Assembly (NCBI RefSeq): GCF_001894865.1 | Contig: NZ_BCXA01000003.1 | Location: 186,001-250,000 of the forward strand | Direction: 5' to 3' | DNA from: Rhodococcus maanshanensis NBRC 100610 | GTDB lineage: Bacteria > Actinomycetota > Actinomycetes > Mycobacteriales > Mycobacteriaceae | Length of the DNA: 64,000 bases | Shown: piece after piece, positions 1 through 64,000 of the stretch | How positions within the stretch are numbered: the stretch's first letter is position 1 | Layout: each line of letters begins with the position of its first letter | Translations under genes and position numbers: made by a program | Notes under the pieces: generated by a model | Database searches by the model: none | Told to the model about the DNA's origin: nothing | The model's input: only the letters and a program-made list of their open reading frames with translations

Positions 1-411
1 CAGGTCGGTGCCCGCGTACCGGGCCTGGAGGTTGGTCGCGGTCCCGGAGCCGTAGACGAACATGGACACGAACAGCAGCGGGAGGCTGTCGGTGACGGCC
101 GCCAGCACGACCCCGGCACCGCCGGCCGCGCCCGCGAGGTATCCGATGCTCAGTCCGGTCCGGCGGCCGAGCCGGTGCGAGACCCGCCCGACGATCAGCG
201 CCGCGGCCGCGGACCCGAGCGTGAACAGGGCCGAGGACAGGCCGGCGAAGCGGCTCGACCCGAGCATCTCCTTGGTGAGCAGGGCGCCGACGGTGACGCC
301 TGCGGCCAGCCCGGCGCCGCCGAGGATCTGCGAGGTCACCACCACGATCAGCGTGCGGCGCTGCGTGCTCGTCCGGAGATCGCCGAGGCGGGCGGGAGAC
401 GTGGTGTCCAT
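1..411 (-). CDS. MFS transporter, N-terminal part (cut by window edge)
   Basis: The reading frame opens with ATG at 409-411 and stays open to the left edge, giving about 137 residues (MDTTSPARLGDLRTSTQRRT...). A short polar N-terminus is followed by alternating hydrophobic helices rich in Gly and Ala (a helix near residues 20-45, then a segment like SSALFTLGSAAAALIVGRV). Next comes the basic loop SHRLGRRTGLSIGY, which matches the Gly/Arg-rich loop between helices 2 and 3 of major facilitator permeases, and then further membrane segments. Substrate cannot be told from the N-terminus; probably a drug or metabolite efflux pump. It is divergent from nothing in view and shares its strand with the NADH dehydrogenase gene 80 bp upstream. 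Confidence 0.72.
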   Translation of the reverse strand, partial: MDTTSPARLGDLRTSTQRRTLIVVVTSQILGGAGLAAGVTVGALLTKEMLGSSRFAGLSSALFTLGSAAAALIVGRVSHRLGRRTGLSIGYLAGAAGGAGVVLAAVTDSLPLLFVSMFVYGSGTATNLQARYAGTDL

Positions 412-491
412 CACTGTCTTTCGTCGGTCGGGACGCGCGGGCGCATTCAGCCTATTGCGCCGCGCGTCCGACCCCGACGGTCGCGCCCCGG

Positions 492-1826
492 TCAGGCGGC
501 GACCGACACCTCGTCGTCCTCGTCGTCGGCGTCGACCGTTCCCACGGGCGACGGCTCCTGCGCGTAGTGGAAGTGCGGGCGACGGTGGCCGAGGAACGAG
601 CCGAACCAGGACATCACCGCGATGTAGCGGTTGCGGAACCCGACCAGGTAGACCATGTGCACGGCCAGCCACAGCACCCAGGCGATGAACCCGGTGAGCT
701 CGATGCTCTTGACCTTCGTCACCGCGCGGAAGCGGTTGATGATCGCCATCGAGCCCTTGTCGCGGAACTTGAAGGCGGTGCCGCGTGGGGTCTTGCCGAG
801 CACGGTCCTGGCGACGTGGCGTCCGCCCTGCATCGCAACCGGCGACTGACCCGGCAGGTTGTTCAGCGAGGTCATGTCGCCGACGGCGAAGATGTCGGCG
901 CGGCCGCCGACCGTCAGATCCGGGTTCACCAGCAGCCGGCCGGCCCGGTCCGTGTCACAGCCGGTGCGCTCGGCGAGCACGCCCGCGAAGTCGTTGGCCT
1001 GCACGCCCGCGGACCACACGATGGTCTCGGCGGTGCGCCGCACGCCGGCCTCGCTGCCGTGCGCCTTGAAGGTGGCGCCGTGTTCGTCGATGTCGGTGAC
1101 CAGCGTGTTCAGCACAACCTCGACGCCCGACTTCTCCAGCGAGGCCTTCGTGTACTCGCTGAGCTTGCCGCCGTAGGCGGGCATCGCGACACCGGCGCCC
1201 TCGACCAGGGTGACGGTGACGTCGTCGGCGGTGATGCCGCGGATCGACTGCTCGAAGTAGCGGCCGGCGAGCTCCTTGATCTGACCGGCGAGTTCGACGC
1301 CGGTAGCGCCAGCGCCGATCACGATGAAGCTGAGCAGGTTCTTGGCGCGCTCCGGGTCGGTGGTGGTGTGCGCCTCCTCGAAGCACCGCACGATCTGGTC
1401 GCGCAGCCGCTTCGCGTCGTTGACGGTCTTGAGCGCGTAGGTGACCTTGGCGAACTCGTCGCGGCCGAAGTACGACTGGCGCGCACCCGTGGCGGCGATC
1501 AGGAAGTTGTAGCCGAGGGTGTGCCGCTCGCCCGCGGCCTCGTAGACGAGTTCCTTGGCGTCGGCGTGCACATCCACGACCCGGCCGAGCCGGACGTCGG
1601 CGTTCGGGTACTTCGCGAGGATCGCGCGGATGGACGGTGCGATCTCGCCCGCCGAGAGCACGCCGGTCGCCACCTGGTAGAGCAGCGGCTGGAACAGGTG
1701 CTCGGTGGTCTCGGAAATGAGGACGAACGGCGTGCCGGCCTTCGCCAGCTTCTTCGCCGCCGCGAGCGCGCCGAACCCCGAGCCCACGATGACGACCTCG
1801 GTCCGGTCCATCCCTGCGTCGACCAC
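492..1826 (-). CDS. ndh: Type II NADH dehydrogenase (NDH-2)
   Basis: Non-proton-pumping NADH:quinone oxidoreductase of 444 residues that passes electrons from NADH through FAD to menaquinone at the inner face of the membrane. Two Rossmann motifs are visible: GSGFGA near residues 12-17 (FAD) and VIGAGATGVELAG near residue 170 (NADH). The motif ADIFAVGDM, the FAD-binding GD signature, lies near residue 310. A hydrophobic/amphipathic C-terminal stretch (FIAWVLWLAVHMVYLVGF) is typical of the membrane anchor of NDH-2. The GTG start at 1824-1826 is preferred because GGAGG (1832-1836) lies five bases upstream; an ATG five codons later is the alternative. It is divergent from a LysR-type gene across a 116-bp gap that carries an inverted repeat, so local regulation is plausible. 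Confidence 0.93.
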   Translation of the reverse strand: MVDAGMDRTEVVIVGSGFGALAAAKKLAKAGTPFVLISETTEHLFQPLLYQVATGVLSAGEIAPSIRAILAKYPNADVRLGRVVDVHADAKELVYEAAGERHTLGYNFLIAATGARQSYFGRDEFAKVTYALKTVNDAKRLRDQIVRCFEEAHTTTDPERAKNLLSFIVIGAGATGVELAGQIKELAGRYFEQSIRGITADDVTVTLVEGAGVAMPAYGGKLSEYTKASLEKSGVEVVLNTLVTDIDEHGATFKAHGSEAGVRRTAETIVWSAGVQANDFAGVLAERTGCDTDRAGRLLVNPDLTVGGRADIFAVGDMTSLNNLPGQSPVAMQGGRHVARTVLGKTPRGTAFKFRDKGSMAIINRFRAVTKVKSIELTGFIAWVLWLAVHMVYLVGFRNRYIAVMSWFGSFLGHRRPHFHYAQEPSPVGTVDADDEDDEVSVAA

Positions 1827-1903
1827 GACAACCTCCAGCTCGATCTGATGTATGAGTTACACCGTAGGGATGCAATCCGGTGTTTCGCCAGCTAGCTCCG
1901 GGT

Positions 1904-1926
1904 ATCCAGAATTCTCTTATCTGGAT
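1904..1926. promoter_or_regulatory. Inverted repeat in the ndh/LysR divergent region (candidate LysR box)
   Basis: ATCCAG (1904-1909) and CTGGAT (1921-1926) form perfect 6-bp arms around an 11-bp AT-rich centre. This matches the size and symmetry of LysR-type binding sites and lies 17 bp before the LysR-type start. The match is seen in the sequence; operator function is inferred. Confidence 0.45.
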
Positions 1927-1942
1927 TGCTAATGAATAGAAT

Positions 1943-2845
1943 GTGAGCATGGACTTTCGGCAACTGCGCTACTTCCTGGCGGTCAGCGAGGAGCTGAGCT
2001 TCAGCCGGGCCGCGAAACGGTGCTTCATCTCGCAATCCGCCGTCAGCCACCAGGTCACCCGGCTCGAGCAGGAGCTCGGCGCCCCGCTGTTCGAGCGGTC
2101 GACGCGGGTGGTGCGGCTGACCCCGGCCGGGTCCCGGCTGATCCCCATCGCCCAGCAGGTGCTGAGCCTTGAGACCAAGGCGTACTCCGTCGTGCGCGAA
2201 CCGAGGAACCGGATCCGGATCACCGCGAACATGAGCTTCGCGGCGCAGAGCCTCGACGCGATCGCCCGCGTGCGGGAGTCGCATCCGGACGTGGACATCG
2301 AGTTCGTGATCAAGAGCTTCACCGAGCGTATCGACGCGGTCGCCTCGGGCGACGCGGACATCGCCCTGATCCGCGGGCGGGCGGATCGTCCCGGCCTGGA
2401 GACTGTGCCACTCGGCGTCGACGACCTGGTGATCGTGACGTCGCGCCGACACCCGCTGTCCGCGTTCTCGACGGTCGAGCTGGGCGAGCTCGCTCCGTAT
2501 CAGTTGCTGCTCCCGCCGCGCAGCAGTCAGGTGCTGCTGCACACCGTCGTCGAGGACGCCTTCCGTGAGATCGGGCGCCGGGTCTCCCTCGGGCCCTCGA
2601 TCGCCAGCGACCACGCGGCGACCCTCGAGGTCATCACCAACCCGAGGGCCTGGACCGTGCTGTACGCCAGCACTGCCGCCGAGACACCTCGAACCGGGCT
2701 CTGCTTCATGCGCGAGGCCAACAACCGGCTGCGCATCCCGGTGTGCGGGGTGGTGCGCACCGGCGGCGCGGACTCCCCGGCGCTGGCCAGCGTCATGCAC
2801 GCACTCCGTCAGTCGATGGACGGTGCAACCCCTGAGTCGACCTGA
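1943..2845 (+). CDS. LysR family transcriptional regulator
   Basis: A 300-residue protein with the standard LysR layout. The N-terminal winged HTH (DFRQLRYFLAVSEELSFSRAAKRCFISQSAVSHQV) covers about residues 3-65 and ends in the LFERSTRVVRLTPAG linker. A periplasmic-binding-like effector domain follows from about residue 90. GTG at 1943 and ATG at 1949 are both possible starts; the second gives the usual MDFRQL N-terminus of the family. It is divergent from ndh, so autoregulation and control of ndh are the simplest hypotheses. No residue indicates the inducer, and the redox Cys pair of OxyR is not evident. Confidence 0.9.
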   Translation: MSMDFRQLRYFLAVSEELSFSRAAKRCFISQSAVSHQVTRLEQELGAPLFERSTRVVRLTPAGSRLIPIAQQVLSLETKAYSVVREPRNRIRITANMSFAAQSLDAIARVRESHPDVDIEFVIKSFTERIDAVASGDADIALIRGRADRPGLETVPLGVDDLVIVTSRRHPLSAFSTVELGELAPYQLLLPPRSSQVLLHTVVEDAFREIGRRVSLGPSIASDHAATLEVITNPRAWTVLYASTAAETPRTGLCFMREANNRLRIPVCGVVRTGGADSPALASVMHALRQSMDGATPEST

Positions 2846-2988
2846 TCCCGTCGAGGGTCAGCGTGCCGCTGTTCGATCGCCTCTGCCACCAACCGTCGAG
2901 TATCGCGTGGGTGACGGTCGCAGCGATATCGGTTCGGTGGGTACTGCACCCCTGATCCGTAGCGTCACGCGCAATCGGCTGGAACCAG

Positions 2989-3330
2989 TCACCCGGCCAC
3001 CGCGTCGAGGAAGTTCCGGGAATGCGTGCGTCGATTCTTTGCGATGAAGTCGGCCCACGACTCGACGTGCGGGTGACGTTTGATCAGGTTTCGCCGTTCG
3101 CATTCCGGCATTCCTCCCCAGACTCCGAATTCGACGCGGTTGTCCAGGGCATCTGCCCCGCACTGCAGGACCACAGGGCAGCGCTCGCAGAGCGCAGCAA
3201 CCTCTCGTTGTTTCCTCTTGCCCCGTACGAACATCCTGTCGGGGTCACCGAGGCGGCAACGAGCCCACCTGACCCAGCTACCGGGTGCGTCGATGAGGGC
3301 GGTGTGGGGGAAGTCGAGATTATTGATCAT
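2989..3330 (-). CDS. WhiB-family iron-sulfur regulator
   Basis: A 113-residue protein with the four-cysteine signature of the actinobacterial Wbl family: C25, C48, C51 and C57 (C-x22-C-x2-C-x5-C), which hold a [4Fe-4S] cluster. The G(V/I)WGG turn follows at residues 69-73, and a basic C-terminal tail (ECERRNLIKRHP and later KNRRTHSR) is the usual DNA-contact region. WhiB proteins act with the primary sigma factor to tune redox, antibiotic or development genes. The subfamily cannot be assigned safely from the sequence. It stands alone between the LysR gene and a small ORF, in the opposite orientation to the LysR gene. Confidence 0.9.
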   Translation of the reverse strand: MINNLDFPHTALIDAPGSWVRWARCRLGDPDRMFVRGKRKQREVAALCERCPVVLQCGADALDNRVEFGVWGGMPECERRNLIKRHPHVESWADFIAKNRRTHSRNFLDAVAG

Positions 3331-3450
3331 GTCTCTGGATGCTCTTCACTAGACCGAACTGACGGGCAACGTGGTCGTCACGAGGCTGGGCTGGTTCCGC
3401 GGGACAGATGGGGCCGTTCCTGACCGGGTGCGTGGGCATATCCGGCATCG

Positions 3451-3696
3451 CTACCCCGTCGGCAGCGGCAGGTCATCGATCCCTGACCGTTCGAGCTGCG
3501 AGGCGGGTGCCTCCTCGGTGTCTCCGCGTGCTTCCTCGGTCTCCCATCGTGGTGGCCGCTCAGGACCGATGGCGCCCATCGAGCACATGACGGTTCGTGT
3601 CATTGCACCGACTGCCCGGATCTGGAGTTCGAGGGCCGCGTCGGCAGCCGAGAGCACAAGCATCGTCGGGACGCCGATCCACAGCGGAATCTTCAT
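3451..3696 (-). CDS. Small membrane-anchored hypothetical protein
   Basis: An 81-residue ORF starting MKIPLWIGVPTMLVLSAADA. The ATG at 3694-3696 is preceded by an excellent Shine-Dalgarno (GAGGAGG, ending about four bases upstream), which supports this start over a longer upstream reading. Residues about 5-20 form one hydrophobic segment that could be a membrane anchor or signal sequence. The rest is polar and acidic (ETEEARGDTEEAPAS). No family is recognised. The surrounding stretch (3331-3450 and 3697-3874) shows no other gene. Confidence 0.5.
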   Translation of the reverse strand: MKIPLWIGVPTMLVLSAADAALELQIRAVGAMTRTVMCSMGAIGPERPPRWETEEARGDTEEAPASQLERSGIDDLPLPTG

Positions 3697-3874
3697 CGGT
3701 CCTCCTCGGATCAGGCGGTTCGCCAGTGCGCCGCGCACCTGTCGGCAAATGTGTCGCATCCCATACTTCGTCGAGACTGACGACGATCACCACCGGAAGA
3801 TGACGGGGGGAGGTACCTGTCTTTGAATCAGAGGTGTCGGCTACCACCCCTGCGGGCCGAAGATCTGCACCGGG

Positions 3875-5920
3875 CTACCGACCGGCTCGCGCATCGGCCG
3901 CCGGGAGGTCGCGCCAGCCGCTCAGCACCCGGTGGACCTGCTCCGCACCGTGCAACTCGTCGGGCGGCTCGGGCAGGTGCGCGGGATAGAGCAGGAACGG
4001 CCGGGTCTGCGGGCCGCCGAGCCCCCCGTGCGAGCCGACCTGTTCCTCGAACGCCGCGATCTCGCCGGTGTCGGGCCAGTACCGGCCGTTGATCATGATG
4101 TCGGCGACGTTGTCGAAGCCGTCGGTCCTGCGGATCCGCTCGAGGGTGCCGGGGCCGAAGTCCGCCAACGGGTTCCGGCCCGCCACGAATCCGGTGTCGA
4201 CCTCGATGCTGCCGTGGGAGCCCAGCACGATAGATCCCTTGCCCTCGCGGGCCACGAGGATGAACCCCACCCCGGGATGAGTGGTGAGGGCGGGCAACAG
4301 GGACGGATGGTGCTCGGTGATCCAGCGCATCGTCGCGCGGCCTGCGGCGAGCGGGAAGCTCACCAGCCCGACGTTGCCGGACGCGAGCACCACCGGCTGC
4401 TCGGGCGGCGCGGTGACCCGGTCCGGCGGCGGCGTGGACCGCAGGCTCGCGGTGGCGTACCCGAGGCCCTCCGCGCCGCGTCCCTGCGCGCCTGCGTCCG
4501 GGATGTCCTTGTCGTGGTGCAGCCACCGCCGGTGCTGCGGCTGCGGCCGGTCCGCCTCGCACTCGCGCAGTACCAGGGCCTCGAGATTCTCGCCGAAGCG
4601 GCCGCTGAACGTCTCGCCCTGGCTCTGGCCGTGGTCCGAGAGGACGACGATGTTGTACGGCCGGTCGGCCTGCGCCGCGACGGCGGCGATCATGCCTATC
4701 TCCGCATCGAGCTTGCGCAGCACCGCGAGGGTCTCCGGCCGTTCCACCCCGGAATGGTGCGAGACCTCGTCATAGCCGACGAGGTCGACGTAGATCACGT
4801 TGCGGCCCTTGATGATGTCGCCGATCACGGCGGCCACCACGACATCTGTCTCGACGACGGTGGTGAAGGCCCGCACCAGCGGATAGATGCCGCCGCGGCG
4901 TACCCGCGGACGAATGTCCCGTCTGCGCTGGTGCCAGGCCTGGCGAATCTCGCGCAACACCTCGGCGACCAGCCTGATGAAGGTACGGACGGCGCTCGCC
5001 GGGTCGATGAAGTAGTCCGCGTACCCGGTGCCGCCGCCGCCCATCCGGGCGCCCTTCATCCTGCTGACCACCAGGACGTTGTCCTCGGCGCCGCCGGAGA
5101 ACAGGTTGCCGCGGCTCGCTCCCCCGTCGGCGAGCAGCCCCGGTATCGACGCACGTTCTCGTTCGCGTTCGGCGTTGTCGCTCGGATTGCTGAACACCGC
5201 AACCTTCTTCGTGGCCTTGTCATACCACCGGAATGCCGGGACGTTGTGGTTGCTGCCGTGCAGGATCCCCAACTGGCTGGCGCCGGTCTGACTGCTCCAG
5301 TCGGTGTGCCATGGCATCAGGCGGTGGGACTCGTCGCGGACCATCGCGGCGAGGTTGGGGACCACCCCTGATCGCATCGCGCGCTGCAACACCTTGTAGC
5401 CCAGCCCGTCGATCTGGATGCACAACAGCCCCGGGCGATCCGAGGCACCGTCGGGCAACTTCTTGCGGCGCAGGCGAAAACGCTGACGGCGCACCAGCAT
5501 CATGCGATACGTGTCGTCACGCCGCGAAGCTATCGCACCGGACACCGCCGAGCTCACCAGCGACAACAGCAACGCGAGAATGACGATGTCGGTCGCGCTC
5601 TCCGCCGTGGCGACCGGCAGGATGCGCACCGAGAGCAGCATGATCAGGCCGCTCCCGACGAACGCGAATAGGAACAGCAGCGCCGGTCCGACCCACAGCA
5701 TGGCGCGCAGCAGCAGTGGCCAGAGCACCGTGCTGAGCAGACCGAACACCAGGGCCAGCGCGAGCGCACTCGGAGCCGATCCGAGCGGACCGGGGGCGCT
5801 GGTACTGGCCAGCTCGACGCCGGGCATTACCGCGTCGATCACCATCAGCGCCACGGCCGATATCAGCCACAGCACGAGGAATTCGGTGACGGTACGGGCC
5901 GCCGATCCCAGAGTGCGCAT
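3875..5920 (-). CDS. Membrane-anchored phosphodiesterase / alkaline-phosphatase-superfamily protein
   Basis: A 681-residue protein. Four hydrophobic segments lie in the first about 150 residues (for example LVLWLISAVALMVIDAV and ILALLLSLVSSAVSG), followed by a basic loop and a soluble catalytic domain. That domain shows features of type I phosphodiesterase / nucleotide pyrophosphatases: LLCIQIDGLG with the first metal Asp, QTGASQLGILHG at the nucleophile region, VDLVGYDEVSHHSG, VVLSDHGQSQG with the second metal Asp-His, and GSHGSIEVDTGF with a late His. The substrate is unknown; such proteins process phosphate esters in the envelope. The start at ATG 5918-5920 is chosen because GGAGG lies five bases upstream; the same frame continues open to 7363 only because it shadows the next gene. 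It is divergent from the monooxygenase gene. Confidence 0.8.
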   Translation of the reverse strand: MRTLGSAARTVTEFLVLWLISAVALMVIDAVMPGVELASTSAPGPLGSAPSALALALVFGLLSTVLWPLLLRAMLWVGPALLFLFAFVGSGLIMLLSVRILPVATAESATDIVILALLLSLVSSAVSGAIASRRDDTYRMMLVRRQRFRLRRKKLPDGASDRPGLLCIQIDGLGYKVLQRAMRSGVVPNLAAMVRDESHRLMPWHTDWSSQTGASQLGILHGSNHNVPAFRWYDKATKKVAVFSNPSDNAERERERASIPGLLADGGASRGNLFSGGAEDNVLVVSRMKGARMGGGGTGYADYFIDPASAVRTFIRLVAEVLREIRQAWHQRRRDIRPRVRRGGIYPLVRAFTTVVETDVVVAAVIGDIIKGRNVIYVDLVGYDEVSHHSGVERPETLAVLRKLDAEIGMIAAVAAQADRPYNIVVLSDHGQSQGETFSGRFGENLEALVLRECEADRPQPQHRRWLHHDKDIPDAGAQGRGAEGLGYATASLRSTPPPDRVTAPPEQPVVLASGNVGLVSFPLAAGRATMRWITEHHPSLLPALTTHPGVGFILVAREGKGSIVLGSHGSIEVDTGFVAGRNPLADFGPGTLERIRRTDGFDNVADIMINGRYWPDTGEIAAFEEQVGSHGGLGGPQTRPFLLYPAHLPEPPDELHGAEQVHRVLSGWRDLPAADARAGR

Positions 5921-6025
5921 GCACACCTCCATCCACCTGGATCGTAGGTGGCCAACGGTCCGGGATGCATTGCGGCGCGGTGCTAGGTTCGAGGTGGAAC
6001 ACTCCCCACGACAGCGGTGGCAGCC

Positions 6026-7516
6026 ATGGCGATCGACCATTTCGATGTCCTGATAGTGGGTGCCGGCCTGTCCGGGATCGGTGCCGGGTACCACCTGAAG
6101 ACGAGATGCCCGGACAAGACGTACGCGATTCTCGAGGCGCGCGGCGCGATCGGCGGGACCTGGGATCTGTTCCGCTATCCCGGTGTTCGCTCGGACTCCG
6201 ACATGTACACCCTCGGGTACTCCTTCCGGCCGTGGACGGACGCGAAGGCCATCGCCGACGGCCCGTCGATCCTGAGCTATGTCCGCGCTACGGCACGGGA
6301 CGAGGGGATCGATCGGAACATCCGGTTCGATCACCGGGTGACCCGCGCGGAATGGTCCAGCGAGGACGCCAGGTGGACCGTCGAGGCCCAGCACGGCCCC
6401 GAGGCCGAGATCGTGCGCCTGACGTGCAACTTCCTGTTCATGTGCAGTGGCTACTACGACTACCGGGAGGGCTACACGCCGGAGTTCGAGGGGGTCGACC
6501 GGTTCACCGGCCGGGTGGTGCACCCGCAGCACTGGCCCGACGACATCGACTGGGCAGGCAAACGCGTCGTCGTGATCGGCAGTGGTGCGACCGCGGTGAC
6601 GCTGGTCCCGGCGATCGCGGAGTCCGCCGCGCACGTCACCATGCTGCAGCGATCGCCCAGCTACGTCTTGTCCGTGCCGGACGAGGACGTGATGGCGAAC
6701 CGGTTGCGCGCGCTGCTGCCGCCGAAGCTGGCCTACGGCATCGTTCGATGGAAGAACGTGCTGCGCTTCATGCTCTTCTTCACGCTGAGCCGGCGTGCAC
6801 CCGCTGTCGTCAAGAGGATGCTCCGCAAGCAGGTGCAGGCACAACTGCCTGCAGGATTCGACGTCGACGCCCACTTCACGCCCCGTTACGACCCGTGGGA
6901 CCAGCGCATGTGCTTCGTGCCGCACGGTGATCTGTTCAAGGCGATCCGGCACGGTCGGGCGGACATGGTCACCGACCGGATCGAGACGTTCACCGAGCAG
7001 GGAATCGAGCTCGCGTCCGGGGCGGAGTTGGCGGCCGACATCATCGTGACGGCCACCGGGCTGAAGCTCATTGTGGGTGGCGGCGTCGGGCTGAGCGTGG
7101 ACGGCGTCCCCGTCGATGCCGCAAAGGCGCTGAGCTACAAGGGGATGATGATGAGCGACGTCCCCAACTTCGCCAGCTGTATCGGATACACCAATGCGTC
7201 GTGGACGCTCAAGTGCGACTTGACATGCGAATACGTGTGCCGACTGCTCAATCACATGGCCGCAGACGGTTACCGGCAGTGCACGCCCCGCAACGTCGAC
7301 CCGTCGATCACCACGATGCCGATCATCGACTTCTCGTCCGGGTACGTGCAGCGCTCGATCCACGAGTTCCCGAAACAGGGATCGAAGAAGCCGTGGCGGC
7401 TCTACCAGAACTATGCCCTCGACATCGCAATGCTGAAATACGGATCCGTCGAGGACGCCATGGAATTCGTGCGGGCCGATGCGACGGGCGACCGCCGCGC
7501 GGACGTCGTGGGCTGA
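6026..7516 (+). CDS. EthA-like FAD-dependent Baeyer-Villiger monooxygenase
   Basis: A 496-residue flavoprotein predicted to insert oxygen into ketones, or to oxidise sulfur or nitrogen, using FAD and NADPH. The N-terminal FAD motif is VLIVGAGLSGIGAG. The Baeyer-Villiger fingerprint FxGxxxHxxxWP is present exactly as FTGRVVHPQHWP near residue 160, and the NADPH motif VVVIGSGATA lies near residue 185. By recall the sequence follows mycobacterial EthA along its whole length (GGTWDLFRYPG, SDSDMYTLG, GYTNASWTLK), an enzyme known for activating ethionamide. ATG at 6026 matches the family N-terminus; GTG at 6017 is an alternative. The next gene begins 45 bp downstream on the same strand. A role in tailoring the neighbouring peptide is possible but unsupported. 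Confidence 0.88.
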   Translation: MAIDHFDVLIVGAGLSGIGAGYHLKTRCPDKTYAILEARGAIGGTWDLFRYPGVRSDSDMYTLGYSFRPWTDAKAIADGPSILSYVRATARDEGIDRNIRFDHRVTRAEWSSEDARWTVEAQHGPEAEIVRLTCNFLFMCSGYYDYREGYTPEFEGVDRFTGRVVHPQHWPDDIDWAGKRVVVIGSGATAVTLVPAIAESAAHVTMLQRSPSYVLSVPDEDVMANRLRALLPPKLAYGIVRWKNVLRFMLFFTLSRRAPAVVKRMLRKQVQAQLPAGFDVDAHFTPRYDPWDQRMCFVPHGDLFKAIRHGRADMVTDRIETFTEQGIELASGAELAADIIVTATGLKLIVGGGVGLSVDGVPVDAAKALSYKGMMMSDVPNFASCIGYTNASWTLKCDLTCEYVCRLLNHMAADGYRQCTPRNVDPSITTMPIIDFSSGYVQRSIHEFPKQGSKKPWRLYQNYALDIAMLKYGSVEDAMEFVRADATGDRRADVVG

Positions 7517-7561
7517 TCACCTGCCGGGCGGCGGATCGGTAGGTCTGGGATCGTGGGTGCC

Positions 7562-8335
7562 ATGTCCGATCGAACACCGCGGGTCCGATGGCACGGGCAC
7601 GCCACCGTCTCGATCACGGACGGCGGGACCACCATCCTGACCGACCCGATCCTCACCGACCGGGTCGCACACCTGCGGCGTAGACGCGGACCCAATCCGC
7701 TCCACACCTCGGGCCAGGTGACGAACCCGCTGCGCCCGGACGCGGTGGTGCTGTCCCATCTGCACGCGGACCACACCCATCTGCCCTCACTGAGACTGAT
7801 CGGCGGCGACGTGCCGATCCTCGTCCCCGCAGGCGCGGTCGGCCAGATGTCGGGGCTCCGGGCGTTCGGCGATCGGTTGATCGAGGTGAGCCCCGGCGAC
7901 GAGGTGCGCATCGGCGGTGTGCTCGTCCGCGGCGTTCCGGCCGAACACGACGGTCGACGCTGGCCACGCGGGCCGCACCGGGTGCGGGCGCTCGGATACG
8001 TGATCGAGGGCGAGGGGCGTACCTACTTCGCCGGGGACACCGCCCTGTTCGGGTCGATGTCGGACTGGATCCCCGAGTGCGATGTGGCTCTCATCCCCGT
8101 CGGCGGGTGGGGGCCGAGTCTCGGCCCGGGCCACCTCGACCCGGCAGCGGCGGTCCGCGCGGCGGTCGCGGTCGGCGCCCGCACGGCGATCCCGGTGCAC
8201 TTCGGCACGCTCTGGCCGATGGGGTTCGATTCGGTGCGCCCCGAACGCTTCTACGGGCCCGGCGCCGAGTTCGTCCGCCGGATGGCGGAGGCGGGTCTGT
8301 CCGCCACCGAACTGCGTCCCGGCGAGTCGAGCTGA
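7562..8335 (+). CDS. Metallo-beta-lactamase-fold hydrolase (UlaG-like)
   Basis: A 257-residue protein with the MBL-fold metal sites: an early H in WHGHATVSI, the HxHxDH motif as SHLHADHTHL near residue 65, a later His (PAEHDG), the YFAGDTALFG Asp near residue 160, and the final His in PVHFGT near residue 210. This composition fits the broad UlaG / L-ascorbate-6-phosphate lactonase-like group of hydrolases; the substrate is unknown. ATG at 7562 is chosen; GTG at 7553 is a weaker choice. It follows the monooxygenase gene by 45 bp, suggesting co-transcription, and is 229 bp upstream of the aminophenylalanine-type operon on the same strand. No unmistakable promoter or terminator was seen in that 229-bp gap. 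Confidence 0.82.
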   Translation: MSDRTPRVRWHGHATVSITDGGTTILTDPILTDRVAHLRRRRGPNPLHTSGQVTNPLRPDAVVLSHLHADHTHLPSLRLIGGDVPILVPAGAVGQMSGLRAFGDRLIEVSPGDEVRIGGVLVRGVPAEHDGRRWPRGPHRVRALGYVIEGEGRTYFAGDTALFGSMSDWIPECDVALIPVGGWGPSLGPGHLDPAAAVRAAVAVGARTAIPVHFGTLWPMGFDSVRPERFYGPGAEFVRRMAEAGLSATELRPGESS

Positions 8336-8564
8336 GGGGCAGCCAAAAGCAACCCAAGAGAGACCACATCGGCCGCGGCGTCCCGACGGATCTGGGTAAC
8401 GTCGGGGTTCGAGGATTCGATGAAAAGGGTGGCTCGGGCGTATTCCCCCATGAGAAGATTGGAAGATTCTCTACCCGGAGTTCTGCTCGAGGCTGACGGA
8501 CCTCGGCGGGCGTGCATCGATCGGAGTCGGTGCAGGTCAGCCCAGATTGCTAAGGCGGCGGCGG

Positions 8565-8939
8565 ATGGACACGTCGAATGGTTCCCACGGGGCCGGAAAC
8601 GGATTCTCGGCGGCGCAGCGCGAGCTCGAGGTGTTGCGAACCGAGCTCGACGATGTCGACCGGCATCTGCTCGAGGACGTCCGTGCACGCATCGAGGTGT
8701 GCACCCGGATCGCCAAGGTCAAGAGGCGGCATTCGATACCGATGATGCAGCCGCAGCGGGTCGGTTTCGTCCAGGACCGCGCGCAGACCTACGCGGTCGA
8801 GCACGAGCTGTCCCCAGACTTCTTCCGTTCGCTCTACGAGCTGCTCATCCGCGAGACCTGCCGAGTCGAGGACCTGATCATCGACGCGGACGGATCCGAG
8901 CCGGAGGGTGCGAGCGGTCCGTCCGGACGTGGGGGCTGA
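8565..8939 (+). CDS. papB: AroQ-type chorismate mutase, likely 4-amino-4-deoxychorismate mutase (PapB-like)
   Basis: A 124-residue all-helical protein with the AroQ pattern: LRTELDDVDRHLLEDV (helix 1 with the active-site Arg), ARIEVCTRIAKVKRRH (Arg and Lys of the dianion site) and a C-terminal helix LYELLIRETCRVEDLI. A stand-alone AroQ enzyme could serve phenylalanine and tyrosine synthesis. Directly upstream of an aminodeoxychorismate synthase and a prephenate-dehydrogenase-like gene, it is best read as PapB, which turns 4-amino-4-deoxychorismate into 4-amino-4-deoxyprephenate. ATG 8565 is preferred; a TTG at 8547 would add six residues. The next gene starts 5 bp after the stop. Residues alone do not separate the two substrate types, so the assignment rests on context. 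Confidence 0.8.
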   Translation: MDTSNGSHGAGNGFSAAQRELEVLRTELDDVDRHLLEDVRARIEVCTRIAKVKRRHSIPMMQPQRVGFVQDRAQTYAVEHELSPDFFRSLYELLIRETCRVEDLIIDADGSEPEGASGPSGRGG

Positions 8940-8944
8940 CGCCC

Positions 8945-11035
8945 ATGACTCCGACGCGAACGCTCCTCATCGACAACTACGACTCCTTCACCTACAACCT
9001 CTACAGTCTGCTGGCCGAGGTGAACGGGGTCCCGCCGACCGTGGTGACGAACGACGTCGACTGGGCGTCGGTGAACCTGGCCGACCACGACAACATCGTC
9101 ATCTCTCCTGGGCCGGGAAGGCCGGACCGGGACCGGGATTTCGGCATCAGCGCAGCCGCGATCACCGATGCCGATCTGCCCGTTCTCGGCGTGTGCCTTG
9201 GGCACCAGGGGCTGTGTCACCTGTTCGGCAGCCCGGTCCTGCCCGCACCGACGCCCATGCACGGGCGGGTGTCCGAGGTCCATCACACGGGGGAAGGACT
9301 GTTCGCGGGTATCCCGTCGCCCTTCCGCGCGGTCCGGTACCACTCCCTGATCGTCGAGCATCTCGATGATGAGCTCGAGGCGCTGGCCCATACCCGCGAC
9401 GGCCTCTTGATGGCGGTGCGCCACCGAGAGCGTCCGCTCTGGGGCGTCCAATTCCACCCGGAGTCCATCTGCACCGATCACGGCCGCGCGCTGCTGACCA
9501 ATTTTCGGGATCTGACCCCCCGAGCGCGGGCGGGCTCCCGTGGGGCAGCGGCGCGCCCGATGACCCTGCCGCTTGCCGAACCCCGCTATCGCGTCGACAG
9601 CGTGCGCATCGACAGGGCACTCGATCCGAAGGAGGTCTACGAGGTCCTGTTCGCACGCGGCCCGAACAGCTTCTGGCTTGACGGCAGCGCGGCATTGGAG
9701 CCGGATTCGCGGTTCTCCGTCATGGGCGACTGCTCCGGCCCACTGGCCGAGTACGTCACCTACAGCGTCACCGAGACCACAGTGCAGGTGCACCGGCAGG
9801 GGCAGCTCGCGCGGGAGGTACACACCACCTTCTTCGACTACATGGACAAGCAGTTGCGCGCTCGCGCGGTGGCCCCCCGCCCCGATCTCCCTTTCGGTTT
9901 CTGCCTCGGCTACGTCGGGTACCTCGGCTACGAGCTGAAGGCGGACACCTGTGGGCAGCTCGTCCACACCTCGCCGAATCCGGACGCCGCCGTCGTCTTC
10001 GCGGACCGAGCCCTTGTGCTCGACCACGAGGCCGACTGCTGCTATCTGCTCGCTCTCGACGACGGTTCCGACGACCAGGACGGCACCCGCTGGCTGACCG
10101 AGACGGCGGTCGCACTTTCGGAGTTCGATGTGGTCCCCCACGAGCCGGCGTCCCCGCCCCCGCTGGTCCATCTCGACGCCGACACCGAGCCGCGGTTCCG
10201 GCACGACCGGGACACCTATCTCGCGCTGATCGAGCAGTGTCTCAGCGAGATCCGGTCCGGCGAGTCGTACGAGGTGTGCCTGACCAACACCGCGACCCTG
10301 AACGGAGCGATCGACCCGCTGGATCGCTATGCGTGCCTGCGCGAGATCAGCCCGACCCCGTACAACGCGCTCCTGCAGTTCTCGGGGATCTCGGTCCTGA
10401 GCGCCTCGCCCGAGCGCTTTCTCCGGATCGGCGCGGACCGGGTGATCGAGTCCAAGCCGATCAAGGGCACCCGGCGGCGGTCGTCCTCGCCGGACACGGA
10501 CGAGGCCCTGCGCCGCGACCTCGGTGACAGCGAGAAGGATCGCGCCGAGAACCTGATGATCGTCGACCTGGTCCGAAACGACCTGTCCCGCGTCTGCCTG
10601 CCGGGATCGGTGCACGTCCCGAAGCTGTTCGACGTCGAGACCTACGCGCCTGTGCACCAATTGGTCTCGACCATTCGCGGCACCCTGCGGCCGGGCGTCT
10701 CGGTGGTGGACTGCATCCGGGCGACCTTCCCCGGAGGATCGATGACCGGCGCGCCGAAGGTGCGGACCCTCGAGATCCTCGACAAGCTCGAGGACGGCCC
10801 GCGCGGGGTCTACTCGGGTGCGATCGGGTACTTCTCGCTCACCGGCACCGCTGATTTCTCCATCGTGATCCGGACCCTGGTCGCCACGGCCGACGAGGTG
10901 ACGTTCGGTGCGGGCGGCGCGATCATGGCCATGTCCGACCCGGACGAGGAATACGAGGAGACGATGGTCAAGGCCGTCACCATGAAACGTTGCCTGTCCA
11001 TGAACACCGACCATCCGGACCAGGCCGGACCGTGA
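8945..11035 (+). CDS. papA: Fused aminodeoxychorismate synthase (PapA / PabAB type)
   Basis: A 696-residue bifunctional enzyme. Residues about 1-195 are a class I glutamine amidotransferase: the LLIDNYDSFTYNL start, Cys nucleophile C84 in GVCLGHQG, and His/Glu in QFHPES near residue 171. Residues about 210-690 are a chorismate-binding synthase domain with DLVRNDLSRVC, GSMTGAPK and GVYSGAIGY. The motif KPIKGT, about residue 506, carries the Lys typical of aminodeoxychorismate synthases; anthranilate synthases have PIAGT. It makes 4-amino-4-deoxychorismate from chorismate and glutamine. The enzyme could also feed folate p-aminobenzoate, but no ADC lyase (pabC) is adjacent, and a mutase and dehydrogenase are. 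The stop overlaps the next start (GTGA). Confidence 0.92.
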   Translation: MTPTRTLLIDNYDSFTYNLYSLLAEVNGVPPTVVTNDVDWASVNLADHDNIVISPGPGRPDRDRDFGISAAAITDADLPVLGVCLGHQGLCHLFGSPVLPAPTPMHGRVSEVHHTGEGLFAGIPSPFRAVRYHSLIVEHLDDELEALAHTRDGLLMAVRHRERPLWGVQFHPESICTDHGRALLTNFRDLTPRARAGSRGAAARPMTLPLAEPRYRVDSVRIDRALDPKEVYEVLFARGPNSFWLDGSAALEPDSRFSVMGDCSGPLAEYVTYSVTETTVQVHRQGQLAREVHTTFFDYMDKQLRARAVAPRPDLPFGFCLGYVGYLGYELKADTCGQLVHTSPNPDAAVVFADRALVLDHEADCCYLLALDDGSDDQDGTRWLTETAVALSEFDVVPHEPASPPPLVHLDADTEPRFRHDRDTYLALIEQCLSEIRSGESYEVCLTNTATLNGAIDPLDRYACLREISPTPYNALLQFSGISVLSASPERFLRIGADRVIESKPIKGTRRRSSSPDTDEALRRDLGDSEKDRAENLMIVDLVRNDLSRVCLPGSVHVPKLFDVETYAPVHQLVSTIRGTLRPGVSVVDCIRATFPGGSMTGAPKVRTLEILDKLEDGPRGVYSGAIGYFSLTGTADFSIVIRTLVATADEVTFGAGGAIMAMSDPDEEYEETMVKAVTMKRCLSMNTDHPDQAGP

Positions 11036-11988
11036 TCGGCACTGGATCTGCGCGGGCGTCGTCGCAGTTCCGCACCGCTGTGGTCGTCGGCGGCGCGGGA
11101 TCGGTCGGCGCGATGCTGGTGGCGTTGCTGCGCGGCGACGGGGCCCGGGTCCTGGTGGTCGATCCCCGCTGTGCGGCGCGCACAGACACCATCACCGACG
11201 CGGATGCCATGGCTGCGGACCTGACGGCCCCGACCGGGGAACTCCTCGAGGCGCTGCGCTCTGCCGACCTCGTGGTGCTGGCCGTGCCGGAGTCGGTCGC
11301 GCTGGCCGCCGCCCCCGATATCCCCGTGCTCATCTCCCCCGGCACCCTGCTCGTCGACACGCTGTCGGTCAAGACGCGGTTCGCGCGCGCGCTCACGGAC
11401 TCAGCGCCGGGGCTTCCGGCCGTCGGGGTCAACCCGATGTTCGCGCCGGACCTGGGTATGGGGGGCCGGCCGGTGGCCGCGGTCACCTATCGCCGGGGTC
11501 ATCAGGTCGACGGGTTCCTCGCGTCGCTGTCCGGATGGGGGGCCGAGATCGTCCGGCTCGCACCGGAACAGCACGATCGGATCGTGGCGGCGACGCAGGC
11601 GCTCACGCACGCCGCGGTATTGGCCTTCGGCCTTGCGCTTGCCGAGCTCGATGTGACGAGCGAGGAACTGTCCGCCACCGCGACCCCACCGCACACGGTG
11701 GCGCTGGCTCTGCTGGCCCGGATCGGGGTCGGGAACCCGGCGGTGTACCGGGATGTCCAGGCCGGGAATCCGTTGGCGGGCAGGGCACGCGACGCCCTGG
11801 CGGCGGCGGTGACCCGGTTGTCGGCTGTGGTCGAGCACGGCACCGAGGCCGATTTCGATGCGCTGGTGTCCGCCTCGCGTCGTCCTCTCGGCGACCGCAC
11901 CCGCCAGTACGGCGAGCTGTGCGCGGAGATCTTCCACGGCCTGGCATCCGAGGAGGTATCGGTGCGATCGGAGGTGATCGAGTCGTGA
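11032..11988 (+). CDS. papC: Prephenate-dehydrogenase-like enzyme, likely 4-amino-4-deoxyprephenate dehydrogenase (PapC-like)
   Basis: A 318-residue protein: an N-terminal Rossmann domain (VVVGGAGSVGAML, Gly motif at residues 20-25, acidic end VVDPR) followed by a helical dimerisation domain. It is predicted to oxidise and decarboxylate 4-amino-4-deoxyprephenate to p-aminophenylpyruvate with NAD+. Where prephenate dehydrogenases usually read HPMFGP, this one reads NPMFAPD, so the position of the usual His is Asn134. That fits a substrate bearing an amine instead of a hydroxyl, although this reading is my inference. The GTG start overlaps the papA stop by four bases (GTGA), a sign of translational coupling. 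No dedicated aminotransferase follows; a housekeeping aromatic aminotransferase would be needed to reach p-aminophenylalanine. Confidence 0.85.
   Translation: MIGTGSARASSQFRTAVVVGGAGSVGAMLVALLRGDGARVLVVDPRCAARTDTITDADAMAADLTAPTGELLEALRSADLVVLAVPESVALAAAPDIPVLISPGTLLVDTLSVKTRFARALTDSAPGLPAVGVNPMFAPDLGMGGRPVAAVTYRRGHQVDGFLASLSGWGAEIVRLAPEQHDRIVAATQALTHAAVLAFGLALAELDVTSEELSATATPPHTVALALLARIGVGNPAVYRDVQAGNPLAGRARDALAAAVTRLSAVVEHGTEADFDALVSASRRPLGDRTRQYGELCAEIFHGLASEEVSVRSEVIES
11970..11979 (+). promoter_or_regulatory. Strong ribosome binding site for the N-oxygenase gene
   Basis: GGAGGTGATC, a full-length match to the anti-Shine-Dalgarno sequence, lies inside the 3' end of papC. Its GGAGG core ends ten bases before the GTG at 11985, which overlaps the papC stop. 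It fixes the start and suggests high expression of the last gene of the operon. Confidence 0.7.
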
Positions 11989-12983
11989 CAGGTCCATTCG
12001 AAACGTACGGCGGGGTGTTCGGGTTCGAGGGCCTGCTGTCGCCGCCGTCCCTGCCCGAGTGCGACGAGTCGAATCCGGTCGAGAGCGCGGTGATCTGCAG
12101 CCTGGTCAGGAGCTGGCCGCGCCGGGCGACGGTGCGGCGGGTCGAACCCGAGCTCGACGACTTCTTCGATCCGGCCAAGGCCGACTTCCCCGAGGAACTG
12201 CTCCCCTTCCGCGAGCACGACCTGTACCGCTGCCTGGACGAGACGAAAAAGGACCGGCTGCGGGCCTGGGGATGGATCGCCTACAACAAGAACGTGATGG
12301 ACATCGAGCAGTTCGTGGTGAACCCGGGTTTCCAGTTGCTCTCCCGCGACGCGTTCGGCACCGGGCTCGGCGATCGCCACCGCGCGGCGGCGCTGCAGTC
12401 GATGGTCGACGAGGAGTACCACACCCTGATGCACCTCAATGCCAGCGCCGCGACGCGCAGGCACCGGGGTTGGCCGTTGCGCGAGGACGCCCTGCCCACC
12501 GCCCAGACGGTCCGGCGCCACCACGCGGCTGCCGTGGGCCACACCGATCCGCGGGCCGCCGCGCTGACGACCCTCGCCTTCACCACGGTCGCCGAGACGT
12601 CGATCAGCGCCTACCTGGCTCTGATGACCGAGGACGAGGAGGTGCAGCCCGTGAACCGGGCGACCGTGGCGCTGCACCGCCGCGACGAGCTCTGTCACTC
12701 CTCCATCACCGGCGATCTGGTGACGATGGTGTACGACGGCCTCGACGCGGACGACCGGCACACCCTGCTCGAGGGTCTGCGTGACGGGGTGGACGCGTTC
12801 ACCGGGAGCGATATGACCACCTGGCGGTCCATCCTCGAACGGGAAGAGGTCACCGGTGCGGGCACTATCATCGCGGACGTCACGGCGGACAGCGACCGCA
12901 AGCCGATGGTTCAGGACTGCAGTGCGATTCGGCGGCTGTGCGAGCACCTGGGCATCGCGAAGGACGTCCGCCCTGCGTGGTGA
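11985..12983 (+). CDS. AurF/CmlI-type diiron arylamine N-oxygenase
   Basis: A 332-residue helical protein. All seven metal ligands known from AurF (E101, E136, H139, E196, H223, E227, H230) have counterparts with conserved spacing: E109 (DIEQF), E143 and H146 (DEEYH), E204 (VAETS), H231, E235 and H238 (HRRDELCH). Family members oxidise aryl amines to hydroxylamines and nitro groups (p-aminobenzoate in AurF; the aminophenyl group in CmlI of chloramphenicol synthesis). Lying directly behind papA-papC with a GTGA overlap, its substrate is expected to be p-aminophenylalanine or a carrier-bound or peptide form of it. Whether it stops at hydroxylamine, nitroso or nitro, or leads to azoxy coupling, cannot be read from sequence. 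No electron-donor gene sits beside it. Confidence 0.9.
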   Translation: MTGPFETYGGVFGFEGLLSPPSLPECDESNPVESAVICSLVRSWPRRATVRRVEPELDDFFDPAKADFPEELLPFREHDLYRCLDETKKDRLRAWGWIAYNKNVMDIEQFVVNPGFQLLSRDAFGTGLGDRHRAAALQSMVDEEYHTLMHLNASAATRRHRGWPLREDALPTAQTVRRHHAAAVGHTDPRAAALTTLAFTTVAETSISAYLALMTEDEEVQPVNRATVALHRRDELCHSSITGDLVTMVYDGLDADDRHTLLEGLRDGVDAFTGSDMTTWRSILEREEVTGAGTIIADVTADSDRKPMVQDCSAIRRLCEHLGIAKDVRPAW

Positions 12984-13007
12984 CAGGTGTGAACGAGAAC
13001 GAGCACG

Positions 13008-13613
13008 TCAGCTGTGACCCTGTGCTGCTTCGGCTCTCTCGACGGCCGCGCGAGTGAGATCGATGAGTTTTGCAGTGTTCTCGGTGGTGGCCGGGTAGCC
13101 GGCCGAGGTCACTCCGACAACGAACTCGCCGGTGAGCGCGCCGTATCCGATGTGCGTGTCATCGCCCTGACTGACGATGCCTGCGAATGCCCTGTCACCG
13201 ATATCGACCGGTGCAGGCAGCGCTACGAAACCCTGGACGGCTTCACTTTTGTCGATCGCTTGCTCGAATGCAGTCGAGGCCGAGTCGGAGCTGGGATATC
13301 GATCTGCTGAAATGGTCACCTTCCTGCCGCCGTCCCCTTCGTAGATCGCCATTCTCGTCGCCTCGGGTGTGCCGGCAGCATCAGGGTTTTCGGTCGGCGT
13401 GTTCTGTCTGGCCATCTCCGGGAAGTGGTTCTGTACGACGTCCAACGTGACCAGAGCCTCCTGGGGCAATTGGTTCGTCCCGGATGTCGTGACGTGGTCG
13501 TGCGATTCGGCACCGGGCTGCGTGGGTTGCTGTCCGCAGCCTGATGCCAGCACGACTCCTGACAGGACGATCGAGAGCGTGACGATAGGTGCGCGACTGC
13601 CGATACGTCGCAC
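13008..13613 (-). CDS. Putative secreted lipoprotein
   Basis: A 201-residue protein if started at GTG 13611-13613, which has AGGGAG seven bases upstream; an ATG eight codons earlier (13637) lacks such a site. The N-terminus is Arg-rich, then hydrophobic (IVTLSIVLSGVV), then the lipobox LASGC with acceptor Cys26, so it should be exported and lipidated. The mature part is polar, with no recognised domain or catalytic motif; it resembles the many small envelope lipoproteins of Mycobacteriales only in general form. It lies 94 bp downstream of the NRPS on the same strand and converges with the N-oxygenase gene, so it may share the NRPS transcript. An accessory or immunity role is possible but unproven. 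Confidence 0.7.
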   Translation of the reverse strand: MRRIGSRAPIVTLSIVLSGVVLASGCGQQPTQPGAESHDHVTTSGTNQLPQEALVTLDVVQNHFPEMARQNTPTENPDAAGTPEATRMAIYEGDGGRKVTISADRYPSSDSASTAFEQAIDKSEAVQGFVALPAPVDIGDRAFAGIVSQGDDTHIGYGALTGEFVVGVTSAGYPATTENTAKLIDLTRAAVERAEAAQGHS

Positions 13614-13707
13614 ACGGTTTCGCTCCCTTTGTTGCACCTCGCTCGTTCCTCTCTCGTGGGACAGCCCACGGAACGGACGGTGGTCGGCGACCCGGCGACC
13701 GTGACGA

Positions 13708-16700
13708 TCAATGCGAGGAGAGGTACTCCTCGAGCGCCGGACCGACCACGGCCAACGAGTCGGGTTCGATCATCTGATTGTGGCCGCAGTCGACGCGGAC
13801 CTCACGGATCCCACCGGTGACCGCCGGACGCCACTCCTCCGGGGAATGCTCGCCGTTCCCGGAAGCGCCTGCCGCGCTGAAGAAGAGCAGGTCGCCGTCG
13901 AAGACCGCGGGACGGAACCGGTGCATGATCTCCGCCGAGTTGGTGAATCCGGCGCTGATCCGCTCGAGGTGCGCGGCGGTGAGGCCGGTGTGCTGCCCGA
14001 GGGACTCGTCGAGCAACTCGACCGCCCGCGCGTAGGTCAGCTCCTCCCCCTCAGGGGTGCTCAGATCCAGTCCGAGACCCTGCAGCAGCTCCTCCACGGT
14101 CAGCGCCTGTGGGATTCCGTCGGCGGTGACATAGCTGTCCATGATCGCGAGGGTTGCCACCTCGGCGCCGTCGCGTCGCAGCTCCACGGCCATGGCGTGC
14201 GCGATCACGCCGCCGAGGGACCAGCCGAGCAGGTGGTATGGGCCGTGGCCCTGGACCGCGCGCATCTCCTGCACGTACCGGTGCGCCAGTTGCTCGATCG
14301 ACTCGAAGCGCGGCCCACCGCTGATGAGCGGCAGTTGCAGGCCGAACGCGGGTCGGTCCTGGGCGAGGTGCTGGACCAGCCCGGCGTATCCCCAGCTCAG
14401 ACCGATTCCGGGGTGCACGCAGAACAGGGCCGGCTTGGAACCGCTTGGCCGCAGCGGGATCACCACCTGCAGGGCCTCGTCGGCGGCCGACTGCGCCGAC
14501 TCCTCGTCGAGGCGGTGCGCCAGCCCGGCCGGAGTCGGATCGAGGAAGATCGACTGCAGCTGGATCCGGTCCCCGAACCGCTCGCGGAGTTCGGTGACGA
14601 CCCGGGTGGCCACGATCGAGGTGCCCCCCAGATCGAAGAAGCTGTCGTCGACGCCGACGCGTTCCACACCGAGCACCTCGGCGTAGGCCTCGGTGATCGC
14701 GAGCTCGGTCGGTGTGACCGGCGCGCGGTACTCGTCGGTGCGAGCACCGAACTCGGGTGTGGGCAACGCCTTTCGGTCGAGTTTGCCGACGGGCGTCATC
14801 GGGATCGTGTCGAGGACCACGACGGCCGAGGGCACCATGTGAGCCGGCAGTCGGCTGGAGGCGAAGGACCTGACCTGGGCGGGCACCAAGGTGCGGCCCT
14901 CCACCGGGTGTACGTAGGACGCCAGCAGCGTGTCCCCTGACGGTCCTGTCCGCCCGATGGTGGCCGAGAACGCGATGTCGGGGTGGTGCGTCAGCACGGT
15001 GTCGATCTCACCGAGTTCGATGCGGAACCCATGGACCTTGACCTGGAAGTCGCTGCGGCCGACGTACTCGATGGTGTGATCTCCGGTCCGCGGGTCGCGC
15101 TGCCACCGGACGATGTCACCCGTCCGGTACATCCGCTGCCCCGGGTCGCCGAACGGGCTCGCCACGAAGCGCTCGGAGGTCAGCCCGATCCGGTTGTGGT
15201 ACCCACGGGCCAGCCCCAGGCCGAGGATGTACATCTCGCCGGGCACCCCGACCGGCACCGGCTGCAGGTGCGCGTCGAGCACGACCTCGCCGAATCCGAT
15301 GGCCGGATTGCCGATGTTGACCGGCACGCCACTCTCCATCGGGTCGCTGACGCTGGCCTGAATGGTGGTCTCGGTCGGCCCGTAGCCGTTGAACATCCGG
15401 CGTTCTCGCGCCCAGACGTCCACCAGGTCCGGCGGGCACGCCTCTCCTGCGACCGCGAGCACCTGCAGCTCCGTCAGGTCCCGGTCCTCCATCGAGGCCA
15501 GGGCGGTCGGGGTGATGAAGGCGTGGGTGACGTGCTCGCGCCGGAGCAGGTCCTCGAGGTCGGAGCCGCCGTACACGGTCGGCGGCACGATCACCACGCC
15601 CGCGGACGTACCGAAGGCCATCATCAGTTCGAACACCGAGGCGTCGAAGCTCGGCGACGCCAGGTGCGAGACCCTCGATCGTTCGGTGACCCCGAACCGG
15701 CTGTGTTCCTCCGCAGTGAGGTTCGCGATGCCCTGATGGGTGACGATGACGCCCTTGGGCAGGCCGGTGGATCCGGAGGTGTAGATCAGATAGGCCGGGT
15801 GGGCGAGGTGCAGGGGGACGGTCCGGTCCGCGTCGGTGACAGGGGACGCGGACATCGCGGACATGGACGCGAGGAAGTCGGGGGCGTCCATCACTAGCCA
15901 CGGCATCGTGTCGGGAAGCTGGCCCCGCCGCGATTCGACGGTCAGGCCCACGACGGCGCGGGAGTCGACGAGCATGTACTCGATTCGCTCCGGCGGGTAG
16001 GTCGGGTCGACGGGCACGAACGCGGCGCCTGCCTTCGCCACCGCCCAGATCGACACGATCTCCTCGATCGAGCGCGGCAGGCCGAGCGCGACGAAGGTCT
16101 CCGGGCCGACCCCGGACTCTCGAAGCACGCGTGCCAACCGGTTCGAACGATCGTCGAGTTCGCGATACGTCAGGTGCTGGTCCTCGAAGGACAACGCGAG
16201 CGACTCGGGTGCGGCGGCCGCGGCCGCGGACAGGATCTCCGGCCACAGTTGCGGCGCACCGCCCTCGGGCCCGAGCGCGGGCGCCATATCGGACATCTCG
16301 GCCTCGCCGAGGATGCCGATGTTGCCGATCGCCCCGCGTGGGTCGGCGGTCACCGAGTCGAGAATCCGGACGAAGCGGTCCGCGAAGGCGTGCACGGTCT
16401 CGGGGTCGAACAGGTCGGTGGCGTAGTCGATTCCGCCGCGTACACCGGCGGGTGTGCCGTCCGCCGCGATGTTCTCGGCGAGGATCAGTTCCAGGTCCTC
16501 CTTCGCGACCCGGATGTCGAGGTCGACGCCGTCGACATCGAGGCCGGGCAGCGCGAGGTGGGGCTGTTCGGTGTTCTGGAACTCCAGCGCGACCTGGAAG
16601 AGGGGCTGGTACGACGTGGATCGGACCGGGTTCAGCGCCTCGACGATCCGCTCGAACGGGAGGTCGGCGTGCGCGAACGCCGCGAGATCCGTCTCCCTGG

Positions 16701-17674
16701 CCGATTCGAGCAGTTCGATGAAGCCGGCGTCGGGATCGACGTGTGTGCGCAGCACCAGAGTGTTGACGAACATGCCGATCATCTCGTCGAGTTCGGCCTC
16801 GCCCCTACCGGCGATCGGGGTTCCGATGGCGACGTCGTCGGTGTCGCCGAGCCGGGCCAGCAGGACCGCCAGCGCCGCGTGCATCACCATGAAGACCGTC
16901 GAATTGTTCTCCCGCGCCAGGTCGCTGACGCGGGCGTGCAGCCCGGCGTCGATCGCGAACTCGATGCGGTCGCCCCTGAAGGTCTGCTGCAGCGGGCGTG
17001 GGCGGTCGGTCGGCAGCGCGATCACGTCCGGCAGGCCCGCGAGGTTCTCGGTCCAGTACTCGAGCTGCGCGGTGATCAGCGACGCGGGATCGTCCTCGGC
17101 GCCGAGCATGCGGTGCTGCCAGAGGGTGTAGTCGGCGTACTGGACCGGCAGCGGCTCCCAGTTGGGTGCCGAGCCGTTGACACGGGCGTCGTAGGCGACC
17201 ATCACGTCCCTGGCGAGTGGGCCGAGCGAGGAACCGTCGGCGCAGATGTGGTGCACCACGATGGTCAGGACGTGCTCGAGCTCGCCCAGCCGGAGCAATG
17301 CGGCCCGCACCGGTACCCCGGCGGTGACGTCGAATCCGGCACCCGCGAGTTCGATGATGCGCGAGTTCAGTTCGCCGTCGCTGACGTCGATCGTCGTCAG
17401 GGCGGGCAGGACCTGGTCGGTTGGCACCACGTGCTGTGTCGGTTCGCCGTCCTCGACGGGGAACATCGTGCGCAGCGACTCGTGCCGGTCGAGCACGTCC
17501 CGGATCGCGGCGCCGAGCGCCGAGGTGTCGAGGCGACCGGACAGCTTGACCGCCAGCGGGATGTTGTACGCGGGCGAGGTGGTGTCGAACTGGTTCAGGA
17601 ACCACATCCGCTTCTGGGCCAGTGACACGGGGATCACCGACGGTCGCTCGGTCGCGGTGAGCGGGGGCCGGACA
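13708..17674 (-). other. NRPS module 7: C-A-T plus thioesterase
   Basis: C7 has HHICADG near residue 7776. A7 reads D-A-F-F-A-A-G-I-Q, with small residues at 299 and 301. T7 has GGTS near residue 8653. The C-terminal type I thioesterase (about 8700-8958) has the nucleophile motif GWSLGG near residue 8789 and a late His in DCGHNQM. It releases the product by hydrolysis or by cyclisation on the Ser or Thr hydroxyl. Confidence 0.82.
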
Positions 17675-20600
17675 TCGGCGCCGGTGCCCTCGGGCGAGAG
17701 CAGAGCCGCCAGTGCGGCGATGGTCGGCGACTCGAAGAGCGTACGGACGCCGATCTTCGCCCCGAGCGTGGTCCCGAGGCGTGCCGTGACGCGGGTGGCG
17801 ATCAGCGAGTTCCCGCCGAGGTCGAAGAAGCTGTCGTCGACGCCGATCCGATCGACACCGAGGACCGCCGCGAACACCTCGGCGATGGTGCGCTCGAGTG
17901 GCGTGCCGGGTGCACGGTATTCGGTGGCGGTGCCGAGGAACTCGGGCTCCGGCAGTGCCGACCGATCGAGCTTGCCGACGTGGGTCAGCGGGATCTCGTC
18001 GATCAGGACGACGCTCGACGGCACCATGTGGGACGGCAGCCGGTTCGCCAGGTGATCGGTCAATTCCGGCACCCGCACCGGGACGTCTTCCTTCGGAACC
18101 ACGTAGCTGGCCAGCACGGTGTCGCCGGACGGACCGGGCACGCCGACGGTCACTGCGAAGCTCACCCCCGGGTACGCCATGATCTCGGAGTCGATCTCGC
18201 CGAGCTCGATCCGGAAACCGCGCACCTTCAGCTGGAAGTCGCTGCGCCCGATGTACTCGACCGTGCGTTCGCCGGACGCGGGCTCCACCCGCCAGCGGAC
18301 GATGTCGCCGGTGCGGTACATCCGATCCCCCGGCTCACCGAACGGATTCGCCACGAACCGGCCCGCGGTCAGCGCACCCCTCCGGTGGTACCCGCGCGCA
18401 AGTCCGACACCCGCGATGTACAACTCACCCGGCACCCCGGCGGGAACCGGCCGCAGGTACCCGTCCAGCACGACCTCGGACACCCCGCGGATCGGTCCGC
18501 CGAGCGTGATGGTCTCACCCACCGTCATCGGATCGCTGATGTTGGCCATGATGGTGGTCTCGGTCGGGCCGTACGCATTCGTCAGCTTCCGTCCCGGCGC
18601 CCACCGCGTGACCAGCTCCGGCGGGCAGGCCTCACCGCCGAAGGCCACGTGCTGGAACTCGACGAGTCCACCCGGATCCACGGTCGCCAGCGCGGCCGTC
18701 GTCACGAACGCGTGGGTGACTCCCTCGACCTTGATCAGGTGCGCGAGTTCGGCGCCGCCGTACACGGACTGCGGCGCGATCACCATCGTCGAACCGAGCC
18801 CGAACGCCTGCAGGTACTCGAAGACGGCGCCGTCGAAGCTCGGTGTCGAGAAGTGCAGGGTCCGCGACATCGGCGTCGTGGCGAACCGCTCCCGCTGGTC
18901 GGTGGCGAAGTTCTCCAGGCCGACGTGGGTGACCACCACGCCCTTTGGTGTTCCGGTCGATCCCGAGGTGTAGACGATGTAGACGGCGTTGGTCATGCTG
19001 ATCGGCGAGACCCGGTCCGCGTCCACCACCCGACGGGTGGATTGGGTCGCCAGTTCGGCGGTGCACTCGGGCCCGTCGAGGAGCAGCCACGGCACGGAGT
19101 CGGGCAGTCGCCCGCGATCCGCGGTCATGGCGAGCCCGAGGGTGGCGCCGGAGTCGGTGAGCATGTGCTCGATCCGGTCCTGCGGGTAGTTGGGGTCGAC
19201 GGGCACGAACGCAGCGCCGGTCTTGGCCACCGCCCAGACCGCGAGCACCGATTCGATCGAACGCGGGATGCCGAGAGCGACATAGGTTTCCGGTCCCGCA
19301 CCCCTCGCGATCAACAGGCGCGCCAACTGCGTCGAGCGCAGATCGAGCTCGAGATAGCTGACGTGGCGTCCCTCGTGGACCAGCGCGGTCGCCTCCGGGC
19401 TCGCGGCCGCCGCGTCCTCGAACAACTCCGGGAGCGTCCTGGCCGAGACGCCCGGCCTGCCGTTCACCGGGACCAGGGTGGCGTACTCGTCCGCGGAGAG
19501 CAGGTCCATCCGGGCGAGCTGCAGGTCCGGGTAGGTTGCCATCGCGACAAGTACCCGCCGGACCCGGGCCGCGATGGCCTCCACGGTGTCCACGTCGAAG
19601 GCCGTGGCGAGGTATTCGAGCTTCAGGTGCAGGTTCTCCTCGCCGGAGGCGACGATGGCCAGCGGGTAGTGGGCCGAATCCCGCCCGTCGAAGCCCGCGA
19701 TGCGCATGCCCGCGATATCGGTCTGTTCGGTCAGGCCGGCACGATCGATCGGGTACGACTCGAACACGGTGAGGGTGTCGAATGCGGCGGCGGGTGCGGC
19801 GACCTTCTGGATGTCCGCCAGTCCGAGGTAGTGGTGGTCGAGCAGCGCGACCTGCTCGTGCTGGACCCGGTCGAGCAGCCCGCCGAGGCTCTCGTACGGA
19901 TCGAGTACGACACGGACCGGCAGGGTGTTGATGAACAGGCCAACCATCGATTCGATGCCGGGGATCTCCGGCGGCCTGCCCGAGACCGTGCTGCCGAACA
20001 CGACGTCGTCGCGGCCGGTCAGCGCGCCGAGCACGACTGCCCAGGCGGCCTGGAGCATTGTGTTGAGGGTGAAGCCGCGCTCGCCCGCCACGAGCCGAAG
20101 CAGGCTGGTCTCCGCCTCGGACAGCGTCAGCCCGATCTCCTGGCTGCCCGAATGCGGACGACCGTCGTTCGTTGGCGCGAGCACCGTCGGTTCCTCGACG
20201 TCGGAGAGTGCCTGTCGCCACGCCTCGGTCGACTGATCGACGTCGCGCCGGGACATCCAGACCAGGTAGTCGCGGTAGGGGTGCACGGGCGGCAGTACCG
20301 AGGCATCCCCGTCGGTCGCGTACAGGGTCAACAGGTCCCGGATGACGAGCGGTGTCGACCAGCCGTCGATCAGGATGTGGTGGTTCGTCATCGTCAGCCG
20401 GTACTCGTCCTCGTCGAACCTGACGAGCAGCAGGCGCAGGAGCGGCGCGGACGACATGTCGAACCTCGTCGCCCGGTCGGCGGCCACGACCTCGGCGTGG
20501 GCGTCCTCGCGGTCCTCGGACGCCGTCTCGGTGAGATCGATTTCGCGCCAGGGCAGCTCGACGCGATCCGCGATGACCTGGACGGCGGCACCGCCCTGTT

Positions 20601-23600
20601 CGGCGACGAACGCCGCCCGCAGGTTCGGGTGCCGATCGAGCAGCGCCTGACCGGCCCTGCGGATGCGGTCCGGGTCGACCGTGCCCCGCAGGGTCATGGT
20701 GAGTTGAACGAGATACGGGTCGACCGACACGTCCGACATCTGCGCGTGGAAGAGCAGTCCGGACTGCAGCGGGGAGAGCGACCAGACGTCGGCGAGGCCG
20801 GGGAACCGGCCCTCGAGTCGTTCGATGGTGCCCTGTTCGAGTTCCACAAGGGCGAGGTCCGACGGCGTGAGCCCGCCCGCGGTTGGTGCCGCGGCGTGCC
20901 GGGCCAGCGCGGTCAACGCCTCGGCCCACAGGTCCGCCAGCTCTCGCACCTCGAGGGCCCGCAGCACCCGGGTCGGGAAGGACCAGGTCGCGCGCAGCCG
21001 CGGCCCGTCAGGGGAACCGAGGGTCAGCGCGTTGATGTCCAGTACCGACGCGACCGGCAGCTGCTTGCTCGGGGCGTCGTCGAGGTCGGTGTCGGTGACC
21101 GGGATCCAGCCGGTGCCGGGGTCCGGTGTCCCGGCCCCGTCCGTCATCCGGCCGAGGTAGTTGAAGCTGATCTGCGGCGCGGGCCGTTCACGCAATTCGT
21201 CCGCGTGTTCGCTCAGGTACCGGAGCATCCCGAAGCCGATACCGTGATCGGGAATCGAGAGCAACCGTTCCTTGACGAGCTTCACCGCGGTGCCCGCACC
21301 CGGCCCGCCCGCGAAGGCGTCCTCGAGATCGATGTCGGACAGGTCGAGCCGAACCGGGAAGATCGTGGTGAACCAGCCCACCGTCCGCGACAGATCGGCG
21401 CCCGCGATGACGTGATCCTCGCGGCCGTGGCCCTCCAGGTTGACCACCGTCGCCGACACCTCTTCGCCGCGGGCGGAGCGCCACCGGGACACGGCCATCG
21501 CCAGTGCGGTGAGCAGACCGTCGTTGACGCTGCCGTGGAATGCCTCCGGGAGTCGCGTCAGCAGCGACTCCGTGACCTCGCTCGGGAGCTCGACGGTGAT
21601 CTTCTGCACGGTCTCGTTGGTGTCGACCACCGGATCCAGTGCGCGCGAACCGATCACCGGATCCGGACCGGCCAGCATCCGCCGCCACAGTCCCATCTCC
21701 CCCGACCTGGCGGTTCCTGCCTCGGCAAGGGCATGCGTCCAGCGGCGCATCGAGGTCCCCACCGGGGCCAGGACGGGATCCTGACCCGCGCGGATCTGTG
21801 CCCATGCCGACGCCAGGTCCGGCACCAGCACTCGCCACGACACCCCGTCGATCACCGCGTGATGCACCACCATCAGCAGTCGGCCCGAGGCGTCGGGTTC
21901 GCCGCTGTCCGAGGGGTCGAACCAGACCACCTGCAGCATCGTTCCCGCCCGCGGGTCGAGCCTGTCCGCCGCGGCGTCGAGTTCGGCCGCCGCGATCGCG
22001 GAGAACTCGGCGCCCTCCACGCCCGCGACCTCGACCCTGCTCAGTACCGACGCGGCGGGCACCGATCCCGGTGCCGTGACCGTCATCATCGGTTCCCGGT
22101 CGGAATCGCGCTGGATCAGCCTGGACCGCAACATGTCGTGGTGGTCGAGAACCGCCTGCAGTGTGCGCTCCACGGTGTCCGCGTCCGCTCCCGGCGGCAG
22201 CGTCAGCAGTGCCGTCTGGGTGTAGCGGCGGATGTCCGCGGCCTCCCTTCCCGCGGCCCCGGCCCGGTCGGTCAGCCAGTGCATGATGGGGGTCAACGGC
22301 ATGTCGCCGACTCCCCCGCCCGCGAGCTCGTCGAGCACGATCGCCTCGCCGGCCTCGGCCGATTCGGCCACGATGGCGAGCGCGGCGACCGTCTTGTGTT
22401 CGAAGACCTCTCGCGGAGTGATCGCGACACCGGCAGCCTTCGACCGGGACACCAGCTGGATCGACATGATGCTGTCGCCGCCGAGCGCGAAGAACGAGTC
22501 CTCCACGCCCACCGAGTCCAGACCGAGCACCTCGGCGAACAGCGTCGCCAGCACTGTCTCGGTCTCGGTGCGCGGTGCACGGCCGGCATGGACCCTGGTC
22601 GCGAAATCCGGTTCCGGCAGGGCCTTCCGGTCCAGCTTGCCGTTCGCCGTCAGCGGCAATTCGTCGATCACCAGCACCGCGGCGGGCACCATGTGCGAGG
22701 CCAGTTGGGTGCCCGCGAACTCGAGCACCTCGGTCTCGTCGGGGCGTGCCCCTGGCTCCGGGACCACATAGGCGATCAACCGGTTGCCCCGCGGCTCCTC
22801 GCGCACCAGGGACACGGCCTGTGCGATGCCAGGGAACCGCAGCAGGACCGCCTCGATCTCGCCGAGCTCGATCCGGAACCCGCGGATCTTGACCTGGAAG
22901 TCGCTGCGGCCCAGGTACTCCAGTTCGCCGTCCCGATTCCAGCGGGCCACGTCACCGGTTCGGTACATCCGTGCACCGGGGGCGCCCATGGGATCTGCGA
23001 CGAACCGCCCGGAGGTCAGCGCCGCCCGGCCGAGGTAACCACGCGAGACCTGATCTCCCGCGACGTACATCTCCCCCGTCACCCCGGGCGGGACCGGGTG
23101 CAGTCGCCCGTCGAGCACCGACACCCGCAGACCGGGAATCGCCCGGCCGATGACGCTCGCCGAGGCCTCGGCGGCGTAGGCGCGGTCGAGCGGGAGATGG
23201 CTGACGTGCACCGTGGTCTCGGTGATGCCGTACATGTTGACCAGCGCAGGCGACGTGTCGCCGTGCCTGCTGTACCAGCGGCCCAGCTGACCGAGGTCGA
23301 GCGCCTCGCCGCCGAAGATCACGTAACGCAGGGCCAATTCGGGCGCGTCCCCCGTCGCCAGCCGATCGGCCTCGGCCAACTGGTAGAACGCGGTCGGCGT
23401 CTGGTTCAGCACCGTCACCCGCTCGCGCCGCAACAACTCCAGGAACATCTCCGGCGAGCGGGCCGTGTAGTAGTCGACGACCACCAGCGTGCCGCCGTAC
23501 AGCAACGGTCCCCACAGCTCCCACACCGAGAAGTCGAAAGCGTAGGAGTGGAACATCGTCCACACGTCGGAGTCGTCGAACCCGAACTTCTGCTCGGTGT

Positions 23601-26600
23601 TCGCGAAGAGGGTCAGCACATTGCGGTGTGCGACGACGACACCCTTCGGGCGCCCGGTCGACCCGGAGGTGTAGATCACGTAGGCGGTGTCCGCAGGATC
23701 CAGCGGGGCCAGCCGGTCGGTGTCGGTCACGGGCGCGCCGGATTCCGCGGCGAGCCGGGTGACCAGCTCGTCCGAATCCAGTACCAGGACGGGCACATCG
23801 GTGCCGGGCAGTCCGTCGAGGTCGGAGCCGGTTGCGATCACACAGATCGGGGCCGCGTCCTCGAGCATGAAGGTGAGTCGGTCGGACGGGTAGGTGACGT
23901 CGACGGGCAGGTAGCCTGCGCCGGACTTGACGACGGCCAACAGCGCCACGACCAGGTCGTTGGTGCGTGGCAGCGCGACCGCGACGAGGGATTCGGGTCC
24001 TGCGCCCCTGGCGATGAGGACCCGGGCCAGCCGGTTGGCCCGGTCGTCGAGTTCCGCGTAGGTCAGGGTTTCGCCGTCACAGGACACGGCGACCGCTCCC
24101 GGCCGCCGTGCGACCGTGCTCGCGAACCGATCCACGAGGGTGCCCGCCGGTGCTGGCACGCCTGCGACATTCCACAGCGAGGCCATCGCGTCACGCTCGG
24201 CCGGGTCGGTGATCTCGATGTCCCCGACCGCGCGGTCGGGATCCGTTGCCACCGCGTCGAGGAGGGCACACAGTCGCCCAGCGAAGCCGTGCACGGTGGC
24301 CGGGTCGAACAGATCATCGGCGTAGGTGAACACCGCCGAGATCCCGGCGGGACTGCCGTCCTCCCCGTACCGCTCGGCCAGTGTCAGCTGCAGGTCGAAC
24401 TTGGCAACGGCCAGGTCGAGATCGAGCCCGTCCGCGGTCAGTCCCGGCAGTTCCAGGTGCGGCGGCTCGTTGTTCTGGAACTCGAGCAGGACCTGGAACA
24501 ACGGCGAGTGCGCGGTGGACCGTTCGGGGGCGAGCGCCTCGACGAGTCGCTCGAACGGAAGGTCCGCATGCGCGAACGCGGCCACGTCGACCTCGCGAAT
24601 GCCGTCGAGGAGTTCCCCGAAGGAGGCCCGCGGATCCACCTCGCTGCGCAGCACGAGGGTGTTGACGAACATGCCGACCAGATCGTCGAGCGCCGCCTCG
24701 CCGCGACCCGCGATCGGGGTGCCGACGGCGATGTCGGTGGTTCCCGAGAGCTTCGCGAGCAGCAGTGCCAGGGCGGCGTGGCCTGCCATGAACATGGTCG
24801 AGTTGTGTTGCCGTGTCACGTCGAGGAGGGCGCGGTGCACCTCCGGGGGCACGGTGAACTCGATTCGTTCGCCGTGGAAGCTCTGGTACACCGGTCGAGT
24901 TCGATCGGTCGGCAGCGCGATCACCTCGGGCAACCCCGAGAGGACCTCCGTCCAATGGTCGAGCTGGCGCGCGAGCAGGGAGTCGGGGTCTTCCTCGGAG
25001 CCGAGGACGCGGTGTTGCCAGAGCGCGTAGTCGGCGTACTGCACCGGCAGCGGGGACCACGGTGCCCTGGCGCCGGACACCCGCGCGGTGTAGGCGGCCA
25101 TCACATCCCTTGCCAGTGGGGACATCGAGAAACCGTCGGCGCTGATGTGGTGTACGACGAGCACGAGCACGTGCTCGTCGGGGCCGATGCGCAGCAGTGT
25201 CGCGCGGACGGGCACCGCGTCGGTGACATCGAACCCGCCGGAGATCAGGTCGGAGATGACCTGCGGCAGTTCGGACTCGGTGGTGTCGAGCGCGGTGAGG
25301 TCCGGTACCGCTGTCGCGGCGGGCACGATCACCTGGGTGGGCTGACCGTCGACCATCGGGAACAGGGTGCGTAGCGATTCGTGCCGGTCGACGACATCGG
25401 CGACGGCCTCGCGCAGGGCCTCGGTGTCGAGGTGCCCGGTCAGGCGCACGGCGAGCGGGATGTTGTACGCGGCTGACTCGGTGTCGAACTGGTTGAGGAA
25501 CCACATCCGCTGCTGCGCCAACGACAGCGGGAGTCGCTCGGTCCGGTCGCCTGCCTCGAGCGGTGGGCGCCGGTGCTCACCGTCGGACAGGGCGACCCGC
25601 TGCGCGAGGGTGCCGACGGTTGGCGCCTCGAACAGGGCGCGGACGCTGAGGTCGATCTCGAGTGCGGACGACAGCCGCGCGGTGACGCGGGTCGCGCTCA
25701 GCGAGTTGCCGCCGAGTTCGAAGAAGCTGTCGTCGAGGCCGACGCGGTCGACGCCGAGGACCGCGGCGAAGACATCGGCGACGGTGCGTTCGAGCCCCGT
25801 GGTCGGCGCCCGGAACTCGGTGGTGGATACGAACTCCGGCGCGGGCAACGCGGCACGGTCCAGCTTGCCGACCGGGGTCAGCGGGATGTCGTCGAGGATC
25901 ATCACGGCCGAGGGCACCATGTGCGCGGGCAGCCGGGTCGACAGGAACTCGCGGACCTCGGCCGGCTCGATCCGGTGTCCGGCGGCGGGCAGCACATACG
26001 ACGCCAGGACCGCGTTGCTCGCCGCTCCGTGCCCGATCGTCACGGAGAAGTCGATGCCGTCGTGCTCACCGAGGGCGCTGTCGATGTCGCCCAGTTCGAT
26101 GCGGAACCCGCGGACCTTGACCTGGAAGTCGCTGCGCCCGATGTACTCGATCACGAGGCGGCCGGACTCCGGGGAGCGCACCCACCGTACGACGTCGCCG
26201 GTGCGGTACATCCGATCGCCGGGGCCGCCGAACGGATTCGCCACGAATCGACCGGCGGTCAACGCGGTTCGACGGTGATAGCCGAGTGCCACGTTGTGCC
26301 CCGCGATGTACAGCTCGCCCGGCACCCCGATCGGGACGGGACGCAGGAAGCCGTCCAGCAGGATCTCCTGGATGCCGCGAAGCGGTCCGCCGATGGTGAC
26401 CGGCTGGTCCACCGAGACCGGATCGCTGAAGTTCGTCACGATCGTGCCCTCGGTCGGGCCGTAGGCGTTCCACAGCCGCCGCCCGGGGGCCCAGCGCGGC
26501 ACCAGCTCCGGCGGGGCGGCCTCGCCGCCGAACAGCACGTCCTGGAAGTCGTCGAGGCCGGCGGGGTCCATCCCCGACAGCGCCGAGCTGATGATGAAGC

Positions 26601-29600
26601 CGTGGGTGACCCGTTCCCGCTTGAGCAGCCGGGCCAGTTCGACGCCGCCGTACACCGTGGGCGGGACGATCACCAGCGTTGCGCCCGCGCCCGCGGCGAG
26701 GAGGTACTCGAAGATCGACGCATCGAAGCTGGGACTGGCGAAGTGCAGGGTGCGCGATGCCGAGGTCGGGGCGAACAGGTCGTGCTGCACGGCGACGAGC
26801 TTCTCGAACGACCGGTGCGAGACCACCACGCCCTTCGGGAGCCCCGTCGAGCCGGATGTGTAGATCACGTAGGCGATGTCGTCGAGCCGCAGGGGCCGCG
26901 GGCGGTCCGCATCGGTGACCGCGGCCGTCGGCCTGCCGTCGAACTCGGCCGAGGCCTCCTGCTCGTCGATCACCGACCACGTTGCCGTCCCTGGCAGCCG
27001 GTCGCCGTACTCGGCGACGGTCACCCCGAAGGTCGCACCGGAGTCGGTGAGCATGTGCTCGATCCGGTCCTGCGGGTAGTTCGGGTCGACCGGGACGAAG
27101 GTGGCTCCGGTCTTGGTGATCGCCCAGACGGACATGACCGATTCGATGGAACGCCTGATCGCGAGCGCGACGACCGTACCTGGGCCGACGCCCCGGTCGA
27201 GCAGACTCCTGGCGATCTGATTCGAGCGCTCGTCGAGTTCGCGATAGGACATCTCGCGGCCTGCCATCGACAGCGCCACCGTGGTGGGGTCGATCCCAGC
27301 GCCGTCCGTGAACAGCTCGGGCAGCGTCCGCGCGCTCTCGATCGCACCGCCGTCGACCGGGAGCAGCTCTGTTTCCTCCTCGGGCGAGAGCAGTCGCAGC
27401 CGGGACAGCGGCAGGTCCGGGGACTCTGCGAAGGCGTCCAGCACCCGCGCGGTGCGCGCGGCGATGGTCTCCGCCTCCGCACGCTCGAACAGATCCGGGA
27501 AGTACTCGACCTTGAGTCGCAACTGGTCCTCCGCCGAGGCGACCATCGCCAGCGGATAGTGGGCCGCGTCGTTGATCTCGGGGATCCCGAGCACGCGCAG
27601 CCCGGCGATGTCGACATCGGCGGTCAGTGCCGCCCTGTCGAACGGGTACGACTCGAAGACGGTCAGGGTGTCGAAGGTGGCCGCGGGCCCGGCCGCGTCC
27701 TGGATGTCGCTGAGTCCGAGGTAATGGTGATCGAGCAGGGCGGTCTGCTCGTCCTGGATTCGGCTCAGCAGCTCGCCGAGGCTCTCGAACGGGTCGAGGG
27801 TGATCCGGACGGGCAGCGTGTTGATGAACAGTCCGATCATCGACTCGATGCCGGGGATCTGCGGGGGGCGCCCGGAGACGGTGCTGCCGAAGACCACGTC
27901 GTCGCGACCCGTCAGCTCGGCGACGATGATGCCCCATGCGGCCCTGATGAGCGTGTTCAGGGTGAGCCCGCGCTCGCGTGCCACGGCCCGCAGTCGTTGC
28001 GTCCGCTCGATCCCCATCTCGACGAGGACCGAGAGAGCGGTGTCCCACTGCAACCTGGCCCGGTCCAGCGGCGCGACGAGCGTGGGTTCGTCGACGCCGG
28101 CGAGAGCCTGCATCCACACGTCCATCGACTTCTCGGAATCGCGCTGGGACAACCACTTCAGGTAGTCCCGATAGGCGTTGGCCCGAGGCAGTGTCGTCGC
28201 GTCGCCGTCGGTCGCGTAAAGGGCCAGCAGCTCCCGCAGGAGCAGCGGCGCGGACCAGCCGTCGAGCAGGATGTGGTGGTTCGTCATCACCAGCCGGTGG
28301 GTGTCGGGGCCGGTCCGGATGAGCAGGAATCGCAGCAGCGGAGGCGATTTCATGTCGAATCCGTTGTGCCGGTCCTCGTCCATGAGGCGTGCGACCTCGG
28401 CCTCACGATCCCGGCCGCCCCGCCCCGTCACGTCCAACTCGGTCCACGGCACCTGCACGTGCCCGTGCTGCACCTGCACGGTGGTGCCGTCGATGTCGGC
28501 GATGAAGGACGTGCGCAGGTTCGGGTGCCGGTCGAGGAGGGCCTGGCCCGCCCGCCAGATCCGGTCTGCGTCGGCGCCCCGGACATCGAGCGCGAGTTGC
28601 ACCGTGTACTGATCGACCGACTTGTCCGCCAGCAGCGCGTGGAAGAGCAGTCCGGTCTGCAGCGGGGACAGCGACCAGATGTCGGCGAGGTCGGGGTAAC
28701 GGTCCTCGAGTCGTTCGATGGTGCCCTGCTCGAGGTCAACCAGGTCGAGGTCCGACGGGGTGAGCCCGCCCGTACCGGGGGTGGCGGCGTGCCGCGCCAG
28801 CGCGGTCAGCGCCTCGGCCCACAGTCCCGCGAGTTCGCTCGCCTCGACGGCGGTGAGGACCTCGCCGGGGAAAGCCCATGTGGACCGCAGACGCGGGCCG
28901 TCGGACGTCTCGGTGGTGACCGCGTTGATGTCCAGCACCGATGCCGGTGGCATGTCGACGGTGCCGACGAGGTCCAGGTCGGTGTCCGCGACCGGGCTCC
29001 ACCCGACGCTCGGCCCGTCGTCGGTGCCGCCCGCGGTGAGGCGGCCGAGGTAGTTGAAGCTGATCTGCGGCGACGGCAGCTCCCCCAGTTCTCCCGCGTG
29101 TTCGCTCAGATAGCGCAGCATGCCGAAACCGATGCCGTGGTCGGGGACCCCGAGCAGTTGTTCCTTGACGGCCTTCACCGCCGCACCGGCATCCCGGCCG
29201 CCCGCGAAGGCGTCGTCGAGATCGATGTCGGACAGCTCGAGCCGCATGGGGTAGACCGTGGTGAACCAGCCAACGGTCCGCGACAGATCCGCGCCGGGGA
29301 CCACCTGATCCTCGCGGCCGTGCCCTTCGAGGTTGACCACCGTCGCGCTCGCATGCACTCCGCGGTCGCGGCGCCACCGGGACACGGCCATCGCCAGCGC
29401 GGTGAGCAGGCCGTCGTTCACGCTGCCGTGGAACGCCTCCGGGATCCGCGTGAGCACCGCGTCGGTGACCTCGGTCGACAGCTCGACGGTGATCTTCTGC
29501 ACGGTCTCGCTCGTGTCGACCACGGGATCCAGTGCGCGCGAGCCGAGCACCGGGTCGGTCCCGGAGAGCATCTCGCGCCACCGGACCAGCTCTCCGGTTC

Positions 29601-32600
29601 TGTTCTCGCTCTCCTGCACGAGGGCGTGCGCCCAGCGCCGCATCGAGGTGCCAACCGGGTCCGATTCCGGATCCTGACCCGCGCGGATCTGCGCCCACGC
29701 CGATGCGAGATCCGGCACCAACACGCGCCAGGACACCCCGTCGATCACGGTGTGGTGCACCACCATCAGGATTCGGCCGATGCCCGCACCGGAATCGAGC
29801 CACACGACCTGCATCATGACGCCCGCGGCCGGGTCGAGCCGCTGCTCGGCCGCCTCGAACTGCGCGATCACCTCGGCGTCGAAGCCGGGATCCTCGGGCG
29901 GTGCGGACACCTCGATCCGGCGGATGAGGTCGGCCGCGTCGACGGTGCCCGGCGCGGTCACCTCCATTCTCGCGTCCGCACGCGTGTCCGGATCGGTTGC
30001 CCTGGTCGTCTGCAACCGGGCCCGCAGCATGTCGTGCCGATCGAGCACGGTCTGGATCGCGCGGCCGAGTTCGCCCGTGTCGGTGAGGTCCTCGGGCGCG
30101 ACGAGGAGAGCGGACTGGGTGAGACGGTCGAAGTTGCCGCCGCGTTCGAGCAGCCAGGCCACGATCGGGGTCAGGGGCATCTCGCCGACGCCGCCGCCTG
30201 CCAGCTCCTCGAGGGGGACGACTTCCGAGGTGTCGCCGAGCCCGGCGACCAGGGCGAGTTTCGAGACGGTCTTGGCCTCGAACACATCTCGCGGGGTCAG
30301 CACCACTCCGGCCGCCTTGGCGCGCGACACGAGCTGAATCGACATGATGCTGTCGCCGCCGAGAGCGAAGAACGAGTCGTCCACACCCACCGCGTCCAGG
30401 CCGAGTACCTCGGCGAACAAGGTCGCCAGCACGGCCTCGAGTTCGGATTCCGGCGCCCGGCCCGGCGTGGCCATGGCACCGAAATCGGGCTTCGGCAACG
30501 CCTTCCGATCGAGCTTGCCCACCGGGGTCAGCGGCAGGCCGTCCAGGACGACCAGCGCTGCGGGCACCATGTACGGAGCCAGGATGCCGCTGACGAACGA
30601 GAGAATCGAGGCCTCGTCGAGCACCACCCCCGGCTCGGGGACCACGTAGCCGACCAGCCGTCCCGGTCCCGAGCCGTTCGAGTGCGCGCTCGCGACCGCG
30701 CTGGAGACGCCCTCGTAGCTGGCCAGCGCCGACTCGATCTCGCCGAGCTCGATCCGGAATCCGCGGATCTTGACCTGGAAGTCGGTGCGGCCCAGGTACT
30801 CGAGGTCACCCACCGGCGCGCCGTCGGATCCCGTCACATCGCCGGCGGCGCGAACCCACCGGACCAGGTCCCCCGTCCGGTACATCCGCTCCCCCGGGTC
30901 GCCGAACGGGTTGGCCACGAACCGGTCGGAAGTGGTGCCCGCCCGATTGCGGTAACCGTGCGCGAGCGAGGGCCCGCTGATGTACAGCTCGCCGGCGACC
31001 CCGAGCGGCACCGCTCGCAGCCTCGAATCGAGGACCAGCAGGCCGGAGCCCCGGATCGGTCGCCCGATGACCACGGGTTCGCCGAGACTCATCGGGGGGC
31101 TAACGGTCGCCACGACCGTGGCCTCGGTGGGGCCGTAGCCGTTGAACATCCGCCGCCGGGAGGTGACCCACTTGCCGACGAGGTCCGGCGGGCAGGTGTC
31201 GGCGCCCGTCACGACGCACTCCAGGTCGTCGAGTTGGTGCGGATCGACCGACTCCAGTGCGGCGGGGGTGACGAAGGCGTGCGAGACCCGGTCGCGGCGC
31301 AGCAGATCGGCGAGTTCGGTTCCGCCGTAGATGCCCGGTCGGGCGACGACCATGGTCGCGCCCGCGCCGAAGGCCATCACCAACTCGAGGACCGATGCGT
31401 CGAAACTGGGCGAGGACAGGTGCAGCGTTCGCGACGACGGGGTGATGGTGAACCGCTCCCGCATCGAGGCCGCGAGGTTGGCCAGCCCGCGGTGCGGGAC
31501 GACGACGCCCTTCGGGGTGCCCGTCGACCCGGACGTGTAGATCACGTACGCGGGGTGATCGAGGGACAACGGGGCGATCCGATCGGAATCGGTCACCGCC
31601 GTCGCCGCGCAGGCGGCCAGCGCCGCCTCCGTTTCCTGCGTGTCGAGTTCGAGGTACCGAGCGAGCGTGGGCAGCCGCCGGGCGAACTCGGTGAGCGTGA
31701 GGCCGACGGTCGCCCCGGAGTCGGTGAGCATGTGCTCGATCCGTTCCTGCGGATAGTCCGGGTCGACGGGGACGAAGGCGGCACCCGTCTTCGTCACGGC
31801 CCACACCGACAGCACCGACTCGACCGACCTTGGTACCGCGATCGCCACCACCGAACCCGGACCGACGCCCTCCGCGATCAGGATCCGGGCCAGCCGGTTC
31901 GACCGCTCGTCGATCTCGCGATAGGTCAGCTCGTGATCCTCGACGACCAGCGCGGCGGAGTCGGGCGTGAGCGCGACTGGGGCGGCGAGGAGCTCGGGGA
32001 GCGTGCGCGCGGCCACGGACGCGGCGCCGCGTGCGGGGGCGAGCTCGGAGAGTTCGGCGGCATCGAGGAGCTCGACGTCCCCGACCGCGACGGTGGGATC
32101 GGCGGTGACGGCGGCGAGGATCGCCACCAGTCGTCGACCGAACCCGGCAACGGTCGCGGGGTCGAAAAGATCCGTCGCGTAGGTGAACCCGGCGGAGATC
32201 CCCGCCGGTGCCCCGGTCTCGTCGAACTCCTCGGTGCAGGTGAGCTGGAGGTCGAAGTTGGAGATCTCGGTGCCCAGGTCGATGCCCTCGACGGTCAGGC
32301 CGGGCAGCTCGAGGCGCGCCCTATCGTTGTTGCGGAACTCGAACACCACCTGGAACAGCGGGGTGTAGGAGGTCGAACGCTCCAGTGCCAGGGCATCGAC
32401 CAGGCGCTCGAACGGGAGGTCCGCGTGGTGGAAGGCGCGCAGGTCGGCCTCGCGGGTCCGCGCCAGCAGATCGGCGAAGCTGGTGTCGCTCCCCACCCGG
32501 CTTCGCAGTACCAGGGTGTTGACGAACATGCCGACCATGTCGTCGAGGGCCGCTTCGCCGCGGCCCGCGATGGGGGTGCCGATGGGCACGTCGTCGGTGT

Positions 32601-35600
32601 CGCACGAGCGGGCGAGCAACACCGCGAGTGCGGCATGCACGGCCATGAACACGCTGGAGCTGTGTTCGCGGGCCAGCCGCACCAGCTGCTGGTGAACCTG
32701 CTGGTCGATGTCGAATTCCTGCACCGCGCCGCGCATGGACGGAACCTGCGGCCGCGGGCGATCTGTCGGCAGGGCCAGCAGCTCCGGCATGCCGTCGAGT
32801 TCCTGTCGCCAGTGGTCGAGCTGGATCGAGAGCAGGCTGCCGGGATCCGAGAACTCACCGAGTACCCGGTGCTGCCACAGCGTGAAGTCGGCGTACTGGA
32901 CCGGAAGCGGTGCCCATTGCGGTCCGTGCCCGTCGGAGCGGGCGGTGTACGCGACCATCAGGTCCCGCGCGAGGGGGGCAAGCGAGAACCCGTCCGCGCA
33001 GATGTGGTGCACGACGAGGGCCAGCACGTGCTCATCGGGGCCGGTTCGGAACAGCGCCGCGCGCAACGGAACCGCGACCGTCACGTCGAAACCGGAGCCC
33101 GCCAGTGCGGCGATCCGCGTGTCGAGATCCGACTCGTCGACCTCCTCGGTGGGAAGGTCCGGCAACGCCTCGGCGGTCGACACGACGACCTGGGTCGGTT
33201 CGCCGTCCACGGACGGGAAGAGCGTTCGCAGTGATTCGTGCCGCTCGAGTACGTCCGTCACGGCCGCCCGCAACGCGCCTTCATCGAGTCGTCCGGTCAG
33301 GCGCACCGCCATCGCCACGTTGTAGGCCGGAGAATCGGTGTCGAACTGGTTGATGAACCACATTCGCTTCTGGGCCAACGAAACCGGCACCGGCGTGGGG
33401 CGCGCCCCCGCGACCAGCGCCGGCCTGCCGCTCTCGTGGGAGGCCTGGGATTCGATGCGGGCCGCCATGCCCGCCACCGTCAGGGAGTCGAAGACCTCAC
33501 GAACCCCGAGCTGCGATCCGAGCGCCGCGTTGGCGCGCGCGACGAGCCTGGTGGCGATCAGCGAGTTCCCACCCAGATCGAAGAAGTTGTCGAGCACGCC
33601 GATTCGCGGTCTGCCGAGGAGGTCCGCGGTGATCGTCGCGAGGATCTCCTCGATCGGGTTGCTCGGCGCCAGGTACTCCGCGCCGGAGACCAGGAAATCG
33701 GGGGCGGGCAGTGCCTTTCGATCGAGCTTGCCGGTGGCGCCGAGCGGGAACTCGTCGAGCACCATGATCTGCGCGGGCACCATGTAGCCGGGCAGCAGCT
33801 TTCCCAGGGACTCGCGCAGCTCGGCCGTGTCCACCTCGGCGCCGGTCTCCGCGATCACGTAGCCGACCAGGCTCTCCCCGGTGATGGGGCTGTCGTGCAC
33901 GACGACAACGGCCTGCGCCACCGCTGGGTCGACGAACATGGCCGACTCGACCTCGCCGAGTTCGATCCGCAGTCCGCGGAGTTTGACCTGGAAATCGGAT
34001 CGGCCGATGTACTCCAGCGATCCGAGTGCCTCCCAGTTGCGCCGCCAGCGGACGACGTCGCCGGTCCGGTACATCCGCTCGCCGGGGGCGCCGAACGGAC
34101 TGGCAACGAATCGATCCGCGGTCAGCCCGCTGCGGCCGACGTAGCCACGGGCAAGTTGGCTACCGACGAGATAGAGCTCTCCCGGAATCCCGAGTGGCAC
34201 CGGGTGCAGACGCGAGTCGAGGACGTACACGCTGGTGTTCCACACCGGTGCGCCGATCGGCACGGTGACGCGGTCGTATTCGCTGCATTCCCACGAGGTC
34301 ACGTCGACCGCGGCCTCCGTTGGGCCGTAGAGATTGTGCAGGTCCGCGTCGCTGAAGCGGCGGAAGGCGTCGGCGGTTGTCGGCGGAAGCGCCTCGCCGC
34401 TGCAGAACACCCGGCGCAGCGAGGTGCACCGCTCGGGGTCGGCCTCCGAGGTGAACGCGGCCAGCATCGAGGGCACGAAGTGCATGGTGGTGACCCGCTC
34501 GGCCTCGATGACTCGAGAGAGATACCCGGGGTCACGGTGTCCGTCCGGTGCCGCGACGACCAGCCTTGCTCCGGTCTGCAACGGCCAGAAGAACTCCCAC
34601 ACGGACACGTCGAAGGTCGCCGGGGTCTTCTGCAGGACCGCGTCGGTCGGATCGAGACCATAGGTCTCCTGCATCCAGATCAGCCGGTTGACGATGGCGC
34701 GGTGGGTGACCGCGACTCCCTTCGGTCGGCCGGTCGAGCCGGAGGTGTAGATGACGTAGGCGGTGTTGTCGGGCCGCAGCGGGGCGGTTCGGTCGGCATC
34801 GGTGATCGGTGACGTCGAGTGCCGGGACAGGTCCATCGAATCGATCTGCAGCACTTCGACGGGGCTGCGCAGCTCGGCGTGGTCGGCCGCGGTGCTGAGC
34901 ACGCACACGGGCGCGGAACTGTCGAGCACGTACTCGGTTCTTGCTGCGGGGTGGTCGGGGTCGAGCGGAACGTACGCGCCGCCTGCCTTGACGATCGCGT
35001 GGATGCCGATCACGAGTTCGGTGGAACGCCGGATGGCCACGGCCACGCGCGATTCGGGTCCGACGCCCCGGGAGATCAGCTCCCTGGCCAGCTGATTGAC
35101 GTGCGCATCGAACTCGGCGTAGGTGAGTCTCTCGGCGTCGACCACGAGGGCGACCGAGTCCGGTGTGCGCTCCGCCTGCTCGTCGAGGAGTCCGACGAGC
35201 GTGGTTTCGGGGACCGGGACGGCGGTGTTGTTCCATCCCTCGAGCACCCGCTCCCGCTCGTCGGCTCCGAGCAATGCGATGTCGCCGACCGTCGCGTCGG
35301 CGTCGGCGGTCACGGCCTCCAGGATCCTGACGAACCGTTCGGCGAGTCCCGACATCGAGGCCGGGTCGAACAGGTCACGGGCATAGGAGAACTGGGCGGT
35401 GATCGGCCCGGGTTCGCGCCGACCGTCGAGGTCGTGTTGGTCCGCGTCCTCCCAGTTCTCGGTGAGGATCACCTGGAGGTCGAACTTGGCGGTCTGGGTG
35501 TCCACATCGCTGACCCGCACGTCGAGGCCGGGCAATTCCAGTTCGGTGCCCTCGAGCCCCTGCAGGACCAACATCACCTGGAACAGCGGCGAATGCGCGG

Positions 35601-38600
35601 CGGAGCGATTGGGGTGCAGCGCCTCCACCAGCAGTTCGTACGGGAGGTCGGTGTGCCCGAAGGCCTCGAGATCGGTGGTGCGGGTCTGGGTGAGCAGGTC
35701 CGAGAAGGCGCCGCCGGTGTCCACCTGGGTTCGCAACACGAGGGTGTTGACGAACATGCCGACCACGTCGTCGAGCGCCGCCTCGCCGCGACCGCCGACC
35801 GGGGTGCCGATCGAGATGTCGGTCGAGTCGCTCGCCCTCGCCAACAGCACCGCGAGCGCAGCATGCAGGACCATGAACAGGCTGGCGTTCCGCGCTCCCG
35901 CGATCTCGAGCAGTCCGCGATGCAGGCTCGCCGGAATGGTGAAGTCGACGACGGCACCGCGAACGGTCGGCTGTGCGGGACGAGGTCGATCGGTCGGCAA
36001 TTCGAGCAGCTCCGGTGCGCCGTCGAGGGTGCGCGTCCAGAAGTCGAGTTGCCGCGCGAGCCGGCTCTCCGGATCGTGTTCGGATCCGAGGATGTCGCGC
36101 TGCCACACCGCGAAGTCCGTGTACTGGACCTCGAGCGGTGACCAATCCGGTTCACGACCTGACGAACGGCAGACGTATGCGGTCATGACATCGCGCGCGA
36201 GCGGCGGCATCGACAGTCCGTCCGCCGCGATGTGGTGGGCCACGATGACCAGGACGTGCTCGGTGGGGCCGGTGCGGAGCAGCCTGATCCGGACCGGCAG
36301 GTCCTCGGCGACGTCGAATCCCGCGGTCGCGATCAGCTTCAGGTGCTCGTCGAGCTCGGCGTCGCTGGTTGCCGTCACCTCGAGATCGGGGATTGCCCTC
36401 TCGGTGGGTAGCACCACCTGGACCGGGCCGTTCTCGCTGTTCGGGAAGACGGTGCGCAGCGATTCGTGGCGGGTGAGGACATCGACGAGTCCCATCCGGA
36501 GCGCGGCCAGGTCCAGTTCGCCCGACAGGTACACGGCGATCGGGATGTTGTAGGCGGCCGAGGAGGTGTCCAGTTGATTGACGATCCACATCCGTTGCTG
36601 GGCCAGCGAAACCGGCACGGGACCGGTACGCGGGACCGCCCGCAGCACGGGTCCTGGCGCGGTGCGCCCGCCGCCGGCTCCGATTCGCGCCGCGAGGCCC
36701 GCGACGGTAGGTGCCTCGAACAGGTCGAGCACCCCGATCTCGGTGCCGAGGGCGGCATTGACCCGTGCCACCACCTTGGTGGCGACCAGCGAATTGCCAC
36801 CGAGATCGAAGAAGCTGTCGTCGATGCCGATTCGCTCGCGTTGCAGCACTCCCGCGAGGACCGCCGCGATCGCCTCCTCGGCGCCGTCCCTCGGCGCCCG
36901 GTAGCCGGTGGCGTCCGCATCGAAACGAGGCGCGGGCAGCGCTTTTCGGTCCACCTTGCCCGCCGGGGTCAAGGGCACCTCGTCGAGGACGGTGAAGCTG
37001 GCGGGCACCATGTGCGCAGGCAGCGCGGCCGCGGCCTGCGCGAGGACCTCTGATTCGTCGACCTCGCGGCCCGATTCGGGCACGAGGTAGCTCACCAGCA
37101 CGGTGTCACCCGAAGGACCCGGGTGGCCGGTGGTCAGCGCGAAGCCGACGCTCGGGTGCGAGCGCAGCACCGCATCGATCTCGCCGAGCTCGATCCGGAA
37201 CCCACGGATCTTGATCTGGAAGTCGGTGCGGCCCAGGTATTCGAGGGAGATCTCGCCATTTCTCCGTGCCCACCGGACCAGATCACCCGTGCGGTACATC
37301 GGCGCGCCGGAGCGCGAGTGGGGGTTCGCGACGAAACGCTCGGCGGTGGTCGTCGGTCGCCGGTGGTATCCCCTGGCGACCCCGGGGCCGGCGATGTACA
37401 GCTCGCCGGGGACCCCGACCGGGACCGGGTTCAGGCGGGAGTCGAGCACCATCAGCCCGAAACCGACGAAGGGGCGGCCGATGCCGACCCTCTCCCCTGG
37501 CGACAGCGGTCCGCTGGCGCTCGCGATGACGGTGGCCTCGGTCGGGCCGTACCCGTTCAACAGCGCCCGGCCGGGGCCCCACTGCTCGACGAGTGCCGGC
37601 GGACAGACGTCTCCTCCGGTGAGGATGCACTCGATGTGGTCGAGCCCGGTCGGGTCGACCGAGGCGAGCACGGCCGGGATGACGAACGCGTGCGTGACGC
37701 GTTCCCTGCCGAGGAGCTCGGCCAGTTCGGCGCCGCCGTACAGGGTGGAGGGGGCGATGACCATCGTCGCGCCGGCACTGACGGTCATGAACAGCTCCAT
37801 GATCGACGCGTCGAAGCTGGGCGAGCTGAAGTGCAGGGTCCGCGAGTCCGGCGTGACGGCGAACCGCTCGCGAGCATCGGCGGCCAGGTTCGCCAGGGCT
37901 CGGTGCGTGACGACGACACCCTTGGGCAGGCCGGTGGACCCGGAGGTGTAGATCAGGTACGCCGCATGCTCGACCCGCAGCGGGCCGGTGCGGTCCGCAT
38001 CGGTGATCGGGGCCGTCGACTGCCCGGACCACAGGCGGCCGAGCTCGGGGTCGTGCAGGTCCAGCCACGGCGTGGCGTCGGACCGTTCACCGTCACCTGC
38101 GGCGAGTCCGAGCACCGCGCCGGAATCGGTGAGCATGTGAGCGATGCGGTCCGGCGGATAATGGGGGTCGACCGGCACGAAGGCCGCGCCGGTCTTGGTG
38201 ACCGACCACAACGCGAGCACCGAGTCGATCGATCTGGCGATCGACAGCGCGACAACCGATTCCGGACCGATCCCGCGGCCGATCAGCAAACGTGCGAGTT
38301 GGGTGGACCGAGCGTCGAGTTCGCGATAGGTCAGGCTGGTGCCCTCGAACGTCAGGGCCTCGTGGTCGGGTGCGATCGCGGCGGCCGCCGAGAGGATGTC
38401 GGGCAGTGGCTGTGGCGGTGCGCCTGGTGCGCCCAGGACCGGTGTGAGCGAGTCGAACTCGGCAGGACCGAGAAGTCTGATGTCGCCGACCGGCAGATCT
38501 GGGTCGACGGTGGCACTCTGCAGGACCCGGTCGATCCGGTCCGCGAACTCGGCGATGGTTGTGCGGTCGTACAGGTCTGTCCGGAACAGGATGCGGCCCG

Positions 38601-40584
38601 CGATCCCCGCCGGTTCCCCGGCGTGGGTGGTCAGTTCGGTGAAGACGAGGCGGACGTCGACCTCTCCCGTCCCGATCCTCAGGCCGTCCGGGCCGGATTC
38701 GGGATCCCCCTTGTCACCGAATTCGAACAGCACCCGGCATGGTGGGCCCGCCGGTGCACCCGCCGCGGCGCCCAGTCCCTCGACGACCTTCTCGTATGGA
38801 AAGTCGGAGTGTCGCAGCGCCGTCCGATCCGAATCGCGGATGGTGGCGAGTTGGTCGGTGAACGTGGAGGCCCCCGAGACCGTGTTCCGCAAAACCACCG
38901 GGTTGCCCGGATCGGCGGTGTCGGGTGGTTCGGTCGCCTGCCTGCGGTTGACAACGGTGCCGAGGACGACGTCGTCGGTGTCCGCGAGCCTGCCGAGCAA
39001 CACGGCGAGCGCGGTGTGCATCACCGCGAAGACGCTCGAGTCCGACTGCCAGGCCAGATCGGCCATCCGGCGGTGGATGCGTCGGTCGATCTCGATGTCG
39101 ACGTGACCCGTCGGTCCAGACGGTCGCACGGGTCGCGGCCGGTCGAGGGGCACGGAGGCGGCCTCGGGCAGGTGGGCGAGCGCGTGCGTCCAGTAATCGC
39201 GGTCCTCGTTGATCCGGCGTTGGCGGACGCCCGCCTCCGCGCTGGTCGCGTGGATGTCGCCGAGCCTGGTGCTCGGGGTGGCTGTCAGGAACTCCTCGAG
39301 CAGCTCGACGAACTGGGTGTGGTGAGCCTTCAGCTCGTCCTCGTCGTAGCGGTTCGGGTTGCCGCGGAAGTCGACGAGGGTCCTTTCGTCGGAGCCGCTC
39401 TTGTAGATGTTGACCAGCAGGTCGTCGACCGGTCCCGAGGTCACGATGTGATAGCCGCCGACGATCGGCCCGAGGGTGACCACCTGGTTGAACAGCATGA
39501 CGTTGACCATCGGGCCTGCGAGCCCACGGGAGGAGCCGGTCAGCCCTGCATCGCGGCGGATGTCCTCGACGCTGCACCGCTGATGCCGGAGTGCCCCCAT
39601 CAGCTCGAGCTGGACCCGCGCGACGAGCTCGGAGACGGTGTCGGTTTCGTTCACCGTGATGTGCAGGGGTGCGACGGTGGCGAGCATGCCCCCGGATCGC
39701 TGCAGCTGTGCCGTCGTCCGGCCGGACACCGGGAGGTTGATGAGGAGGTCGCGCTCGCCCGTCATCCGCCCGAGATAGCAACTGAAGGCCGCGATGATCA
39801 CCGCGGCCGAGGTCGCTCCGACCCGGTGGTCCGAATCCTCCAGCGCGGAGAGTCCAGCATCCGAAAGGCGAGCACTCACCAGCGAACTGCGCGCGGTGGC
39901 GGGTGCCTCCCGGTGGGCAAGGGTGGAACCCGACTCGATGCCGACGATGTGTTCCGCCCAGTACTGCCGGTCCGCGGTGAATCGGTCGGAGTTCCGGTAC
40001 TTCTGGTCCAGGTCGTAGAGATCGCGCACGGGCAGAGCGCGATTCGGCTCCGGCTCGGTGCCGTTGACGGCAGCGGTGTAGTGCGCCGCCATCCGGTTGA
40101 TCAGCGTCGCACCGCCGTAGCCGTCGAGGACCACATGGTGAATTCGCGCGTACCACAAGTAATCTCGGTCGCCGACCTGCAGGACCGAGGTATCGATCAG
40201 TCGGTCACTGGCCAGGTCGACCGGCGTCGTGTACTCCCCCTCGATCCATGCGTGGGCGGCGGCGGTCGGATCGGGTTCCCCTCGGAAGTCGAGGTAACCG
40301 GTGGAGGTGTCGCAGTCCGGGTCGATCACCTGATGCGGCTCGCCCTCGACGTCGACCATCTTCAGCAGCGGGGATTCGAACTCGTGCGCCGCGGCGTCGA
40401 CCGATCTGCGGAGCAGTTCGAGGTCCAGGTCGCCGTGCAGTTCGATGTAGTGCGCGATGAACTCCGGGACGGTGGGGCTGAGTTGCTGTGCGAACCACAT
40501 GCTCCGCTGGACTGCCGACAGCGGAAATGCCGTGTACTGCCCGTAAGGGTCTTGGGCTGGCCCCTGCGAATGTGTAGTCGTCAT
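13708..40584 (-). CDS. Giant seven-module non-ribosomal peptide synthetase
   Basis: A single 8,958-residue NRPS. Order: C*-(extra C-lobe)-A-T / C-A-T / C-A-T-E / C-A-T / C-A-T-E / C-A-T / C-A-T-TE. All seven A domains carry the SGSTGxPKG loop, and all seven carrier domains have the acceptor Ser (GGNS, GGDS or GGTS). C domains have HHxxxDG; both E domains have [11 protein letters not shown]; the TE has GWSLGG. By-eye codes give Ser for module 2 and Thr for module 5, the rest non-standard. C domains after the E domains (modules 4 and 6) open with SLSPLQ(T/S)GLLFH, typical of D-to-L condensation; the others begin like L-to-L domains. The ATG at 40582-40584 is chosen (GGGGAG five bases upstream); 49 upstream codons are open but unlike NRPS sequence. 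No MbtH-like gene is visible in the window. Lipopeptide status is inferred only from the starter C domain. Confidence 0.95.
17675..20814 (-). other. NRPS module 6: C(D-to-L)-A-T
   Basis: C6 opens [13 protein letters not shown] with HHILIDG near residue 6733. A6 reads D-G-F-F-A-G-A-I-M; Gly at 236 and Ala at 299 suggest a roomy pocket. The T6 acceptor Ser is near residue 7590. Confidence 0.8.
20815..25584 (-). other. NRPS module 5: C-A(Thr)-T-E
   Basis: C5 has HHISADG near residue 5145. A5 reads D-F-W-N-I-G-M-V-H, the standard threonine code. T5 is again GGDSIMSI, and the E domain has [11 protein letters not shown] near residue 6238. D-allo-Thr is expected at position 5. Confidence 0.85.
25585..28734 (-). 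other. NRPS module 4: C(D-to-L)-A-T
   Basis: C4 opens with [13 protein letters not shown] and has HHILLDG near residue 4101, consistent with accepting the D-residue from module 3. A4 reads D-A-F-F-L-G-A-I-V. The T4 acceptor Ser is near residue 4958. Confidence 0.8.
28735..33434 (-). other. NRPS module 3: C-A-T-E
   Basis: C3 has HHICADG near residue 2525. A3 reads D-A-L-F-V-G-G-V-V (non-standard, hydrophobic). T3 has GGDSIMSI, the carrier form usually found before epimerases. The E domain has [11 protein letters not shown] near residue 3608. A D-residue is expected at position 3. Confidence 0.8.
33435..36664 (-). other. NRPS module 2: C-A(Ser)-T
   Basis: C2 has HHIAADG near residue 1450. The A2 pocket reads D-V-W-H-F-S-L-V-D, which matches the well-known serine code (DVWHxSLxD). 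The T2 acceptor Ser is in FFDLGGNS near residue 2338. No epimerase follows, so L-Ser is expected. Confidence 0.85.
36665..40584 (-). other. NRPS module 1: starter C, extra C-lobe, A1, T1
   Basis: The starter condensation domain (residues about 15-450) keeps HHVVLDG near residue 148. It is followed by a second, C-terminal C-domain lobe (about 455-725, beginning [13 protein letters not shown]) that has no HHxxxDG half. A1 reads D-A-M-F-L-G-G-V-I (positions 235 to 331), close to no standard code and probably hydrophobic. The T1 acceptor Ser is near residue 1263. A C domain at the very start of an assembly line commonly N-acylates the first residue. Confidence 0.8.
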
Positions 40585-40768
40585 CGCACTCCCCAAGCGA
40601 GTAGACAGAACTCGAAGGTGTATTCGGCGCAGTTTGCGCACTATTTTGTATGTCCGGATTTGTGTCGGCCGCGTTACACAGGGTATCGGCCGCGGACTGC
40701 TATTGTCGTCCGTTTCGGCCTTTGGTTCCATGTCCTGCGCGTTCGCGCGTAATGGCCCCTGGTCCGGC

Positions 40769-41101
40769 TCAGCGGAAGCGTTCGGCCTCTCGCGCGAGCT
40801 GGACCAGCCGGGAGCACAACGACGCCAGCTCGGACTGCTCAGCGCCCTCCGAGACGGCGGTCTCGACGTCCTCCGCGGCGCAGCGGACCGCGAACATCCG
40901 ATCCACGAGCGAGGCCGCCTCGTCTGCGGTCAGGACAACGGCGTCGGCCGGAATGGAGGTGCCCTTGACCGCGCTGCGCTGTTCGTAGGCGCGCTGGCGA
41001 CAGGACTGGCGGCAGTAGCGGCGGCGCCGGCCGATGCCGACGTCGGCGACCTCGCGTCCACACCACACGCACGAGTCGAGTCTGCGAGAGGGGCCTGCCA
41101 C
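40769..41101 (-). CDS. Small Cys-motif protein of unknown function
   Basis: A 110-residue basic protein. The N-terminus carries CVWCGR, then [17 protein letters not shown], so four cysteines sit in two close pairs, like a small zinc-binding treble-clef or ribbon. The C-terminal half is a predicted amphipathic helix region ([13 protein letters not shown]...[18 protein letters not shown]). It starts at GTG 41099-41101 with AAGGTGA upstream. Its position next to rbpA suggests a conserved Mycobacteriales protein, but I do not recognise a function. It lies 184 bp upstream of the NRPS start, on the same strand. Confidence 0.78.
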
Positions 41102-41211
41102 GGTCAGTCACCTTACTGCGCCTGCCGGCGGCGCCGTGCCGACCGACGACGCTGTGCGGTTGGAGGTTCGCTAACCGGTAAGATGGGGCGGTTGCGTCTG
41201 TGCGACGCCCG

Positions 41212-41237
41212 GGAACCATTCCAGCGTCCGTGGCGTT
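41212..41237 (+). promoter_or_regulatory. Candidate ECF-sigma (SigH/SigR-like) promoter of rbpA
   Basis: GGAAC (41212-41216) and CGTT (41234-41237) are separated by 17 bases, or 18 counted to GTT. This is the spacing of SigR/SigH-type thiol-stress promoters, and rbpA of Streptomyces belongs to the SigR regulon. It lies 82 bp before the rbpA ATG. A TAAGAT hexamer at 41179-41184 could be a separate housekeeping -10 element. Confidence 0.5.
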
Positions 41238-41319
41238 GAAGATGAGTGAATGCCTGCTGATCGGTGTACTACTGCCGATCCAGCGCGCTCGCGTGCCGAC
41301 CTAGGGAGAGGACACCACC

Positions 41320-41658
41320 ATGGCAGATCGCGTACTTCGAGGAAGCCGACTCGGAGCGGTGAGCTATGAGACCGATCGCGACCACGACCTGGCACCCCGC
41401 CGCATGGCCCGGTACCGCTGCGACAACGGCGAAGAGTTCGACGTCCCCTTCTCCGACGATGCCGAGATCCCCGGCACCTGGCTGTGCAAGAACGGCCTGG
41501 AGGGCAGCCTCCTCGAGGGCACCGCGCCGGAGGCCAAGAAGGTCAAGCCGCCGCGTACCCACTGGGACATGCTGCTCGAGCGCCGTTCCGTCGAGGAGCT
41601 CGAGGAGCTGCTCAAGGAGCGCCTTGACCTGCTGAAGACCAAGCGACGCGGAGCCTAG
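41320..41658 (+). CDS. rbpA: RNA polymerase-binding protein RbpA
   Basis: A 112-residue actinobacterial transcription activator that binds the beta' subunit, the primary sigma factor and promoter DNA, stabilising open complexes. The N-terminal tail (MADRVLRGSRLGAVSYETD) and core (RYRCDNGEEFDVPFSDDAEIPGTWLCKNG) match the family closely; the two Cys are at residues about 34 and 56. The C-terminal helix KPPRTHWDMLLERRSVEELEELL is the sigma-interaction domain. GGGAGAGGA lies upstream of the ATG. It converges with the ppm gene across a strong hairpin, and an ECF-type promoter lies upstream. Confidence 0.96.
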   Translation: MADRVLRGSRLGAVSYETDRDHDLAPRRMARYRCDNGEEFDVPFSDDAEIPGTWLCKNGLEGSLLEGTAPEAKKVKPPRTHWDMLLERRSVEELEELLKERLDLLKTKRRGA

Positions 41659-41686
41659 TCGGCGCCGGGCTTCGCCCGAACACATC

Positions 41687-41722
41687 AACGCCGCCCCCGG
41701 GGAGATCCCCGGGGGCGGCGTT
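41687..41722. terminator. Bidirectional hairpin terminator between rbpA and ppm
   Basis: Perfect 16-bp arms (AACGCCGCCCCCGGGG and its complement) around an AGAT loop. It is placed between two converging genes, so it should stop transcription from both sides. Confidence 0.85.
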
Positions 41723-41741
41723 GTCGTATCCGATGCCCTGA

Positions 41742-42518
41742 TTACTTCCCGAACAGTGCCTTCGCCTTGTTCCAGCGGTTGCGCATGCCCCAGACGGTGA
41801 CCTTGAGCAACGCCTCCTGCACGATGTTGCCGTCCATCTTGGACTCGCCGAACTCGCGCTCGGTGAACGTGATCGGCACCTCCACCATGGTGAACCCGTG
41901 CTGGATCGCGCGCCACGCGAGGTCGACCTGGAAGCAGTAGCCGTGCGACTCGACGGCGTCGAGGTCGAGCGCCACGAGCACCTCGCGCCGGTAGGCGCGG
42001 AAGCCGCCGGTGATGTCCTTGATCTTCACGCCGAGCGCGAGCCGGGAGTAGATGTTGCCGCCGCGCGAGAGGAACTCGCGTCGCTTGGGCCAGTTCACCA
42101 CGGAGCCACCGGGGACGTAGCGCGAGCCCGCGACGACGTCGGCCCCCGCGTCGATCTGGTCGAGCAGCCGGTGCAGCTGCTCAGGGGCGTGGCTGCCGTC
42201 CGCGTCCATCTCCACGATGACGCGGTAGTCACGCTCGAGGCCCCATTTGAAACCTGCGATGTAGGCAGCTCCGAGGCCGTTCTTCTCGGTGCGGTGCATG
42301 ACGTGGATCCGGCCGGCGGCGTCCTGCTCGGCCAGCTTGTCGGCCAGGTCGCCGGTGCCGTCCGGGCTGCCGTCGTCCGCCACGAGCACATGCGTGTTCG
42401 GGAGCGCGGCGTGCAGGCGGCCGATGATCAGGCCGATGTTCTCCCGCTCGTTGTACGTCGGAATGATCACCAAGGTGTGCGCGCTCGGTGTGTCCCCGCC
42501 TGGCGTACCCGCTGCCAT
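41742..42518 (-). CDS. ppm1: Polyprenol-phosphate mannose synthase (GT2)
   Basis: A 258-residue glycosyltransferase family 2 enzyme that moves mannose from GDP-mannose to polyprenyl phosphate, giving the lipid donor for lipomannan, lipoarabinomannan and protein O-mannosylation. Landmarks: [13 protein letters not shown] at the N-terminus, [10 protein letters not shown] near residue 47, and the metal-binding DAD at residues 105-107 (VEMDADGSH). GSRYVPGG and [11 protein letters not shown] follow in the acceptor region. The C-terminus lacks membrane helices, so this is the soluble Dpm-like form; in M. tuberculosis this domain is fused to an Lnt-like domain, whereas here Lnt is a separate gene 54 bp upstream. 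Confidence 0.95.
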
Positions 42519-42572
42519 CTTGATCCTCCCTGCCAGCCGAGGCTGGTTTCCTTCGTGATGCGTCTGCCGCCG

Positions 42573-44198
42573 TCAGTTGATCGGTTCGGCAGGCCGCCGC
42601 CGCCGCACGAGTGCGATGACGAGGGCCAATGTGGCGCCGACACAGAGAACGATCTCCGGAATCGGGCCGAGTCGAGTAGCCAGCGTAGTGGAGGCCCGAA
42701 GTGGAACCTCCGCGACAAGCGCCGCGGGCACGAAAAGTGACGAAGATTCCTGTACGGATCCGTCGGGGGCGACGATCGCGCTGACGCCGGACGTGGCGGC
42801 CACCACAACGACCCGACCGTGTTCGACGGCCCGCACCCGCGACATCGCGAGCTGCTGGTACGTCATCTCGGTGTCCCCGAAGGTCGCGTTGTTGGTTGGC
42901 ACCGCGATCAACTGGGCGCCTGCCCTGACCGCCTGGCTGAGTGCTCGGTCGAACGCGACCTCGTAACAGGTCGCCACGCCGACCGGGATCCCGGCGGCCG
43001 TCACCACTCCGTTGCCGTTGCCGGGTACGAAGTTGCCCGCCTGGTCCGCATACGACGAGAAGTGTCGGAAGAAGCTGCGGTAGGGCAGGTACTCGCCGAA
43101 CGGCTGGATGATCTTCTTGTCGTGGCGGTCTTGTGGCCCGTTGTCGCCGTCCCAGACGATGACGGAGTTCGTGGTGGTTCGGTCGCCGTTCACCAGGACG
43201 GCGCCGACGAGGATCGGAGCGCCGACGGCACGCGAGGCGGCCTCGATCGCGGCGGCCGCGTCGGCATTGCGCAACGGATCGATGTCCGAGGCGTTCTCCG
43301 GCCAGATCACCAGGTCGGGCTGTGGCTGCGTGCCCGCTCGCACGTCCCCCGCGAGTGCGAGGGTCTCCCGGACGTGATTGTCGAGGACCGCGCGACGTTG
43401 GGCGTTGAACTCGAGTCCGAGCCGGGGCACGCTGCCCTGGATCGCGGCCACGACGATTCTCCGATCGCCCGCCGCGTCGTCCACGGACTCCATGCCGGGA
43501 ACGGTGGGCCACAGCGCGGCGGCGAGCACCGGCATGATGAGCACGAATGCGCCTGCGGTGAGCAGGTCCCGGACCGGGAGACGGCGGGCGATCGCCACCG
43601 TCAGTGCCGCGATCCCGGTGCCGGTCAGCGCGACGGCGAATCCGAGCAGCGGAGCGCCTCCGACCGCGGCGAGCGAGAGCAGCCAGCCGTCGGCCTGTCC
43701 GAACGCCAGCCGTCCCCACGGGAAGCCGCCGAACGGGACGCTCGACCGGAGCCATTCCGTCAGCGTCCATGCGCACGCTATCCACAGCGGTGCCAGCGGC
43801 AGCCGGGCGAGGATGACGGCGAGGATGCCGAACAGCCCGAAGAACACTGCCTCCGCGGCGGCAAGGGCGAGCCAGGGCGCCGGACCGACGTACTCCCCCA
43901 CCCAGGGCAGCAGCGGCAGCAGGAACCCGAGCCCGGCGAGGAATCCGTACCCGAACGCTCCCCTCCAGCGCAGCGGCGGCCGGTCCTCGGCGGCCCCGGC
44001 GCGATCGCCCGCGCCGAACCGCGTCAGCACCAGCACGAGCAGCGCGACGGCGAAGGGGGCGAGGAACCACAGCGGTCGTGGCGGGAAGCTCGCGAACAGC
44101 AGCGCACCGGACCCGAACGCCAGGACGCAGTCGCGGAGGGTCGACAATCGGGGCTTGCGGGATCGGGTCTTGGTCGAGGCGGTCACCTCAACGCTCAT
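42573..44198 (-). CDS. lnt: Apolipoprotein N-acyltransferase
   Basis: A 541-residue membrane enzyme that adds the third acyl chain to lipoprotein N-terminal Cys and, in this order, also partners the mannosyltransferase. The N-terminal third holds several hydrophobic helices; the C-terminal half is a nitrilase-fold domain. The catalytic triad is visible: Glu in VIWPENASD (about residue 300), Lys in RHDKKIIQPFGEYLPY (about 361) and Cys in VGVATCYEVAF (about 410). A last helix, ATLALVIALVRRRR, closes the protein. The ATG at 44196-44198 lies inside the 3' end of the upstream amidohydrolase gene (11-bp overlap) with GGGGAGA before it, indicating coupled translation. Confidence 0.93.
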   Translation of the reverse strand: MSVEVTASTKTRSRKPRLSTLRDCVLAFGSGALLFASFPPRPLWFLAPFAVALLVLVLTRFGAGDRAGAAEDRPPLRWRGAFGYGFLAGLGFLLPLLPWVGEYVGPAPWLALAAAEAVFFGLFGILAVILARLPLAPLWIACAWTLTEWLRSSVPFGGFPWGRLAFGQADGWLLSLAAVGGAPLLGFAVALTGTGIAALTVAIARRLPVRDLLTAGAFVLIMPVLAAALWPTVPGMESVDDAAGDRRIVVAAIQGSVPRLGLEFNAQRRAVLDNHVRETLALAGDVRAGTQPQPDLVIWPENASDIDPLRNADAAAAIEAASRAVGAPILVGAVLVNGDRTTTNSVIVWDGDNGPQDRHDKKIIQPFGEYLPYRSFFRHFSSYADQAGNFVPGNGNGVVTAAGIPVGVATCYEVAFDRALSQAVRAGAQLIAVPTNNATFGDTEMTYQQLAMSRVRAVEHGRVVVVAATSGVSAIVAPDGSVQESSSLFVPAALVAEVPLRASTTLATRLGPIPEIVLCVGATLALVIALVRRRRPAEPIN

Positions 44199-45768
44199 AG
44201 ATGGTCTCCCCGCGGTGCACGGTTCGCAGGCACACCGGGCTCGGGGACTCGGGATCGAGGTGCGGCAGCGCGGGCACCCGGGACCGTGGATCGGTCGACC
44301 AGCGCTGGACGGAGTCCTTGGCCGCGGTGACCACCAGCTCACCGGCCTCCCAGACTGCGTACGAAGCGGGTGCACCCGGGACCAGCGTGCCCGCCAGTCC
44401 GTCGCGGACGCCACCGGCCCGCCAGGCCCCGCGGGTGGCGGCGGAGAAGGCCGCACGCGGCGAGACACCGCTGCCCTCGGTGCGATGGTTGACCGCGGCC
44501 CTGAGCATCGCCCACGGCTCGACGGGCGTGACCGGTGCGTCGGACCCGAAGGCCAGCGACACACCCGCCGCCGCCATCGCGGCGAACGGGTTGAGGGTCG
44601 CCGCGCGATCCCGCCCGAGGGCCTGGGCGTAGAGACCGTGGTCGCCGCCCCAGAGCTCGTCGAAGACCGGCTGGACGCTGGCGACCACGCCGAGTCCGCC
44701 GAGGGTCGCCGCCTGCTCGGCGGTGATCATCTCGACGTGCTCGAGACGGTGACCGCACGCCGCTACCGCGGGACCACCGAGCTCGCCTGCCACGCGCTCG
44801 AACGCCTCGACCACGGCCGCGACCGAGGCGTCGCCGATCACGTGGAAGCCGGCCTGGATGCGGGCCTCGGTGCAGGCGCGCAGGTGCGCCGCGATCGTGT
44901 CGACGTCGAGGTAGGCATTGCCTGTATCGGGGCGGTCGGCGTACGGCTCGTGCAACCAGGCCGTACGGGATCCGATCGCGCCGTCGACGAAGAGGTCACC
45001 GCCGAGGCCTGCCGCCCCGGTCTCGGCGAGGAGTGCCTTCGCCTCCGCCGCGGTCGTCACCGGCTGTCCCCAGTAGGCGCGCACCTCGACACCGTGCGGG
45101 TGCGCCAGCAGTTCGCGCAGGTCTTCGCGGCCGGAGATGTCGGGGCCTGCGCATTCGTGCACCGCGACGATCCCGTTGGCTGCGGCGCTGTCGAGCGCAG
45201 CGGTCCTTGACCTCGCCCGCTGGGCCGCGGTGAGCAGCTCCCTTGCGGCAGCGCGGACCCGGTGGTGATCCTCCGCGGTGACCGGGGTCTCGGCGTCGTC
45301 GACGCCGCCCGCACGCCGCAGCAGCGACGAGGCGGCGGCGGAGTGGACGTCGATCCTGGCCAGGTACACCATCCGGCCCGGTGCGGCGGCGTCGAGTTCG
45401 GTGGTGGTCGGGGCGCCGGGGTCGTCGGTCCAGGTGGTCTCGTCCCAGCCGTGTCCCCAGATCACCGCGTCGTCCTGCTCCTCGGCGTACCGGCGAACCA
45501 GGTCGAGGCACTCGCGCCGAGATCGGGCACCGGTCAGGTCGAGGCCGGTGAGCATCAGTCCGAGGGCCGTCACGTGAACGTGGGTGTCCACGAAGGCCGG
45601 TGTCACGAACGCGCCGTCGAGCTCGATGATCTCGGCGTCGGGATGGAGCGCGCGTCCTGGGCGGTCCTCGCCGACCCACACCACGGTGCCATCGGTCACG
45701 GCCATCGATGTCGCATCAGGTGCGGCGGGGCTGTAGATGCGACCGCCGACCAACAATTGGGTACCCAC
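44188..45768 (-). CDS. Amidohydrolase family protein (YtcJ-like)
   Basis: A 526-residue metal-dependent hydrolase of the amidohydrolase superfamily, YtcJ-like subgroup. The N-terminal beta-sandwich (LLVGGRIYSP...) leads into the metal-binding DTHVHV motif near residue 64. Further metal-site residues are seen in GFHVIGDAS and GHRLEHVEM, and the late Asp in LAFGSDAPVTP. The substrate is unknown; relatives act on amides, formamides or cyclic substrates. It starts at GTG 45766-45768, six bases after the fxsA stop, and its stop overlaps the lnt start, so fxsA, this gene and lnt (with ppm) form one operon. Confidence 0.88.
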   Translation of the reverse strand: MGTQLLVGGRIYSPAAPDATSMAVTDGTVVWVGEDRPGRALHPDAEIIELDGAFVTPAFVDTHVHVTALGLMLTGLDLTGARSRRECLDLVRRYAEEQDDAVIWGHGWDETTWTDDPGAPTTTELDAAAPGRMVYLARIDVHSAAASSLLRRAGGVDDAETPVTAEDHHRVRAAARELLTAAQRARSRTAALDSAAANGIVAVHECAGPDISGREDLRELLAHPHGVEVRAYWGQPVTTAAEAKALLAETGAAGLGGDLFVDGAIGSRTAWLHEPYADRPDTGNAYLDVDTIAAHLRACTEARIQAGFHVIGDASVAAVVEAFERVAGELGGPAVAACGHRLEHVEMITAEQAATLGGLGVVASVQPVFDELWGGDHGLYAQALGRDRAATLNPFAAMAAAGVSLAFGSDAPVTPVEPWAMLRAAVNHRTEGSGVSPRAAFSAATRGAWRAGGVRDGLAGTLVPGAPASYAVWEAGELVVTAAKDSVQRWSTDPRSRVPALPHLDPESPSPVCLRTVHRGETIYER

Positions 45769-45774
45769 GGGGGT

Positions 45775-46353
45775 TCAGTCTGCCCGCCGTGGACCCTGCG
45801 CCGTGCCACCGGGATCCGGAATGATGATCTCCCCCTCGATCGCGAGCGGTTCGGCGGTGCCCGAGGGTGAGGTGGGGGTCTCGGTCGCGTACGTGACGTC
45901 CTCGACGATGGTGTCCTCGACGATGACGCCGTCCACCACCGTGCGGCGACGGGTGCGCGAGTACACGTCGGCGCCGACCCCGCCTGCGGCGGTCACCATG
46001 CCGAGGCGGCGACCGCCGAGGATCAAGACGAGTGGCCGGAGCACCCATCGGGTCGGTGGGATCAGCAGGAGCAGTCCGAGCGCGGAGGTGACGAGGCCGG
46101 GGATCACCAGCAGGACCGTGCCCGCGGCGACCACCGCCCCATCCGCGACGGCGCCGCTCGCCGACCCGGTGCCGCGGCCTGCGCGACGGAACCCCTCGAT
46201 CACCTTGCGGCCTTGCGAGCGGACCAGGACCAGGCCGACCGCCCAGCCGAGCAGGAACAGCGCAATCGTCCACAGCACACCGATGGCGCTGCCCACCCAG
46301 ATCACCGCAGCGACCTCGATGACGACGTAGAGCACGAACAACGCCGGAATCAT
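45775..46353 (-). CDS. fxsA: FxsA family membrane protein
   Basis: A 192-residue protein with hydrophobic helices at about residues 1-20, 25-45 and 72-100 and the FxsA pattern LVRSQGRKVIEGFRR between helices 2 and 3. FxsA of E. coli relieves phage-T7 exclusion when overproduced, but its normal role is unknown; actinobacterial members sit beside ppm and lnt. The C-terminal about 60 residues are polar and acidic (VDGVIVEDTIVEDVTYATE), probably a cytoplasmic tail. AAAGGCAGG precedes the ATG. It is the first gene of the minus-strand envelope operon and is divergent from a secreted-protein gene. Confidence 0.88.
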   Translation of the reverse strand: MIPALFVLYVVIEVAAVIWVGSAIGVLWTIALFLLGWAVGLVLVRSQGRKVIEGFRRAGRGTGSASGAVADGAVVAAGTVLLVIPGLVTSALGLLLLIPPTRWVLRPLVLILGGRRLGMVTAAGGVGADVYSRTRRRTVVDGVIVEDTIVEDVTYATETPTSPSGTAEPLAIEGEIIIPDPGGTAQGPRRAD

Positions 46354-46444
46354 CGGCCTGCCTTTCCTCGGTCCCCTGTCGGGCCCTCTGCCCGATCAAC
46401 GTGCGGAGGCCCGGAAATTCTCCCGGGTTTCCGGCGTAAACCAG

Positions 46445-46507
46445 AACCCTCTGGTTGACGTGCATGCGAAACCTCTAGTCGAGGTCAACCCAAACCCTCT
46501 AGTTGAC
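46445..46507. repeat. Triple direct repeat in the fxsA/secreted-protein intergenic region
   Basis: AACCCTCTGGTTGAC (46445-46459), a diverged middle copy AAACCTCTAGTCGAGGTCAAC (46469-46489), and AACCCTCTAGTTGAC (46493-46507). Copies 1 and 3 differ at one base. The repeat starts are about 24 bases apart. The last copy contains TTGACA (46503-46508), a -35-like hexamer, about 80 bp before the secreted-protein ATG. A multi-site operator is the natural reading. Confidence 0.6.
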
Positions 46508-46585
46508 ATTTAGACATTGCGCATGATGCAGTTCACACCGGTCGGGTTCCTGTTCGTCGAGTTCACGCACCAGCCGAGGAGCAAC

Positions 46586-47209
46586 ATGCGTCTCTCCCTG
46601 ATCCTTCGCAGGATATCCGTGGCCGTGGCCTCCGCCGCGGTCCTCACCCTCACCTTCGCCGGGCAGGCGGGCGCATCCCCCACGGCCGTTGAGCCGCCCG
46701 GCTCGGCGCCCGCCGCCCTGGTCGCGGAGTCCGGCATGCAGTCGCCCGAGGCGTTGGCGGTGCTCCAGACGATTCTCGGCGCGGCGGCGCTCGGCCCTCT
46801 CGGCCTCCCCGAGTTCGGCGTGACCAGGCCGCAGGACTTCATGTATCCCGCACCGACTCTCGGCTGTGGGGTCGGCGAGACTCCGGTGACCGTCACGGTC
46901 GCCTCCGCGCAGGCCGGACCCAACTTCCCCCTACCGCCCTTCATCGAGCGCGGTCAGTTGCGATTCCAGGCGTTGCCCGCCCACGTCGACTTCCCGAAGC
47001 AGTCCGGGCTCAGTGTGATCTGGTTCAACACGACCACCTTCAAGGGCGGGATGGAGCCGTTGAACGACGTCCTGCTCGGGGTGCCGACGATGTCGAAGAC
47101 CGTGGCGACCGGCGCAGGGACCGTGCTCGCGGCGCTCTACGGGGATGTCACCTACCAGTCGGGGAAGACCTGCTTCGCTTTGCCGACGGTGGGTACCTTC
47201 ACGGCCTGA
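46586..47209 (+). CDS. Secreted protein of unknown function
   Basis: A 207-residue protein with a clear signal peptide: MRLSLILRR, a hydrophobic core (ISVAVASAAVLTLTF) and a likely cleavage after AGA-S near residue 31. The start at ATG 46586 is supported by GAGGAG five bases upstream; 23 further upstream codons are open but not needed. The mature domain has a beta-rich pattern and two Cys (GCGVGE and KTCFAL) that could form one disulfide. No catalytic motif or known family is recognised. It is divergent from fxsA, preceded by three copies of a 15-base repeat, and converges closely with a response regulator gene. Confidence 0.82.
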   Translation: MRLSLILRRISVAVASAAVLTLTFAGQAGASPTAVEPPGSAPAALVAESGMQSPEALAVLQTILGAAALGPLGLPEFGVTRPQDFMYPAPTLGCGVGETPVTVTVASAQAGPNFPLPPFIERGQLRFQALPAHVDFPKQSGLSVIWFNTTTFKGGMEPLNDVLLGVPTMSKTVATGAGTVLAALYGDVTYQSGKTCFALPTVGTFTA

Positions 47210-47218
47210 ACCGGGGCC

Positions 47219-47878
47219 CTACGAGCCGGGCGTGACCAGCCCGGTCTCGTAGGCCAGCACCACCGCCTGCACGCGGTCGCGGAGGCCGAGCTTGGTCAGG
47301 ATCTTGCCGACGTGGGTCTTGATGGTGGCCTCGGAGAGATACAGCTGCTGCGCGATCTCCGCGTTCGACAGCCCGGTCGCGAGGTGGCGGAGCACCTCGA
47401 GCTCGCGTTCCGTCAGGTCGTCGAGGATCTCGGGCGTCCGCGTCGGGGCGGGGTCGTCGCCGATGAACCGGGACAACAGCCGCCGGGTCACCTTGGGTGA
47501 GACAACCGCGTCACCCGCCGCGACGCTCCTGATCGCCGAGACCAGGTCCTCGGGCGGGGTGTCCTTGAGCAGGAATCCGCTCGCTCCCGCCCGCAGCGCG
47601 CCGAGGGCGTGCTCGTCCAGATCGAAGGTCGTCATCACCAATACCTTGCTGGAGCAGCCGGATTCGACGATCTGCGTGGTGGCCGTCACGCCGTCGACGA
47701 TCGGCATCCGCACGTCCATGAGCACCACGTCGGGCTCGAGGTCGCGCGTGGCGTTCACCGCGGCGGCCCCGTCCCCCGCCTCCCCGAGCACCACGATGTC
47801 CTCGTGTGCCTCGAGCACCATCTTCAGCCCCATGCGCATCAGCTCTTGATCGTCGACGAGCAACACGGTGATGGGCAT
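47219..47878 (-). CDS. NarL/LuxR-family response regulator
   Basis: A 219-residue two-component regulator. The receiver domain (about 1-120) has the acidic pair DD9-10, the phospho-acceptor D55 (LMDVRMP), Thr83 (MTTFD) and Lys105 (LLKDT). The output domain (about 153-215) is a LuxR-type HTH with LTERELEVLRHLATGLSNAEIA. Such regulators pair with HisKA_3 kinases, and one lies 3.5 kb upstream on the same strand, separated by an HNH gene and two esterase genes. Pairing is inferred from family and strand. Confidence 0.93.
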   Translation of the reverse strand: MPITVLLVDDQELMRMGLKMVLEAHEDIVVLGEAGDGAAAVNATRDLEPDVVLMDVRMPIVDGVTATTQIVESGCSSKVLVMTTFDLDEHALGALRAGASGFLLKDTPPEDLVSAIRSVAAGDAVVSPKVTRRLLSRFIGDDPAPTRTPEILDDLTERELEVLRHLATGLSNAEIAQQLYLSEATIKTHVGKILTKLGLRDRVQAVVLAYETGLVTPGS

Positions 47879-47992
47879 GGCGCCACCCTATATCCGAGCT
47901 GTCGCCACCGGTTGAGCGGGAATTCCCGATTGCGAGCGCGACGGCATCGGCCAGTGTCATTCGGTCCGCAGATCATCCGTGCGCGATCGCCT

Positions 47993-49522
47993 CTACGGAA
48001 TCTCTTCCCGTCCATTGCTTCCTGCGGACGCCCGCGCGTGGTGCTGCTTCGATTGGTCGCGTCGTTGGCCTGCGTCTGTCTCTCGACGTGCCTGCGCCTT
48101 TCGCCTGGCGCGGTCAAGTAGTTCCTTGGGGTGGTGGCGGTGGTTGATGCGGGGTCTCTGGACGGGGTCGATGTGCGGCGGCGGGATCCACTCGGTGCGT
48201 CCGGCGTATTCGGTGCCCTTGGGTGCGGTGCGGGTGTGCCAGCCGCCGGGTCCGTCGTGGATCAGCGCATGGCAGGCGTCGCAGCCGAGGGCAAGTCCGC
48301 CGATGTCGGTGGCGCCGCCTTTGGACCAGTCTCGGACGTGATGGACGGCGGTCATCGTGGCGGGGGCGTCGCAGCCGGGTCTGGTGCATCCTCGATCAGC
48401 GGCGATCAGGGCCAGTCGTTGATCGGCGGTGGCGAGACGCTTCGAGCGCCCGAGGTGCAGGGGCCTGCCGTTGTGGTCGAACAACACCAGAACGGGGTGC
48501 GATCGCTCCGCCATCTTCAGTGCGTCCCGTATCGGGAGGATCCCGCCGGACGCGGTCGTGGCGACGCCGGTGGCGTGCTCGAGTTGGTCGAGGGTCATGG
48601 TGATGATCGCCGTGACAGGCAGCCCGCGATGCGAACCCAGAACGCCCGATCCGAGGAGCGCACGCAATGCCTCTTTGATGGCGTCGTGGTTACGTTGCGC
48701 GGCGGTGCGGGTGTCACGGCCCGCCGCTGCGGCGAGCTTGTCGCGGTCGACGTGTGGGTGTTCGGCGTCGCCGGTGGGTGATTCGGGGTCGTCGGGGTTG
48801 TTCATTCCCGGCCGCGCCCACTTCGCCAGGATCGGTTCGAGCATGGCTCGGGTCTCGGGGTCGAGGTGACCGGAGATCGGGGTCATGAGGTTCTGGTCTT
48901 GGCGGCCGAGCCGGATTCCGCGCAGTCGCTTGCGGTCCTTCCCGTCGGTGAGGTCGCCGTCGGGGTTCAGGTACGCGAGCAGGTCGTGTCCGGCCTTCTC
49001 CACATCCTCCGGCGTCGCGGAACGCGCCAGGTCCGCCAGGATTTCCTCCGCCACGGCGACGTCGGAACTGCTGACCGCGTGCGGGATCTTGCGGATGACC
49101 TCACGTACCGCGCGGGCGTGATCCGGGCCAATCGCGCCGTCGCGTTGCGCGGCAGCGGTTTCGGGCAGATCCGCAGGCAATGGCTGACCGGAGAGCGCAT
49201 GCCAGGTGCCCAACGACTTGGCCGCGGTGACCCGGGCGGAGGCGTCGGCCGCGGAGATCCGCAGCACCCCGACGAGCAGCTTGTTGACGGTCTTGTGGCC
49301 GAGCTTGCCAGGCAGGGAGCGCTCGACGGTTTCGACAATCAGGTTGTGGCCGACCGCCGACGCCCTGCGCAGTGATCTTTCCAGCCGGCGCAGGGTGTCG
49401 GTCAGCTCGCCGTCGGGGAGCGCGGTCAGATCGGTCGCGCACAGTCCATCGACGGCGTCGGCGATCGCGGACAGGTGAACGTGCACCTGATCCGAGACCC
49501 CGATACCATCGATCGAACTCAT
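47993..49522 (-). CDS. DUF222 / 13E12-type HNH endonuclease-domain protein
   Basis: A 509-residue protein. Residues about 30-340 form the helical DUF222 region common to the 13E12 repeat family of Mycobacteriales. The C-terminal HNH nuclease signature sits near residue 400: two Cys in GCTRPGCD, then AVHHVRDWSKGG, then a second metal pair in LGCDACHALIHDG. The C-terminal tail is highly basic. These genes occur in many copies in Mycobacteriales genomes and behave like mobile or repeat-associated elements; biological targets are not known. Here it may have entered between a response regulator and its kinase. No flanking direct repeats or recombinase gene were seen. Confidence 0.88.
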   Translation of the reverse strand: MSSIDGIGVSDQVHVHLSAIADAVDGLCATDLTALPDGELTDTLRRLERSLRRASAVGHNLIVETVERSLPGKLGHKTVNKLLVGVLRISAADASARVTAAKSLGTWHALSGQPLPADLPETAAAQRDGAIGPDHARAVREVIRKIPHAVSSSDVAVAEEILADLARSATPEDVEKAGHDLLAYLNPDGDLTDGKDRKRLRGIRLGRQDQNLMTPISGHLDPETRAMLEPILAKWARPGMNNPDDPESPTGDAEHPHVDRDKLAAAAGRDTRTAAQRNHDAIKEALRALLGSGVLGSHRGLPVTAIITMTLDQLEHATGVATTASGGILPIRDALKMAERSHPVLVLFDHNGRPLHLGRSKRLATADQRLALIAADRGCTRPGCDAPATMTAVHHVRDWSKGGATDIGGLALGCDACHALIHDGPGGWHTRTAPKGTEYAGRTEWIPPPHIDPVQRPRINHRHHPKELLDRARRKAQARRETDAGQRRDQSKQHHARASAGSNGREEIP

Positions 49523-49627
49523 GTGCGAATTCTACCGCCGGGGTCCGACATGTGGTCTCGACGGGCCGCCGGTCGAGAGTGTTGAGGAACCATGCGGATG
49601 CGTCGTCGCTGAATGTAGCGTTGACCT

Positions 49628-50335
49628 ATGGGGACGCATACGTCCACTCGATTCATGTGCACCGCGATGGCGATGTTTGCGGCGTCGCTCTGCGTGTCCG
49701 TCGAGCCCCCGACCGCATCCGCCCAGCCGTGTCCCGACGTCGAGGTGATGTTCGCCCGGGGTACGGACGAACAGAGTGGCGTCGGTGCCACAGGGCTCTC
49801 GTTCATCGAATCGCTTCGCGTGGTCGCGGGCGCGCGGTCGATCGGGGCGTACGCCGTCAATTACCGTGCCGGCAGCAATTTCGACGACCGACGGGCGTTC
49901 GCCCACACCTTCGTCGAAGGGGTGCGGGACATGCATTCCCGGATCCAGTTCGTGGCGGAACGCTGCGCCGGGACGAGGATCGTGGTCGGAGGTTACTCGC
50001 AGGGAGCGGCCGTTGCCGGATTTGTCACCGAAGCCGGAAATCCCGCCGGATTGCCCAGCGATCTGGCCCTACCAGGACCGTTGTCGCCGGAGGTGGCCGG
50101 CCACGTTGCCGCGGTCGTCTTTTTCGGAAGGCCGTCGGACCGGTTCATGAGCGACGCGGGAAATCCGCCGATCGTTGTCGGGCCGCTCTTCGCTCCCAAG
50201 ACCATCGATGTGTGTGCTGCCGGCGACAACATCTGCGACGGCTCCCCCCTCGGCCGCCCCAACATCCTTCACGCGTTGTATCCCGTGAACGGGACGACCT
50301 TCGGGGCCGCACAGGTCGTCGCCGGGCGCCTCTAG
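49628..50335 (+). CDS. Cutinase-like secreted esterase (Culp family)
   Basis: A 235-residue exported alpha/beta hydrolase. The signal peptide ends near PTASA-QP at residue about 33. The catalytic triad follows the cutinase pattern: Ser124 in GGYSQG, Asp200 in CAAGDNIC, and His215 in NILHALYP. Cys pairs (C35/C113 and C196/C203) suit the two cutinase disulfides. Mycobacterial relatives hydrolyse fatty acid esters, phospholipids or mycolate esters at the cell surface. It starts at ATG 49628; the ribosome site is weak. It is divergent from the HNH gene and converges with an SGNH lipase gene. Confidence 0.93.
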   Translation: MGTHTSTRFMCTAMAMFAASLCVSVEPPTASAQPCPDVEVMFARGTDEQSGVGATGLSFIESLRVVAGARSIGAYAVNYRAGSNFDDRRAFAHTFVEGVRDMHSRIQFVAERCAGTRIVVGGYSQGAAVAGFVTEAGNPAGLPSDLALPGPLSPEVAGHVAAVVFFGRPSDRFMSDAGNPPIVVGPLFAPKTIDVCAAGDNICDGSPLGRPNILHALYPVNGTTFGAAQVVAGRL

Positions 50336-50348
50336 GTCTGCGCGCCTC

Positions 50349-51209
50349 TCAGCCGATCGCCTTGAGCATCTCGGCCGCGATGGCACGCTCGCCGTCCGCG
50401 TTCGGGTGCACCGGGACCGGCTGCGTCGCAAAGAGCATGGGCTCGATCCACCGCTCCCCGACCGGCTTGCAGCCGTCGCGTCCCTCGGACACCTGGGACA
50501 TGTCGACGAACGTCGCGCCCGTCTCCTTGGCCGCGCGCCGGACGGCGTCGTTGAGCTTGGCCTGGAGCGCCCGGAGGTACGGGACATCGCCCGCGGCCAC
50601 GGGCATCTGCGGGTAGCAGCTCCCGCTTGCGGGCAGCAGCCACGGGTAGCCGGCGATGAAGACGCGGGCCTGCGGGGACCTGTCGTGAATGTCGCTGAGC
50701 GCCTTCACGAGCGCCGGATACGTCTGGGTTTCGATCGGTTCGGCGAGCTTCGCCCCGTGCTGTGCCTGGCACGGCGCCTGGGCAACCGGACTGGAGACCA
50801 TCGCGCCGATGCACGTCGCCATGGCGCCGGCGAAGGTGTTGTTGTTGTTGCCGCCGATCATCAGGGTGACCAGCTCAGTCGTCGGCGTCAACGCGTCGAG
50901 CTGCGCACGCGTGCCCGGGTACTGAGGCGCATAGAAATCCCCTGTCTTCGCGCCGCCACAGCTCACGTCGGTCAAGCGATGGCCGAGCTGCTGCGCGACG
51001 ATGTGAGAGAAGTTCCGCTCGGATTGCATGCACTGTGAGACGGCGGTCGGGACAACGGGATACACGCCGGAACCCGCGCTGAAGCTGTCGCCGAGGTTCA
51101 CGTACTCGAGTGGCTGCGGAGCTGCTGCCGCCGGCGACACCAGTCCCACCGCGGCGGCGAGCGTGCACGCTGCCAGAATCAAGCGCCTACGCCCGTTTGT
51201 CACGGCCAC
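50349..51209 (-). CDS. Secreted SGNH/GDSL lipase
   Basis: A 286-residue exported esterase starting at GTG 51207-51209, where GAGGGAGA lies directly upstream; an open extension to 51239 lacks such a site. The signal peptide runs to about residue 30 (LVSPAAAA). SGNH blocks are all present: block I LGDSFSAGSG (Ser42), block II Gly in CGGAKTG, block III GGNNNN with Asn, and block V His in VPVHPNADGE near the C-terminus. Six Cys suit three disulfides, as in Streptomyces-type lipases. It converges with the cutinase gene, making a small secreted-esterase pair. Confidence 0.92.
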   Translation of the reverse strand: MAVTNGRRRLILAACTLAAAVGLVSPAAAAPQPLEYVNLGDSFSAGSGVYPVVPTAVSQCMQSERNFSHIVAQQLGHRLTDVSCGGAKTGDFYAPQYPGTRAQLDALTPTTELVTLMIGGNNNNTFAGAMATCIGAMVSSPVAQAPCQAQHGAKLAEPIETQTYPALVKALSDIHDRSPQARVFIAGYPWLLPASGSCYPQMPVAAGDVPYLRALQAKLNDAVRRAAKETGATFVDMSQVSEGRDGCKPVGERWIEPMLFATQPVPVHPNADGERAIAAEMLKAIG

Positions 51210-51355
51210 TGGATCTCCCTCGGTTGCATGGTGCGCCACCCCTCAAAGAGACTTCCGATGAGAGCCGGGTCTCTTTCTGCCGTCGGGAAACATAGACGCT
51301 TGTTCAGTTCATGACAATCCCATTCTCGAAACTTTCGGTGCGAGGGGGCATTCGT

Positions 51356-52519
51356 CTAGTCGTCGGGGTGCAGTGGCAATTCCGCCCGAACCCGCCAACT
51401 CCCGTCCGGCTCCCTGCCCGTCTCGAGGTTGCCCTGGAGGACCGCCACCCTCTCCCTCATCCCCACCAGCCCGTTTCCCGATCCCTGGGTGAACTGACTC
51501 GACCCCCGACCGTTGTCGGTGATCTCCACCAGCACGTCCTCGTCGCGCCGCCGCACCCGGACCCGTGCCCGTGGCGATGTGCCCGCGTGCCTGAGCACGT
51601 TCGTCAGCGACTCCTGCACGACGCGGTGGATGCCGAGGCTGAGCGCGGGCCTGATGTCGTCGAGTTCCCCGGTCATCTCGAGCTCGACGCGCAGGCCCGC
51701 GTCGCGCATCATGTCGACGACCTTCGCCACTCCGGCCGTCCCGTGCTGCGGCATCTCTGCGGGGGTCTGTTCGGTGCGCAGCAGTGCCACCGTCCTGCGC
51801 AGCTCGGCGAGCGCCTGCCTGCCGGTGCTCGCGATGTTGCCCAGCGCACGCTCGGCGCCGTCCGGGTTGCGCCGCACGGCATACGAGGCGCCGTCCGCCT
51901 GCACCACCATTACGCTCACCGCGTGTGCGACGACGTCGTGCAGCTCGCGCGCGATGCGTGTCCTCTCCCCCGCCACCGCCTCCTCCGCCCTCCGATCCCG
52001 GTCGTATTCGGCGACGGCCAGTCGCGCGGCGACCTCCTCGTCGTACAGCCGTCGCGCGCCGAGGAACTCGGCGGTGATCCAGGACAGCGCGTAGAACAGC
52101 GTGATGAAGGCCGCGGTGGTCCCGATGTCCTGGTGCAGGAGCCAGATCGCCAGGGCAGAGTCGACCGCGAGCCCGACGAGGTAGAAGGCCGCGGGTTTTC
52201 TACCCACGTAGGCGACGAGCGTGTAGAGCATCACGGCAAGGCCGAGCTGGCCCGGATGGGTGACGGTGTCGTCACCGATCCAGCTGCTGATCACGGTGGT
52301 CATGATCGAGAGACCGAGGATGGTGGCCGCGGCAAGAACGGGATGGCGACGCCGAAAGGCGATCGGTACGCACAGCGCCAGGCCCAGCAGCACGAACAGC
52401 CACGGGGCCTGGCTGTTCGGTGCCGACAGGCCTTCGAGCACGAACAGGATCGTGGCGAGCATGGAGTCGGCGACGAACGGCTTTCCCCGTAGCCACAGGC
52501 TGAACCTCCGCATGTTCAC
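51356..52519 (-). CDS. Two-component sensor histidine kinase (NarL partner type)
   Basis: A 387-residue membrane kinase. About four or five hydrophobic helices occupy residues 15-150. The HisKA_3 dimerisation helix carries the phospho-His at about residue 194 in ERTRIARELHDVVAHAVSVM. The ATPase domain shows the N-box ESLTNVLRHAG and the G-box DNGRGSS and GNGLVGMRERV. This class phosphorylates NarL/LuxR regulators; the same-strand regulator gene lies 3.5 kb downstream. No extracytoplasmic sensor domain is visible, so sensing is probably within the membrane. It is divergent from a TSUP permease, 48 bp apart. Confidence 0.92.
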   Translation of the reverse strand: MNMRRFSLWLRGKPFVADSMLATILFVLEGLSAPNSQAPWLFVLLGLALCVPIAFRRRHPVLAAATILGLSIMTTVISSWIGDDTVTHPGQLGLAVMLYTLVAYVGRKPAAFYLVGLAVDSALAIWLLHQDIGTTAAFITLFYALSWITAEFLGARRLYDEEVAARLAVAEYDRDRRAEEAVAGERTRIARELHDVVAHAVSVMVVQADGASYAVRRNPDGAERALGNIASTGRQALAELRRTVALLRTEQTPAEMPQHGTAGVAKVVDMMRDAGLRVELEMTGELDDIRPALSLGIHRVVQESLTNVLRHAGTSPRARVRVRRRDEDVLVEITDNGRGSSQFTQGSGNGLVGMRERVAVLQGNLETGREPDGSWRVRAELPLHPDD

Positions 52520-52567
52520 AGCCTAGGAGTTGCGGGCCGCGCCGGGTCCTGTGATTGGGTCTGAGCC

Positions 52568-53335
52568 ATGGCATGGTTCGACTGGGGCGTGTTGATGGTC
52601 GCGGCAACCGCGGCCGGCTGGGTCGACGCGGTGGTCGGCGGGGGCGGCCTGATCCTGCTCCCCGCGATCCTCATCACCATGCCCCAGCTGAGCCCGCAGA
52701 TGGCGTTGGCGACGAACAAGCTGACGGCCGTGAACGGCACCGCCGCCGCGGTGTTCACCTTCAGCAGGAAGGTCGCCATGCAGTGGCGGCTGATGGTCCC
52801 GGCCGCCGTGCTGGCCGCGGTGTTCGCCGGGCTGGGGGCGGCCGCCGTGTCGCTGATCGACAAGGCGCTGTTCATCCCGATCATCATGGTGCTGCTCGTC
52901 GCTGTCGCGGTGTTCGTCACGATGCGCCCCACGCTGGGCACCACCCTCATCCATCACCAGCCCAGCCGGCTGCGGGTGTGGACCACGGTGCTCGTCGCGG
53001 GCGGCGTGATCGGGTTCTACGACGGACTGTTCGGCCCGGGTACCGGCACCTTCCTGATCATCACGTTCGCGGTGATGCTGGGGACGGAGTTCGTGCGCAG
53101 CGCCGCGATGGCCAAGGTGATCAATCTCGGTTCCAATATCGGCGCCCTCGCCTTCTTCGCGGCGAGCGGGAACGTGTGGTGGACCCTTGGCCTCGCGATG
53201 GCGGCGTGCAACGTGGTCGGTGCGGTGCTCGGCGCACGGATGGCACTTGCCAAGGGCGCGGGTTTCATTCGGATCGTGCTCCTTGTGGTGGTCGTGGTGA
53301 TGGTGATCCGGTTGGGCTGGCAGCAGTTCGCCTGA
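52568..53335 (+). CDS. TauE/SafE (TSUP) family permease
   Basis: A 255-residue membrane protein with about seven or eight helices. The family motif appears twice in the expected halves: VDAVVGGGGLILLPAIL near residue 20 and YDGLFGPGTGTFLIIT near residue 145, each followed by (A)TNKL- or AKVINL-type segments. Members export or import sulfonates, sulfite or other small anions; the substrate cannot be read here. It is divergent from the histidine kinase gene and 30 bp upstream of tldD, so it may be co-transcribed with it. Confidence 0.88.
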   Translation: MAWFDWGVLMVAATAAGWVDAVVGGGGLILLPAILITMPQLSPQMALATNKLTAVNGTAAAVFTFSRKVAMQWRLMVPAAVLAAVFAGLGAAAVSLIDKALFIPIIMVLLVAVAVFVTMRPTLGTTLIHHQPSRLRVWTTVLVAGGVIGFYDGLFGPGTGTFLIITFAVMLGTEFVRSAAMAKVINLGSNIGALAFFAASGNVWWTLGLAMAACNVVGAVLGARMALAKGAGFIRIVLLVVVVVMVIRLGWQQFA

Positions 53336-53365
53336 TCCGGTGCGGACATCGGTAGCGTGTGACCC

Positions 53366-54895
53366 GTGACCGCCACTCGCGACGTCGACCCCGACTTTCT
53401 CGCCCTGCCGCTGCGCGCCCTCGCGGACGCCGCGCTGTCCACGGCCAGGGCCGCGGGCGCCACCCACGCCGACCTGCGGGTGCACCGCCTGCTGACCCAG
53501 TCGATCCGACTACGGGACGGCGCCGTGCAGTCCGCGGTCGACGGCGCGGAGCTCGGCGTGGCGGTGCGCGTCGTGGTCGACGGGACCTGGGGGTTCGCCT
53601 CGCATGCGGAGCTGACCCCCGACGCCGCGGCCCGCACCGCCGCGCAGGCGGTCGAGGTGGCCAGGGCGCTGCGGGAGCTGAACCGGGAGCGGGTGGAGTT
53701 GGCCCCGGAGCCCGTGTACCCGGATGCGGTCTGGGTTTCCGGCTACGAGGTCGACCCGTTCGAGGTCCCGACGGCCGAGAAGATCGAGCTGCTCACCGAT
53801 TACTCGTCCCGGCTCTCGTCCGCCGACGGAGTCGACCACGTCACGGCGAGCGTGATGCAGGTCAAGGAACAGACCTTCTACGCGGACCTGGCGGGGTCGA
53901 GCATCACCCAGCAGCGGGTCCGTCTGCATCCGCAATTGGAGGCGACCGCCGTCGACCAGTCGGCCGGCAGCTTCGAGACCATGCGCACCCTCGCACCCCC
54001 GGTCGGGCGCGGGTGGGAGTACCTGGGCGACGTGGTCGGCCCTGCTTCCTGGGACTGGGCAACGGAACTCGCGCGGATCCCGGAATGGCTGGCCGAGAAG
54101 GTCAAGGCCCCGTCGGTGACGGCGGGCCCGACGGACCTGGTCATCGACCCGACCAACCTGTGGCTGACCATTCACGAATCCATTGGCCACGCAACCGAGT
54201 ACGACCGCGCCATCGGCTATGAGGCGGCCTATGCCGGTACCTCGTTCGCGACCCCGGACCAGCTCGGCACGCTGCGATACGGGACCGAGATCATGCATGT
54301 GACCGCCGACCGGACCGAGGACCATGGGCTCGCCAGCATCGGGTACGACGACGACGGCGTCGGTTCGCAGCGCTGGGACCTGGTGCGCGGCGGCACTCTT
54401 GTCGGCTACCAGCTCGACCGGGTGTTCGCCCCGCGCCTCGGCCTGGAGCGTTCCAACGGATGCTCCTATGCGGACTCCCCCCACCACGTTCCGATCCAGC
54501 GGATGGCGAACGTGTCACTGCAGCCGGACCCCGAGCACGACACCTCCACCGAGGAACTGATAAGCCGGGTCGAGGACGGGATCTACGTGGTCGGCGACAA
54601 GAGTTGGTCGATAGACATGCAGCGGTACAACTTCCAGTTCACCGGTCAGAGGTTCTTCCGGATCCGGAACGGCGTCCTCGCCGGACAGCTCCGGGATGTG
54701 GCGTACCAGGCCACCACGACCGACTTCTGGGGTTCGATGGAGGCCCTCGGTGGCGCCTCCACCTGGCAGCTGGGGGGCGCATTCAACTGCGGCAAGGCCC
54801 AACCGGGTCAGGTGGCGGCCGTCAGCCACGGTTGTCCCTCCGCGCTCTTTCGCGGGGTGAACGTGCTCAACACGCAGGTGGAGGGTGGGCGATGA
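53366..54895 (+). CDS. tldD: TldD family metalloprotease subunit
   Basis: A 509-residue protein of the TldD/PmbA family. The metal site HExxxH is present as HESIGH at residues 270-275, and the later Cys ligand fits NCGKAQPGQ near residue 490. In E. coli TldD pairs with TldE to degrade unfolded or modified peptides such as microcin B17 and CcdA; in actinobacteria the substrates are mostly unknown. It starts at GTG 53366. The stop overlaps the next start (ATGA), typical of the obligate TldD-TldE pair. No RiPP precursor gene was noticed nearby. Confidence 0.93.
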   Translation: MTATRDVDPDFLALPLRALADAALSTARAAGATHADLRVHRLLTQSIRLRDGAVQSAVDGAELGVAVRVVVDGTWGFASHAELTPDAAARTAAQAVEVARALRELNRERVELAPEPVYPDAVWVSGYEVDPFEVPTAEKIELLTDYSSRLSSADGVDHVTASVMQVKEQTFYADLAGSSITQQRVRLHPQLEATAVDQSAGSFETMRTLAPPVGRGWEYLGDVVGPASWDWATELARIPEWLAEKVKAPSVTAGPTDLVIDPTNLWLTIHESIGHATEYDRAIGYEAAYAGTSFATPDQLGTLRYGTEIMHVTADRTEDHGLASIGYDDDGVGSQRWDLVRGGTLVGYQLDRVFAPRLGLERSNGCSYADSPHHVPIQRMANVSLQPDPEHDTSTEELISRVEDGIYVVGDKSWSIDMQRYNFQFTGQRFFRIRNGVLAGQLRDVAYQATTTDFWGSMEALGGASTWQLGGAFNCGKAQPGQVAAVSHGCPSALFRGVNVLNTQVEGGR

Positions 54896-56256
54896 TCCAG
54901 GCGCAGGAGTTGATCGAGCGGGCCCTCGCGCTGCGCACGGTGGACGAGTCGATGGTGCTGGTCACCGATGCCAGCGAGGCCTCGCTGCGTTGGGCTGGCA
55001 ATTCCATGACCACGAACGGCGTGTCGACCTCGCGGAACTGGACCGTCATCTCGATCGTCCGCGACGCCGAAGGTGCGCATGTGGGCACGGTGAGCTCCAG
55101 CACCGTTGACCCACAGCAGATCCCGGACGTCGTGCGGGCAAGCGAGGAGGCAGCGCGGACCGCCCCGCCCGCCGAGGACGCGATGGACCTCATCCCGGGT
55201 TCGGACGTCACCGATCCCGGCTGGTCAGAGGCGGCGGCGTCCACCGGTATCGATGTGTTCGGCCGATTGGCGGGTGACCTCGCCGACGGGTTCGACGGCG
55301 CCGACCGGCTGTACGGGTTTGCGCACCATCAACTCCACAGCACCTGGCTGGGCACCTCCACGGGGGTGCGCAGGCGTTTCACCCAGCCGACCGGCTCGGT
55401 GGAGATCAACGGCAAGCGCGGTGACGCCAGCGCATGGGTGGGTGCCGGCACCGCCGACTTCACGGACGTCTCGGTGCCGAGCCTGCTCGCGCAGCTGGCA
55501 ACCAGGCTGGACTGGGCGAAGCGCACCGTCGACCTGCCCGCGGGCCGCTACGAGACCTTGCTGCCACCGTCCGCGGTGGCCGACCTGATGATCTACCTGA
55601 TGTGGACGATGGAAGGCCGCGGCGCGGAAGAGGGGCACACCGCGCTGTCGAAGGCAGGCGGCACCCGGGTCGGTGAGCGGCTCACCGACTTCCCGCTGAC
55701 CCTGCGCTCGGACCCCATGGCGCCCGGACTCGAGTACACGCCCTTCGTGGCGACCACGACCTCGAGCGACTCACTCTCCCTCTTCGACAACGGCATGGGC
55801 GTGGATCGGGTCGACTGGGTCCGCGACGGAACCGTCAACGCACTCGCCTACCCCCGCCATGCCGCGCGGGAGTTCGGCGCCTCGGTGGCCGTGCCCGGCG
55901 ACAACCTGTTGCTCACCGGTGCCGGTGCGGCGACCATCGACGATATGGTCGCCCGGACCGAGCGCGGGCTGCTGCTGACCACGCTCTGGTACATCCGTGA
56001 GGTCGATCCGGCCACGTTGCTGCTGACCGGCCTCACCAGGGACGGGGTGTACCTGGTCGAGGACGGGGAGGTCGCCGGCGCCGTCAACAACTTCCGTTTC
56101 AACGAGAGCCCGCTCGACCTGCTGCGGCGGGTCTCCGAGGTGGGGGCAACCGAGACCACGCTCCCGCGTGAGTGGAAGGACTGGTTCACCCGCACCGCAA
56201 TGCCACCGCTGCGGATCCCGGACTTCCACATGTCGTCCGTGAGCCAGGCGCAGTGA
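54892..56256 (+). CDS. tldE: TldE/PmbA family protein
   Basis: A 454-residue partner of TldD, from the same superfamily but without the HExxxH metal site. The whole length matches the PmbA/TldE fold in outline, with a C-terminal region of FRFNESPLDLL and the NFRF-type strand common to the family. The ATG overlaps the tldD stop by four bases, and its own stop TGA shares a base with the next ATG (TGATG), so three genes are translationally coupled. Confidence 0.92.
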   Translation: MIQAQELIERALALRTVDESMVLVTDASEASLRWAGNSMTTNGVSTSRNWTVISIVRDAEGAHVGTVSSSTVDPQQIPDVVRASEEAARTAPPAEDAMDLIPGSDVTDPGWSEAAASTGIDVFGRLAGDLADGFDGADRLYGFAHHQLHSTWLGTSTGVRRRFTQPTGSVEINGKRGDASAWVGAGTADFTDVSVPSLLAQLATRLDWAKRTVDLPAGRYETLLPPSAVADLMIYLMWTMEGRGAEEGHTALSKAGGTRVGERLTDFPLTLRSDPMAPGLEYTPFVATTTSSDSLSLFDNGMGVDRVDWVRDGTVNALAYPRHAAREFGASVAVPGDNLLLTGAGAATIDDMVARTERGLLLTTLWYIREVDPATLLLTGLTRDGVYLVEDGEVAGAVNNFRFNESPLDLLRRVSEVGATETTLPREWKDWFTRTAMPPLRIPDFHMSSVSQAQ

Positions 56257-56630
56257 TGACCCGCTGCCCCTGCCTGAGCGGTGAGGCCTACGAGCGGTGC
56301 TGCGGGCGGTTCCACTCCCGTGCCGCGGAGGCCGCGACCGCGGAGCAGCTGATGCGGTCCAGGTACAGCGCGTTCGCGGTCGGCGACGCCGACTACCTTC
56401 TGCGGACCTGGCACCCGAGTACCCGACCGGCCCGGCTGACGCTCGACCCCGATCAGCGCTGGACACGGCTCGACATTCTCGGTCACACGGGCGGAGGTCT
56501 GTTCGAGAACGAGGGCACGGTCGAGTTCGAGGCGCACTACGTGCACTCCGGACAGCGGGATTCGCTGCGCGAGCACAGCCGATTCGTGCGTGAGGACGGC
56601 CGCTGGCTGTACCTGGACGCCCTCGACTGA
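56256..56630 (+). CDS. YchJ-family protein with SEC-C metal motif
   Basis: A 124-residue protein. The N-terminus has CPCLSGEAYERCCGRFH, a zinc-binding SEC-C-like motif. The rest follows the YchJ (UPF0225) pattern: LMRSRYSAFAVGDADYLLRTWHP, then an NTF2-like domain with FEAHYVHSG and HSRFVREDGRWLYLD. The function is unknown. The ATG overlaps the tldE stop by one base. Confidence 0.88.
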   Translation: MTRCPCLSGEAYERCCGRFHSRAAEAATAEQLMRSRYSAFAVGDADYLLRTWHPSTRPARLTLDPDQRWTRLDILGHTGGGLFENEGTVEFEAHYVHSGQRDSLREHSRFVREDGRWLYLDALD

Positions 56631-56727
56631 GGGTGGCCGCGGGGATTCGCCCGCGCGCCATCGATGGCGTCGAGGAGTAACGTCCGGCACAGGCGGGAAA
56701 CCGCGGTGCTCGCCTGAGGCGGCGACG

Positions 56728-58185
56728 GTGGACTGGTTCAACGCGGACGGCTATTGGCTCGGGCGGCTGCTCTTCACGGAAGGCCTCGCCGCCATCTACC
56801 TGACTGCGTTTCTGGTGGCAGTCAACCAGTTCCGGGCTCTGATCGGCAGCAATGGGATGCTCCCGATCCCCGACTACCTGGCCGCGGCGTCGTTCCGGCG
56901 TTCGCCGAGCCTGTTCCACCTGCACTACTCCGACCGGTTCTTCGCCGCCGTGGCGTGGACCGGGGCCGGCCTGGCGGCCCTCACCGTGCTCGGCGTCACC
57001 GCCCGGCTGCCGCTGCCGGCGACCATGCTGGTCTGGTTCGCGATGTGGCTGTTCTACCTGTCGATCGTCAACGTCGGCCAGGTCTGGTACGGGTTCGGCT
57101 GGGAGTCTCTGCTGCTCGAGGTCGGGTTCCTCGCGGTCTTTCTCGGCAATGCCGACACCGCGCCACCGGTGGCGGTTCTGCTGCTGCTGCGATGGTTGCT
57201 GTTCCGGCTCGAATTCGGCGCCGGGATGATCAAGATCCGCGGGGACTCCTGCTGGCGAGATCTGACCTGCCTGTACTACCACCACGAGACCCAGCCGATG
57301 CCAGGACCGCTGAGCTGGTACTTCCACGGGCTCCCCCGGCCGCTGCACCGGGCGGAGGTTGCAGGCAATCACCTGGCGCAGCTGGTGATGCCCTTCGGTC
57401 TGTTCGCCCCGCAGCCGGTCGCCGCGATCGCGGCGGGGGTGATGATCGTGACGCAGCTGTGGCTGGTCGCCAGCGGCAACTTCGCGTGGCTGAACTGGCT
57501 CGCGCTGGTGCTGGCGGTGTCGGTGTTGCCGGACAGCGTGCTCGGCGCGGTCCTGCCCATCGGCCCACCGGCCGAGTCCGGGCCCACCCCGCCCGCATTC
57601 GTGGCCGTGGTGATCGCGGTGACCGCCCTCGTCCTCGTGCTCAGCTACTGGCCTGCCCGCAACCTGGCCTCGCACAGCCAGCTGATGAATGCCTCGTTCA
57701 ACTCCTGGCACCTGGTCAACACGTATGGCGCCTTCGGCCACGTCACCAGGATCCGGTACGAGGTGGTCGTGGAGGGCACCGAGGCGACGCGCATCACGCC
57801 GGACGCGGTGTGGCGGGAATACGAGTTCAAGGGCAAGCCGGGCGACATCAGGCGGCGGCCCCGCCAGTTCGCTCCGTATCACCTACGCCTCGACTGGCTG
57901 ATGTGGTTCGCCGCGATCTCGCCCGGCTACGCCAGGGGGTGGTTCGTCGCGTTCGCCGAGAAGCTGCTCCAGAACGACGCCGCGACGCTGGCGCTGCTCC
58001 GGCACAATCCGTTCGCGCAGTCGCCGCCCACCTTTGTGCGGGCCCGCTTGTTCCGCTACCGGTTCAGCACCCGACAGGAGCACCACGACAGTGGCGTGTG
58101 GTGGCACCGGACCCCGGTCTCGGACTATCTGCCTCCCATCCGGCTCGCGGTGAGGCCTGCAGGTGGCGGAGCGAACGAGGGATGA
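56728..58185 (+). CDS. Lipase maturation factor family protein
   Basis: A 485-residue integral membrane protein. From the GTG at 56728 the sequence starts DWFNADGYWLGRLLFTEGLAAIYLTAF and shows six to eight hydrophobic helices. It includes the family-specific loops GFGWESLLLEVGF, RDLTCLYYHHETQPMPGP and NSWHLVNTYGAFGHVTR. It ends in a soluble tail with the EYEFKGKPGD segment. In vertebrates LMF1 folds lipases; the bacterial role is not established. The start is chosen because the extension up to 56590 overlaps ychJ in another frame and looks non-coding. The frame has GAGGCGG upstream. Confidence 0.88.
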   Translation: MDWFNADGYWLGRLLFTEGLAAIYLTAFLVAVNQFRALIGSNGMLPIPDYLAAASFRRSPSLFHLHYSDRFFAAVAWTGAGLAALTVLGVTARLPLPATMLVWFAMWLFYLSIVNVGQVWYGFGWESLLLEVGFLAVFLGNADTAPPVAVLLLLRWLLFRLEFGAGMIKIRGDSCWRDLTCLYYHHETQPMPGPLSWYFHGLPRPLHRAEVAGNHLAQLVMPFGLFAPQPVAAIAAGVMIVTQLWLVASGNFAWLNWLALVLAVSVLPDSVLGAVLPIGPPAESGPTPPAFVAVVIAVTALVLVLSYWPARNLASHSQLMNASFNSWHLVNTYGAFGHVTRIRYEVVVEGTEATRITPDAVWREYEFKGKPGDIRRRPRQFAPYHLRLDWLMWFAAISPGYARGWFVAFAEKLLQNDAATLALLRHNPFAQSPPTFVRARLFRYRFSTRQEHHDSGVWWHRTPVSDYLPPIRLAVRPAGGGANEG

Positions 58186-58212
58186 ACCGGTCCGCTCGGT
58201 ACCCTGGACGTC

Positions 58213-58599
58213 ATGTCGAGCGGGGAAGCCACCAGCGTGCGGGTGGACAGCTGGGCGTGGTCCGTGCGCCTGTTCAAGACCCGCTCCGCGGCGGCCGCCG
58301 CGTGCCGCGCAGGCCACGTGCGAGTGAACGGGGTGTCGGCCAAACCTGCGCAGCCGGTGCAGGTGGATGACGAGGTGCGGGTGCGTGTCGCCGGCACCGA
58401 ACGGATAGTCGTGGTGGCAAGGATCATCCGCAAGCGGGTCGGGGCTCCCGAGGCCGCGCTGTGCGTGATCGACAGAACACCTCCTCCGCCGCCGCGCGAG
58501 GCACTGATCGCCCTGCCCCGTCGGGATCGCGGATCCGGGCGACCCACGAAACATGAACGGCGCGAGCTGAATAGGCTGCGCGGCTTCAACGACGACTGA
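58213..58599 (+). CDS. S4-domain RNA-binding protein (Hsp15-like)
   Basis: A 128-residue protein with an S4 RNA-binding domain (about residues 9-70): VRVDSWAWSVRLFKTRSAAAAACRAGHVRVNG, the typical alpha-L motif, followed by the beta hairpin VQVDDEVRVRVAG. Relatives (Hsp15/HslR, YlmH-type) bind ribosomal RNA or stalled 50S-nascent-chain complexes. The C-terminal tail (PPPPPREALI...RGSGRPTKHERRELNRLRGF) is basic, as in HslR. It starts at ATG 58213. It follows the maturation-factor gene by 27 bp. Confidence 0.9.
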   Translation: MSSGEATSVRVDSWAWSVRLFKTRSAAAAACRAGHVRVNGVSAKPAQPVQVDDEVRVRVAGTERIVVVARIIRKRVGAPEAALCVIDRTPPPPPREALIALPRRDRGSGRPTKHERRELNRLRGFNDD

Positions 58600-58726
58600 C
58601 TTTCAGGCGCCCGCGGAATCATCTCACTCATTCTCCGTATGCGGTGCGAAATCTCGTGCCATAGTTCCCCGAAATCCGGCGGCGCCCGCCCCGGATTCGG
58701 AGCGAGTCTGTGAGGTTGGGTTGATT

Positions 58727-59644
58727 GTGAGTCGGGTAGCGCTGCGCGGTGCGGAGCGGGTTCAGCGGTCGATGGGCATTGCGACCGCGGTCGGGATTGC
58801 CGTCGCATCGGCGCTCGCGATGGGACCGGGCACAGCAGCGGCGGACGAAGTGGCCGCGGACGGAGTGGTCACGGGAGTGTCGTGTTCCACCACGGACGGT
58901 CATTCGACATGCCGGTATGACAGCGGCTTCGGCGGCGAACAGGAGTACGTCCTCGTCGTACCCGGCGGGGTGCAGACAGTGACGGTGACCGCGCTCGGAG
59001 GAACCGGGGGTGGAATGCAGGGTGGCCGCGGCGGATTGGTCGTGACCGAGATCCCCGTCACGCCCGGCCAGGAGCTGTACATCGTGGTCGACAGTGGTAG
59101 GGGCGGCGGCCTCGCCTCGGGTGGTGGGTTCTCCTCCATCGCAACCCAATCGATCAAGAACGACCGCCAGGCTGCCCTGCTCTCACGGGTGGTCGTCGCG
59201 CCGGGCGGCGGAGCAGGCGGCCTCGCGGGGGCCGGCGGCGATGCCGGGACCTCGGCACCCGGCCCCGGCGGCGGACAGGCGGGTACGCAGGTCGCCGGCG
59301 GCGTCGCAGGCATCGGGGGCACCGACGGCACCCTTGGAGCAGGCGGGTCCGGTGGTCCGCTGGGAACCGGCGGTGGCGGCGGATACTTCGGTGGCGGCGG
59401 AGGGAACGCCGGTGGTGGCGGTGGGTCCTTCCTGGTTCCCGCAGGCGGCGCCACCGACCTGGCACCCAGAGGAGCGGGCGCGAGCGTGCAGATCGACATG
59501 GACTCGGGATTGGCAGTGTCGGGCAGCTCGGACGGCAACGGCAGCGCAGGAAGCTCGGGCAGCGGCAGCGCGGGCAGTTCCGGCGGCAGCGGCAGCGCGG
59601 GAAGCTCGGGCGGCAACGGCAGCATCGGTGGGCCTGCGTCCTGA
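58727..59644 (+). CDS. Glycine-rich secreted protein (paralog 1)
   Basis: About 305 residues. GTG 58727 is preferred; TTG 58721 is an alternative. The basic N-terminus and hydrophobic segment (GIATAVGIAVASALAM) end near TAAA-DE, a signal peptide. The mature part opens with two Cys (VSCSTTDGHSTC), then a beta-type segment (YVLVVPGGVQTVTVTALGG) and long Gly/Ala runs (about residues 155-245), GGSFLVPAGG, and a low-complexity Ser-Gly tail. It resembles the next protein along the whole non-repetitive part, so the two are tandem duplicates. It is perhaps a surface or wall-associated structural protein. Confidence 0.83.
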   Translation: MSRVALRGAERVQRSMGIATAVGIAVASALAMGPGTAAADEVAADGVVTGVSCSTTDGHSTCRYDSGFGGEQEYVLVVPGGVQTVTVTALGGTGGGMQGGRGGLVVTEIPVTPGQELYIVVDSGRGGGLASGGGFSSIATQSIKNDRQAALLSRVVVAPGGGAGGLAGAGGDAGTSAPGPGGGQAGTQVAGGVAGIGGTDGTLGAGGSGGPLGTGGGGGYFGGGGGNAGGGGGSFLVPAGGATDLAPRGAGASVQIDMDSGLAVSGSSDGNGSAGSSGSGSAGSSGGSGSAGSSGGNGSIGGPAS

Positions 59645-59652
59645 AATGTGAA

Positions 59653-59696
59653 CCCGCGTCGATACAGGTATCCAAATGTAGCTGTATCGACGCGGG
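59653..59696. terminator. 15-bp perfect inverted repeat between the two glycine-rich genes
   Basis: CCCGCGTCGATACAG (59653-59667) and its exact complement (59682-59696) around a 14-base loop. There is no T-run after the stem, so it may be a Rho-type or attenuating hairpin, or an operator ahead of paralog 2, rather than a classic terminator. Confidence 0.5.
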
Positions 59697-59765
59697 GAAC
59701 ATGGCATGCTTCCAGCGGCCGGAGGCGTCCGCCCCGGATTGTTTGAGACTCTGCGAGGTTGTTTG

Positions 59766-60608
59766 ATGCAAGGGCGTACGAGGTCGGCGGGCTCGACACG
59801 GATGCGGCGCACCGTGGGATTGGCCGCGACCGTGGGCATGACGGCGGCTGTCGCGGCCGCTGTGACCGGCGGTTCCGGGGTCGCGTCTGCGGCAAATCAG
59901 GTTGCGGGCTGTACCCAGGCCGGGATCATGGTCAACTGCATGCTCAACGTCAAGGGCGAGTTCGCCATCGACATCCCTGGCGGTGTGACCTCGGTCAGCG
60001 TGACGGCATTCGGTGAGCGCGGCCAGTCCGGCGTCGGGCCCGGTGGCCTCGGCGGTCTGGTCAAGGCCGACGTTCCCGTCAAGTCCGGATCGAAGCTCTA
60101 CATGTTCGTCGGCGAGGGCGGCGGCACCGGCGTCACGCAGGGCGGCGGCTTCTCCGGAGTCGGCACCGAGTCGATCAAGGCGGACCGCGAGAAGGGCATG
60201 AAGTCGCGTCTGCTGGTCGCTCCCGGTGGTGGCGGCGGCAGCCTCGGGGCAGGTGGTGACGCGGGCGCCGACGCAGCGGGTGGTGCAGGCGGCAAGGCGG
60301 GCACCGCGACTGCGGGCGGCGCGGGCGGCTCCGGCTCCCCGGCAGGCGGTGCGGGTGAGCTCGGTAGGGGTGGCTCGGGTGCGGGCACCGGTGGTGGCGG
60401 CGGCGCCGGCAACTTCGGTGGTGGCGGCGGCGCAGTCGCAGGCGGTGGCGGTGGCGGGTCCTTCCTCGTCCCCCAGGGCGGGACCAAGCGTCTCGCCGCC
60501 GCGGACGACCAGGCGATGGTGCTGATCCAGTTCAACTCGCTGAACCCGATCATCCCGATCCCGGGTCTCCCCGATCTCAGCCAGCTGAGCTCGTCCTTCG
60601 GCAGCTGA
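59766..60608 (+). CDS. Glycine-rich secreted protein (paralog 2)
   Basis: A 280-residue protein. ATG 59766 is preferred, with GAGG nine bases upstream; 20 more codons are open upstream. The signal peptide ends near GVASA-AN at residue about 42. Two Cys (GCTQAGIMVNC) precede a beta segment (FAIDIPGGVTSVSVTAFGE) and GGLVKADVPVKSGSKLYMFVGEGG. A GGGFSGVGTESIKADR block matches GGGFSSIATQSIKNDR of paralog 1. A Gly/Ala-rich region (about residues 155-245) and GGSFLVPQGG follow. The short C-terminus (NPIIPIPGLPDLSQL) differs from paralog 1. Function is unknown; no enzyme motif is seen. Confidence 0.83.
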   Translation: MQGRTRSAGSTRMRRTVGLAATVGMTAAVAAAVTGGSGVASAANQVAGCTQAGIMVNCMLNVKGEFAIDIPGGVTSVSVTAFGERGQSGVGPGGLGGLVKADVPVKSGSKLYMFVGEGGGTGVTQGGGFSGVGTESIKADREKGMKSRLLVAPGGGGGSLGAGGDAGADAAGGAGGKAGTATAGGAGGSGSPAGGAGELGRGGSGAGTGGGGGAGNFGGGGGAVAGGGGGGSFLVPQGGTKRLAAADDQAMVLIQFNSLNPIIPIPGLPDLSQLSSSFGS

Positions 60609-60626
60609 CAGGTCACCAAGGAGTCG

Positions 60627-60666
60627 ACGAGGCCCGCACCGGCAGATCTGCCGGTGCGGGCCTCGT
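60627..60666. terminator. 20-bp palindromic hairpin terminator
   Basis: Perfect 20-bp arms (60627-60646 and 60647-60666) rich in GC, between the converging glycine-rich gene and the PPOX gene, followed by TCTGT on the plus side. A bidirectional terminator. Confidence 0.85.
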
Positions 60667-60683
60667 TCTGTATCGGCCGGCTG

Positions 60684-61064
60684 TCAGGGTGCGGTGACGG
60701 CGACGCCGATCGTGCCCGACTTGCCGCGGCGCAGCAGGCTGCCCTTGATCGTGAGCCAGCCGAGGATCCCGTACTTACGGGTGATGACCTCGCGGGCGTG
60801 CTCGGTCCCGGCGTCGTCGAGCACCACCGCGGTCGCCTCGATCGCGTCGCCCTTCTGATTCCCACGCACATCGCAGGCCGCGACCGTCACCCGCGAGTTG
60901 CGGCGGATCCGCTTGACCTTCCAGGAGTCGGTGACCGTCCACAACAGCAGGCGGTCGCCGTCGAGCGCCGCCCACAGTGGGGTCGGGACCGCCGAGCCGT
61001 CCTTGCGGAAGGTGGTCAGCAGGACGTACTTGGCGGCACCGATCTCGCTCAGCGTTGGGCTCAT
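60684..61064 (-). CDS. PPOX-class (F420/flavin-dependent) split-barrel protein
   Basis: A 126-residue single-domain protein of the pyridoxamine-phosphate-oxidase-like split-barrel fold: KYVLLTTFRKDGSAVPTPLWAALDGDRLLLWT with strand/loop spacing typical of the PPOX class. The basic phosphate-binding loop is KVKRIRRNSRVTVAACDVRG, and the segment KYGILGWLTI lies near the end. Mycobacterial relatives bind F420 or FMN and reduce diverse substrates. It lies 28 bp downstream of cobN on the same strand; from memory the same pair, Rv2061c-cobN, occurs in M. tuberculosis. Confidence 0.87.
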   Translation of the reverse strand: MSPTLSEIGAAKYVLLTTFRKDGSAVPTPLWAALDGDRLLLWTVTDSWKVKRIRRNSRVTVAACDVRGNQKGDAIEATAVVLDDAGTEHAREVITRKYGILGWLTIKGSLLRRGKSGTIGVAVTAP

Positions 61065-61092
61065 GCCGATCAGCCTAGGGGCATCGGACCCA

Positions 61093-64000
<2,908 letters not shown>

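What the first reader, a model, noticed from the sequence alone, without database searches (positions are those of the whole stretch)
11985..12983. N-oxygenase keeps all seven AurF diiron ligands at conserved spacing
E109, E143, H146, E204, H231, E235 and H238 line up with AurF E101, E136, H139, E196, H223, E227 and H230 with an offset of only 7-8 residues. The enzyme should therefore be a competent peroxo-diiron oxygenase rather than a decayed homologue, and makes an N-O bond likely in the product.
Basis: partly seen in the sequence, partly recalled or inferred. Interest (0 to 1): 0.72.

Follow-up and report, generated by a model that had tools for sequence, protein, structure and literature searches.

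The report
CmlI-type N-oxygenase beside lipopeptide synthetase
A Rhodococcus gene next to a giant antibiotic-type peptide synthetase encodes an intact iron enzyme that very probably oxidises the amino group of p-aminophenylalanine, so the natural peptide, whose structure was predicted from genes, may carry an overlooked nitrogen-oxygen group.

Summary
The ORF at 11985-12983 is an intact AurF-family diiron enzyme. The seven ligands are there, but 'E109' is misnumbered: residue 109 is Gln and the ligand is E108. By sequence and predicted fold it is closer to CmlI (chloramphenicol) than to AurF. Ligand retention alone proves little: all five distant AurF-family paralogues of the same genome also keep the seven, and published homologues with the same set stop at nitroso (AzoC) or oxidise hydroxylamine (DnfA). 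Context is stronger: the gene ends a tight papB-papA-papC-nox operon, a p-aminophenylalanine (PAPA) route plus N-oxygenase; papC adjoins it in 69 of 69 Rhodococcus/Gordonia loci.

Humimycins are lipopeptides predicted from genes and drawn without PAPA or nitro groups. papB-papA adjoin this NRPS type in two arrangements, but not in the R. opacus/erythropolis group. Which residue, if any, carries the N-O group is unknown. The enzyme is a new member of a known kind; the pathway is a testable variant.

The parts
11985..12983 (+). NOX: CmlI/AurF-family diiron arylamine N-oxygenase, 332 aa, ligands E108 E143 H146 E204 H231 E235 H238
8565..8939 (+). papB: chorismate-mutase type II domain, putative 4-amino-4-deoxychorismate mutase (start chosen by coding score)
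   Evidence: Pfam CM_2 58 bits, cut-off 27; start
8945..11035 (+). papA: fused glutamine amidotransferase + chorismate-binding aminodeoxychorismate synthase, 696 aa
   Evidence: Pfam GATase and Chorismate_bind (run on the longer ORF 8420-11035); TIGR00553 pabB 348 bits, cut-off 328
11032..11988 (+). papC: prephenate-dehydrogenase-like, putative 4-amino-4-deoxyprephenate dehydrogenase; GTGA overlaps with papA and NOX
   Evidence: Pfam PDH_N and PDH_C over cut-off (run on 10990-11988); sequence at the overlaps
13708..40731 (-). 9007-aa NRPS, 7 adenylation domains, convergent with the operon; Ser-type A2, Thr-type A5, epimerase motifs after modules 3 and 5, C-terminal thioesterase
13008..13637 (-). 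209-aa ORF with a lipoprotein-like start between NOX and the NRPS; no Pfam or NCBIfam match, role unknown
41359..41658 (+). rbpA (part scanned), landmark of the conserved locus
   Evidence: Pfam RbpA
42573..44147 (-). apolipoprotein N-acyltransferase (Lnt), landmark; an 'N-acyltransferase' is described in humimycin clusters
   Evidence: Pfam LNT_N, CN_hydrolase
44188..45705 (-). amidohydrolase, landmark; an 'amidohydrolase' is described in humimycin clusters
   Evidence: Pfam Amidohydro_3

Best explanation
NOX is a working diiron (ferritin-like) arylamine N-oxygenase of the CmlI type. PapA, PapB and PapC convert chorismate to 4-amino-4-deoxychorismate, 4-amino-4-deoxyprephenate and 4-aminophenylpyruvate; a host aminotransferase gives L-p-aminophenylalanine (PAPA). 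The reduced diiron site of NOX (E108, E143, H146, E204, H231, E235, H238) binds O2 as a peroxo species and oxidises the para-amino group of PAPA, or of a carrier-bound or finished peptide that contains it, to hydroxylamine, nitroso and most likely nitro. The N-oxygenated aryl residue goes into a nonribosomal peptide; here the most likely partner is the convergent 7-module humimycin-type lipopeptide synthetase. Shown: the genes, ligands, predicted fold, operon and synteny. Inferred: PAPA as substrate, depth of oxidation, timing, and partner NRPS. The confidence below is for enzyme and substrate class; the partner NRPS alone is about even.
For: Nearest solved relative is CmlI: 255 bits against 146 for AurF; Z 38.3 and 1.1 A over 269 residues against Z 34.2 and 1.8 A over 281 for AurF. 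Seven ligands kept in the window and 79 of 80 named homologues. dN/dS 0.19. PapB, PapA and PapC are identified above Pfam cut-offs and closely coupled. papC lies beside NOX in 69 of 69 Rhodococcus-type and Gordonia loci; none was detected in 11 Streptomyces/Nocardia loci, 8 of which pair NOX with papA only (two of the 11 are short contigs, and a divergent papC could be missed). cmlD/cmlC/cmlB/cmlI are the same four functions in chloramphenicol (PMC4249514, passages). NRPS link: an NRPS-type A domain within the stretch held in 58 of 64 Rhodococcus-type loci; papB-papA adjoin the humimycin-type NRPS also in 10 of 10 group-g6 (Rhodococcoides-type) loci fetched, where papC-NOX lies elsewhere.
Against: No assay. 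The seven ligands also occur in 5 of 5 functionally unknown paralogues. In the R. opacus/erythropolis group (g23) the humimycin-type NRPS stands without the cassette (0 of 10 stretches L248-L257, nine of g23 and one Antrihabitans; also G084) and in the two g23 genomes of that group read (G084, G194) the cassette lies beside other NRPSs. In Gordonia no NRPS A domain lies within 10 kb of the operon in 4 of 4 loci with the full operon, nor in the 69-kb G116 region. Four of the five non-Ser/Thr pockets of this NRPS vary between species, and none could be assigned to PAPA or p-nitrophenylalanine.
Confidence: 0.7

Rival explanations
1. NOX oxidises PAPA as said (this rival shares that half), but the product goes in trans to another NRPS of the same genome, or is released as a small corynecin- or chloramphenicol-like metabolite; the convergent humimycin-type NRPS is only a neighbour at the rbpA-lnt locus.
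For: Cassette and humimycin-type NRPS are apart in the R. opacus/erythropolis group; in group g6 papC-NOX lies elsewhere, beside a different giant NRPS in the two read in full (G040, G190); Gordonia has the operon without an NRPS nearby. antiSMASH calls a corynecin cluster in R. erythropolis (PMC10819586, passages). The window genome has at least seven further regions with NRPSs.
Against: papBAC-NOX lies within 20 kb of this NRPS type in 6 of 6 genomes held of the window's genus and in 13 of 13 group-g10 genomes with a listed orthologue (coordinates), and papB-papA adjoin it in 10 of 10 group-g6 loci. The adjacent NRPSs end in a thioesterase-type motif where the end was seen, and no reductase-type motif was found by pattern; no CmlA-type hydroxylase was found in 7 genomes, although that search had no positive control.
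Confidence: 0.35
2. The enzyme stops at hydroxylamine or nitroso, as AzoC does, so the product has a C-N=O, N-OH or azoxy group rather than nitro.
For: AzoC keeps the same seven ligands and is 53% identical to CmlI, yet yields nitroso (PMC6783550, passages).
Against: Nearest solved relative is CmlI, which goes to nitro; residues that set the depth of oxidation could not be tested here.
Confidence: 0.2
3. NOX acts on p-aminobenzoate, as AurF does.
For: Same fold family and ligands; PapA makes the shared precursor aminodeoxychorismate.
Against: papC is beside NOX in 69 of 69 Rhodococcus/Gordonia loci, which points past p-aminobenzoate. AurF R96 aligns with N103 here and with Asn in CmlI (alignment; that R96 binds the carboxylate is recalled, from no call). 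NCBIfam's AurF model scores 178 against its cut-off of 620.
Confidence: 0.05
4. A diiron oxidase with a non-aryl nitrogen substrate, as DnfA (hydroxylamine to N2).
For: DnfA keeps the same seven ligands (PMC9478400, passages).
Against: DnfA is under 30% identical to CmlI by its authors, NOX is 42% identical to CmlI in the aligned core, and the operon supplies an aryl amine.
Confidence: 0.03

Closest known systems
CmlI with CmlB/CmlC/CmlD (chloramphenicol, Streptomyces venezuelae)
   Same: Diiron N-oxygenase fold and ligands; same four functions papA/papB/papC/N-oxygenase (PMC4249514, passages).
   Different: Four genes form one coupled operon; no CmlP-type A-T-reductase beside it, the neighbour is a 7-module thioesterase-ended NRPS; no CmlA found, without a positive control.
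AurF (aureothin) and AzoC (azoxymycin)
   Same: AurF-type diiron enzymes, seven ligands (PMC6783550 and PMC8840469, passages; in the latter Ala scanning of the seven abolished AzoC activity).
   Different: AurF works on p-aminobenzoate; it is more distant from NOX in sequence and fold than CmlI is.
Obafluorin pathway (ObaC, Pseudomonas)
   Same: PAPA-derived aryl amine, AurF-related N-oxygenase, NRPS product (PMC5490192, passages).
   Different: ObaC is proposed there to act on 4-aminophenylpyruvate, ahead of a transaldolase step; no transaldolase was looked for here.
Humimycin A synthetase IupU (R. equi) and humimycin clusters
   Same: 7 modules, Ser2 and Thr5, D-residues 3 and 5, flanking N-acyltransferase and amidohydrolase (PMC5550956, passages; PMC12024397, Table 1).
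   Different: Published humimycins were predicted and synthesised; humimycin A is drawn as Tyr-Ser-D-Tyr-Phe-D-Thr-Val-Val with no PAPA or nitro residue; MbtH is beside the R. equi NRPS but not in this window.
Corynecin cluster of Rhodococcus (Undabarrena et al. 2021, not held)
   Same: Nitroaryl products reported from Rhodococcus; such a cluster is called in R. erythropolis (PMC10819586, PMC9557007, passages).
   Different: Corynecins are p-nitrophenylserinol derivatives, not heptapeptides; whether that cluster is the papBAC-NOX locus could not be checked.

Membership tests
AurF/CmlI diiron N-oxygenases (PF11583) | Pfam AurF domain over curated cut-off | tested here: met
   182.5 bits, cut-off 29.6, residues 33-323
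AurF/CmlI diiron N-oxygenases (PF11583) | Seven metal ligands (4 Glu, 3 His) at conserved spacing | tested here: met
   E108 E143 H146 E204 H231 E235 H238
AurF/CmlI diiron N-oxygenases (PF11583) | Fold of CmlI/AurF | tested here: met
   Z 38.3, 1.1 A, 269 residues to 5hyh; Z 34.2 to 2jcd; next family listed at Z 15.1
AurF proper (NCBIfam NF045603) | Score over the curated cut-off of 620 | tested here: not met
   178.1 bits: not filed as AurF itself
Arylamine N-oxygenase (activity) | O2-dependent oxidation of an aryl amine to nitro | not testable with these tools
   needs enzyme assay
PAPA pathway (papA/papB/papC) | Aminodeoxychorismate synthase, CM-type mutase and prephenate-dehydrogenase-type enzyme together | tested here: met
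   NCBIfam prephenate dehydrogenase models hit papC below their cut-offs
Humimycin-type NRPS | Seven modules with Ser at 2 and Thr at 5 | tested here: met
   A2 DVWHFSLVD and A5 DFWNIGMVH; the Ser/Thr meaning of these codes is recalled; the R. equi NRPS beside NOX has the same plan and is the only such one among that genome's NRPSs read
Humimycin-type NRPS | D-residues at 3 and 5 (epimerases) | tested here: met
   E-type motifs at NRPS aa 3659-3891 and 6290-6522; humimycin A has D-Tyr3 and D-Thr5
Humimycin-type NRPS | Amidohydrolase and N-acyltransferase in the cluster | tested here: met
   description in PMC5550956
Humimycin-type NRPS | MbtH in the cluster | tested here: not met
   no MbtH in the window; the genome's two lie on C16 and C41; in R. 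equi one lies just upstream of the NRPS. I therefore say orthologous in plan and sequence, not the humimycin cluster itself
Humimycin-type NRPS | A domains for Tyr1, Tyr3, Phe4, Val6, Val7 | tested here: inconclusive
   codes extracted but no calibrated predictor; the A1, A3 and A4 codes here differ from those of R. equi
Humimycin-type NRPS | Starter condensation domain (N-acylation) | tested here: inconclusive
   six condensation stretches in the N-terminal part that holds four A domains; subtype not tested
Chloramphenicol/corynecin pathway | CmlP-type A-T-reductase NRPS beside the cassette | tested here: not met
   adjacent NRPS ends in a thioesterase; the rest of the genome was not searched for one
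Chloramphenicol/corynecin pathway | CmlA beta-hydroxylase | tested here: inconclusive
   0 of 7 genomes, but no control genome rang

The most novel reading that the evidence does not exclude
Humimycin-type clusters encode a PAPA pathway and a CmlI-like N-oxygenase that were left out when humimycins were predicted. The true natural lipopeptides would carry a p-aminophenylalanine-derived, N-oxygenated residue (p-nitrophenylalanine most likely) at a position now drawn as Tyr, Phe or Val, and one PAPA/N-oxygenase cassette would serve different giant NRPSs in different Rhodococcus lineages, split between two of them in Rhodococcoides.
Probability: 0.4. Interest if true: 0.8.

Novelty: new variant of a known kind. 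Interest (0 to 1): 0.6.

Why it matters
Humimycins are cited as antibiotics found by predicting a peptide from gene sequence and synthesising it (PMC5550956, PMC12024397, passages). One review passage lists them among products isolated from Rhodococcus, but the same review says that the structure was predicted from gene clusters (PMC7502451). If their clusters also build and N-oxidise p-aminophenylalanine, the natural molecules differ from the synthetic ones in a residue that may matter for activity. It would also add a large group of nitroaryl (or nitroso) peptides to the few known, and CmlI homologues with a new kind of substrate. One gene deletion with mass spectrometry, or one set of A-domain assays, can decide it.

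Tried and rejected
Ligand conservation as proof of reaction: rejected, because 5 of 5 distant paralogues keep all seven (an earlier pass, read a wrong frame for L004 and was repeated). Decayed homologue: rejected. p-Aminobenzoate as substrate: disfavoured. Assigning the PAPA position from A-domain pockets: failed. The A7 code DAFFAAGIQ is constant in all 10 cassette-linked NRPSs of this type read in genera g1 and g10 (one of them, G004, read with five A domains in one ORF), but a similar code (DAYLVAGVQ) is in an unlinked NRPS of the same genome (contig C31), and DALFVGAVV-type codes also occur in unlinked NRPSs. Finding a CmlP A domain as yardstick in 16 Streptomyces, Nocardia and Gordonia loci: four weak hits in three loci, none judged a CmlP-type protein. 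CmlA search: silent, control silent too. No phage family match. MbtH by motif: none in the window, but the motif also missed a real MbtH in R. equi, so only the family search counts.

Papers not held: Undabarrena 2021, the CmlI structure paper PMC4994471, Chu 2016 PMC5117632. No paper joining humimycin to N-oxygenase, CmlI, aminophenylalanine or nitrophenylalanine was seen in two searches (one search listed 10 of 21 papers; one search listed 6 of 6). In PMC5550956 the words oxygenase, prephenate, aminodeoxychorismate and chloramphenicol do not occur in the main text; it says that humimycin clusters sometimes hold a dehydrogenase, which may be papC. The library covers only open-licence papers. 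Papers were seen as passages, except PMC12024397, of which I also read section 3 and the first parts of sections 4 and 5.

Rows dropped: the structure alignment used 66 of 80 named loci plus the window; 13 were left out only to shorten the list and L125 because its matched stretch holds a stop at residue 319 of 323; the ligands of these 14 were read afterwards and are all kept. The 80 named loci are the best of 136 confirmed. Of the 59 of 80 loci with an A domain of 150 bits or more, L126 is probably not an NRPS and is not in the 58 of 64. The other 58 rest on an A-domain score and on tblastn hits and were not inspected one by one. Several of the 64 loci lie on short contigs, so missing papA/papB there is not proof of absence. 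In group g10, 13 of 14 sampled genomes have a listed orthologue of the NRPS end at 69-70%; the fourteenth (G192, 79% complete) has only a weaker best match in the tally.
Full report
Observation. Frame 1 of 11985-12983 (+) is an open frame of 332 residues beginning GTG. The phmmer alignment to AurF chains pairs 108, 143, 146, 204, 231, 235, 238 with AurF 101, 136, 139, 196, 223, 227, 230 (read). The best solved relative is not AurF but 5hyg/5hyh at 255 bits, against 146 bits for AurF; the fold library names 5hyg/5hyh as CmlI. Pfam gives AurF, 182.5 bits. NCBIfam's AurF model falls far below its cut-off (178 of 620), so this is a family member but not AurF itself.

Structure. An AlphaFold2 model from 67 sequences without templates has mean pLDDT 86.6 and pTM 0.84; residues 1-23 and 47-51 are low. 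VIA-align puts it on CmlI with Z 38.3, 1.1 A over 269 residues, 42% identity, model 61-329 on chain 62-330, that is a constant offset of +1 through all seven ligands; AurF follows at Z 34.2 and 1.8 A, and the next family listed, methane monooxygenase, at 15.1. Foldseek's own superposition gave the same top hits with a larger rmsd of about 6 A.

What the ligands prove. All seven are kept in the window and in 79 of 80 named homologues. The exception, L109 in Gordonia paraffinivorans, has Tyr at H146, no papB or papA within 10 kb and no PapA orthologue found in its genome (best 35%; completeness not given); this looks like natural decay. But the five other AurF-family proteins of the window's genome, 15-20% identical to NOX, also keep all seven. 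In print, AzoC has the set, loses activity when these residues become Ala (PMC8840469, passages) and yet makes nitroso, not nitro (PMC6783550, passages), and DnfA has the set and oxidises hydroxylamine to N2 (PMC9478400, passages). So the ligands speak for competence as a diiron oxidase, not for the reaction. dN/dS of 0.19 against R. oryzae shows purifying selection.

Operon. Upstream on the same strand lie a chorismate-mutase-type gene (8565-8939), a fused aminodeoxychorismate synthase (8945-11035) and a prephenate-dehydrogenase-like gene (about 11032-11988). papA/papC and papC/NOX overlap as GTGA, and papB/papA are 5 bases apart. These are the functions named cmlD, cmlB, cmlC and cmlI in the chloramphenicol cluster (PMC4249514, passages). 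Of the 80 named homologues (best of 136), 64 are Rhodococcus-type (with Prescottella, Rhodococcoides, Antrihabitans), 5 Gordonia and 11 Streptomyces/Nocardia. papC is next to NOX in 64 of 64 and 5 of 5, and was detected in 0 of 11, two of which are short contigs (L116, L119) and where a divergent papC could be missed. The full set papB-papA-papC-NOX is in 39 of 64 and 4 of 5; 24 of 64 show papC-NOX only and 1 of 64 papA-papC-NOX on a 4.4-kb contig; 8 of 11 Streptomyces/Nocardia loci pair NOX with papA alone. In a sample of 20 whole-genome loci papC-NOX was together in 20 of 20 and papB-papA in 18 of 20. A homologue was found in 6 of 6 genomes held of the genus and in 65 of 201 of the family, one of these very weak. 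The context therefore points to p-aminophenylalanine, not p-aminobenzoate. AurF R96 aligns with N103 here and with Asn in CmlI; the role of R96 is recalled.

The neighbour. The 9007-aa NRPS at 13708-40731 (-) has seven A domains, ten condensation-type stretches and a C-terminal thioesterase. A2 and A5 have the pockets DVWHFSLVD and DFWNIGMVH, which I know as Ser and Thr codes (recalled); epimerase-type motifs follow modules 3 and 5. Humimycin A is beta-hydroxymyristoyl-Tyr-Ser-D-Tyr-Phe-D-Thr-Val-Val (PMC12024397, section 3 and Table 1). Humimycin clusters are described with an amidohydrolase, an N-acyltransferase and MbtH, sometimes a dehydrogenase, and IupU of R. equi is named as the humimycin A synthetase (PMC5550956, passages). 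An MbtH lies just upstream of it, with Lnt and the amidohydrolase beyond. By elimination it is the humimycin A synthetase; this is an inference, since the original paper was not held. The window's NRPS is its orthologue (69% over the last 899 residues), without an MbtH in the window.

Is the link functional? For: papBAC-NOX lies within 20 kb of this NRPS type in 6 of 6 genomes held of the window's genus and in 13 of 13 genomes of group g10 with a listed orthologue, of 14 sampled (coordinates). In all 10 group-g6 (Rhodococcoides-type) genomes with a strong match, rbpA-papB-papA adjoin the humimycin-type NRPS while papC-NOX lies elsewhere, beside another NRPS in the two read in full. An A domain lies within the stretch held in 58 of 64 Rhodococcus-type loci. 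Against: in ten stretches, nine of group g23 (R. opacus/erythropolis and relatives) and one Antrihabitans (L248-L257), no pap gene was found beside the orthologue; nine reach about 10 kb past it and L257 only 3.8 kb. In G084 the orthologue sits at the rbpA-Lnt locus at 5.16 Mb, while the cassette is at 0.95 Mb beside a different NRPS. In Gordonia the full operon has no NRPS near it in 4 of 4 loci. The genome of the window has many other NRPSs, one on contig C31 with the same seven-module plan. Shared ancestry means that these counts are not independent. The simplest reading is a PAPA/N-oxygenase cassette that feeds NRPSs, often but not always the humimycin type, sometimes perhaps in trans.

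Pocket analysis did not name the residue. A1, A3, A4 and A6 pockets vary between species; A7 (DAFFAAGIQ) is constant in the 10 linked NRPSs of g1 and g10 read and resembles DAFFVAGIE of the linked R. ruber-type NRPS (66% in the core), but a similar pocket occurs in the unlinked C31 NRPS (68%). This is a lead only.

Verdict. The enzyme is intact and CmlI-like (about 0.9). Action on a PAPA-derived aryl amine is likely (about 0.8). Incorporation of the N-oxygenated residue in the adjacent heptalipopeptide is about even (0.4-0.5). No held paper was seen that notes the cassette next to the humimycin synthetase.

Noticed in passing
L238-L247 (10 group-g6, Rhodococcoides-type loci) and L043, L045: The pap operon is split: rbpA-papB-papA stay beside the humimycin-type NRPS while papC-NOX lies elsewhere, beside another giant NRPS in the two read in full.
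   Followed up: partly
L109:10001-10930 (Gordonia paraffinivorans): NOX homologue with ligand H146 changed to Tyr, papB/papA missing nearby and no PapA orthologue found in the genome: a likely natural decayed case.
   Followed up: partly
L102, L110, L111, L117; G116 region L167-L169 and L049: Gordonia carries the full papB-papA-papC-NOX operon without an NRPS A domain within reach, beside housekeeping genes (der, cmk, scpAB in L111).
   Followed up: partly
G000 contigs C24, C17, C11, C13 (L001-L005): Five further AurF-family proteins of unknown function, 15-20% identical to NOX, all with the seven ligands.
   Followed up: partly
G000:C31:78696-103289 (L198, L199): A second 7-module NRPS with Ser-type A2 and Thr-type A5, 63% identical over the last 897 residues, with no pap genes found in the stretch read around it.
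   Followed up: partly
window 6017-7516 and 7553-8335: FMO/Baeyer-Villiger-like monooxygenase and metallo-beta-lactamase-fold gene just upstream of papB; the pair is kept in the R. oryzae relative (L030), the second alone in L033/L034.
   Followed up: no
window 13008-13637 (-): 209-aa ORF with a lipoprotein-like start between NOX and the NRPS, no Pfam or NCBIfam match.
   Followed up: no
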